This document shows positions 1 to 40,991 of a stretch of DNA of 40,991 nt, piece after piece; the first letter of the stretch is position 1; the number at the start of each line of letters is the position of its first letter. This stretch comes from an uncultured Cellvibrionales bacterium. GTDB lineage: Bacteria > Pseudomonadota > Gammaproteobacteria > Pseudomonadales > Porticoccaceae. Location: the NCBI GenBank assembly GCA_913062605.1, contig CAJXWQ010000017.1, positions 1-40,991 of the forward strand. Reading direction: 5' to 3'. Below the pieces are notes generated by a model that searched no databases, was not told the origin of the DNA, and saw nothing but the letters and a program-made list of their open reading frames with translations. Position numbers and translations under genes: made by a program.

Positions 1-137
1 CCTTCAGGGGATGCCACATCCTCAATGTGATGGTCCTCCCAGAGTCCATCACTTGCTCGAAACGTGCGGATGCCGGATTCAGCCGATATGCCGGCACCGG
101 TTAATACCACCACGGACTCATAGCGCTTATGGTTCAT
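1..137 (-). CDS. Sirtuin (Sir2/CobB-type NAD-dependent deacylase), N-terminal part only
   Basis: The reverse strand opens with ATG at 137 and stays open to the window edge, giving the first 45 residues. They contain [15 protein letters not shown] at about residues 9-23, which is the GAGxSxxSG NAD-binding signature of the Sir2 family, followed by [11 protein letters not shown], also typical of bacterial sirtuins. The family removes acyl groups from lysines using NAD in the cytoplasm. The zinc-binding and catalytic His regions lie beyond the window, so the class cannot be confirmed. The gene diverges from the arsS-like gene, with about 106 bases between the two starts, where I see no convincing promoter. 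Confidence 0.85.
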
Positions 138-243
138 GAGTTACCTGTCATAGGGAGTTACTTTATCAAGAGAGCCATTTGTAGGAATAACGTAACTTTA
201 ATCGACCATTGTGTGAGTGCAACACTAAACTTTTTCTTGACCA

Positions 244-1299
244 ATGGGTCACATTGAAAAGGTATTCTGGCAGAATCCCCCCATGCGTGATACTCGTCCC
301 CTGTTATTGAACACAGACTTCCCCCCTTTGCAGAGAACAGCACTGACGACCTTACAGGTCAATTTAGGCTACCTCTGCAATCTCAGTTGTACCCATTGCC
401 ACGTGAACGCTGGCCCCAGTCGTACAGAATTGATGGATAGGGCGACCATAGAGCTAGTCCTTGAGGTCTTGAGAGAGAAGAACGTGAAGACGTTGGATCT
501 TACCGGTGGTGCTCCAGAGATGAATCCTCACTTTCGTTATCTGGTTTCAGAAGCCAGTAAATTGGGGGTTGAGGTAATTGATCGCTGTAATCTAACCATT
601 TTGCTGGAGTCGGGATATCAGGATTTAGCCCAGTTTCTTGCTGACCATAAGGTCACTGTGGTTGCTTCGCTGCCCTGCTTTTCAGAACAGAATGTAACAG
701 AGCAGCGGGGTAAGGGTGTGTTTGAGCAAAGCATTGATGCACTTAAAATACTCAATAAAATTGGTTATGGGGTCGATGAAACACTGCCATTGAATCTGGT
801 TTATAACCCCAATGGCGCTTTTTTACCACCGGACCAACAGCAATTGGAAGCGGAGTATAAACTGCGGCTCAGCGAGGATCACAGCATAGTCTTTAACCAG
901 CTGTTTACGATAACCAATATGCCTATTAGTCGTTTTGGTGCAGTACTTTTGGCCAAGAATGGGTATGAACAATACATGCAACTGCTGAAAAATAATTTTT
1001 TAGCATTGAATTTGGATACAGTGATGTGCAGGACAACCGTGAGCGTGGACTGGCTTGGCAATCTATATGATTGTGATTTTAATCAAATGCTGGAAACGCC
1101 CATGTCAGTGCCTGTAGCCGTATCAGGATCCGCATCAGGGCAAGGGTCAGGGTTGGATGAGATGATTGCCTCAGATAGGCATCGTCACCTGCGGGATCTG
1201 CTTACAACGGATGTTACTGGGCACCCCATTGTGATTGCTGACCATTGTTATGGTTGTACGGCCGGTCAGGGTAGTAGTTGTGGCGGTGCTCTAGAGTAA
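244..1299 (+). CDS. arsS: Radical SAM protein ArsS-like (arsenosugar biosynthesis family)
   Basis: A 351-residue radical SAM protein. The iron-sulfur motif is C45-N-L-S-C49-T-H-C52, followed by a TGGAPE segment (about residues 88-93) that fits the SAM-binding strand. The C-terminus carries a second cysteine group, CYGCTAGQGSSCGG, as in the ArsS/DUF3641 family. Family knowledge: ArsS is thought to attach the adenosyl moiety to dimethylated arsenic on the way to arsenosugars. ATG 244 is the longest start. ATG 283 (residue 14) is an alternative, and neither has a strong ribosome site. Two glycosyltransferase-like genes of the same proposed pathway follow, the first overlapping this stop by one base. 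The methyltransferase ArsM is not in view. The fold is certain and the arsenic role is by family. Confidence 0.85.
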   Translation: MGHIEKVFWQNPPMRDTRPLLLNTDFPPLQRTALTTLQVNLGYLCNLSCTHCHVNAGPSRTELMDRATIELVLEVLREKNVKTLDLTGGAPEMNPHFRYLVSEASKLGVEVIDRCNLTILLESGYQDLAQFLADHKVTVVASLPCFSEQNVTEQRGKGVFEQSIDALKILNKIGYGVDETLPLNLVYNPNGAFLPPDQQQLEAEYKLRLSEDHSIVFNQLFTITNMPISRFGAVLLAKNGYEQYMQLLKNNFLALNLDTVMCRTTVSVDWLGNLYDCDFNQMLETPMSVPVAVSGSASGQGSGLDEMIASDRHRHLRDLLTTDVTGHPIVIADHCYGCTAGQGSSCGGALE

Positions 1300-1988
1300 T
1301 GGGGGATGTATTTCTCAGTATCATTATTCCTTCGCTTAATGAACAGTCCGAAATAGGTCTCTGCCTTGAGGCGTTACAACCACTTCGTGACGTAAGCATT
1401 CGGGGCATGGGTGTTGAAGTCATTGTTGCTGACGGCGGGAGTACAGATCATACCCGTGAATTGGCGGAGACCTCTGCCGACCAAGTGGTCAGTAGTAAGC
1501 TAGGTCGTGCACAGCAAATGAATGTTGGGGCGGAGTTTGCCCGTGGTGAATACCTGATGTTTCTCCATGCTGATACTGAGCTGCCATCAGATTTTTCAGT
1601 GGCTTGGTTGAATGGCCTGGACTGGGGGTTTTTCCCTGTTAAGTTGAGCGGCTCAGCATGGCCGTTTCGAGTGATTGAACGTGGGATGAATATACGTTCA
1701 CATTTGTTCGGTATTGGTACTGGTGACCAGACACTGTTTGTTCGTCGTGCATTATTCAAATCTCTCAATGGCTTTGCCAATATTCCCTTGATGGAGGATG
1801 TTGAGCTTTGTCGTCGCCTGAAAAGGGTGAGCCCGCCGTCATTTCAGCAAGGTGTTGTTACCACCTCGAGTCGTCGATGGGAGCAAAGAGGTATTCTCCG
1901 GACTGTTTTGCAGATGTGGCATCTACGCCTTGCCTACTTTTTAGGTGTCTCTCCCCAACATTTGGCTCGGCAGTACTATTCGCAATAA
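1299..1988 (+). CDS. Family 2 glycosyltransferase, TIGR04283 (arsenosugar-associated) type
   Basis: A GT-A fold family 2 glycosyltransferase of 229 residues. SIIIPSLNEQ near the N-terminus is the nucleotide-binding strand, VIVADGGSTDHT is the second, and LMFLHADTEL holds the DxD-like metal site. The open frame extends back to 1278, but ATG 1299 overlaps the arsS stop as TAATG and gives the expected N-terminus, so that start is preferred. Proteins of this family are regularly found beside ArsS and a DUF2064 protein, exactly as here. The sugar donor and acceptor are not known from sequence, so transfer of a sugar to an arsenical or lipid precursor is inference from the neighbourhood. Confidence 0.85.
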   Translation: MGDVFLSIIIPSLNEQSEIGLCLEALQPLRDVSIRGMGVEVIVADGGSTDHTRELAETSADQVVSSKLGRAQQMNVGAEFARGEYLMFLHADTELPSDFSVAWLNGLDWGFFPVKLSGSAWPFRVIERGMNIRSHLFGIGTGDQTLFVRRALFKSLNGFANIPLMEDVELCRRLKRVSPPSFQQGVVTTSSRRWEQRGILRTVLQMWHLRLAYFLGVSPQHLARQYYSQ

Positions 1989-2002
1989 GAGAGCTACCCA
2001 TA

Positions 2003-2635
2003 ATGTCTGTGCAGTACCCTGATAGTTGTTTACTTCAATTTGCAAAAGCCCCCCTACAGGGGCGTGTGAAAACACGGCTTCAGTCTGCATTGGGTGAAGC
2101 TGGGAGCCTGCAATTACATTGCGCACTGGTGGATTATCAGTTCCGTATTCATCAGGCATCTGCCGTCTCGAACCTGGAATTATGGTGCAGTGCTGAGCAT
2201 AATTTTTTTCACCAACTAGTAGAGGGCACAGGTGTTCGGATTGTCGAGCAGCAAGGGCGTGATCTCGGTGAACGAATGGCCAATGCCTTTGCCAAGCGGT
2301 TGGGGCAATTTAATCGAGTGATTATTATTGGCAGTGACTGCCCAGCCATTAATGGTGAGTATATTACGCAAGCGTTGGAGGCTCTTGATGATGTACCCGC
2401 AGTATTTGGCCCGGCCACGGATGGCGGATATGTGTTGATAGGCTTAAATTGTTTAAATCTGACACTGTTTTCTGATATTCCCTGGGGGACTGGAGAGGTG
2501 ATGGCTATGACCCAAAATAGACTGAACAGCCTTGGTTGGGCGTGGAAGGAATTGTCAGCACTCCCCGATATTGATCGCCCGGAGGATCTTGTGGAGCTGC
2601 CAAGCTTTGATGAATTACAAAAAATCTATTGTTAA
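2003..2635 (+). CDS. DUF2064 / TIGR04282 nucleotidyl- or glycosyltransferase-like protein
   Basis: A 210-residue protein with a nucleotidyltransferase/GT-A fold. CLLQFAKAPLQGRVKTRL at the N-terminus is the typical KxPxxGxVKTRL nucleotide-binding motif. VIIIGSDCPAI in the middle is the metal-binding strand and FGPATDGGYVLIGL the conserved core of DUF2064. The frame is open back to 1808, but that part lies inside the preceding gene and resembles nothing. ATG 2003, 14 bases after the upstream stop, gives the normal family N-terminus. It is the third gene of the arsS cluster and probably supplies or transfers an activated sugar. The exact reaction is unknown. Confidence 0.83.
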   Translation: MSVQYPDSCLLQFAKAPLQGRVKTRLQSALGEAGSLQLHCALVDYQFRIHQASAVSNLELWCSAEHNFFHQLVEGTGVRIVEQQGRDLGERMANAFAKRLGQFNRVIIIGSDCPAINGEYITQALEALDDVPAVFGPATDGGYVLIGLNCLNLTLFSDIPWGTGEVMAMTQNRLNSLGWAWKELSALPDIDRPEDLVELPSFDELQKIYC

Positions 2636-2789
2636 TAGATAACCCGTTGAAATAATAGAGTTTATATTTCTTGGTGGCTTTTCATTTTAAGCCTATTTGC
2701 ATGTTTTTTGATGTTAATTCTGTTATCTTTTCTCTTATTGCCCCAAGTTTTTGGCATAATACCGGCTTTGTTTCAGGTCGGATTATCTA

Positions 2790-3431
2790 TTGTCGTCCCA
2801 AGCAGCTATTTTTTCATTTAAGTCTCTCGCCTTTGAGCGGGACGATAGGCTGTTGTTTTCTGAGATCAGCATGGCGCTTGAGCCTGGTGATATTCTCCAG
2901 GTCGAAGGGCCCAACGGTTGCGGTAAAACCACCTTATTACGTATTATTTCAACGGCATTAAATCCCACTTCTGGGGCGCTATTTTGGCGTGGTAAGGATA
3001 TCTCTCTGCATCGCCAGAATTATCTCCAGCATTTACTGTTTTTAGGGCACTTACCTGGGCTTAAACAATCGCTGTCACCTGAAGAAAACTTGCAGTGGTG
3101 GCGTCGCCTCAATGCCAATAGTAGCCTGTTAAGTAATGAAGAAGTGTTGGCCAAAATTGGACTTCGTGGTTACGAAGATGTCCCCTGTTATACATTATCT
3201 GCCGGGCAGCAGCGTCGTGCTGCACTGGCTAGGTTGCTCATTACCGAGGCGCCCTTGTGGGTGTTGGATGAACCTTTTACCGCCATTGATAAGCAGGGTG
3301 TCGCTCAGCTCGAAACATTGTTGAAGGGGCATGTGAAGAAGGGTGGCGTGGTAATCTTGTCTACTCATCAGGATTTGGGCATTGAAGGTATTCGTCGGTT
3401 GTCCTTACCATTGTTGGCGGAGGTAAGCTGA
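2790..3431 (+). CDS. ccmA: Cytochrome c maturation ABC ATPase CcmA (TTG start)
   Basis: The ATP-hydrolysing subunit of the CcmABCD complex that releases haem-loaded CcmE from CcmC. Walker A is GPNGCGKTT (residues 40-48), the ABC signature LSAGQ (136-140), Walker B LWVLDEP (156-162), and the switch His lies in STHQD. At 213 residues it has the family length. No ATG exists between the in-frame stop at 2757 and residue 28, and the first strands precede that, so TTG 2790 is the probable start, with CAGG at 2774-2777 as a weak ribosome site. It leads the ccm operon, and ccmB follows after two bases. The 154 bases upstream are AT-rich and presumably hold the operon promoter, but I could not fix the boxes. 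Confidence 0.96.
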   Translation: MSSQAAIFSFKSLAFERDDRLLFSEISMALEPGDILQVEGPNGCGKTTLLRIISTALNPTSGALFWRGKDISLHRQNYLQHLLFLGHLPGLKQSLSPEENLQWWRRLNANSSLLSNEEVLAKIGLRGYEDVPCYTLSAGQQRRAALARLLITEAPLWVLDEPFTAIDKQGVAQLETLLKGHVKKGGVVILSTHQDLGIEGIRRLSLPLLAEVS

Positions 3432-3433
3432 TT

Positions 3434-4105
3434 ATGGGTGGTGGTTTTTCAGCTATTCTCAAGCGGGATCTGCTATTGGCGTTTCGTCATAGGGGCGAGA
3501 TTGCCAATCCGGTGATTTTCTTCTTTATCGTAGTGACATTAGTACCGTTGGGTTTAACACCAGAAGCCAGTCGGTTGGCAGAGATTGCTCCGGGTATTTT
3601 GTGGGTCATGGCACTCTTGGCATCACTGCTGTCGGTGGAGGGTTTGTTTCAAAGTGATTACCGTGATGGCACATTGGAACAGCTGTTGATTACGCCACAA
3701 CCTCTTTACCTGATGGTGCTGGCGAAAGTTCTGGCTCATTGGTTAATCACGGGTCTTCCCTTAACTCTTTTGGCGCCGGTTTTAGGTATGATGTTGTCCC
3801 TGCCAACGACGGGTTATTTACCTCTGGTGTTGAGTCTACTTATGGGCACAGCGGTACTGAGCTTGATCGGTGCTATTGGTGCAGGCCTTACCGTCGCGTT
3901 AAGGAAGGGTGGGCTATTGTTGTCACTGATTGTGATGCCACTCTACATGCCAGTACTGATTTTTGGTGCCAGTACGGTTCAGCGAGCGGTTGATGGATTT
4001 CCTGTGGATGGGCCGTTGGCGGTGATGGGCGCATTGCTGGCTTTTTCATTATTAATTTCACCATTTGCTACTGCGGGTGCCCTGCGGGTAAGCATGCACG
4101 GTTAA
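3434..4105 (+). CDS. ccmB: Haem exporter membrane subunit CcmB
   Basis: A 223-residue integral membrane protein with about six hydrophobic segments. The N-terminal LKRDLLLAFRHRGEIANP and the segment FQSDYRDGTLEQLL are characteristic of CcmB, and the E. coli protein is of nearly the same length. CcmB is the transmembrane partner of the CcmA ATPase. The CcmA2B dimer associates with CcmC and CcmD in the inner membrane and drives release of holo-CcmE. The gene begins two bases after ccmA and is followed by ccmC after 40 bases, the normal operon order. Confidence 0.96.
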   Translation: MGGGFSAILKRDLLLAFRHRGEIANPVIFFFIVVTLVPLGLTPEASRLAEIAPGILWVMALLASLLSVEGLFQSDYRDGTLEQLLITPQPLYLMVLAKVLAHWLITGLPLTLLAPVLGMMLSLPTTGYLPLVLSLLMGTAVLSLIGAIGAGLTVALRKGGLLLSLIVMPLYMPVLIFGASTVQRAVDGFPVDGPLAVMGALLAFSLLISPFATAGALRVSMHG

Positions 4106-4145
4106 TGGTTGGCGATGTTGTTGAATAGCGAGGGTTAAGACAGAG

Positions 4146-4898
4146 ATGTGGCAATGGTTTCATCGGTTGGGGTCGCCGCGCTGGTTTTATCATACCAGTG
4201 GTAAATGGCTACCATGGTTGTCTATATTGGCTGCGGCACTGTTAAGCCTCGGTGTGGTATGGGGGCTGGGTTTTGCTCCAGAAGATGCCAAGCAGGGCAA
4301 TAGTTTTAGGATTATTTATATCCATGTCCCTGCGTCCTTTCTCGCACTGGCGGGTTACTATGTGATGGCCATTTCGGGCGCTGTTGGCCTGATTTGGAAA
4401 ATGAAGCTAGCCGATATGGTGATGAAGTCAGCAGCACCCATTGGTGCAATACTAACCTTCGTCGCATTGGTGACGGGTGCCATTTGGGGTAAGCCTACCT
4501 GGGGAACCTACTGGGTATGGGATGCCCGAATAACCTCCATGCTGGTATTGTTCTTTTTGTATCTGGGGGTGATTGCCTTGCAATACTCCTACACCAGCCA
4601 GGATGCAGCCAGCAAGGCCAGCGCTGTGCTTTCACTTGTTGGTATGGTGAATATCCCCATTATCTACAAGTCAGTGGACTGGTGGTATACGCTGCACCAG
4701 CCTGCCACCATTAGGTTGACTGAAGCCCCCTCCATGCACCCCGATATGTTTCATCCTCTATTGGTCATGATATTGGGATTTTATTGTTTTTATGCCGTGG
4801 CTTTGATCCTCAATACACGGGTAGAAATTCTCCACAGAGAGCGTCGGACCCGCTGGGTACAAGACATGGTGCTCAACACGAGAGAGGGACAGAATTAA
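4146..4898 (+). CDS. ccmC: Haem handling protein CcmC
   Basis: CcmC presents haem to the chaperone CcmE on the periplasmic side of the inner membrane. The 250-residue protein has six hydrophobic segments and the tryptophan-rich WWD loop at about 114-131 (WGKPTWGTYWVWD). The two axial haem ligands known in E. coli, His60 and His184, fall at the same residue numbers here, in IYIHVPAS and WYTLHQPA. The stop overlaps the ccmD start as TAATG. The start ATG at 4146 is preceded by GACAGAG. All key residues are in place. Confidence 0.97.
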   Translation: MWQWFHRLGSPRWFYHTSGKWLPWLSILAAALLSLGVVWGLGFAPEDAKQGNSFRIIYIHVPASFLALAGYYVMAISGAVGLIWKMKLADMVMKSAAPIGAILTFVALVTGAIWGKPTWGTYWVWDARITSMLVLFFLYLGVIALQYSYTSQDAASKASAVLSLVGMVNIPIIYKSVDWWYTLHQPATIRLTEAPSMHPDMFHPLLVMILGFYCFYAVALILNTRVEILHRERRTRWVQDMVLNTREGQN

Positions 4899-5110
4899 TG
4901 TTCCAGTTTGAAAGCCTGGGTGAGTTTATTCAGATGGGCGGCCACGGTACTTATGTCTGGGCAGCCTACCTGATTTCTCTGTCGGTACTGATATGGCTGG
5001 TGGTAAGCCCATTGCACCGTAGGCGAAAGCTTGTGCAAGAAGTTATCAAGCAGCAACGCCGTGAAGCGGCTCGTCAGCAACACTCGGATACATCCCAACC
5101 CGCCCCTTAA
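4898..5110 (+). CDS. ccmD: Small haem exporter subunit CcmD
   Basis: A 70-residue protein with one transmembrane segment (about 19-38) and a basic, glutamine-rich cytoplasmic tail starting PLHRRRKL. The N-terminal FQMGGHG-like segment (IQMGGHGTYVWAAY) is the family signature. CcmD stabilises the CcmABC-CcmE complex and is needed to release holo-CcmE. The open frame runs back into ccmC to 4784, but ATG 4898, overlapping the ccmC stop, gives the normal size. Confidence 0.93.
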   Translation: MFQFESLGEFIQMGGHGTYVWAAYLISLSVLIWLVVSPLHRRRKLVQEVIKQQRREAARQQHSDTSQPAP

Positions 5111-5164
5111 TATATGCCCTTGGGGTACGCCCCTCGGATAGTAAAACGAGAAAAAGAGACAGTT

Positions 5165-5638
5165 ATGCACCCAATCCGTCGCCAGCGTTTATTTATGGTA
5201 ATTTTTATTGTTGTTGTGGCCTCAGCAGCTGTTGGGCTCTTAAGTTTTGCTTTGCGAGAAAATATTAATCTGTTTTATGCCCCTTCAGATATTGTTTCGG
5301 GAAAAGCCCCGGAGGGTGTTCATATTCGGGCTGGTGGCATGGTTGTTGATGGTAGCTTGGAGCGGGCTGATGACTCGCTGTTTGCTCGCTTTCAGATTAC
5401 TGATGGTGAGGCCAATGTGGAGGTTCATTACACCGGTATTCTCCCCGACTTATTTTCCGAGGGCGAAGCCGCTGTGGCAACTGGAGAGCTTGATAAGAAT
5501 GGAATTTTTATGGCTTCCGAGGTGCTAGCTAAACACGATGAGAATTACACGCCGCCAGAGGTGGCTGATGCCATGGAAGCCGCGCACCAGCGAGCTGCTG
5601 ATGCTGCTGACAACACTACTCCTACTGATGACTACTGA
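5165..5638 (+). CDS. ccmE: Periplasmic haem chaperone CcmE
   Basis: CcmE binds haem covalently and carries it from CcmC to the CcmF/H ligase. The 157-residue protein has a short basic N-terminus, one membrane anchor (about 9-30), an OB-fold domain and the LAKHDENYTPPE motif. His124 in it is the covalent haem-binding residue and Tyr128 the axial ligand. The frame is open back to ATG 5114. ATG 5165 is chosen because AAAAAGAGAC lies just upstream and MHPIRRQRL is the usual N-terminus. The C-terminal tail is acidic and alanine-rich, as is common in the family. Confidence 0.96.
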   Translation: MHPIRRQRLFMVIFIVVVASAAVGLLSFALRENINLFYAPSDIVSGKAPEGVHIRAGGMVVDGSLERADDSLFARFQITDGEANVEVHYTGILPDLFSEGEAAVATGELDKNGIFMASEVLAKHDENYTPPEVADAMEAAHQRAADAADNTTPTDDY

Positions 5639-5689
5639 TTCCATCAAGGCAGTTAACCCAATGATTATTCTTAATGGGATAAACGAAAA

Positions 5690-7678
5690 ATGATTGCAGA
5701 ATATGGGCAATTCTCGCTGATATTGGCGCTGATATTGGCGCTACTTCAATCGGTGATTCCCCAAGCGGGTGCGGCGGTGGGTAACCGTTTGTGGATGAGC
5801 ACATCCAGGCCCTTAGTCGTGGGGCAGACTCTGATGGTGATGTTCAGTTTTGGCTGCTTGGTAGCATTGTTTATCGGTGATGATTTTTCTGTGCGTTATG
5901 TGGCGGCAAACTCCAATACATTGTTACCCGATCATTACAAGGTCAGTGCTGTTTGGGGTGCACATGAAGGGTCGTTGTTACTGTGGGTGCTCATTTTAGC
6001 GCTGTGGAGCCTGGCCGTTGCCATGTTCAGTCGCACACTGCCTGAGCAGTTAGTTGCAAGAGTACTGGGTGTGATGGGGGTGATCAGTGTCGGTTTCTAC
6101 CTATTTTTGTTATTTACATCGAACCCGTTTGACCGCACCTTGCCATTTTATCCCATGGACGGAGCGGACCTGAACCCACTGCTTCAGGATGTTGGATTGA
6201 TTTTTCACCCGCCAATGCTCTACATGGGATATGTGGGCTTTTCTGTGGCGTTTTCTTTTGCCATTGCGGCCCTCATTGAGGGGCGGATGGATGCTGCCTG
6301 GGCGCGCTGGACGAGGCCCTGGACAAATGTGGCTTGGGTGTTTCTCACACTGGGAATAGCACTTGGCAGTTGGTGGGCATACTACGAATTAGGTTGGGGC
6401 GGTTGGTGGTTCTGGGACCCAGTAGAAAATGCCTCCTTTATGCCCTGGTTGGTGGGTACGGCACTGGTTCATACCTTGGCCGCCACTGAAAAGCGGGGTG
6501 TGTTTCGCAGCTGGACATTACTTCTAGCCATTATTGCTTTTTCTCTGAGTTTATTGGGTACTTTCTTAGTTCGCTCTGGCGTATTGACGTCAGTACATGC
6601 CTTTGCCGCAGACCCTACCCGTGGTGTATTTATCCTCACCTTCCTCGCCGTTGTGATCGGGGGGTCATTATTGCTGTACGCTCTGCGAGGACCTGCGGTG
6701 AAAAGTGTCACCAGTTTTGTGGGGTTGTCACGGGAAATGTTCCTGCTGATTAATAATATCCTGCTGATCAGTGTGATGGTTATCATTCTACTGGGAACAC
6801 TCTACCCATTGATTGCCGATGTCATGGAGTGGGGGAAAATCTCAGTGGGCCCGCCTTACTTCAATGTGTTTTTTGTTCCGTTGATGCTCTTGTTAGCTGT
6901 CCTGATGGTTGTGGGTTCGGTATTGCGTTGGAAGCGTAATACGATGGCCAACCTCAAACAGAACCTCAGCATCCCATTGATACTCGCATTGTTGGCAGGT
7001 GGAGTGTCGCCTTTGTGGTTTGGTCAGATCTATCAGATTGACGGTTATCAGGTCATGGCTGGAGTAACAGTGGCGGTCGCTGTTTGGGTCTTTGCAGTTA
7101 CTCTCACTGACCTCTGGCAAAAGAGTCGGCACTCGTCTTCTTTTTGGCGTGGTTTGCAACGGCTTAAAAGTAGCTACTACGGGATGATTTTGGCTCATCT
7201 GGGGATAGCGGTCTGTATCGTTGGTGCAGGGTTAACCAGTATTTATAGTATTCAGCGAGATATTCGGATGGAGCCAGGTGAACAGGCTCTGGTTGCAGGT
7301 TATCAATTTGAGTTTGTGGGAATGCGTCAGGTGCAAGGCCCTAACTACCTAGCGGAGCAGGCGCTCATTCTGGTGACGAAGGATAGTGACTCCGTGGCAG
7401 AACTGAAGCCAGAAAAACGTCGTTATGTGGCCAGTGGCCAGACCATGACGGAAGCGGATATCGACAATGGTTTATTTCGCGATCTGTATGTCGCACTGGG
7501 TGAACCTCTAAAGGGTGATGCTTGGGCCATACGGGTTTATGTAAAACCATTTGTACGCTGGATTTGGCTCGGTGCGCTGTTGATTGCCATGGGTGGTTTG
7601 ATCGCTGTATTGGATAAACGGTATCGGCGACAAGCTGTCTCTTCTCGTGCAGAAGGCAGTCTGGCAGTTGGTGCTTAA
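5690..7678 (+). CDS. ccmF: Cytochrome c haem lyase subunit CcmF
   Basis: The large membrane core of the System I haem ligase, which joins reduced haem from CcmE to apocytochrome c. The 662 residues have many transmembrane segments and the WWD domain at about 235-252 (GWGGWWFWDPVENA). Histidines known as haem ligands in E. coli CcmF occur at the same numbers: His173 (IFHPPM), His261 (LVHTLA) and His303 (SVHAFA). A fourth candidate is His503 in LAHLG. The E. coli protein is about 647 residues. The gene lies 51 bases after ccmE and ends in a short tandem repeat. Confidence 0.97.
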   Translation: MIAEYGQFSLILALILALLQSVIPQAGAAVGNRLWMSTSRPLVVGQTLMVMFSFGCLVALFIGDDFSVRYVAANSNTLLPDHYKVSAVWGAHEGSLLLWVLILALWSLAVAMFSRTLPEQLVARVLGVMGVISVGFYLFLLFTSNPFDRTLPFYPMDGADLNPLLQDVGLIFHPPMLYMGYVGFSVAFSFAIAALIEGRMDAAWARWTRPWTNVAWVFLTLGIALGSWWAYYELGWGGWWFWDPVENASFMPWLVGTALVHTLAATEKRGVFRSWTLLLAIIAFSLSLLGTFLVRSGVLTSVHAFAADPTRGVFILTFLAVVIGGSLLLYALRGPAVKSVTSFVGLSREMFLLINNILLISVMVIILLGTLYPLIADVMEWGKISVGPPYFNVFFVPLMLLLAVLMVVGSVLRWKRNTMANLKQNLSIPLILALLAGGVSPLWFGQIYQIDGYQVMAGVTVAVAVWVFAVTLTDLWQKSRHSSSFWRGLQRLKSSYYGMILAHLGIAVCIVGAGLTSIYSIQRDIRMEPGEQALVAGYQFEFVGMRQVQGPNYLAEQALILVTKDSDSVAELKPEKRRYVASGQTMTEADIDNGLFRDLYVALGEPLKGDAWAIRVYVKPFVRWIWLGALLIAMGGLIAVLDKRYRRQAVSSRAEGSLAVGA

Positions 7679-7710
7679 CAACTGGTACCTAACAACTGGT
7701 ACCTAACAAC
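7676..7710. repeat. 14-bp tandem repeat, 2.5 copies, after the ccmF stop
   Basis: TAACAACTGGTACC occurs at 7676-7689 and again at 7690-7703, followed by a half copy TAACAAC at 7704-7710. The first TAA is the ccmF stop codon. Each unit contains GGTACC, a six-base palindrome. It fills the short gap before the ccmG ribosome site (GAGGCGG at 7714-7720). It looks like slippage-type duplication and no function is evident. Confidence 0.9.
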
Positions 7711-7729
7711 AATAGAGGCGGATGATTAA

Positions 7730-8254
7730 GTGGCAAGACTAAAGCTATTTTTACCACTGATAGTATTTATCGTGCTGGCCATTTTTTTGCTCAATGGGTT
7801 GGAGCGTGATCCAAATGCTATGCCTTCCGCATTGATTGATAGGCCGATCCCTGCTTTTTCTCTTTCAGTGCTTAGTGATGAAAACAATCAGGTAGATCAG
7901 ACAATTTTTCAGGGTAAGCCTGCATTGCTGAATGTCTGGGCTACCTGGTGTATTTCATGTCGTGTAGAACACCCCTACCTGAACAAGCTGTCTGAGCAGG
8001 GCATCAGAATTATCGGTCTGAATTACAAGGATGACATTGTGGCAGCTCGTGAATGGTTAGCGGAAAAGGGTGACCCCTATGCCCTGAGTATTGTGGATGA
8101 CACGGGCCGAATGGGTTTGGATTTAGGCGTATTTGGTGCGCCTGAAACCTATGTGGTGGATAGTACTGGGACCATCCGTTACAAGCATGTGGGTGTGGTT
8201 GATGATCGGGTTTGGCAAAAGCACCTTTTGCCGGTATGGCAACAAATTCAATAA
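7730..8254 (+). CDS. ccmG: Periplasmic thiol-disulfide oxidoreductase CcmG/DsbE (GTG start)
   Basis: A 174-residue membrane-anchored thioredoxin-fold protein that reduces the cysteines of apocytochrome c or CcmH in the periplasm. An N-terminal hydrophobic anchor spans about residues 5-22. The active site is W73-C74-I-S-C77 within NVWATWCISC, and the cis-proline lies in FGAPETYVVD. The usual centre in this family is CPxC, so isoleucine in place of proline is a small oddity. The start is GTG 7730 with GAGGCGG upstream, since no in-frame ATG gives the anchor. The carboxymuconolactone-type gene follows after 12 bases. Confidence 0.95.
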   Translation: MARLKLFLPLIVFIVLAIFLLNGLERDPNAMPSALIDRPIPAFSLSVLSDENNQVDQTIFQGKPALLNVWATWCISCRVEHPYLNKLSEQGIRIIGLNYKDDIVAAREWLAEKGDPYALSIVDDTGRMGLDLGVFGAPETYVVDSTGTIRYKHVGVVDDRVWQKHLLPVWQQIQ

Positions 8255-8266
8255 TGAGGCAATAGC

Positions 8267-8641
8267 ATGGCAGAGGAAGATTACCAACGGGGTATGGGCG
8301 TTCGCCGCAAAGTGATGGGTGATGAATTTGTGGATCGTGCAATGGATGCCGTCACTGAGTTTACCCAACCAGTGCAGGACTATATCAATGAAAACTGCTG
8401 GGGTTCCGTTTGGGCGAGGGAGACGCTTCCACTAAAAACTCGCAGCATTATCACTATTGCTACTCTGGCTGCATTAAAGGCACCTGCTGAGTTAAAGGGC
8501 CATATTCGTGGCGCCATTCGTAATGGCTGTACCCCGGAAGAAATTCGCGAAATACTGCTGCACACCGGCCCTTATATCGGTGCCCCGGCACTTCAGGAAG
8601 CATTCCGCGCCGCCAAAGAAGTGCTTGAGGAAATAGGCTAG
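8267..8641 (+). CDS. Carboxymuconolactone decarboxylase family protein inside the ccm operon
   Basis: A 124-residue all-helical protein of the CMD/AhpD superfamily, closest in look to 4-carboxymuconolactone decarboxylase (PcaC). Typical segments are FTQPVQDYINENCWG, LPLKTRSIITIATLAAL and ELKGHIRGAIRNGCTPEEI, then the C-terminal LLHTGPYIGAPA. The CxxC redox pair of AhpD peroxidases is absent; there are single cysteines at about 44 and 87. It starts 12 bases after ccmG and ends directly at the ccmH start, so it must be co-transcribed with the cytochrome c genes. No aromatic catabolism genes are nearby, which argues against a true PcaC role. The function is unknown. Confidence 0.88.
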   Translation: MAEEDYQRGMGVRRKVMGDEFVDRAMDAVTEFTQPVQDYINENCWGSVWARETLPLKTRSIITIATLAALKAPAELKGHIRGAIRNGCTPEEIREILLHTGPYIGAPALQEAFRAAKEVLEEIG

Positions 8642-9211
8642 ATGCTCAAGGGCATACTTAGATACATCATTTTCTTGCAGCTATTGGTGATCAGTAGTTC
8701 AGCGTTATCCGTTGTGGAGGTAAAGGAGTTTTCCTCCGAGCAAATGCGGGAAAGGTTCCATGTGTTGGTGACAGAACTACGCTGTCCTAAATGCCAGAAT
8801 CAGAACCTGGCAGATTCAAATTCACCTATTTCAGTAGACTTGCGAGAGGAAATCTTCCGTATGCTGGAAGAGGGCAAAAGCGATCGAGAAATTATCGATT
8901 TTTTGGTAGCTAGGTATGGCGAGTTTGTGATGTATCGGCCTCCCATTAAGAAAACCACCATGATGCTCTGGTTCCTGCCCGGCGTTTTACTGCTGGTCGG
9001 ATTAGCGATTATTTTCAGTGTACGCCGTCGACAAATAATGCGCGCCACTGATGACATTACCGATAACAAGGCTGGGTTAGCTGTGGAAGAGCAGGCTCGG
9101 TTAGCCGACTTATTGGGTGATGAAAAGTATTTGGGTGACGGGAAGCATAGGGGTAATAGCTCTAGAGGTGATAACTCTGATGCTAGCCACACTACTGGTG
9201 AAAGAAAATGA
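8642..9211 (+). CDS. ccmH: Cytochrome c maturation thioredoxin-like protein CcmH (N-terminal half type)
   Basis: A 189-residue protein with a signal peptide (about 1-23) and the CcmH motif RCPKCQNQ, with redox cysteines C48 and C51. Three-helix segments follow, ending VARYGEFVMYRPP, then a transmembrane anchor at about 107-125. CcmH works with CcmG to reduce the haem-binding cysteines of apocytochrome c and belongs to the CcmF ligase complex. The E. coli protein is fused to a TPR domain. Here, as in pseudomonads, the TPR part is the separate ccmI gene. The last 35 residues are polar, Gly/Asn/Ser-rich and poorly conserved. The stop overlaps the ccmI start. Confidence 0.95.
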   Translation: MLKGILRYIIFLQLLVISSSALSVVEVKEFSSEQMRERFHVLVTELRCPKCQNQNLADSNSPISVDLREEIFRMLEEGKSDREIIDFLVARYGEFVMYRPPIKKTTMMLWFLPGVLLLVGLAIIFSVRRRQIMRATDDITDNKAGLAVEEQARLADLLGDEKYLGDGKHRGNSSRGDNSDASHTTGERK

Positions 9212-10398
9212 TGTGGTTAGTGATGGCTTGTATGGTGTTTCTGGCGGCAGGGTTTATCATTTACCCGCTGTTGAAAAAACCTCCCCAACAGATGTCTGCT
9301 ATGCCCGTGAGTACCAATGTGGCGCTGTTCAATGAGCGATTGTCTGAACTGGATAATCAGCTGGCCGACGGTGATCTCGATGACGCCCAATATGGTGATT
9401 TGGTGGCAGAGCAACAGCGCCTTCTGCTCGTTGATGAACCTCAACGCCCTCAGCCAAAAGTGTCAAAAGGTCTTGGCATCTGGTTGTTGCTGACAGGCTT
9501 GTTACTGATGCCGCTATTGGCTTTTAGTCTCTATCAAATGTTGGGGGCCAGTGATGACGTTACCATTACTCAATTATTGGAAAAGCGGGCCAGCCAACCC
9601 CCCAGTACAAATGATTTGCTACTGAAGCAGCAGCTGAAGGATAAAATTTCTCGACGTTTACTCAGCCAGACAGACAATCTTTATTATCTGTTAATTCTTG
9701 CGCGACTGCATATGGAGGATGGTGACTTTCACCAAGCCAGTGTCGCTTACCAGAATGCAGTCCAGATAACCCCTAATGATGCAGAGCGGTTGGCTGAGTA
9801 TGCCCAGGCTGTTTATTTTAGGGACGGTAATAAATTTGAGGGTGAAGCGGGTGCTGTATTGGATAATGCTCTGGCGTTGGACCCTAATAATATGACGGCT
9901 CAGGGTTTGCAGGGTATCCGTTCCTTTGAATTGGGTGATTATCAGCAAGCTATCGTCAGTTGGCAAACAGCTTTGCGTGCTATTCATCCCGATACACCAC
10001 AAGCTCAGGCTCTACAGTCGGGTATTGCTCGTGCACGCAGCCAGCTTGGTGAAGCACTGCCTTCTGTGAAGGTTCAGGTAGCGATTTCTCCTGAGTTGGC
10101 CATATCTCCAGAGATGGTGGTGTACGTGTATGCTCGTGAATGGCAGGGTATGCCTATGCCGCTGGCAGTAGCCAAGCTACAGGCAGCAGACTTACCTGCG
10201 ACAGTGACATTGGATGACTCAATGGCAATGCCCGGTGGTAAATTGCTCTCTTCTGTTGAGACGATCGAGGTTGTTGCCCGCCTCTCTGTTAGTGGATCGG
10301 CGACGCCAGCTGAGGGTGATTTGGAAGGATCCACCGGTGCTTTAAAAATAGCTGACCATGGAGAAATTGTGGCAGTGATCATCGACCACCAATTATAG
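9208..10398 (+). CDS. ccmI: Apocytochrome c chaperone CcmI (TPR protein)
   Basis: A 396-residue membrane protein with one segment at about 3-21, a cytoplasmic loop, and a second segment at about 86-108. The periplasmic part carries TPR-like repeats, for example YYLLILARLHMEDGDFHQASVAY written here only in outline (about 155-180). CcmI binds the C-terminal helix of apocytochromes and hands them to the CcmF/H ligase. The ATG at 9208 overlaps the ccmH stop (ATGA), and a second ATG follows directly. It is the last ccm gene, and smc follows after 131 bases with its own likely promoter. Confidence 0.93.
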   Translation: MMWLVMACMVFLAAGFIIYPLLKKPPQQMSAMPVSTNVALFNERLSELDNQLADGDLDDAQYGDLVAEQQRLLLVDEPQRPQPKVSKGLGIWLLLTGLLLMPLLAFSLYQMLGASDDVTITQLLEKRASQPPSTNDLLLKQQLKDKISRRLLSQTDNLYYLLILARLHMEDGDFHQASVAYQNAVQITPNDAERLAEYAQAVYFRDGNKFEGEAGAVLDNALALDPNNMTAQGLQGIRSFELGDYQQAIVSWQTALRAIHPDTPQAQALQSGIARARSQLGEALPSVKVQVAISPELAISPEMVVYVYAREWQGMPMPLAVAKLQAADLPATVTLDDSMAMPGGKLLSSVETIEVVARLSVSGSATPAEGDLEGSTGALKIADHGEIVAVIIDHQL

Positions 10399-10409
10399 GC
10401 TCCTGTTGC

Positions 10410-10437
10410 TTGTGGCTGCTGCCCAGCCGTGTAAAAT
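10410..10437 (+). promoter_or_regulatory. Possible sigma-70 promoter for smc
   Basis: TTGTGG at 10410-10415 and TAAAAT at 10432-10437 are separated by 16 bases, in the 131-base gap between ccmI and smc. The -10 box is good and the -35 box moderate. Assigned by eye only. Confidence 0.35.
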
Positions 10438-10529
10438 CACCCTTTTATCTTTGCGTAAAAAAGCCCGGCTGATACATTTATGACCGTCATGAAAATTCTG
10501 CTCGGAACGCCAAAACCAAAGAGAAATCA

Positions 10530-13500
10530 ATGCGCCTAAAATGCATTAAACTCGCGGGGTTCAAGTCCTTTGTTGATCCGACCACCGTATCTTTTCCCAG
10601 TAACCTTTGTGCGGTCGTCGGGCCTAATGGTTGCGGGAAATCCAACATTATTGATGCCGTACGATGGGTGATGGGTGAAAGTTCCGCCAAGCACCTGCGT
10701 GGCGAGTCGATGACAGATGTGATTTTCAATGGTTCGGGTGGTCGCAAGCCGGTTGGTCAGGCTTCCATTGAGCTGGTCTTCGACAATTCTGACGGTAGTC
10801 TTGGTGGAGAGTATGCCGGCTGGAGTGAAATCTCCATCAAGCGCAAGGTCACAAGAGATAGCCAGTCCAACTACTACCTCAATGGCAACAAATGTCGTCG
10901 TCGTGATATCACCGATATTTTTCTGGGCACCGGTCTGGGGCCACGTAGTTACGCCATCATTGAACAGGGCATGATCTCAAGTTTGATCGAGGCCAAACCC
11001 GATGAGTTACGTGTTTATATTGAGGAAGCTGCAGGTATCTCTAAATATAAGGAACGTCGCCGAGATACAGAAGGTCGGATGCGCCGGACCAAGGAAAACC
11101 TGGAGCGTCTTACGGATATACGTGAGGAGTTAGGGCGCCAGTTAAACCGTTTGGAACGTCAGTCTCAGGCTGCGGAAAAATATGCTGAACTGAAGAAGGA
11201 AGAGCGGCAGAGTAAAGCGGAACTTCAAGCTTTGCATTGGCGCGGGCTCGAGTCTCAGTCAATAGAGCGCCGAAAGTCCATTAGTGAGCTTGAACTTAAG
11301 GCCGAAGCACTGGTAACCGAGCGCAGCGGTTGCGATACCGCATTGGAGCGGCACCGTGCTGAATCTACGGAGCGAGGCGACACATTTAATGAGGTTCAAG
11401 GGCGTTATTATTCTATTGGTGCTGAAGTGGCTCGTATTGAGCAGGCAATTCAGCACGTACAAGATCGCGCTCAGGAGTTACAGCAGGATCTGACTCAAAC
11501 TGAACGGAATTTTGTGGAGTCTGAAGAGCATTTACGTGTGGATCGTCAGAAGGCTCAGAGTTGGGATGCTGAATTGCAAGAAATCTCACCTGAACTGGAA
11601 AAAGTGGTTGCAGCAGAAGAGTTATCCCAGGCGGCCCTCCAGCAAGCCGAAGAGGTCATGCAGAGTTGGCAGGCATCATGGGATGACTTCAATCACACGG
11701 CATCTGAACCTCGCCAACAAGCTGAAGTTCAACAATCGCGTATTCAACACCTAGAACAGGTTTTACGCCGCCTCGCAGAGCGACTTGAGAATATACAGAG
11801 TGAATGCCAAGGCCTGAGTGATAGCTCGGTACAGGAAGATATTACTCTATTACAAGAGCAATTGGCTGAGGTGGAACTGGCTTCCGATGACAAGAAATCC
11901 CATCTAGACACCATCACCGAACAAATGGACAGTGCCCGACAGCAGGGGAAACTGGCCAGCACAGAGTTGGATGAGTCTAGAACGACCATGCAGACAATGC
12001 TTGGTCGTAAAGCTTCTCTAGATGCCCTGCAACAAGCTGCTTTGAGTGGTGAAGGCGACCAACAGCAATGGCTTGAAAGCAAACAGCTCAATAGTCAGCC
12101 TCGTCTGGCAGAAACCCTGCAGGTGGAAGCCGGTTGGGAGACGGCTGTTGAAACAGTGTTAGGTAGCTATCTCCAGGCTGTCTGCGTGGATAACCTCGGT
12201 GACCTCAGTGGTCAGTTGGATACCTTTGCAAAAGGTGAGCTGGTGCTGGTGGATAAAGCTTTGGAGATGGATGACAGTAGCGCTTCTGGTGAGGTGCTAT
12301 CGAACAAGCTATCAGACAAGGTGAATGGTGAATATGCGGCAGTGATGCTTGGCGGTATTTATGCCGTGGACAACTTGACATCTGCACTGGCAATGAGAGA
12401 AAAGCTAGGTGCCGGTGAGTCTGTAGTAACTCGAGACGGCTTGTGGATGGGGGCTAATTGGCTTCGTGTTGCCCGTGATCAGGATGCCACCGTTGGTGTG
12501 CTAAAACGGCGACAGGAACTTGAAGGATTAGAGGCGGAGCTGATTGACTGTAGGGATCGGGTTGCTGGATTTGAGCAGCAAAAAAATACCAGTGAGAAAC
12601 AACTCCGTGATCTAGAAGCCCAACGTGAAGTTATCAGCGGTGAAGTGGCTGAACAGCAACGTCAATATGCAGAACTTCGCTCCAAACTCAGCGCAAGTCA
12701 GATGCAAGTGGAACAGTTTGCTGCCCGCCGGGAACGTGCTGAACAAGAATTAACAGAGGCGAAACAACAACAGCAGCAGGAACAGGAAAACCTGGCAGAA
12801 GCCCGCCAGTTACTATCCGGTGCCATTGAGGTTATGGAGCAGGATACTCAGCGCCGTGAGGTATTGTTACGGCAGCGGGATGATTATCGTTCTGCACTGG
12901 ACCAAGCTCGACAGAGCGCCCGTCATGATCGTGATCGTAGCCATGAGTTGGCTATGCGAGAGAAGTCAGTGAGTACCCAGTTGCAATCAGTTCGTGAGGG
13001 TATTGGACGGCTAGAGATTCAAGTGGCGAGGTTGCAGGAACGCCGTGAACAATTGCGTGAATCCTTTAATCAAGATGAAGACCCGACCTTTGAACTGAAA
13101 GAACAGTTGGCAGCCCAACTTGAAATCAGGCTGGGTGTTGAAAAAGAACTGGCTGATGCGCGCCGTGCTGTCGAAGCCGTCGAGCATCAAATGCGGGAAG
13201 TTGAACAGCGTCGGAATAAACTTGAGCAGGAGATTCAAGAACAGCGTTCTTTGCTTGAGCAGCAGCGGTTGGTTGCACAAGATTTGACGACTCGTAGTAA
13301 AACGATCGAGGAGCAGATTAGCGAACATCATTTTGATCTGGAACCACTGCTCGAAGCGCTTCCTGAGGATGCAGATTCTGTCCAGTGGGAACAGACGTTG
13401 GAGCGAATTGGTAACCGGATTCAGCGGTTAGGGCCAATTAATTTGGCAGCAATTGATGAGTATAAGGTTGAGTTTGAGCGTAAGGCATATCTGGATGCCC

Positions 13501-14042
13501 AGAACGCTGAACTAGAAGACGCGTTAGAAACACTTGAAAGCGCTATTCGCAAGATTGACCGGGAAACTCGTACCCGCTTTAAGGAAACGTTTGACCGTAT
13601 CAATGTCTCGCTTCAGGAATTGTTCCCTAAACTCTTTGGTGGTGGTCATGCTTACTTGGAATTGACGGGTGAAGACCTTCTGGATACCGGCGTCACTATT
13701 ATGGCAAGGCCGCCTGGAAAGAAAAACACGACGGTTCATCTGCTATCCGGGGGAGAGAAAGCCCTGACAGCAATTGCTTTGGTGTTTTCGATTTTCCACC
13801 TTAACCCCGCACCATTTTGTATGTTGGATGAGGTTGATGCACCGCTGGATGATGCCAACGTGGCCCGCTATGCTCGGATGGTGGAAGAGATGTCAGCTAA
13901 GGTGCAGTTTGTTTATATCTCCCACAACAAAATTGCCATGGAAATGGCCAACCAGCTGATGGGTGTCACGATGCACGAACCGGGTGTGTCACGGTTGGTC
14001 AGTGTGGATGTTAATCAGGCGGTTGAGCTGGCGGAAGCTTAG
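10530..14042 (+). CDS. smc: Chromosome partition/condensation protein Smc
   Basis: A 1170-residue SMC ATPase. The N-terminal head has Walker A GPNGCGKS (31-38). A long coiled coil follows, then a hinge at about 510-660, a second coiled coil, and the C-terminal head with signature LLSGGEKAL (S1073) and Walker B CMLDEVDAP (D1100, E1101). The length is that of bacterial Smc. It forms an ATP-driven ring with ScpA and ScpB that organises and segregates the chromosome; both partners are encoded at 34985-36605 in this window. zipA and ligA follow in the order known from Pseudomonas. The start ATG is preceded by AAAGAGAAATCA. Confidence 0.97.
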   Translation: MRLKCIKLAGFKSFVDPTTVSFPSNLCAVVGPNGCGKSNIIDAVRWVMGESSAKHLRGESMTDVIFNGSGGRKPVGQASIELVFDNSDGSLGGEYAGWSEISIKRKVTRDSQSNYYLNGNKCRRRDITDIFLGTGLGPRSYAIIEQGMISSLIEAKPDELRVYIEEAAGISKYKERRRDTEGRMRRTKENLERLTDIREELGRQLNRLERQSQAAEKYAELKKEERQSKAELQALHWRGLESQSIERRKSISELELKAEALVTERSGCDTALERHRAESTERGDTFNEVQGRYYSIGAEVARIEQAIQHVQDRAQELQQDLTQTERNFVESEEHLRVDRQKAQSWDAELQEISPELEKVVAAEELSQAALQQAEEVMQSWQASWDDFNHTASEPRQQAEVQQSRIQHLEQVLRRLAERLENIQSECQGLSDSSVQEDITLLQEQLAEVELASDDKKSHLDTITEQMDSARQQGKLASTELDESRTTMQTMLGRKASLDALQQAALSGEGDQQQWLESKQLNSQPRLAETLQVEAGWETAVETVLGSYLQAVCVDNLGDLSGQLDTFAKGELVLVDKALEMDDSSASGEVLSNKLSDKVNGEYAAVMLGGIYAVDNLTSALAMREKLGAGESVVTRDGLWMGANWLRVARDQDATVGVLKRRQELEGLEAELIDCRDRVAGFEQQKNTSEKQLRDLEAQREVISGEVAEQQRQYAELRSKLSASQMQVEQFAARRERAEQELTEAKQQQQQEQENLAEARQLLSGAIEVMEQDTQRREVLLRQRDDYRSALDQARQSARHDRDRSHELAMREKSVSTQLQSVREGIGRLEIQVARLQERREQLRESFNQDEDPTFELKEQLAAQLEIRLGVEKELADARRAVEAVEHQMREVEQRRNKLEQEIQEQRSLLEQQRLVAQDLTTRSKTIEEQISEHHFDLEPLLEALPEDADSVQWEQTLERIGNRIQRLGPINLAAIDEYKVEFERKAYLDAQNAELEDALETLESAIRKIDRETRTRFKETFDRINVSLQELFPKLFGGGHAYLELTGEDLLDTGVTIMARPPGKKNTTVHLLSGGEKALTAIALVFSIFHLNPAPFCMLDEVDAPLDDANVARYARMVEEMSAKVQFVYISHNKIAMEMANQLMGVTMHEPGVSRLVSVDVNQAVELAEA

Positions 14043-14055
14043 GTAATGAGATAGC

Positions 14056-14071
14056 CAGCTAATAAAAGCTG
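14056..14071 (+). terminator. Weak hairpin after smc
   Basis: CAGCT and AGCTG pair around AATAAA, 14 bases after the smc stop, followed by CCTATTTCT. The stem is only five pairs with a poor T tract, so it is at most a weak or attenuating terminator before zipA. Confidence 0.2.
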
Positions 14072-14136
14072 CCTATTTCTAGATTCAACTAAATAATATT
14101 GTAACTACGCTTCAACATTTATAGGTTTAAGAAACG

Positions 14137-17054
<2,918 letters not shown>

Positions 17055-17137
17055 GAGTCCCATGTATTTGAATAGAAAATGCGCTGTTCAATCAAATAGA
17101 AATAATGGGCATTGGAATAATGATCTCATTGTATTTT

Positions 17138-17162
17138 CCCGCTTACTTAGGGTTGTAGCGGG
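17138..17162 (+). terminator. Inverted repeat after ligA
   Basis: CCCGCT at 17138-17143 and AGCGGG at 17157-17162 form a perfect six-pair stem with a 13-base loop, between ligA and the MFS gene. The following bases TTCATCT are not a real T run, so it may be a weak terminator or a leader hairpin of the MFS transcript. Confidence 0.3.
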
Positions 17163-17195
17163 TTCATCTAAAGGCGTTGTAGGTTTTCTGAGGTG

Positions 17196-18410
17196 ATGCC
17201 TGGCAAGCCAACGAGTAGCCCTAAGGATAGTTTTCGCTTCTACCTAGAGGGTGTGGGTGCCAGCTCATTGGCTCAAGGGTTGCAGATTGTTTTATTCCCC
17301 TGGCTGCTGGTAGGTGTGTTGGGCGAGTCTGCAGAACGAGTTGGTTACGCCCAGATGGCATTGATGCTGCCACAGTTATTATTCATTCTACTGGGTGGCG
17401 TATTTTCGGATAAGCGTCCCTTAGGCCTGTATTTATTCCGTTTATACATGTTGTATAGCCTTCCCTGCCTCATCTTATTGGTGTCTGTCTGGCAGGGATG
17501 GTTGTCTTATGAATTGATGCTGCTATTTGGTGTTTGTTTTGGCTGCATTACGGCATTTGTACAGCCAGCCAGAGAAACACTCCTATCTCGTGTTGCAGAT
17601 ACCCAGTTGCAACAAGCTGTAGCAAAGGCATCATTTATCCAATTTTCAGCCCAAAGTGTCGGCATTATTCTGGCCGGTTATTTGGATGATGTTGGTTTGT
17701 TGATTCTCATTGCTTTGCAAATCACGTTGTTAGTGACATCGGGTTATTTGCTTCGACGGTGTCTTGATGTTGTGCCGGACGAACCTAAGCAGAGAAATCG
17801 TTCTACATGGAAAGATATGCTTTCCGGATTAGAACTGGTTCGGCAGGATACTCGTTTACTCCAGTTAATGATGGTTGTTGCTGCTACCGGGTTTTTGGGA
17901 TTCGGACTTTATCTGGTTGCCATGCCCATATTGACCCGTGAGGTTTACCATCAGGGTGCAGCATTTTTTGCCTGGATACAGTTTAGCTTTATGTTCGGCG
18001 TTATTCTTTCCAATGTATTTATCATCCGGTTTGTTGGTCGCTTTACCCAGCCTGGGCGAATGCTGCTTATTAGCTTGCTGATTCGTGGAGGGCTTCTTGT
18101 AGGAATTGCTATGCACCCTCCGTCATGGCTATTGTTTCTGTTGGTATTGTTGTGGGGTGCTGCTTCCGGAGTGGCAATGATGCTGGGTCGGTCCATGACA
18201 CATGAGGAGTCCCCTCCAGCATACCGGGCCAGAGTTGTATCTGTGTATCAGCTTGCACTGTTTGGGGCTGCCCCCATTGGTGCCTGGGTCAGCGGTCATA
18301 CCATGGGTGCTATAGGGGTCTTGCCTGCGATTGGTGCGCTGGGTGTGTTGACGATACTGGTAGGGATTGTTGCTATGCTCTTCAGTGACCTGTGGCAGCC
18401 TGTTAAGTAA
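17196..18410 (+). CDS. Major facilitator superfamily transporter
   Basis: A 404-residue membrane protein with about 12 hydrophobic segments. It has the look of the MFS exporter group that includes EntS-like proteins: the motif-A region between helices 2 and 3 reads GGVFSDKRPLG, and FGCITAFVQPARETLLSRV follows helix 4. The substrate cannot be told. GTG 17193 and ATG 17196 are adjacent starts. GAGG at 17190-17193 is too close to both, so the start is uncertain by one or more codons. It stands alone on the plus strand after ligA and converges with the RNA methyltransferase gene. The 53-base gap after it shows no clear terminator. Confidence 0.85.
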   Translation: MPGKPTSSPKDSFRFYLEGVGASSLAQGLQIVLFPWLLVGVLGESAERVGYAQMALMLPQLLFILLGGVFSDKRPLGLYLFRLYMLYSLPCLILLVSVWQGWLSYELMLLFGVCFGCITAFVQPARETLLSRVADTQLQQAVAKASFIQFSAQSVGIILAGYLDDVGLLILIALQITLLVTSGYLLRRCLDVVPDEPKQRNRSTWKDMLSGLELVRQDTRLLQLMMVVAATGFLGFGLYLVAMPILTREVYHQGAAFFAWIQFSFMFGVILSNVFIIRFVGRFTQPGRMLLISLLIRGGLLVGIAMHPPSWLLFLLVLLWGAASGVAMMLGRSMTHEESPPAYRARVVSVYQLALFGAAPIGAWVSGHTMGAIGVLPAIGALGVLTILVGIVAMLFSDLWQPVK

Positions 18411-18463
18411 TAGTCATTCTTAATGATTAATCTATCTTTTAATATTTACTACAGCTAGTCCCG

Positions 18464-19243
18464 TTAGAGCTGATGACGAAATGCCAGTAATGCAGCTGTT
18501 ACCGCCACGTTAAGCGATTCAACCCCATTGCTCATGGGTATGCGAACTTGTGCTGTGCAGAGGTTGTTGACCTTTTTAGAAACGCCTTCTGTTTCATTGC
18601 CCAATACATAGATGATGGGTGTTGCGACCTGAAGCTCACTGAGCGATTGTTTGCTGTGTGAGGACAGGGTGCAGCATGTGACTCCCTGTTTTGTTAGTTG
18701 TGGTAATGCTTGTTCCAGGCTATCACAGTGGATCAGTGTACTTTTAAACAGCGTGCCGGCACTGGCCTTGATGACCAGCGGGGAGATGGCAGCAGTTCCT
18801 TGTTTGGGTAGCAGAATGCCATGGCAGGGGCTGGCGGTGACAGAGCGAATAATCATTCCCAGATTCTGAGGGTTAGTGATCCCATTCAGAGCAATAAGGC
18901 TATAGTTTTCTTCGGGAGGGTTCGCCAGAAAATCGTCCAGTAGTTGGTGATTGGGGCATTCAAGATCGGCTGCGACGCCTTGATCCTGTTTGCCATTACG
19001 AGATATCCGGGAGAGTTCCTGGCGGCTGTGATAAACAACCTCTACTCCGCGGTTTTCAGCTAGGTCGATAATCTGTTTGATAATACCCCCTGGTTTATTC
19101 GAGTCCGCAAGGTGTATGCGGTAGCAGGGGATGTCCATATTCTCTAGCGCTTCGATAACCGGTTTTCGCCCATAGATAGTGAGAAGCCGATCAAAAAAGC
19201 GTTTGCGCTGTAGGTGGTCACTCTTGTCGGTGGCTTGGGGCAT
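18464..19243 (-). CDS. SpoU/TrmH-family RNA 2'-O-methyltransferase
   Basis: A 259-residue SPOUT methyltransferase. The N-terminal substrate-binding part includes YGRKPVIEAL (about 24-33). The three catalytic motifs follow: NPQNLGMIIRS (with the conserved N and R), LGNETEGVS, and IPMSNGVESLNVAVTAAL, which forms the SAM-binding trefoil knot. Enzymes of this family methylate ribose in rRNA (RlmB) or tRNA (TrmH). The length and N-terminal domain resemble RlmB, but the target cannot be fixed by reading. It starts at ATG 19243, 40 bases from and divergent to the DksA-like gene, so the two promoters must overlap the neighbouring leader or coding sequence. Confidence 0.9.
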   Translation of the reverse strand: MPQATDKSDHLQRKRFFDRLLTIYGRKPVIEALENMDIPCYRIHLADSNKPGGIIKQIIDLAENRGVEVVYHSRQELSRISRNGKQDQGVAADLECPNHQLLDDFLANPPEENYSLIALNGITNPQNLGMIIRSVTASPCHGILLPKQGTAAISPLVIKASAGTLFKSTLIHCDSLEQALPQLTKQGVTCCTLSSHSKQSLSELQVATPIIYVLGNETEGVSKKVNNLCTAQVRIPMSNGVESLNVAVTAALLAFRHQL

Positions 19244-19282
19244 GGTCTTAAGTCCGGAGAAAGAACGGGCTATTATACGCCC

Positions 19283-19639
19283 ATGGAAGAATTAACCGAT
19301 AAACAGTTAAGTGGTTTTCGTCAGTCATTGATACAGGTGCGAGAAGAGCTTCATCTGGCGTTAGATATTTCTGAAGAGTCGGGTGAAACAGTTACTTTAG
19401 ATCAATCCAAGGTGGGGCGGCTATCACGGATGGATGCTCTGCAACAGCAACAGATGTCCAATGCCTGTCGGACGGGATACCGCAAGCGATTGCTTGCTGT
19501 TGAGCAGGCTTTGGTTGCACTGGATCAAGGTGATTATGGTTGGTGTGAAAGCTGTGGTGAGTTGATTGATATCAGGCGCTTGGAAGTGCGACCTGAATCA
19601 AGTTTATGTGTAGCTTGTCAGGAGGCAAGTGAAGTATGA
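19283..19639 (+). CDS. TraR/DksA-family zinc-finger protein
   Basis: A 118-residue protein with an N-terminal coiled-coil hairpin whose tip reads VGRLSRMDALQ, followed by a four-cysteine zinc finger: C88-E-S-C91 and C109-V-A-C112. Relatives of DksA bind the RNA polymerase secondary channel and modulate initiation, often with ppGpp. It is shorter than DksA itself (about 150 residues), so it is a paralogue rather than DksA proper. The frame is open to GTG 19214, but that would overlap the opposite-strand gene; ATG 19283 gives the family N-terminus. A TATTAT box at 19271-19276 lies too close to the start for a long leader, so transcription may be near-leaderless or begin elsewhere. Confidence 0.87.
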   Translation: MEELTDKQLSGFRQSLIQVREELHLALDISEESGETVTLDQSKVGRLSRMDALQQQQMSNACRTGYRKRLLAVEQALVALDQGDYGWCESCGELIDIRRLEVRPESSLCVACQEASEV

Positions 19640-19675
19640 ATAGAGGATTATAGGAGTGGGTCTCAGTTTTGTAGT

Positions 19676-19693
19676 ACGTAGTTGTCGCTACGT
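19676..19693. terminator. Inverted repeat between convergent dksA-like gene and pdxJ
   Basis: ACGTAG at 19676-19681 and CTACGT at 19688-19693 form a perfect six-pair stem with a six-base loop, at the meeting point of the two genes and overlapping the pdxJ stop. No good T run follows on either strand, so the terminator call is weak. Confidence 0.3.
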
Positions 19694-20446
19694 TGTCTGT
19701 AACACACGCTTGTATGCTTGAACGGCAGTCCCCAGCCCCATGGCGATGGCATCTACGGTGAGCGCATGGCCAATAGATACCTCGGCTAAACCGGGTATTG
19801 TGGAAAATTTTGCTAGATTGACCAGGTTCAGGTCATGGCCAGCATTAACTCCCAGACCAATATTTAGGGCTAGCTCGGCTGCATCGTAGTGCTGTTGAAA
19901 GATAGTGTTGAGTTCTTCCGGGTTTCCCCAGGCAGCAGCGTAGGGACCGGTGTAGAGTTCAATGCGGTCAGCCCCTACTTGCTTGGCCAGCTCTATTTGA
20001 GTTGGGTCAGGGTCCATAAATAAGCTGACTCTAATATCCAGTGACTTCAGTCGCTCAATCATGGGCAGTAACTGGTCACCCGCCCTAGTGAGGTTAAACC
20101 CATGGTCGGAGGTGAGTTGGTTATCGCTGTCGGGTACCAGTGTGCATTGGTCAGGTAGGGTTTCTTCTGCCAGTTGAACTAACCCCGGGTAACAGCCCTT
20201 GGGTTCAGCGAAAGGGTTTCCCTCAACATTGAATTCAATGTCCTCAAGCGAAGAAACCAGTTGGCTGAGCTGATGTACATCCTTGGGTCGTATGTGCCTC
20301 TGATCCGGCCGGGGGTGCACAGTTATACCGTCAGCCCCATTAGCGAGACACACTTTCGCATGCTCTACCACATCCGGGTAGTTGCCCTCACGAGAATTGC
20401 GAATCAGTGCAATTTTATTGAGGTTGACACTGAGCGAAACGTTCAC
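19688..20446 (-). CDS. pdxJ: Pyridoxine 5'-phosphate synthase PdxJ (GTG start)
   Basis: PdxJ condenses 1-deoxyxylulose 5-phosphate with 3-amino-2-oxopropyl phosphate in vitamin B6 synthesis. The TIM-barrel hallmarks are present: SVNLNKIALIRNSR at the N-terminus, GADGITVHPRPDQRHI with the active-site acid/base loop, EFNVEGNP-like FNVEGNPF, ELYTGPYA, and GLGVNAGHDLN near the end. The open frame extends to 20512 inside the cyclophilin gene. GTG 20446, five bases after that gene's stop, yields 252 residues and the expected N-terminus, so I choose it. No strong ribosome site is visible; translational coupling with the upstream gene is likely. Confidence 0.94.
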   Translation of the reverse strand: MNVSLSVNLNKIALIRNSREGNYPDVVEHAKVCLANGADGITVHPRPDQRHIRPKDVHQLSQLVSSLEDIEFNVEGNPFAEPKGCYPGLVQLAEETLPDQCTLVPDSDNQLTSDHGFNLTRAGDQLLPMIERLKSLDIRVSLFMDPDPTQIELAKQVGADRIELYTGPYAAAWGNPEELNTIFQQHYDAAELALNIGLGVNAGHDLNLVNLAKFSTIPGLAEVSIGHALTVDAIAMGLGTAVQAYKRVLQTT

Positions 20447-20450
20447 GGAT

Positions 20451-21023
20451 TTACTTGCTGTCAACAACTTCAGCTTTAATGATTCTGACAGGGGTCTCCG
20501 GCAGGTTGGCAAAGGGTCCTACAGCTTTGGTGGAGATACGTGAAATCTTGTCAGCTATATTTGTGCCCTGAATGACCTTACCAAATACGGTATAACCCGG
20601 TTGACCATTTCGGGCATTGAGACTCCAGTTGGGTACCACATTGATAAAGAACTGGGCTTTGGCACTGTTCGGGTCAGTTTGTCTTGCCATAGCAACGGTG
20701 CCCTTCTCATTTTTCAAACCATTGGTGGATTCGTTGACGATAGAGGCTCCACTGGGTTCGCGCATAGAAAGTTCTGGGGTATAGCCTCCAGCCTGAATCA
20801 TAAAGCCTTGTATGACTCGATGGAAAATAAGGCCATCGTAGTACTGGTTCTGAACATAATTAACAAAGTTTTCTACTGTTACTGGAGCTTTGTCTGGGTA
20901 GAGCTCTAGCCGAATGTCGCCTAGATCTGTAGTGAGCAAGACCTGAATGGGTGTTGATGTCTCTGCCTGTGCTGTAGCCAGAAAAGTAGTCAGAAATACT
21001 ATGGAAAAAACTCTTTTAAACAT
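20451..21023 (-). CDS. ppiA: Periplasmic cyclophilin-type peptidyl-prolyl isomerase (PpiA-like)
   Basis: A 190-residue prolyl isomerase with a signal peptide (about 1-20, ending AQA) and a cyclophilin domain. Catalytic-core motifs are LIFHRVIQGFMIQAGG and AKAQFFINV, with GYTVFGKVIQG in the C-terminal half. The size matches E. coli PpiA. It speeds proline isomerisation during folding in the periplasm. ATG 21023 overlaps the stop of the SH3-domain gene (TAATG). The longer open frame to 21122 lacks a signal peptide at its start and is rejected. It is part of a minus-strand run ending with pdxJ. Confidence 0.93.
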   Translation of the reverse strand: MFKRVFSIVFLTTFLATAQAETSTPIQVLLTTDLGDIRLELYPDKAPVTVENFVNYVQNQYYDGLIFHRVIQGFMIQAGGYTPELSMREPSGASIVNESTNGLKNEKGTVAMARQTDPNSAKAQFFINVVPNWSLNARNGQPGYTVFGKVIQGTNIADKISRISTKAVGPFANLPETPVRIIKAEVVDSK

Positions 21024-21682
21024 TAGCCCCACTCCGAAAAACTTTTGCGGCGTTTGAGCCGCGGAATAATTATTGTCAATAACGAACCAGCTATAACCGC
21101 GAACACTCCGTAGAGGAACCAAGTGTTGCGCTCTCTATTACTGAGCTGTTCGTTGGCAGCTTTTAGTACGTCGATGTCACTTTGTAGCATACCATTTCGT
21201 TTGAGTAGTTCCTGATTTTGCTGATTAATAGAAATGGCATTGGATGAGATTTTTTTAATGGTATTAAGTTCACTGCTTACTTCACTGCTCGTAGATTGTG
21301 CAGATTGAAGTTCTGTCGATAGTTCAGTGTTTGCTTGCCTGAGAGTGTTTAGCTCCTCAGAGAGCGCGTTAGCCTTATTTTCAGCGACCCCCAGCTTTGC
21401 TTCCATGCTTGCAATGCGCTCGCGGGCTATTGGTATATTTTGTAGGTAATGGGATGGCATCCAGCCGTCAAGCCCACCCTGAGTGGTGATATGGCTCCAG
21501 CCCTCTTCATTGGTTTCAACGAGATTCAGGGCGGAGCCACTCTTTATGCCCCGATGAAGGATAGAGCACCGAGGGCAGGGAGATTTTCGTAATGGCACTA
21601 AGTATTCGTCAGAAATGTAGACGGTTTTTGCCAAGAGTGTAGTACTGACAAGGGCGAATACAGCCGCCAACAATATTTTCAT
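21023..21682 (-). CDS. SH3-domain membrane protein (TIGR04211/YgiM type)
   Basis: A 219-residue envelope protein with a signal peptide (about 1-18). A bacterial SH3 domain follows at about 19-82 (YISDEYLVPLRKSP near its start, GWMPSHYL near its end). Then come a coiled coil of roughly 85-185, rich in Glu, Leu, Ser and Asn, and a C-terminal membrane anchor with the basic tail PRLKRRKSF. This layout is that of the YgiM/TIGR04211 family, whose exact role is unsettled. The SH3 part probably sits in the periplasm and may touch peptidoglycan. The stop overlaps the cyclophilin start, so the two are co-translated. Confidence 0.88.
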   Translation of the reverse strand: MKILLAAVFALVSTTLLAKTVYISDEYLVPLRKSPCPRCSILHRGIKSGSALNLVETNEEGWSHITTQGGLDGWMPSHYLQNIPIARERIASMEAKLGVAENKANALSEELNTLRQANTELSTELQSAQSTSSEVSSELNTIKKISSNAISINQQNQELLKRNGMLQSDIDVLKAANEQLSNRERNTWFLYGVFAVIAGSLLTIIIPRLKRRKSFSEWG

Positions 21683-21770
21683 AACATTCTCATTCTACGG
21701 GCAGTTCTCTCGTTAATTCTCACGGTTCTCTTTTTGTCTGATGTATGTCAGAACGGATCTGCATAGCATG

Positions 21771-22070
21771 TTATGGAAGCACCTTTTTAAAGGGTTTAAC
21801 AGTCACTTTTTCATAGACCCCGGCTTCAATATAAGGGTCTTCATCTGCCCACGCCAGGGCATCGTCTAGCGAGTCAAATTCCGCAATCACTAGGCTTCCA
21901 GTAAAACCAACATTCCCTGGGTTTTCTGTGTCGATGGCTGGATGTGGCCCTGCGAGTAGTAGTCGCCCTTGGTTTTTTAACATTTCTAGCCGTGCCAAGT
22001 GGGCTGGACGGGCAGCTAATCGTTTCTCCAGGCTGTTTTCTACATCCTGGCTGCTCACGGAATACCACAT
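21771..22070 (-). CDS. YciI-like protein
   Basis: A 99-residue protein of the YciI family (dimeric ferredoxin-like fold). Family hallmarks are [20 protein letters not shown] at the N-terminus, [11 protein letters not shown], the conserved DEDPY, and [11 protein letters not shown] near the end. Biochemical function is not established for most members. TTG 22073 and ATG 22070 are adjacent possible starts; GAGGA lies eight bases before the ATG, which is therefore preferred. It follows the VC0807-like gene after four bases. Confidence 0.9.
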
Positions 22071-22074
22071 CAAC

Positions 22075-22812
22075 TTAGTCCTCGTGTTTATCGTGATGGT
22101 GAATAACCTCTTCCAGCTTCAGGCCGGTTAGCTTGGTTACGCCCCTGAATAAATAAAAGAGTGCCCCCATAAGTACCAACATTGCTGGTATGGCAATGAC
22201 AGGAAAGCTTAGTGCCGTCATTTTGCCTAATTGTTCATTGAACTCAACTGTTCCTGGCTGACTGGTGATCAGCACTGTGGCGAGAATGTAATTGAGCAGA
22301 GATGACAGGAAAAAAGACCCGGCGACCAGCCATGAGGCATTGGCTAGGCATGCTTCAAATTTTTTGTTGTTGCCATGTTCTTCCAGAGCCTGAGCAATAC
22401 GATCTGTTTGTAGAATTTTATCGTTATATAAAAAAGTTTTCACCAGCGGGTAAGGTGTTTTCAGCGAAACAATGGTGGCTAGCCCAAATATTGCCGGAAT
22501 CATCGCTTCCTTTATGGCGATGTAGGTGGGGTCTAGCTCCATAAGGCTGATGCCACCAGTGAGGAGAATGCTGATGACACCTAGGGCTGAGAAAAAATTA
22601 AACCGCCTCAGAGTCACAAAATCTTTAAGTCCGTAGACCACGGGGAATGACAACGCAACCACAATAGCAATGCGGGTACCCAAGTATTCATCACCGCTCA
22701 ATTTGGTCAGAATAAGGGTAGGAATAATAATATTGAATGCAAGGTTTAACAGTAAACTTTCGCTTTGGTTGTTTTTTGCACACTTTTGTTTTTGGGGCGT
22801 TGGTGAGTCCAT
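22075..22812 (-). CDS. VC0807-like integral membrane protein
   Basis: A 245-residue membrane protein with about six hydrophobic segments. The start of the membrane part, [20 protein letters not shown], and the inner segments [17 protein letters not shown] and [12 protein letters not shown] are those of the VC0807 family, whose function is unknown. The C-terminus is short, charged and histidine-rich (HHHDKHED), which could bind a metal but may mean nothing. It heads the minus-strand run that continues with yciI, the SH3 gene, ppiA and pdxJ, and diverges from the thiamine-diphosphate enzyme operon. Confidence 0.8.
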
Positions 22813-22930
22813 CAGGCGGTACAGCAGTCTCTGTAAGGGTATAGGGCGGTTATTGTAAGGGAATGAGCGTCAGTAATCGAGAGCATCTGGTGTTGCTAGA
22901 TTCTTATTTTATAATTTTGTACTACTTCTC

Positions 22931-22978
22931 AGTTGAAAACCCAAAAAGTTGAAATTACTGTGAAAATAAGGCCATAAT
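22931..22978 (+). promoter_or_regulatory. Candidate promoter and AGTTGAAA direct repeats of the six-gene operon
   Basis: The 230-base divergent gap holds TTGAAA at 22949-22954 and CATAAT at 22973-22978 with an 18-base spacer, about 65 bases before the thiamine-diphosphate enzyme start. AGTTGAAA occurs twice, at 22931-22938 and 22947-22954, 16 bases apart, the second copy overlapping the -35 box. That could mark a regulator site. A separate TATAAT lies at 22910-22915 with no good -35. The ribosome site AAGGA is at 23030-23034, eight bases before ATG 23043. Confidence 0.4.
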
Positions 22979-23042
22979 GCGGAAACCGGTACAACAGATT
23001 TAACAAAGCGCCATAACTTTCTGAAAAATAAGGAAAATAATT

Positions 23043-24848
23043 ATGGGTGTTATGCAGGTTAGCAAAGAACTGGAGCAGGAGGCTGAGGGAGAGGCTGAAC
23101 TAGGGGACTTGTTAGTCTCTTATTTAGAGCAGCTTGGTGTGGAATATGTGTTTGGCATTCCAGGCGGAGCCATTGAGCCACTGTACAATGCATTAGCTCG
23201 TAGCGAGCGTAGAGGTGGCCCTCGTGCGGTAATTGCCCGACATGAGACAGGTGCGGCTTTTATGGCAGAGGGTTACGCCATAAAAACAGGAAAGCTGGGT
23301 GTTTGTTGTGCCACTACAGGCCCAGGAGCCACCAATTTGATCACGGGTGTGGCGTCAGCCTACGAGAATAATATTCCCATGCTGGTTATTACTGCTCAGA
23401 CAGCACTTAGTGATTTTGGTCGAGGTGCAGTGCAGGAGTCATCTTGTACCGGTATTAATACGGTTGGTTTGTTTGAGTATTGCACCCGATACAATACGCT
23501 AGTTTCCCACCCGAAACAGTTACAACATAAGTTGTCATCCGCTGTAATGACAGCGACGCATTCTCCTACAGGGCCTGTTCATTTAAGTATCCCTATGGAT
23601 GTGATGAAAAGCCCTGTTTCATCGTCAGAACCAGATTTCAATCTTGATCGACTTCTTGATAAACCATCACTGCTTGATGATGTGGCAGTGGGGCAATTCT
23701 ATAATGAGTTACTCAATGCAAAAAACCCTATTTTTGTTATAGGCGATGAGGCCAGTGAAGCCATCGGCAGTATCTTGAGTGTAGTTGTAAAAATGCAGGC
23801 GAAGATTATTGTGACGCCTCATGGTAAAGGCCTTGTCAGCCCGTATCACCCGCTGTTTAGGGGCGTGATAGGTTTTGCTGGGCATGAAAGTGCACGTGAG
23901 GCATTGTCTGATCCAAGTGTAGATTTAGTTGTCGCGGTAGGAACGAGCTTTGGTGAAGCCGCAAGTGATGGCTGGAATTCTGAATACTTCCTGACAAAAA
24001 AGCTAATTCATGTCGAAGCAACAGAAGAGCATTTACTGCGTACGCCAATGGCCAAACTACATGTCAGGGGGCGGCTCTCAACAATCTTTGAACAGCTGAA
24101 TGAAGACTTAGGTGAAATGCAGGGTAAGGAAGGGAAAGTTGTTTCCATGCCAGTTGCAGTCGGTGGTTCAAACCTCAAATCACGTCGATATTTTAGCTTG
24201 GATGACCCTGATGCCTATCATTCTGATCAAGCGCCAATTAAACCACAGAGGTTGATGTGTCTGCTCCCACAACTGTTCCCTCCCAACACCTGTTATTTGG
24301 CAGATTCTGGGGCTAGTTTTGCTTGGGCTGCGCATTATTTGCATCCTTATGATAGGAGGATTGAAGGAAAGCGTGACGCCCATGGCGGTGTGTATCGTTC
24401 TGCTCTTGAATTCGGTTCTATGGGTTGGGCTATTGGTAGTTCTATCGGTGTTGCTCTGGCTGACCGAAAAAGCCCCGTTGTTTGTATTACTGGCGATGGC
24501 AGCATGTTAATGGTGGGCCAAGAAATTACTGTGGCCATACAAGAAAAACTTCCCGTAGTATTCGTGGTTTTGAATGATAGTTGTTATGGCATGGTGCATC
24601 ATGGGCAGTCCCTTACTGGTGCAGAACCTATTGGGTGTGAATTGCCAGAAGTTGATTTCGCAGCATTTGCCCGTTCTATGGGAGTGGATAGCCACATAAT
24701 AACTTCGCCAAAAGACCTGCTGGCTATTGATGTTGGTTATATTTGTAAACGAGAAGGGCCCACACTCCTTGATATCAGGATAGACCGAAATGAAGTTCCT
24801 CCTATGGGGGTTCGGATAAAATCCCTGACAAAAGAAAATGACGAATAA
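23043..24848 (+). CDS. Thiamine-diphosphate enzyme of the acetolactate synthase superfamily
   Basis: A 601-residue three-domain ThDP enzyme. The PYR domain (about 22-190) has FGIPGGAIEPLY and the catalytic glutamate E68 in ARHETGAAFMAEG. The central domain spans about 200-360. The PP domain has the GDG motif at 484-486 and its partner N511 in VVLNDSCYG, giving the metal-diphosphate site. The active-site glutamate and cofactor motifs are intact, so it should decarboxylate a 2-oxo acid or ligate/cleave a C-C bond. It differs from housekeeping IlvB: no small regulatory subunit or branched-chain genes lie nearby, and two citrate-synthase-like genes follow. The next gene starts inside its last codons (11-base overlap). 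The substrate is unknown. Confidence 0.88.
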   Translation: MGVMQVSKELEQEAEGEAELGDLLVSYLEQLGVEYVFGIPGGAIEPLYNALARSERRGGPRAVIARHETGAAFMAEGYAIKTGKLGVCCATTGPGATNLITGVASAYENNIPMLVITAQTALSDFGRGAVQESSCTGINTVGLFEYCTRYNTLVSHPKQLQHKLSSAVMTATHSPTGPVHLSIPMDVMKSPVSSSEPDFNLDRLLDKPSLLDDVAVGQFYNELLNAKNPIFVIGDEASEAIGSILSVVVKMQAKIIVTPHGKGLVSPYHPLFRGVIGFAGHESAREALSDPSVDLVVAVGTSFGEAASDGWNSEYFLTKKLIHVEATEEHLLRTPMAKLHVRGRLSTIFEQLNEDLGEMQGKEGKVVSMPVAVGGSNLKSRRYFSLDDPDAYHSDQAPIKPQRLMCLLPQLFPPNTCYLADSGASFAWAAHYLHPYDRRIEGKRDAHGGVYRSALEFGSMGWAIGSSIGVALADRKSPVVCITGDGSMLMVGQEITVAIQEKLPVVFVVLNDSCYGMVHHGQSLTGAEPIGCELPEVDFAAFARSMGVDSHIITSPKDLLAIDVGYICKREGPTLLDIRIDRNEVPPMGVRIKSLTKENDE

Positions 24849-25656
24849 AAATAAACAAGAAACGATAACAACTAAAATCTGGAATGAAATTCCAGAGGAT
24901 GACAACCCTTTCGCCGCTAAAGTTTGCTATTGCTCGGGCTTTGATGTTTACGGAGACCTTTTGGGTAAAGCTAGCTACATCGAATATCTGTATTTACTCT
25001 TTAAACTAGAACCCCCATCACAAAATCATGCATTACTTCTGGAAGGGCTAGCCATAGCATTGGCCAATCCAGGTATACGTGATCATAGTGTGCGCGGAGC
25101 AATGAATGCAGGTGTAGGTGGTTCCACACATGCTTCGGCATTGATGGCAGCATTGGCTGTAGGTGCTGGAAACCTTGGTGGAGGTCGTGAAGTTTATAAC
25201 ATGGTCAAGTACTGGGAGCAGTGTGGTACCGATATAAATACTTGGGAGCAGATGATAAAAGAACCCCCTGTTGAAGAACGAGCGGATGTTTGGCAGCCCA
25301 TGGAGCATGCCCCTGGTTTTGACCCAAATGGCGACAGTTGTACATTGCCAGTTAGGCAGGTCTTGGAGCATATGGTAAAAATCGGCGAAAGTGAAAATCT
25401 TAAATGGCTGCAAGCCAATAGAGAGCGCTTGGAGAAATTTGCAGAATGCCCCCTCGCTATGTCAGGTGTTGCAGCAACAGTTTTGTATGAATTACAGCTA
25501 AGTTCAGATCAAGCTGAAATGTTATATCTGTTGTTGAGGCTGCCTGGTGCTGCTGTTCATAGCTTAGAGCAAGAGAAGCTTGGGTGGAGACGTTATCCAT
25601 TTTTTGGCGATGGATTGAAGTTACAAAAATATAATCCAACAGAGAACATGGGATAA
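24838..25656 (+). CDS. Citrate-synthase-fold protein A (citryl-CoA-lyase-like, first of a pair)
   Basis: A 272-residue protein that aligns by eye with the C-terminal citrate synthase domain of citryl-CoA lyase and ATP-citrate lyase. RDHSVRGAMNAG matches the ADHGPxVSGAxN region, and its H83 equals the first catalytic histidine. LYLLLRLPGAAVHSLEQ matches the closing helix. The second catalytic histidine (GxGH) is replaced: PGFD with D162. The aspartate position reads PLAMSG (205-210), without Asp. So only one of three triad residues is visible. It shares a gapless block with the next protein and is probably its heteromeric partner. The ATG lies inside the upstream gene, indicating translational coupling. 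The reaction is unknown. Confidence 0.78.
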   Translation: MTNKNKQETITTKIWNEIPEDDNPFAAKVCYCSGFDVYGDLLGKASYIEYLYLLFKLEPPSQNHALLLEGLAIALANPGIRDHSVRGAMNAGVGGSTHASALMAALAVGAGNLGGGREVYNMVKYWEQCGTDINTWEQMIKEPPVEERADVWQPMEHAPGFDPNGDSCTLPVRQVLEHMVKIGESENLKWLQANRERLEKFAECPLAMSGVAATVLYELQLSSDQAEMLYLLLRLPGAAVHSLEQEKLGWRRYPFFGDGLKLQKYNPTENMG

Positions 25657-25659
25657 CAG

Positions 25660-26466
25660 GTGAAAAAAGAAAAGGTGTTTTCAGAGTATGAAGATAATTG
25701 GGAGACATCTATGGGTGCTATTTTTCCTGGAGAAAAGGTTGTTCTCAGAGGGAAAGATGTTTTAAAAGAATTAAAAGATTATCGGTGGATTGAATACTTG
25801 TTATTTGGTATTACAGGAAGGGATTCGCCTCATCTTGCCCGTTTAATTGAAGGAATGTGGCTGATTTGTACAAGTTTTCCTGACCCTAGATTATGGAATA
25901 ACCGTATTGCTGCTTTAAGTGCAACAACTAGATCAACTGGTGTTTTGGGTTCTGCGGGAGCTCTGGCTGTTTCTGAAGCCACAATATATGGTCTTAAGCC
26001 TATACAAGGTGTGTCTGATTTTTTGTATCGAACATCTGAAAAAATTGCTGGGGGGCAATGTTTGGAAGATGTGGTGAAGTCTGAAGTAAAAAAATACCGA
26101 GGAATCTATGGTTATGGCAGGCCAGTTGCTGATAAGGATGAACGAGTTGGCCCGCTTATGGAGTTTGCACAATCTATGGGTGCAGGTGAGGGCCCATATA
26201 CTAAGTTAGCTTTTGATGTCGATAATTATTTAGGTTCTTCACGTTTGAAATACAGAATTAATGCTTCTGGGGTAGTGGCAGGTCTACTTGCAGATGAAGG
26301 TGTAACACCTAAAGAGTTATACCACATAGCAACACTTACGTTTACGGCGGGCGTTATTCCTTGTTACATCGATGCACTAGAAAAGCCGGAGGGTGCATTT
26401 TTTCCTCTTCGAACATCCCGAGTAAATTATGAGGGAACAACAGCATTTAGAGTCTGGGGACAATAA
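25660..26466 (+). CDS. Citrate-synthase-fold protein B (paralogue of the preceding gene, GTG start)
   Basis: A 268-residue paralogue of the preceding protein. WIEYL and LIEGM line up with YIEYL and LLEGL there, and the following segment ending in ALAV aligns without gaps. At the position of H83 it has W79. The later citrate synthase motif GYGHxV appears as GYGRPV with R154 for the histidine. The aspartate region reads RINASG (199-204). All three canonical catalytic residues therefore look absent. GTG 25660 follows the upstream stop by three bases, with GGGA at 25650-25653 as a weak ribosome site. The DNA is noticeably AT-richer than the housekeeping genes. It may be a regulatory or structural subunit, or one half of a composite active site. 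Confidence 0.75.
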   Translation: MKKEKVFSEYEDNWETSMGAIFPGEKVVLRGKDVLKELKDYRWIEYLLFGITGRDSPHLARLIEGMWLICTSFPDPRLWNNRIAALSATTRSTGVLGSAGALAVSEATIYGLKPIQGVSDFLYRTSEKIAGGQCLEDVVKSEVKKYRGIYGYGRPVADKDERVGPLMEFAQSMGAGEGPYTKLAFDVDNYLGSSRLKYRINASGVVAGLLADEGVTPKELYHIATLTFTAGVIPCYIDALEKPEGAFFPLRTSRVNYEGTTAFRVWGQ

Positions 26467-26468
26467 AA

Positions 26469-28601
26469 ATGGCTAATAAAAAGTATCTAATAGTCTTACC
26501 AATGTTTTTCTTTTCCTTGTGTTCACTTGCTAATGGAGAAGATGCAGAAGAAGATTTGATGGCACTCTATGGAGGCGAAGAGTTCATAAGTATTGTAACA
26601 GGTGTTGAACAGCCCCTTCATAAAGCCCCTGCAGTTGTGTCTGTATTGACGAAAAAAGATATTGAAAGAATAGGCGCGACAGATATTGATGAGATTTTAG
26701 AAACGGTTCCTGGTCTTCATGTTGCCAGAGATGCGAAGGGCTATAACCCAATGTATGTGTTTCGGGGTATCAGTGCTACAGAAAACCCTCAGGTTTTAAT
26801 GTTAATCAATGGTATCCCGCTCACCAATTTATTTCAGGGAGACAGGAATTTGGTGTGGGGTGGAATGCCGGTTCAAGCAATTGAAAAAATTGAGGTAATT
26901 AGAGGGCCTGGTTCAGCACTTTATGGGGCAGATGCATTTGCTGGTGTGATTAATATTGTTACTAGAGAAGCTGATGGTAAAGAGAGTTTTGAAGCTGGTG
27001 TTCGCTATGGAACACACAATACGAAAGATTATTGGTTAACTGGTGGTGGTTCAGTTGGAGAGCTAAAGTACTTTGGCGCATTGGAAAGCCATAAAACTGA
27101 TGGTTTTGACGAAAAAATAACGTCTGATCAGCAATCAGTATTAGATTCACTTATTGGAACAAGCGCCTCGCTGGCTCCCGGTTCGGTGAATATGGAAAGA
27201 AAAAATTTAGATGCGCGTCTAGAGCTTGCTTATAAAAACCTGAAGCTGAGAGCGGGCGCACAAATTAGAGATGATGCCGGTGATGGTGCTGGATCAGCTC
27301 AGGCGCTGGCTGAAGATAATACCTTTGACAGTAACAGATTAAATGTAGACTTAACTTATGAAAATAAAGAATTTACAGAAAATTTAGCAGTAAAAATTCA
27401 AACAAGTTATTTACAAACAAGCCAAGAAGTAAATGGAGATTTAGTACTATTTCCAGCGGGTACAATTATTCTAGATCCAGTTTTTGGTCCTATAGGTCCT
27501 TTCCCAGATGGCGTAATAGGAACACCAGAAGTTAAAGAACGGCATACCCGGTTTAATTTCTCTAGTTTTTATACTGGAATAGACCGGCATGAAGTAGGTA
27601 TGGGTGCCGGTTATTATCATGGCGATCTTTATGAAGTGAAAGAAAAAAAGAATTTTGGAGAGCATCCGTTAGGTGGGTTTATATTGCCGGGTGATCCCGT
27701 AGTTGATGTTACTGATACACCCCTTGTATTTTTGACAGAAGGAAAACGCGAAAACTCATATGCTTTTCTTCAAGATGTTTGGCAGTTTGCAAATGATTGG
27801 GAGCTAACGGCAGGGGTGCGTTATGACCATTACTCTGATTTTGGTGACACTGTAAACCCTCGCTTGGCTTTGGTGTGGTCAACAACAAGAAACCTAACCA
27901 CTAAATTACTTTACGGTGAAGCTTTTAGGGCGCCTTCCTTTGCGCAACAAAGAGCAATTAATAATCCTTTAGTACAGGGAAACCCTGAACTAGACCCTGA
28001 AGAACTAAAAAGTTACGAGCTCGCATTTGATTATCGTCCAAGTCACGACCTTGTCTTTAATTTGAATATGTTCTACTACAAATGGAAAGATATTATTCAA
28101 TTTGTGCCCGTTGGCGTCGGTGCTGCTGAAGCTCAAAATGATGGTGAACAAACTGGCCATGGTGTGGAGTTTGAGGTGAGTTGGCAGGCTTTACGTGATT
28201 TGGAGCTTTCTAGTAATTTTTCCTGGCAAAAGTCTGAAGATAAAAACCTAGATGCAGATGCGGCCTATTCCCCAGAGAAGCAGCTGTATATGGCGGCAAA
28301 CTGGCAGCCTGCAGAGTTGTGGAATATCCATGTTCAGGCTAATTGGGTCATGGATCGTAATCGGGCAGCAGGTGCAGATGATTTTCGTTCAGATGTAGAT
28401 AATTATGCACTAGTTGATCTAACCATAAGGCGTAAATCATTATGGGATCACGTAGATGTTGCCTTAATAGTCAAAAATCTCTTTGATGAGGATGCTAGGG
28501 AACCAAGTCTTGCCGGGGGAGTTGGTGTTCCTGTTCCTATTGAGGATGATTTGCCTTTGCCTGGACAGACAGTGTTGGGTGAAATTCGCTATCACTTTTA
28601 G
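26469..28601 (+). CDS. TonB-dependent outer membrane receptor
   Basis: A 710-residue receptor with a signal peptide (about 1-23) and a plug domain. The plug includes ERIGATDIDEILETVPGLHV and the conserved IEVIRGPGSALYGADAFAGVINIVT, given here as a landmark at about 137-163 (RGPGSALYGADAF). A long beta barrel follows, ending in a terminal phenylalanine (EIRYHF), the usual outer-membrane insertion signal. The barrel holds FRAPSFAQQ and ELDPEELKSYELAFDY, both typical. It brings a ligand across the outer membrane using TonB energy. The ligand is unknown, and no siderophore genes are present. It begins two bases after citrate-synthase-like B, so substrate or product of those enzymes is a reasonable guess. 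The DNA of the first 1.6 kb is AT-rich. Confidence 0.93.
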   Translation: MANKKYLIVLPMFFFSLCSLANGEDAEEDLMALYGGEEFISIVTGVEQPLHKAPAVVSVLTKKDIERIGATDIDEILETVPGLHVARDAKGYNPMYVFRGISATENPQVLMLINGIPLTNLFQGDRNLVWGGMPVQAIEKIEVIRGPGSALYGADAFAGVINIVTREADGKESFEAGVRYGTHNTKDYWLTGGGSVGELKYFGALESHKTDGFDEKITSDQQSVLDSLIGTSASLAPGSVNMERKNLDARLELAYKNLKLRAGAQIRDDAGDGAGSAQALAEDNTFDSNRLNVDLTYENKEFTENLAVKIQTSYLQTSQEVNGDLVLFPAGTIILDPVFGPIGPFPDGVIGTPEVKERHTRFNFSSFYTGIDRHEVGMGAGYYHGDLYEVKEKKNFGEHPLGGFILPGDPVVDVTDTPLVFLTEGKRENSYAFLQDVWQFANDWELTAGVRYDHYSDFGDTVNPRLALVWSTTRNLTTKLLYGEAFRAPSFAQQRAINNPLVQGNPELDPEELKSYELAFDYRPSHDLVFNLNMFYYKWKDIIQFVPVGVGAAEAQNDGEQTGHGVEFEVSWQALRDLELSSNFSWQKSEDKNLDADAAYSPEKQLYMAANWQPAELWNIHVQANWVMDRNRAAGADDFRSDVDNYALVDLTIRRKSLWDHVDVALIVKNLFDEDAREPSLAGGVGVPVPIEDDLPLPGQTVLGEIRYHF

Positions 28602-28643
28602 GAATGAAGTATTGCCGACAAAGAGCGGTGAGGAAAAACACGG

Positions 28644-29588
28644 ATGAAGCAGAATTTTTCTTTTATAGCTAGGCGGTTGGGTAGTAGTGCCTATTTGCCA
28701 GTTTTGTTACTCGTCGTTCTATCGCTATTTAGCTTTAGCACAAGAGGGCAGAGTGCCGAGTTACTGGTGATGTACCCGGAGGTTCGAGCCCCATTTTCAA
28801 AAATATTTCGGGATATTTCTTCTGGGGCTGAAGAGGGCTTTGTGGGTGATGCTAGTTCGGTAGCTATTAGAGAAGGTGAAGAAGTAGGTTCACTTCTCAC
28901 CCGTAAGAAGCCTGATGTAGTACTAGCGCTTGGCAAGCGGAGCCTTTCAAGTCTTAAGGCCTCAGATAAAAATGTGCTAGTTGTATTGGGCGCGGTAAGC
29001 GAAGATCAGTACGACTATCCAGGAATATCGATGGTGCCAGATCCTGAAGTAATACTGGATAAACTGATATTGTTGTCTCCTTCCGTCAAGCAGGTTCATG
29101 TGGTCAAAAAGTCCCGTGGTGTTGATGTGCAACTGGAAGGTGCTAGCGAATACTTAACAGAACACGGCAAAAAACTGATTGTTCATGAGAGTAGAGATAT
29201 ACGCGAGGCGGCCAATATCTATGCAAAATTAATAGAAGAAGCGAATACTGGCGATTCGATTTGGATATTACAAGATGGCTCCTATGTTAATAGTGCCATT
29301 TTTTCACTGTTACTCGATGCCGCATGGAGTAAAAATCTAGTTGTCTTTTCATCAAACCCTCTACATGTAAAGCGTGGAGCTCTCTTCGCGGTTTACCCTA
29401 GTAATAAGGACATGGGGGAAAGCCTTGGTAAGTTAGCAAATCAAGTTCTTAGTAATGAAGCGAAACCGGGTCTGCAACCTTTACGAGATGTTTTGGTTGC
29501 CGTTAATGAGAGAACGGGTAATCACCTTGGACTTGCATTGACAACAGAAGTAAAAAATAACGTCGACTTGCTGTTACCTGCGAGGTAA
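28644..29588 (+). CDS. Orphan periplasmic ABC-type substrate-binding protein (ABC_sub_bind family)
   Basis: A 314-residue two-lobed binding protein. The signal sequence spans about 1-36 and ends in GQSA, with no lipobox cysteine. Conserved stretches are VVLALGKRSL, VVLGAVSEDQYDYPGISMVPD and DSIWILQDGSYVN, typical of the PF04392 ABC_sub_bind family. There is no permease or ATPase gene beside it, so it is unlikely to serve a classical importer. It sits between the TonB receptor (42 bases) and the sensor kinase (five bases), which suggests that it presents a ligand to the kinase's periplasmic domain. GAGGA at 28630-28634 is the ribosome site. Confidence 0.85.
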   Translation: MKQNFSFIARRLGSSAYLPVLLLVVLSLFSFSTRGQSAELLVMYPEVRAPFSKIFRDISSGAEEGFVGDASSVAIREGEEVGSLLTRKKPDVVLALGKRSLSSLKASDKNVLVVLGAVSEDQYDYPGISMVPDPEVILDKLILLSPSVKQVHVVKKSRGVDVQLEGASEYLTEHGKKLIVHESRDIREAANIYAKLIEEANTGDSIWILQDGSYVNSAIFSLLLDAAWSKNLVVFSSNPLHVKRGALFAVYPSNKDMGESLGKLANQVLSNEAKPGLQPLRDVLVAVNERTGNHLGLALTTEVKNNVDLLLPAR

Positions 29589-29593
29589 AACAG

Positions 29594-32500
29594 GTGGAGG
29601 CTAAACCAAACAAGAAAAAGCCGGGGATGAAGTTCAGAAATCAACTCAGTTTGATTTTTGTCGTCGGTATTTTTGTTATGGCGGTAACAACCTCTATTGC
29701 AGTCAGTAATATTTCTAGTCAAATTGTGCGTGACCGAGAGATTCAGCAAGGCTTGCAGGTGACGGATTCACTGGCGAAGCAGAGCGAGCTGGCTTTGCTT
29801 TATCACAGCAAAGAAAGTGCCAAAGATATCGTAGATACAGCCTTGAATTTTCCTGGAGTTAAGGCGGTATCTATTGTCACTGAAACGGGCACCGTATTAC
29901 ACACTGGAGGCGAGATCGTTACCCAAGCTCCCTTCTATAAGCCCTCTGTCGCAAAGATGGTTCACGAAGATAATGATTATTGGTCGTTTTCATCCCCGGT
30001 AGTGGCTGGAGCTTCACAAGACAGTGTTTGGGGTGAGCTTTACGGTGAAGATGTAGAGAAAGAAGTCTCGCTAGGTTATATAACGGTACTGATGGGGAAG
30101 GATACCGTTGTCCTGATGGAGCGGAGTATTCTTAGGGGTAATCTGCTGATTTCTCTATTGGTTGCTGTTGTCCTCCTATTGCTGTTATTAGGTATTTCAC
30201 GTCGATTAACCAAGCCGCTTGAAAAGCTTGCGGCTACCATGAAGCAGGCAGAAGAAGGCGACTCGGTCATTCGGGCTGATGTGGGCGGTCCCGTGGATAT
30301 CACCGATATGCAACAGGCCTTTAATTCCATGATGGAAGCTCTAGAAAATCGGCAGAAGGAGTTGATGCGTGCTATGTCGGCTGCTCTAGAGTCTGCTCGT
30401 GTTAAAGGTGAGTTTGCAGCCAATGTTACTCATGAGCTACGCACGCCAATGAATGCTGTGTTGGGGATGCTTGATTTGCTCATGACCATGGGCCTCAGTG
30501 CTAAACAGCTTGAGTATGTGGAAACGGCAAAAACCTCAGGCGAAAGCCTGTTGCAACTCATTGATGAAATTCTTAACTTCTCCCAGATCGATTCCAATAA
30601 TATTTCTATCGTTAAAGATGATTGTTACATTCAAGAATTGTTAGATGATGTTATCAACTTGCTCGCTAATCAGGCGCTTAAGAAGAATTTAGACTTTGGT
30701 TACGTTATTTCTGATGATGTTCCCAGAATGATTCAATCAGACTCTTCGCGCCTCCGACAGGTGCTGATCAACCTGGTTGGTAACGCCATTAAGTTTGCTG
30801 ATGTTGGTGAAGTATCTATTCACATGGATGTTCTTAATGTAGAAAATCCATCCTCTGAGAATGAATTGCTGGTTCGGTTTGAGGTTCGTGATTCTGGTAT
30901 TGGAATTAATGCAGAAGACCAACAGCGCATCTTTGATGCCTTTACTCAGGCAGACTCATCAAGTACCAAGGAATATGAGGGAACCGGTCTTGGGTTGGCC
31001 ATTAGCAAGCAGATAGTCGATTTGATGGGTGGAGAGATCTCAGTATCGAGTCAGCCAGGGATGGGGAGCTCATTCTGGTTCACTGTACCTACTCCGAGGT
31101 CAGATGTCAGCAAACCTGATGAAGCAGCTGTGCCGGCTTTTTCAGGCCTAAATGCACTATTGGTGGATGATAGCGAGATAGTCCGAGAATTTGGTGCCCA
31201 GCAGCTTGAAAAAAAGGGTATTGACTGTACCACTCTGGATACAGGTATTAAGGCGCTTGACGTGATTCGTGATATGTCAGCAAACGGCAGTAGCCTGGAT
31301 GTTCTAATTGTTGATGAAGACATGCCTGGACTCAAGGGAATGGATTTTCTAAAGTTGACACGGGAGGAGCCCTCCCTGAAAAACACCACTATTCTGATGC
31401 TGAGTAATCCTTGGACAATGGGGGATATACATAACGATTACAGTATGACCCGACTGAATAAGCCGTTGCGTCCGAAAGAGATAAATGCCTGTCTTGAGAA
31501 GCAATTGTTGGGGCAGGGTGAGACCGAAAAACTAGAGTCACAGCCAAAGACAATAGAGAAGCTCTACAGTCGACCCAAGAAAATTCTGGTGGTTGATGAT
31601 AACCGCGCTAATCAGCAGGTAGCTATTGGTATGCTGGAGCGAATGGGGTGCCGGTGTGAATTGGCGTCTACGGGCAAGGAGGCTGTTGAAGCAATTATTC
31701 GCAACCAATTTGATGCTGTTTTGATGGACTGTTATATGCCGGTTGTGAACGGCTACGATGCCACTCGCCAAATCAGAATGTATGAGGGCGGGGAAAATGC
31801 AGATAACCGTGTACCCATCATTGCCATGACAGCAAATAATACGCAGGTTGAGGTGGATCGCTGTATGGATGTAGGGATGGATGATTTCCTCTCCAAACCT
31901 TTGCGTATTGATGAGCTAACAAATACCTTGGCCAAATGGGTGCCCAGAGACTTACCTGAAGTTTCTGCCGATAGTGACAGTCAGCTAGGTGAACTTAGCT
32001 CAGATGAGCCTTCCATCGTGCACAGCAGTGCCAGTTACGACCCCTTGGTCATTCAAGAACTAAAAAATGGTATTGGGGAAGTTGTCATTTCGATGATCGA
32101 GGCTTTCCTTGAGGACACACCCGTTTATTTGCAGTCATTAAAAGCGGCAATTGCTCAAACAGATACTAAGCAGGTTAGGGAGTTGGCGCATACTGTTAAA
32201 GGGAGTGCATCAAATTATGGCGCCTACCAGGTCGTTGAGCTTTCTCGATTACTGGAAGAAAAAGGTGCTGCGGCAGAGTTGTCGGGTTCAGAAAAATTAT
32301 ATGAGAACTTAGTGGAGGCATATGCCAAATTAGGGAGAGATTTGGAAGAGTACATTCTGGCAGCTGACGACAGTACCAAAGGGCGTGAGAAGGGGCATCA
32401 TTTGTTGATTGTAGATGATGACCGCTCCATGCGGCTTGCACTGAAAAATGTGTTTAAGTCAGAAGATTATGTCATCGAAGAAGCCAGTAACGGAATGCAT

Positions 32501-34075
32501 GCTATTTCCATATGCCAGCGAAGAATGCCAGATTTGGTGTTGATGGATGCCATGATGCCGGAAGTTGATGGTTTTACGGCCTGTGAGCGTATTCGAGAGC
32601 TACCAAATGGCGCGGATACACCTGTGCTAATGATTACCGCCCTTGATAACGAGGAATCCATTGTAAAAGCCTTTGCTGCTGGAGCGACTGACTTTATTCC
32701 CAAGCCCATTCACTTTGCCGTGCTGAAGCAGCGTGTGTCTCGTCTCATTCAGGCAAACAAGGTAGAGAAACATGTGAAGCAGCTCGCTTACCACGATCAG
32801 TTGACAGGGCTTCCTAACCGGACGAACCTGATGCAGCAGCTTCGGGTAATGGTGAATCGCGCCCAGCTGGAAGAGAAAAAAGTAGCGATACTATTTCTTG
32901 ATTTAGATAGGTTTAAATTAATCAATGATACCCTTGGGCATGATGCGGGTGACCTGCTGCTTAAAGCAGTATCCGACCGGATTCGCCGATGTGTCCGGAA
33001 TCAAGACTTTATCGCCCGTTTGGGTGGAGATGAATTTACAGTAGTGCTTGAAGGCGTCACGGACCAAGAAATTGTGTCTAAAATTGCAGCTAAAATCTGT
33101 GATGCCCTGAGCCAGCCATTTGTGTTCCTTCAGCAAGAAATGTTTGTTACTACCAGTATAGGGATATCCATGTTCCCTAATGATGGGGCGGATATCGGCA
33201 CTCTGATAAAGCATGCAGATTCAGCCATGTTTCGCGCCAAAGAACAGAGAAATGGCTATTGTTTCTATGTGCAGGGAATGGAAGATGAAATTGCTCGGCG
33301 TATGGAGCTGGATAGAGAGTTACGCATGGCGATTGGTGCTAATGAGTTAGTGCTGTATTACCAGCCTCAGATTGATTTGGCTACAGGTGAAGTAGTGGGT
33401 GCGGAAGCATTGATCCGTTGGAATCATCCGAGACACGGATTGGTGATGCCCGATACATTTATCCCCTTGGCTGAAGAGTCTGGGCTTATTAACCAAGTTA
33501 GTGACTGGGTGTTGGAAGAGGCCTGTCGGCAAATACAGGCTTGGAGTAATAGTGGAAAAGAGTTGCTCAAGGTTGCCGTGAATATGTCCAGTAAGGATAT
33601 TCAAGCAGAGGGTTTTAATGACAAACTGAGCAGAATACTAGAGCAGTATGACGTTAACCCCAATAGGTTGGAGCTGGAAATTACTGAAAGTACCTTGATG
33701 GAAAATCCGGAAGAGCTTGAAGGGGAATTGAACGCTATGAGGGAGATGGGGCTGACTCTGGCGATTGATGATTTTGGTAGCGGTTTTTCTTCACTTAATT
33801 ACTTGAAACGGCTACCTGTTGATGTGTTGAAAATTGACAGAATGTTTATCCGAGATTTAGAAGAAGATGAAAGTGATAGGGCGATTGTCACCGGTATTGT
33901 TGCATTGGCTACCAGTATGGGGCTTGGCACCGTGGCTGAGGGGGTTGAGACTGAATACCAATATCGTCTCCTCCAAAAGTTAGGTTGCGATACTTGCCAA
34001 GGCTACTATTTTAGTAAACCAATACCGGTTGCAGATTTTGAAGAGAAGTTCTTTAAACAGGAAGTTATTATCTAA
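29594..34075 (+). CDS. Giant hybrid sensor kinase with three receivers, Hpt, GGDEF and EAL domains (GTG start)
   Basis: A 1493-residue inner-membrane signalling protein. Membrane segments at about 17-38 and 184-203 flank a periplasmic sensor domain, followed by HAMP. The kinase core has H280 in THELRTPMN and an ATPase domain with N, G1 and G2 boxes (NAIKFAD, DSGIGI, GTGLGLAI). Three receivers follow, with acceptor aspartates D574, D712 and D985; the Hpt domain (H866) lies between the second and third. The C-terminus holds GGDEF (1144-1148) with an inhibitory RxxD site (R1135-D1138) and EAL (1271-1273). Both c-di-GMP motifs are intact, so synthesis and breakdown are possible. GTG 29594 has GAGG eight bases upstream. 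It closes the six-gene operon. Confidence 0.95.
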   Translation: MEAKPNKKKPGMKFRNQLSLIFVVGIFVMAVTTSIAVSNISSQIVRDREIQQGLQVTDSLAKQSELALLYHSKESAKDIVDTALNFPGVKAVSIVTETGTVLHTGGEIVTQAPFYKPSVAKMVHEDNDYWSFSSPVVAGASQDSVWGELYGEDVEKEVSLGYITVLMGKDTVVLMERSILRGNLLISLLVAVVLLLLLLGISRRLTKPLEKLAATMKQAEEGDSVIRADVGGPVDITDMQQAFNSMMEALENRQKELMRAMSAALESARVKGEFAANVTHELRTPMNAVLGMLDLLMTMGLSAKQLEYVETAKTSGESLLQLIDEILNFSQIDSNNISIVKDDCYIQELLDDVINLLANQALKKNLDFGYVISDDVPRMIQSDSSRLRQVLINLVGNAIKFADVGEVSIHMDVLNVENPSSENELLVRFEVRDSGIGINAEDQQRIFDAFTQADSSSTKEYEGTGLGLAISKQIVDLMGGEISVSSQPGMGSSFWFTVPTPRSDVSKPDEAAVPAFSGLNALLVDDSEIVREFGAQQLEKKGIDCTTLDTGIKALDVIRDMSANGSSLDVLIVDEDMPGLKGMDFLKLTREEPSLKNTTILMLSNPWTMGDIHNDYSMTRLNKPLRPKEINACLEKQLLGQGETEKLESQPKTIEKLYSRPKKILVVDDNRANQQVAIGMLERMGCRCELASTGKEAVEAIIRNQFDAVLMDCYMPVVNGYDATRQIRMYEGGENADNRVPIIAMTANNTQVEVDRCMDVGMDDFLSKPLRIDELTNTLAKWVPRDLPEVSADSDSQLGELSSDEPSIVHSSASYDPLVIQELKNGIGEVVISMIEAFLEDTPVYLQSLKAAIAQTDTKQVRELAHTVKGSASNYGAYQVVELSRLLEEKGAAAELSGSEKLYENLVEAYAKLGRDLEEYILAADDSTKGREKGHHLLIVDDDRSMRLALKNVFKSEDYVIEEASNGMHAISICQRRMPDLVLMDAMMPEVDGFTACERIRELPNGADTPVLMITALDNEESIVKAFAAGATDFIPKPIHFAVLKQRVSRLIQANKVEKHVKQLAYHDQLTGLPNRTNLMQQLRVMVNRAQLEEKKVAILFLDLDRFKLINDTLGHDAGDLLLKAVSDRIRRCVRNQDFIARLGGDEFTVVLEGVTDQEIVSKIAAKICDALSQPFVFLQQEMFVTTSIGISMFPNDGADIGTLIKHADSAMFRAKEQRNGYCFYVQGMEDEIARRMELDRELRMAIGANELVLYYQPQIDLATGEVVGAEALIRWNHPRHGLVMPDTFIPLAEESGLINQVSDWVLEEACRQIQAWSNSGKELLKVAVNMSSKDIQAEGFNDKLSRILEQYDVNPNRLELEITESTLMENPEELEGELNAMREMGLTLAIDDFGSGFSSLNYLKRLPVDVLKIDRMFIRDLEEDESDRAIVTGIVALATSMGLGTVAEGVETEYQYRLLQKLGCDTCQGYYFSKPIPVADFEEKFFKQEVII

Positions 34076-34185
34076 GTCTACCTTTGCTTCTGTCATGGGT
34101 TCTGTGACCTAAAGCCTTGAGTTTTTCTCCTACCTTTACTGCCTTGTGTGAGATAATCAGTTTTTACCCTCAGCGTAGTTGCATC

Positions 34186-34809
34186 ATGAGTCAGTTTTTC
34201 TCTATACACCCTGAAAACCCACAGGCAAGACTTGTTCGTCAGGCGGTTGAAATTATTCGCAAAGGTGGAATCATCGTTTACCCAACGGATTCGGCTTATG
34301 CTCTTGGGTGTCATATTGGTGATAAAAAGGCACTGGATAAAATTCGTCAGATTAGGCAATTGGATAAAAACCACAATTTTACACTGATGTGTCGTGATCT
34401 ATCGGAACTGTCTGTTTATGCCAAGGTGGACAATCAAATGTACCGTTCACTAAAGGCGCATACGCCGGGACCCTATACCTTTATTTTGGAGGCAACCTCT
34501 GAGGTCCCTCGCAGACTAATGCATGCCAAGCGAAAAACCATTGGTTTGCGGGTGCCAGAGAATGCGATTGCACTGGCCTTGCTGGAGGAGTTGGGTGAAC
34601 CCATTATGAGTGTCACCTTGATTATGCCGGGTGATGAATACCCTCTGACTGATCCTTATGATATTCGAGATTTGTTAGAGCATCACGTGGACTTGGTTGT
34701 TGAAGGAGGCTACTGCGGTCTTGAACCAACTACGGTGGTAGACCTCACCGGTGAAGCACCTGAAGTTACTCGACAAGGTATGGGACAGTTTGATGATTTT
34801 CAGAGTTAA
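34186..34809 (+). CDS. yciO: YciO/TsaC-type (Sua5/YrdC fold) protein
   Basis: A 207-residue protein of the YrdC fold. The nucleotide-binding region reads IRKGGIIVYPTDSAYALGC, and TIGLRVPENAIALALL and EPIMSVTL follow. The family includes L-threonylcarbamoyladenylate synthase, which makes the t6A tRNA precursor. The N-terminus MSQFFSIHPENPQ and the length point to the YciO branch, whose own activity is less well established. The frame opens at 34117, but ATG 34186 gives the family start. It is followed by scpA after 175 bases. In the 110 bases between the kinase stop and this start I see no clear terminator or promoter. Confidence 0.9.
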   Translation: MSQFFSIHPENPQARLVRQAVEIIRKGGIIVYPTDSAYALGCHIGDKKALDKIRQIRQLDKNHNFTLMCRDLSELSVYAKVDNQMYRSLKAHTPGPYTFILEATSEVPRRLMHAKRKTIGLRVPENAIALALLEELGEPIMSVTLIMPGDEYPLTDPYDIRDLLEHHVDLVVEGGYCGLEPTTVVDLTGEAPEVTRQGMGQFDDFQS

Positions 34810-34922
34810 GCACTCATTAAGCATGTAACAAGCATCATCTCTACTCATTGATTTTAGCTTATCAAGGCTTAAGTCCAGTCTTACCGCCATAATATTCTTA
34901 CTGATTGTCTAAGGGGCACACA

Positions 34923-34951
34923 CTGGTTGTCTTAATGAATCACAGTATAAT
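34923..34951 (+). promoter_or_regulatory. Possible promoter of scpA-scpB-rluB
   Basis: A consensus TATAAT lies at 34946-34951, 33 bases before the scpA start. The best-spaced -35 candidate, CTGGTT at 34923-34928 (17-base spacer), is poor. The rest of the 175-base gap shows no other structure. Confidence 0.4.
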
Positions 34952-34984
34952 GGTGCTCTTTATTAAGTTGCTGATACATCACCC

Positions 34985-35839
34985 ATGTCTACGGAAGCTA
35001 TCCCCAGCGGGTCTGAACAGGCTAGCCCAATAACAACGACAGGTACTGCTTCTCACCCTCTGCAGGAGGAGATGCCATTTGCTGTGGTTTTGGGGAAAGA
35101 AATCACGGCGCTACCCAAAGACCTGTATATTCCACCTGAAGCACTAGAGGTCTTCCTAGAGGCTTTTGAAGGGCCCTTGGACTTGCTGCTCTATATGATC
35201 AAGCGCCAGAATCTGGATATTCTGGAAATCAACGTTGCTGAAATCACCCGTCAGTACATGGGTTATATCGATATGATGAAAGCCATGCAGTTTGAATTGG
35301 CTGCAGAGTATCTGTTGATGGCAGCAATGTTAGCTGAAATTAAATCTCGGATGTTACTTCCCCGGCAAGCAGTGGAAGAGGATGAGGACGATCCTCGGGC
35401 TGAATTAATTCGTCGCCTACAGGAGTATGAGCGCTTTAAGAAAGCTGCTGAAGATATTGATGGTTTGCCACGTCTGGGTCGGGATGTTTTTGTGGCTACA
35501 GCAAAAGAGCCGGATCGTAGCAAGGAACGCCCTCAGCCAGATGTGGAAATGCAAGAAGTCCTGCTGGCATTATCAGAAGTGCTCCTGAGAGCCGAAATGT
35601 TTGAGAGCCACCAGATACAGTTAGAGCGCCTTTCTACAAGAGAGCGAATGTCACAGGTGCTGGACACGTTGTCAGGGAAGCAGTTCGTACCTTTTGTTTG
35701 CTTGTTCCGGCTGAGCGAAGGAAAAATCGGCGTGGTAGTGACCTTTTTGGCTATCATGGAATTAATCAAAGAGTCACTCGTAGAAATTGTTCAGAATGAA
35801 GCTTATGGGGCAATCCATGTTAAAGCGCGTTCGTCGTGA
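34985..35839 (+). CDS. scpA: Segregation and condensation protein A
   Basis: A 284-residue kleisin that bridges the heads of an Smc dimer. The conserved core begins at about residue 58 with FEGPLDLLLYMIKRQNLDIL and continues with MAAMLAEIKSRMLLPR. The C-terminal winged helix (FVPFVCLFRLSEGKIGVVVTF, about 236-256, given by its ends FVPF and VVTF) binds the other Smc head. The N-terminal 50 residues are a variable extension. ATG 34985 is the first start after the upstream gap. scpB and rluB follow, an order conserved in related bacteria. Its Smc partner is at 10530-14042. Confidence 0.95.
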   Translation: MSTEAIPSGSEQASPITTTGTASHPLQEEMPFAVVLGKEITALPKDLYIPPEALEVFLEAFEGPLDLLLYMIKRQNLDILEINVAEITRQYMGYIDMMKAMQFELAAEYLLMAAMLAEIKSRMLLPRQAVEEDEDDPRAELIRRLQEYERFKKAAEDIDGLPRLGRDVFVATAKEPDRSKERPQPDVEMQEVLLALSEVLLRAEMFESHQIQLERLSTRERMSQVLDTLSGKQFVPFVCLFRLSEGKIGVVVTFLAIMELIKESLVEIVQNEAYGAIHVKARSS

Positions 35840-35870
35840 TGTGAACACAGAGACTAGATAGCAAATAAAA

Positions 35871-36605
35871 ATGGAAAGTGATCAACTGAGAAAAATTATA
35901 GAAGGTGCTCTGCTGGCAGCGGGGCGTTCTCTGGATATTGGGCATCTGGAAAAGCTGTTTGATGAATTTCAGGTCCCACCTCGAGATCAGATATTAGCCG
36001 CACTTGAAGAAATCGAGGGAAATTGCTCTGGCCGTGGATTTGAGCTCAAGCGGACGGGTAGTGGTTACCGCTTTCAAGTGCGTGAGGAGCTGTCAGAGTG
36101 GGTGAATCGTTTATGGGAAGAAAAGCCAAAAAAGTATTCCCGTGCACTTTTGGAAACATTAGCGCTAATTGCTTACCGTCAGCCAATTACCCGTGGCGAT
36201 ATTGAAGAGATTCGGGGTGTGTCGGTTAGTTCTGAAATTATTAAAACGCTGCTTGAGAGAGAGTGGGTGCGTGTCGTTGGGCACCGGGATGTCCCGGGTC
36301 GGCCAGCACTTTATGCCACGACTCGACAGTTTCTTGACTATTTCAGCCTTAAAAATCTTGAAGAGCTGCCAACACTCAATGACATCAAGGATATTGAAGA
36401 AATTAACCCAGAACTTGCATTGGAACTCGCGCAAAAAATGGCAGAGGAACAACCCCAAGCAACATCTGACGCCCTAGGCGAGTTATCAGAAACCGATGTG
36501 CATGAGGAGTTAGTTTCCGTTGAGGATAGTATCGATTCTGATACGGCTGACTCTGATGTAGATAGCAACCTTCAAACGACTGAAAACCATCAAGAGACCC
36601 AGTAA
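35871..36605 (+). CDS. scpB: Segregation and condensation protein B
   Basis: A 244-residue protein with two winged-helix domains, which dimerises and binds the middle of ScpA in the condensin ring. The N-terminus reads LRKIIEGALLAAGRSLDIGHLE. The hallmark ETLALIAYRQPITRGDIEEI lies at about 95-114, and GRPALYATTRQFLDYF closes the second winged helix. The last 60 residues are very acidic (Glu, Asp, Ser), as is frequent in gammaproteobacterial ScpB. It begins 31 bases after scpA and is followed by rluB after five bases. Confidence 0.95.
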   Translation: MESDQLRKIIEGALLAAGRSLDIGHLEKLFDEFQVPPRDQILAALEEIEGNCSGRGFELKRTGSGYRFQVREELSEWVNRLWEEKPKKYSRALLETLALIAYRQPITRGDIEEIRGVSVSSEIIKTLLEREWVRVVGHRDVPGRPALYATTRQFLDYFSLKNLEELPTLNDIKDIEEINPELALELAQKMAEEQPQATSDALGELSETDVHEELVSVEDSIDSDTADSDVDSNLQTTENHQETQ

Positions 36606-36610
36606 CTCCG

Positions 36611-37438
36611 ATGTCTGAAAAATTACAAAAAGTACTGGCTGCCGCTGGTTATGGTTCACGCCGTGAGCTTGAAAAGTGGATTGCTGATGGTCGTGTTACT
36701 GTTAATGGTAAGGTGGCAAAACTCGGTGATCGAATATCACTGGATGATGCCGTTTCTGTAGATGGTAAGCGCGCTAAGCTTCCTGCCAAAGACCAGCGAA
36801 TCCGTGTGTTGCTGTACAACAAGCCCGAAGGCGAAGTTTGTACTCGTTCTGATCCTGAAGGGCGAAAAACAGTATTTGAACACTTGCCTCGCTTGAAAGG
36901 CGAGCGGTGGATTGCCGTGGGTCGTTTGGATATCAACACGACTGGGTTGCTTCTTTTCACTAACAACGGTGAGCTGGCCAATAAATTAATGCATCCGTCT
37001 TCCAGAATAGATCGTGAGTATCTGGTTCGGGTACACGGTGCTGTTGATGATGATATGTTGAAGCGGCTTCGCGAAGGTGTTCTGCTCGAAGATGGCATGG
37101 CAAAGTTTAGTGATGTTGTGCCTGGTGAGAGAGTCGGTACTAACGGTTGGTATACCGTGGCACTGATGGAGGGTCGAAACCGCGAAGTCAGGCGATTGTG
37201 GGAATCCCAGAATGTCGAAGTTAATCGTCTTAAGCGTGTGAGGTTTGGGCCTATTTTTATGCCCTCTTATACCCGTCGTGGGCAGTGGGTGGAGCTTGAT
37301 GAAAAAGCACTCAATGACCTATTGGTAACAGTAGATATGAGGGTGGCTAAAAAACAAAAACGACTCTTGCCCGATGATAAAGTGCGTAGGGATAGGCAGT
37401 TAAAACGACTCCGTTCTAAAGGGCCGAGGTCTAAATAA
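36611..37438 (+). CDS. rluB: 23S rRNA pseudouridine synthase RluB
   Basis: A 275-residue RsuA-family pseudouridine synthase. The S4 RNA-binding domain is at residues 3-50 (LQKVLAAAGYGSRRELEKWI). The catalytic aspartate is D107 in GRLDINTTGLLLFT, and GRNREVRRLWE is the later conserved block. RluB modifies a uridine in helix 89/90 of 23S rRNA. The C-terminal 35 residues are lysine/arginine-rich. The gene ends the scpAB operon, with a clear hairpin terminator 18 bases after the stop. Confidence 0.94.
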   Translation: MSEKLQKVLAAAGYGSRRELEKWIADGRVTVNGKVAKLGDRISLDDAVSVDGKRAKLPAKDQRIRVLLYNKPEGEVCTRSDPEGRKTVFEHLPRLKGERWIAVGRLDINTTGLLLFTNNGELANKLMHPSSRIDREYLVRVHGAVDDDMLKRLREGVLLEDGMAKFSDVVPGERVGTNGWYTVALMEGRNREVRRLWESQNVEVNRLKRVRFGPIFMPSYTRRGQWVELDEKALNDLLVTVDMRVAKKQKRLLPDDKVRRDRQLKRLRSKGPRSK

Positions 37439-37455
37439 TAAAAATAATTCCAAAT

Positions 37456-37488
37456 AAAAAGGGCCTAAGAGAAATAAAGCCCCTTTTT
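37456..37488. terminator. Bidirectional intrinsic terminator between rluB and yciK
   Basis: AAAAAGGGC at 37456-37464 pairs with GCCCCTTTTT at 37479-37488 (one bulged C), with a 14-base A-rich loop. The T run on the plus strand and the A run (T on the minus strand) make it usable from both sides, at the point where two gene groups converge. Confidence 0.8.
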
Positions 37489-37513
37489 GTCTATGTGGTT
37501 TATTGCGCATCCT

Positions 37514-38260
37514 TCATTGTGCATCCATGGATTGCCCCGTAATACCTTCACTGTCGTTGCCCATGAGGTATAAATAGAGCGGCATGATGTCTTCAGGAAT
37601 TTTGATGGTAGAGGGGTCTTCTGCGGGAAAGGCCGTAGCGCGCATGCGGGTTCGTGTAGCACCCGGGTTGATACAGTTAACCCGGATATTGCTAATACCT
37701 TCTAGTTCATTGGCAAGTACCTGTGACATCCCTTCAGTGGCAAACTTTGAAATGGCATAAGCGCCCCAGAATGGTTTGCCGACCCTGCCAACACCTGATG
37801 TAGTAAAGATGATGGAAGCACTGTCAGATTTTTCCAATAATGGCAGTAGCGCCTTTGTCATCATGAACTCTGCCGTCACGTTAACCTGCAACACCTTTTG
37901 CCAAGTGCTCAATTTATAGTTGGCTATAGGCGTACGCTGGCCGAGTTCGCCAGCATTGTGTAATAGGCCGTCGAGCTTGCCAAAGGTTTCTTCAAGGCGG
38001 TCGTACATGTCTTCGTAATCTTTTTCTGACGCCCCCTCCAGGCATATAGGGTAGATTGCGGGTTGTGGCCATCCAGCAGACTCGATGTCATCGTATACTT
38101 TCTCCAGCTTGGGCACAGTGCGGCCCATTAGGATGACGGTTGCACCAAAAGAGGCAAAGGTTTTGGCGGCGACGGCGCCTATGCCATCACTGGCTCCAGT
38201 CACAGCAATAACTTTTCCAGTGAGCAGGTCTTGTGGGGCGCTATAATTCTGTGAATCCAT
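37514..38260 (-). CDS. yciK: Short-chain dehydrogenase YciK
   Basis: A 248-residue NAD(P)-dependent oxidoreductase with a Rossmann fold. The glycine motif is VTGASDGIG (20-28), HNAG follows at 101-104, and the catalytic S155, Y168 and K172 are in the YxxxK arrangement (YAISK). The N-terminal SAPQDLLTGKVI and the position after mupP match the YciK group. Its physiological substrate is not known. It is the last gene of the minus-strand group mtaD-ubiG-mupP-yciK and starts 15 bases after the mupP stop. Confidence 0.92.
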   Translation of the reverse strand: MDSQNYSAPQDLLTGKVIAVTGASDGIGAVAAKTFASFGATVILMGRTVPKLEKVYDDIESAGWPQPAIYPICLEGASEKDYEDMYDRLEETFGKLDGLLHNAGELGQRTPIANYKLSTWQKVLQVNVTAEFMMTKALLPLLEKSDSASIIFTTSGVGRVGKPFWGAYAISKFATEGMSQVLANELEGISNIRVNCINPGATRTRMRATAFPAEDPSTIKIPEDIMPLYLYLMGNDSEGITGQSMDAQ

Positions 38261-38275
38261 GATTGTTGGTTTTCC

Positions 38276-38980
38276 TCAAAGTATTAGTTCTAGCAGTTGG
38301 GTGGCACAGTTGACGGTATAGTGTGCACCCCATAGTGTCGGATCTTCGTTTTTGTCAATGTATCCATAGGCCGCAGCAATGGTGGTTGTTCCAGCTCGCA
38401 GCCCCGCTTCAATGTCACGCTGGTGATCGCCGATATATACGGTTTTATCAGGGCTTATCCCCAGTTGATCGCAGGCTAGCATAACTGATTCGGGGTCGGG
38501 CTTAGTCCTGGTGACATGATCTGGGCAGATAATGGTGGCAGGTGCGGGAGAAAGCGGTAACTGCTGTAGGATTGCTAGGGTGTAACTCTCAGGCTTGTTG
38601 GTAACAATTCCCCAGGGGATTTGTCGCTGTCCAAGCGCCGAGAGCAGTTCGGTGATCCCCTTAAAAGGATGTGTTTGGTCAGCCAGGTTATCCATGTATA
38701 GAGCCAGTAGCTCTTGACGAATAGGCTCAAAACTTGGGTGCTGTTCATCCAATTCAAAAACCTTTTTGATAATACCAACAGAGCCGTGAGTGACCAGTCG
38801 GCGGATACTTTCTGCTGGTAGTAGTGGCATCCCTTTTTGTGCAAGCAGCCGGTTGGTGGCTGTCAAGAAGTCAGGGGCGGTATCGAGCAGGGTTCCATCA
38901 AGGTCAAATAAGACAGCTTGAAATCGTGTAGGCGTTCGTCTTATGGGATGTTTCATAGGGTGCGATGTTAGAGTTGGCAT
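38276..38980 (-). CDS. mupP: HAD-family sugar phosphatase, probably MupP (or Gph)
   Basis: A 234-residue HAD phosphatase. D26 and D28 lie in LFDLDGTLLDTA (nucleophile and acid/base), VTNKPE is motif 2, and YIGDHQRDIEAGLRAG is motif 4 with the metal-binding aspartates. Its resemblance to phosphoglycolate phosphatase is clear. However, the order ubiG-mupP-yciK is the one in which Pseudomonas has MupP, a MurNAc-6-phosphate phosphatase of peptidoglycan recycling, so that role is favoured on context. ATG 38980 overlaps the ubiG stop. A downstream ATG (residue 9) is also possible, because the first 18 residues look variable. Confidence 0.85.
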   Translation of the reverse strand: MPTLTSHPMKHPIRRTPTRFQAVLFDLDGTLLDTAPDFLTATNRLLAQKGMPLLPAESIRRLVTHGSVGIIKKVFELDEQHPSFEPIRQELLALYMDNLADQTHPFKGITELLSALGQRQIPWGIVTNKPESYTLAILQQLPLSPAPATIICPDHVTRTKPDPESVMLACDQLGISPDKTVYIGDHQRDIEAGLRAGTTTIAAAYGYIDKNEDPTLWGAHYTVNCATQLLELIL

Positions 38981-39702
38981 CAATCTGGTTTGCGAGCGTA
39001 GACCAAGTAGTTTACATCTACATCTTGGTCATCAAGACGGTAATGTTTGGTCAGAAGGTTGTAGGTCATACCTGTCATTGTTTGTAGCTCAAGGCCACAT
39101 TCCCTAACCCAATTACAGAGTTCAGATGGGCGAATAAATTTACTGTAATCATGGGTGCCTTTGGGTAGCATTTTCAGGAGGTATTCGGCCCCGATAACAG
39201 CAAAGAGATAGGCCTTTGGGTTGCGATTGATCGTAGAAAAGTATAGGTGTCCACCAGGCTTAACCAGTTTTGCGCAGGCATCAATAACAGAGCGAGGATC
39301 TGGTACATGTTCCAGCATTTCCAGGCAGGTCACGATATCGAACTCACCAGGGTGTTGTTCTGCCATCTCTTCTGCAGTGCACTGTTGATAATTGACGGAT
39401 ACGCCTGATTCCAAGCTGTGAAGCTGGGCGACAGCCAGAGGTGCTTCACCCATATCAATGCCGGTAACATCAGCGCCTCTGTGTGCCATGGATTCTGCCA
39501 GGATACCGCCACCACAACCAACATCGAGTAGTTTGCATTCGACGACGGGGGAGTGCTCGTCTATCCAGTTTGCCCTCAGTGGGTTTATGTCATGCAGTGG
39601 TTTGAATTCACTTTCCTGATCCCACCAGCGGCTGGCCAAGGCTTCAAACTTGGCAATTTCGGCGCGGTCAATGTTTTGTGGTGAGTGGTTGAGTTCAGAC
39701 AT
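38980..39702 (-). CDS. ubiG: Ubiquinone biosynthesis O-methyltransferase UbiG
   Basis: A 240-residue SAM-dependent methyltransferase that performs both O-methylations of ubiquinone synthesis. The N-terminal [20 protein letters not shown] and [12 protein letters not shown] are signatures of Ubi[12 protein letters not shown] is the SAM motif, and EMLEHVPDP and [14 protein letters not shown] follow. ATG 39702 is preferred over the adjacent TTG 39705. The stop overlaps the mupP start, showing tight coupling. A 100-base gap separates it from the mtaD-like gene. Confidence 0.96.
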
Positions 39703-39760
39703 CAATAAATTCCGGTATTAGTTACTTGGATGTTTGATTTTCCAGATTAGCACTGTTATT

Positions 39761-39778
39761 CAGAAAGAGGGTTTTCTG
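39761..39778 (-). other. Small inverted repeat between mtaD and ubiG
   Basis: CAGAAA at 39761-39766 and TTTCTG at 39773-39778 flank a six-base loop in the 100-base gap. There is no T run on the minus strand after it, so terminator function is doubtful; it may be a leader hairpin of the ubiG transcript. Confidence 0.25.
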
Positions 39779-39802
39779 ATGCCTCTATCAGTCATGTTAT
39801 GA

Positions 39803-40991
39803 CTAGCAATTATTGGCTATTTTTCGTTGCCACTGTTTTACCTTGGTGAGTACTTCCTGTTCATTTAAGGTTTGTAATTGCCGCTCTATCATGAGCGCTG
39901 CACCATTGACCCACAGGTGGCTAACACGGCTGCCAGTATTGGTGTAAACCAACTGGGAAGCAGGATTATACAGTGGTTCTGACTCAATTGTGCCAAGTGT
40001 TACAGCTGCCAAGTCGGCGCACTTGCCGGCTTCGATACTGCCAATCTGGTCATCCCAGCCCATCGCTTTGGCGCCATTGATGGTGGCCATTTGCAGGGCA
40101 GTATGGGCGTCGATTGCACCGGCATCCCCTGATACGGCTTTGGCTACAAGCGCTGCCGTGGACATCTCACCAAACATATCCAAGTTATTGTTGCTGGCGG
40201 CACCATCAGTGCCTAAGGCTACATTGATGCCGCTATCCAGTAATGTTGTCACCGGGCAAAACCCACTAGCCAGCTTCAAGTTGGACTCGGGGCAGTGAAT
40301 CACATGGGCGTTATATTCCACCAGGGTGTTAATGTCTTGCTCATCGAGTTGAGTCATATGAACACATTGGGTCAGTGGGGATAGTAGGCCTAGTTCTACC
40401 AGTCGTTGTATGGGTCTCATCCCGTGCTCTTTTAGGCTGTTTGCAACTTCTGTTGCAGTTTCATGGAGGTGGATTTGTACGTGGCTATCAAGTTCTTCTG
40501 CGTAGGTAGCTATTTTTTCTAATGGTCCATTCGAGAGGGTGTAGGGGGAATGAGGGCCAAAAGCAATACGAGTAAGTGGTCGATCCTTGTAGTCATCGCG
40601 TAGCTGGAGGCCTTTATGAATATAGTCTTCAGGACCACGGCCCCAGGCTGAAGGGAAGTCAAAAACAGGGAAAGTGATCTGGCTGCGAATCCCGCTATGG
40701 CTGGCAGCTTCCGCTGCACAATCCGGGAAGAAATACATATCTGAGAAACAGCTGGTACCGCTGCGAATCATCTCCGCAATGGCGAGCTCAGTGCCATCAC
40801 GGACAAAATCTTCACCTACCCATTGTCTTTCGGCAGGCCATATATGCTTTTCCAGCCAGTTTTTCAGTGGTTGGTCATCTGCATAGCCGCGTAGAAGCGT
40901 CATGGCCGCGTGGCCGTGGGCATTGATCAGCCCAGGAATCAGCACATGATTGGGTAGCTTAGTATGCTCTAGGGCTATATATTTTCTGGTC
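39803..40991 (-). CDS. mtaD: Methylthioadenosine/S-adenosylhomocysteine deaminase-like amidohydrolase, N-terminus cut off
   Basis: The frame stays open from 39803 to the window edge, giving about 396 residues of a roughly 440-residue TRZ/ATZ-type amidohydrolase. Metal-binding and catalytic motifs seen are PGLINAHGHAAM, IHLHETATEV and ALGTDGAASNN. LLRGYADDQPLKNWLE is typical of the MTA/SAH deaminase branch. These enzymes deaminate methylthioadenosine or related adenosine derivatives. In Pseudomonas this gene also precedes ubiG. GTG 40945 could be read as a start, but the upstream codons encode YIALEHTKLPNHVLIPG, which is normal family sequence, so the gene continues beyond the window. Confidence 0.9.
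   Translation of the reverse strand, partial: TRKYIALEHTKLPNHVLIPGLINAHGHAAMTLLRGYADDQPLKNWLEKHIWPAERQWVGEDFVRDGTELAIAEMIRSGTSCFSDMYFFPDCAAEAASHSGIRSQITFPVFDFPSAWGRGPEDYIHKGLQLRDDYKDRPLTRIAFGPHSPYTLSNGPLEKIATYAEELDSHVQIHLHETATEVANSLKEHGMRPIQRLVELGLLSPLTQCVHMTQLDEQDINTLVEYNAHVIHCPESNLKLASGFCPVTTLLDSGINVALGTDGAASNNNLDMFGEMSTAALVAKAVSGDAGAIDAHTALQMATINGAKAMGWDDQIGSIEAGKCADLAAVTLGTIESEPLYNPASQLVYTNTGSRVSHLWVNGAALMIERQLQTLNEQEVLTKVKQWQRKIANNC

Follow-up and report, generated by a model that had tools for sequence, protein, structure and literature searches.

Results

The window, that is, the whole stretch of 40,991 nucleotides that was analysed, contains six plus-strand ORFs between positions 23043 and 34075. 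Genes 1 and 2 overlap by 11 bases, and the following junctions are gaps of 3, 2, 42 and 5 bases; all the coordinates given in an earlier note on this DNA were reproduced. The first gene (23043..24848) encodes a ThDP-dependent enzyme with three TPP domains, a putative acyloin (alpha-hydroxy-beta-keto acid) synthase. It is followed by CsA (24838..25656) and CsB (25660..26466), two subunits with the citryl-CoA lyase fold, then by a TonB-dependent outer-membrane receptor with plug and barrel domains (26469..28601), a periplasmic binding protein (SBP) of the ABC_sub_bind family (PF04392; 28644..29588) and a hybrid kinase of 1493 aa (29594..34075). Pfam confirmed the identities that the earlier note had proposed for the ThDP enzyme, the receptor, the SBP and the kinase. 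The upstream promoter fared less well: a weak sigma-70 candidate (TTGAAA-18-CATAAT, 10 of 12 consensus positions) lies on the plus strand at 22949..22978, but promoter-like matches in the scanned upstream region were no more frequent than in shuffled sequences (16 observed versus 21.8 expected). No known RNA element reached the gathering threshold within the window.

The same genes were found in Porticoccaceae/SAR92, Marinobacter, Hahella, Cycloclasticus and Methylococcaceae. Cultured bacteria are among the carriers: SAR92 clade bacterium H231 (L052) and MOLA455 (L053) have all the genes of the set, and Hahella ganghwensis DSM 17046 (L115) has the enzymes. In a sample of 369 gammaproteobacterial genomes, CsA was carried by 41, the SBP by 46, the ThDP enzyme by 48 and all three by 34. 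CsA and the SBP occurred together in 36 of these genomes, CsA alone in 5, the SBP alone in 10 and neither in 318; for CsA and the ThDP enzyme the corresponding numbers were 39, 2, 9 and 319, and the p-values of these associations ignore relatedness. In several genomes (G226, G213, G313) the SBP and CsA are on separate contigs, apparently a single locus broken up during assembly. Around CsA, we found a TonB receptor in 18 of 20 genomes, the SBP in 16, a kinase in 17 and a GGDEF/EAL gene in 15, versus 0, 0, 3 and 4, respectively, in 20 control stretches picked by hand from the same genomes, on long contigs and more than 40 kb from CsA; kinases were recognised here by BLAST with segments of the window kinase, a procedure that may overlook distant ones. 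A kinase or c-di-GMP gene recurred in 34 of 40 class-sample stretches, and 5 of the 6 genomes whose stretch had neither a kinase nor a GGDEF/EAL gene have the SBP elsewhere.

When unlabelled ORFs are passed over, the six genes stand in the same order and on one strand in 41 of the 80 loci that came from the scan of named genomes, as well as in 17 of the 24 loci from relatives. The set of 144 loci counts some genomes twice (for example L013 and L037). Among relatives the gene order is shuffled and the set itself is kept together, and its flanking genes differ across several genera (L022, L026, L027, L029). Fumarase, LytB, FBPase and TsaC are housekeeping genes found beside some clusters, and phosphatidylserine decarboxylase and 2-oxoacid dehydrogenase subunits likewise flank some of them. 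TsaC (34117-34809 in the window) was considered as a seventh member and rejected, the downstream genes being different in other genera. Because the set persists under reordering, co-occurs across genomes and is absent from the same-genome controls, it is strongly supported that the enzyme trio and the trio of receptor, SBP and kinase form one system, as the earlier note had supposed; the two trios do recur together in homologous neighbourhoods, and the same controls and co-occurrence led us to reject chance neighbourhood. Moreover, the putative synthase and receptor genes are linked or co-inherited, as is asked of an autoinducer system.

Compared with solved structures, the ThDP family profile scored best against BbmA (446 bits) and CsmA (386), then AHAS I (324), closeness being measured here by profile bit scores and not by a tree. 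BbmA and CsmA, the nearest solved relatives, are acyloin-forming natural-product synthases. At the position of BbmA 484, which is Gly in BbmA and CsmA and Gln in both acetolactate synthases compared, 106 of 111 sequences of the ThDP family have Gly (G521). The enzyme stayed below the curated cut-off in all 25 best of the 56 NCBIfam models matched, and the best acetolactate synthase model gave 282.7 versus a cut-off of 538.35. We therefore rejected a classical acetolactate synthase, given this score and the higher rank of BbmA and CsmA over AHAS I. In the parts of the source covered, BbmA (the PDB spelling, presumably the BpmA of that paper) and CsmA are homologues of CybE (PMC12395478), and judging from sequence we infer that the operon enzyme is an acyloin synthase of the CybE branch.

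Pfam matched neither CsA nor CsB at E 0.001, and their best scores with the NCBIfam citryl-CoA lyase models (39.7 and 40.3 bits) were far from the cut-off of 245. Profile searches, in turn, matched both to the citryl-CoA lyase 6hxp (E 6.4e-19 for CsA and 2.9e-14 for CsB), and structure modelling paired the two proteins with confidence, in the citryl-CoA lyase fold; the best structural match of this model was again 6hxp (E 5.5e-9, TM 0.83 by target length). We take the catalytic residues of citrate synthase and citryl-CoA lyase to be His, His and Asp. When these positions were placed by alignment to 6hxp, the 122 CsA sequences had Leu (75) or His (11) at the first, Pro (104) and no His at the second, and Ser or Thr (106) and no Asp at the third; in the 120 CsB sequences the first was Pro in 75 and never His, the second His position was lost, and the third was Ala or Ser in 88 and never Asp. 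The pair thus belongs to the citrate synthase fold, as previously noted, but citrate synthase chemistry appears unlikely because the triad is gone, and an ordinary citrate reaction was rejected on this ground. CsA and CsB rather represent a two-gene family with this fold and without the textbook catalytic residues.

The loss of the triad in both subunits raises the question of whether they catalyse anything. They could be pseudoenzymes that scaffold or regulate the ThDP enzyme, like the regulatory subunit of acetohydroxyacid synthase, everything else being as in the signalling system that we propose below. The fusion of the ThDP enzyme and CsA into one ORF in L169 fits this idea. However, other residues are near-invariant among about 120 sequences (PGxR, PGF and E244 in CsA; PDxRxWxN, GYGRP and DER in CsB), and in one variant, L216, a KAS III was seen once at the usual place of CsA and CsB. 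A non-catalytic role is, in our opinion, unlikely. CsB adjoins CsA in all 77 scan loci in which both are labelled.

The SBP structure model is closest to Trp-bound 3lft and to CD0873, with LuxP-LuxQ at rank 13 of the fold matches. According to Pfam, the kinase domains are ordered sCache_4-HAMP-HisKA-HATPase-REC-REC-Hpt-REC-GGDEF-EAL, and motif strings that we assume to be the catalytic motifs were located in the protein. In 92 of 95 cases, the SBP has a kinase that shares the sensor domain of the operon kinase no more than two genes away. Both are joined in a single ORF in L051, and in L180 and L181 the SBP is paired with a sensor-PAS-GGDEF-EAL protein; this suggests that the SBP may act as co-receptor of the sCache_4 kinase. 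In relatives, the hybrid kinase is split into a kinase gene and a REC-GGDEF-EAL gene, and L171, L172 and L231 use other kinases and have no SBP.

The solved receptors closest to the operon TonB receptor are Cir and BtuB, and chelates are the usual cargo of TonB receptors. One could imagine that the operon product is a public good, such as a metal chelator or an antibiotic, that is recaptured while the kinase monitors its level, signalling being secondary; antibiotics would be equally compatible with the tailoring enzymes described below. However, no ABC permease, reductase or exporter was found in the gene set, and the recurrence of a c-di-GMP or kinase output in most class-sample stretches also argues against a public good, which we regard as quite unlikely.

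Among the 17 non-core ORFs inside the clusters of relatives, 11 encode tailoring enzymes: SDRs (L092, L103, L170, L175, L176), a carbamoyltransferase (L092), O-methyltransferases (L075, L076), a sulfotransferase (L035), an amidotransferase (L181) and a haloperoxidase-like protein (L150). The other six are an antisense artefact (L036), transposase-like ORFs (L148, and L072 below cut-off), one grouped with L148 by BLAST (L147), FliK (L066) and an ORF without match (L162). The operon in the window has no tailoring gene. The earlier note had left the choice between a nutrient-sensing catabolic system and a signal system. In the former, an external compound would be taken up and sensed, then cleaved by the ThDP enzyme and CsA-CsB, and c-di-GMP would keep the cell near its food. 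Enzymes of C-C bond chemistry do adjoin a TonB receptor and an SBP, citryl-CoA lyases cleave, as their family name says, and in L178 CsA stands beside genes for an acyl-CoA ligase, a 3-hydroxyacyl-CoA dehydrogenase and a thiolase. On the other hand, the ThDP enzymes nearest to that of the operon synthesise. Signal biosynthesis is favoured because the interior genes are mostly tailoring enzymes and neither the core genes nor the 17 interior ORFs include an inner-membrane transporter; catabolism seems decidedly improbable.

Discussion

We consider it fairly probable that the operon makes up a complete signalling unit, with a synthase, its own receptor and a c-di-GMP output, the product being probably a diversified, acyloin-derived molecule. 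According to this scenario, the ThDP enzyme would form an acyloin or alpha-hydroxy-beta-keto acid by coupling two 2-oxo acids, of which one is probably bulky or aromatic, and the CsA-CsB heterodimer would join this product to a CoA thioester, or acylate it with one, thus filling the role of CybF in furanolide synthesis. Tailoring enzymes would decorate the product in other lineages. The compound would then leave the cell and enter the periplasm through the TonB receptor, so that the producer senses its own molecule: once it is bound to the SBP, the complex would tune the sCache_4 hybrid kinase, and the His-Asp-Hpt-Asp phosphorelay built into this kinase would control the fused GGDEF-EAL output and thereby c-di-GMP.

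Whether this amounts to an undescribed and widespread signal class is, in our view, an even question. Such signals would be ThDP-derived and decorated according to lineage, a repurposed heterodimer of citrate synthase fold that lacks the triad would take part in making them, a dedicated TonB receptor would bring them back, and an SBP with a kinase would translate them into c-di-GMP, in about a tenth of the sampled gammaproteobacterial genomes. If so, marine and other gammaproteobacteria would share a new chemical language in which biosynthesis is coupled to c-di-GMP control within one operon, and differently decorated versions are predicted in relatives. The ThDP-CsA-CsB association would also offer a genome-mining handle for new natural products. 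In agreement with the earlier note, we found no published description of this gene composition in the open-access literature, judged mostly by titles and abstract openings.

Several known systems resemble parts of this one. CsA and CsB share fold and remote sequence homology with citryl-CoA lyase and citrate synthase, and differ from them as two adjoining, triad-less genes with a modelled heterodimer. In the furanolide (cyanobacterin) route, as far as the sources cover it, the ThDP enzyme CybE is followed by a CoA-thioester-using partner, CybF (PMC12395478, PMC8777810), a KAS III-type enzyme (PMC12395478). The operon ThDP enzyme appears to belong to the CybE branch and a KAS III occurs in the L216 variant, whereas CsA-CsB take the place of CybF here, the operon has no acyl-CoA synthetase, and the locus includes receptor, SBP and kinase. 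CqsA/CqsS and LqsA/LqsS likewise link a dedicated synthase of hydroxyketone-type signals to a sensor kinase (PMC3376566); however, CqsA and LqsA are PLP enzymes whereas our candidate synthase uses ThDP, and the parts of that source covered mention neither a TonB receptor nor a binding protein. In LuxP-LuxQ (AI-2), too, a hybrid kinase works with a binding protein of class I, but synthase and output differ, and the LuxQ NCBIfam model gave only 319.5 on the operon kinase versus a cut-off of 1200. Finally, in the covered parts of its description, NspS-MbaA consists of a periplasmic binding protein that hands self-made norspermidine to a periplasmic sensor controlling c-di-GMP (PMC5646818). The ligand route and the enzymes are different, and in the window the output passes through a histidine kinase phosphorelay. 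Nevertheless, our set shows the same architecture, an SBP next to a periplasmic sensor with GGDEF/EAL output, and in L180 and L181 this sensor is of the sensor-PAS-GGDEF-EAL type.

Operon and genomic surroundings

The window (contig C17 in a genome of 2.17 Mb and 47 contigs) carries the operon of six plus-strand genes, which encode a putative acyloin synthase (ThDP, 23043-24848), two proteins with the citrate-synthase/citryl-CoA-lyase fold (CsA, 24838-25656; CsB, 25660-26466), a TonB receptor (TonB, 26469-28601), a PF04392 binding protein (SBP, 28644-29588) and a 1493-aa hybrid kinase with GGDEF-EAL (HHK, 29594-34075). The coordinates and spacing claimed by the earlier note were confirmed, and from this spacing we infer a single transcript; the upstream promoter it had proposed matched no better than chance. 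No Rfam family reached its own threshold in the window. Seven of the eight surrounding genes checked (5690-20512 and 36611-37438) are ordinary housekeeping genes, for CcmF, CcmH/CycH, SMC, ZipA, NAD-dependent DNA ligase, PdxJ and a pseudouridine synthase; the eighth (39803-40945) encodes an amidohydrolase.

Conservation and apparent exchange of the six genes

The enzyme genes had been proposed to travel with the TonB, SBP and kinase genes, and this was borne out by reordered but intact sets, by co-occurrence across 369 genomes and by control stretches. In a scan of named genomes, the best 80 of 280 stretches encoding a CsA relative were kept; the closest locus (L037, in a Porticoccus metagenome-assembled genome) has 94% CsA identity. 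Among these 80, many of them cut by contig ends, ThDP was labelled in 76, CsB in 78, TonB in 71, and SBP and GGDEF/EAL in 50 each; for the 43 of at least 20 kb the counts were 43, 43, 42, 36 and 36. With unlabelled ORFs disregarded, the full set of six keeps its gene order on a single strand in 41 of the 80, and in 17 of 24 relatives' loci. The set is intact in a changed order, for example, in L036 and L183 (ThDP-TonB-CsA-CsB-SBP-HHK) and in L227-L230 (TonB-CsA-CsB-ThDP-SBP-HK), and in divergent arrangements in L062, L093 and L157. A 20.8-kb stretch from a record titled Planctomycetota (L099) carries ThDP-CsA-CsB without TonB, SBP or kinase, perhaps through transfer or an error of binning.

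In a gammaproteobacterial class sample of 369 genomes, CsA was matched in 52 at E 0.001, 41 of them at 1e-49 or better, SBP in 46 at 1e-40 and ThDP in 48 at 1e-120. CsA and SBP co-occurred in 36 genomes (CsA only 5, SBP only 10, neither 318; odds ratio 229, p 2e-35, a p inflated by kinship of the genomes), CsA and ThDP in 39 (2, 9 and 319, respectively), and ThDP and SBP in 40 (8, 6 and 315). All three were present in 34 genomes and at least one in 54. Ten CsA genomes have their SBP match on another contig or, in G113, about 13 kb off: G226, G213 and G313 likely hold one locus split at contig ends, and the two halves are really separate in G362, G134 and G363, because both sit inside different contigs. 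Controls came from the genomes with long contigs, 20 of the class sample's 40 with CsA: in each, a second stretch of about 20 kb was picked by hand. Of the 20 CsA stretches, 18 contained TonB, 16 SBP, 17 a kinase and 15 GGDEF/EAL, versus 0, 0, 3 and 4 of the 20 controls. Of the full 40 CsA stretches, 34 have a kinase or GGDEF/EAL gene, and the six that have neither are L163, L167, L168, L169, L170 and L184; SBP lies elsewhere in the genome for five of these six, the exception being G193 (L170).

The set is patchy in the genus, with CsA in 9 of 16 other genomes, and judging by sequence identities the operon genes seem to have been swapped one by one between close relatives. Against L013, identity is 89-97% for five operon proteins and only 81% for TonB; against L015, CsA and TonB reach 90% and 89% and CsB 49%; against L014, CsA reaches 85% and ThDP 68%, the L014 ThDP being nearer other relatives (76%). 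Such exchange is expected if signal and receptor types vary between strains.

Enzymes of the proposed pathway

ThDP has all three TPP domains. Of 56 NCBIfam models matched, 25 were listed, and ThDP scored under the cut-off of every one of these (acolac_lg, 282.7 against 538.35; ScyA-related, 261.5 against 1000). A profile of 31 family members ranked the solved enzymes BbmA (446 bits), CsmA (386) and AHAS I (324) ahead of an ancestral catabolic acetolactate synthase (294). At G521, the position mutated in BbmA G484F (8xod), Gly is kept in 106 of 111 family members; BbmA and CsmA also have Gly, and Gln stands there in both acetolactate synthases shown. According to PMC12395478, CsmA and its partner are homologues of the furanolide (cyanobacterin) enzyme CybE, which condenses ketoisovalerate with 4-hydroxyphenylpyruvate in an acyloin reaction, after which CybF joins the product to coumaroyl-CoA; PMC8777810 gives CybF as a 3-oxoacyl-ACP synthase. 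The ThDP route may start from an aromatic substrate.

Profiles of CsA and CsB matched citryl-CoA lyase 6hxp (E 6.4e-19 and 2.9e-14), of which both are remote relatives by sequence. Modelled with AlphaFold2 as one tethered chain, CsA-CsB gave a mean pLDDT of 95.6 and a pTM of 0.93, with 6hxp as best match (E 5.5e-9, TM 0.83 by target length); since the model is confident and matches 6hxp, a heterodimer is likely, although the tether by itself promotes contact. We take the catalytic residues of the superfamily to be His, His and Asp, and placed them through the 6hxp alignments. Across 122 CsA sequences the first of these positions is mainly Leu (75, with His in 11), the second mainly Pro (104) and never His, and the third mainly Ser or Thr (106) and never Asp; across 120 CsB sequences the first is Pro in 75 and never His, the second His is removed by a one-residue loss, and the third is Ala or Ser in 88 and never Asp. 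Other residues are near-invariant (PGxR, PGF and E244 in CsA; PDxRxWxN, GYGRP and DER in CsB), which suggests a working site with chemistry different from the superfamily's. In one relative, at L169:7676-10333 (+), a place also covered by L140, ThDP and CsA form a single 886-aa ORF. Two genomes lack a strong CsA match: L215 has a methyltransferase between ThDP and TonB, and L216 has, at the usual CsA/CsB place, a KAS III and a 131-aa protein without Pfam match (minus strand, L216:4694-5683 and L216:5668-6060). Because CybF too is an enzyme of the KAS III type, this suggests that CsA-CsB performs a CoA-dependent second step, which would follow the ThDP reaction.

The earlier note had left open a catabolic or a signal-molecule system. 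A survey of 144 loci, which include some genomes twice, yielded 17 non-core ORFs with a length of 170 aa or more inside the clusters, and 11 encode decorating or reducing enzymes: SDR (L092, L103, L170, L175, L176), carbamoyltransferase (L092), O-methyltransferase (L075, L076), sulfotransferase (L035), Asn-synthase-type amidotransferase (L181) and a vanadium-haloperoxidase-like protein (L150). The other six are an antisense artefact (L036), transposase-like ORFs (L072, L147, L148), FliK (L066) and a matchless ORF (L162). Most of these decorating enzymes target hydroxyl or keto groups, and an acyloin offers both. A carbamoyltransferase (L031), an O-methyltransferase (L177) and an EryCIII-like glycosyltransferase (L087) adjoin the core; in other loci housekeeping genes do so. 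Neither the core genes nor these 17 ORFs include an inner-membrane transporter. Biosynthesis is therefore favoured over catabolism, given the mostly decorating interior genes, the KAS III replacement and the missing transporter. In L178, a CsA-like gene adjoins acyl-CoA ligase, 3-hydroxyacyl-CoA dehydrogenase and thiolase genes.

Proposed sensing and output

The product would be exported and sensed by its own producer. TonB has plug and barrel domains, its nearest solved receptors being the colicin I receptor and BtuB. The SBP model (pLDDT 88.9) best matched Trp-bound 3lft and CD0873, presumably a tyrosine binder; the LuxP-LuxQ (rank 13) and XylFII-LytS (rank 48) complexes were also matched. 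All 13 phosphorelay and c-di-GMP motif strings sought in HHK, which we take to be the catalytic ones, were located. In 92 of 95 cases (exceptions L034, L051, L148), SBP lies at most two genes from a kinase that has this same sensor domain. At L051:13963-17730 (+), SBP and kinase share one 1256-aa ORF, possibly the result of a sequencing error in the metagenome assembly, and REC-GGDEF-EAL follows as a gene of its own. The sensor of L180 and L181 continues straight to GGDEF-EAL without a kinase; the giant HHK thus combines parts found as separate genes elsewhere.

Since the enzymes of some relatives are found with different kinases, namely a CHASE8 kinase plus GGDEF-EAL genes (L106, L109), PAS/GAF kinases (L171, L172) or a PknK-like kinase (L231), c-di-GMP would be the common output of the system, not the sole one. 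Outside the class, ThDP-CsA-CsB adjoins a protein of about 1730-1770 aa (L231-L234), in L231 the PknK-like Ser/Thr-kinase/AAA/GAF/histidine-kinase, which is accompanied by a NarL-type regulator; here the enzyme set is joined to another sensor. Two lineages (L152, L153, L157, L160, L163, L164; L147-L149) carry chemosensory genes beside the cluster (MCP, CheW, CheR; for L147, MCP and CheB). Four genomes, G269 (L213), G288 (L208), G289 (L217) and G342 (L210), have an SBP match, adjoined by the matching sensor kinase, without CsA or ThDP matches, and are possible listeners without a synthase.

Comparison with known systems

Searches of an open-access library, which mostly does not extend to subscription papers, turned up no description of this six-gene composition. 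Alpha-hydroxyketone quorum sensing similarly links a synthase to a kinase (PMC3376566); the operon is not a member of that system, its synthase being of another type. In its proposed way of working, from binding protein to c-di-GMP, the operon resembles NspS-MbaA (PMC5646818).
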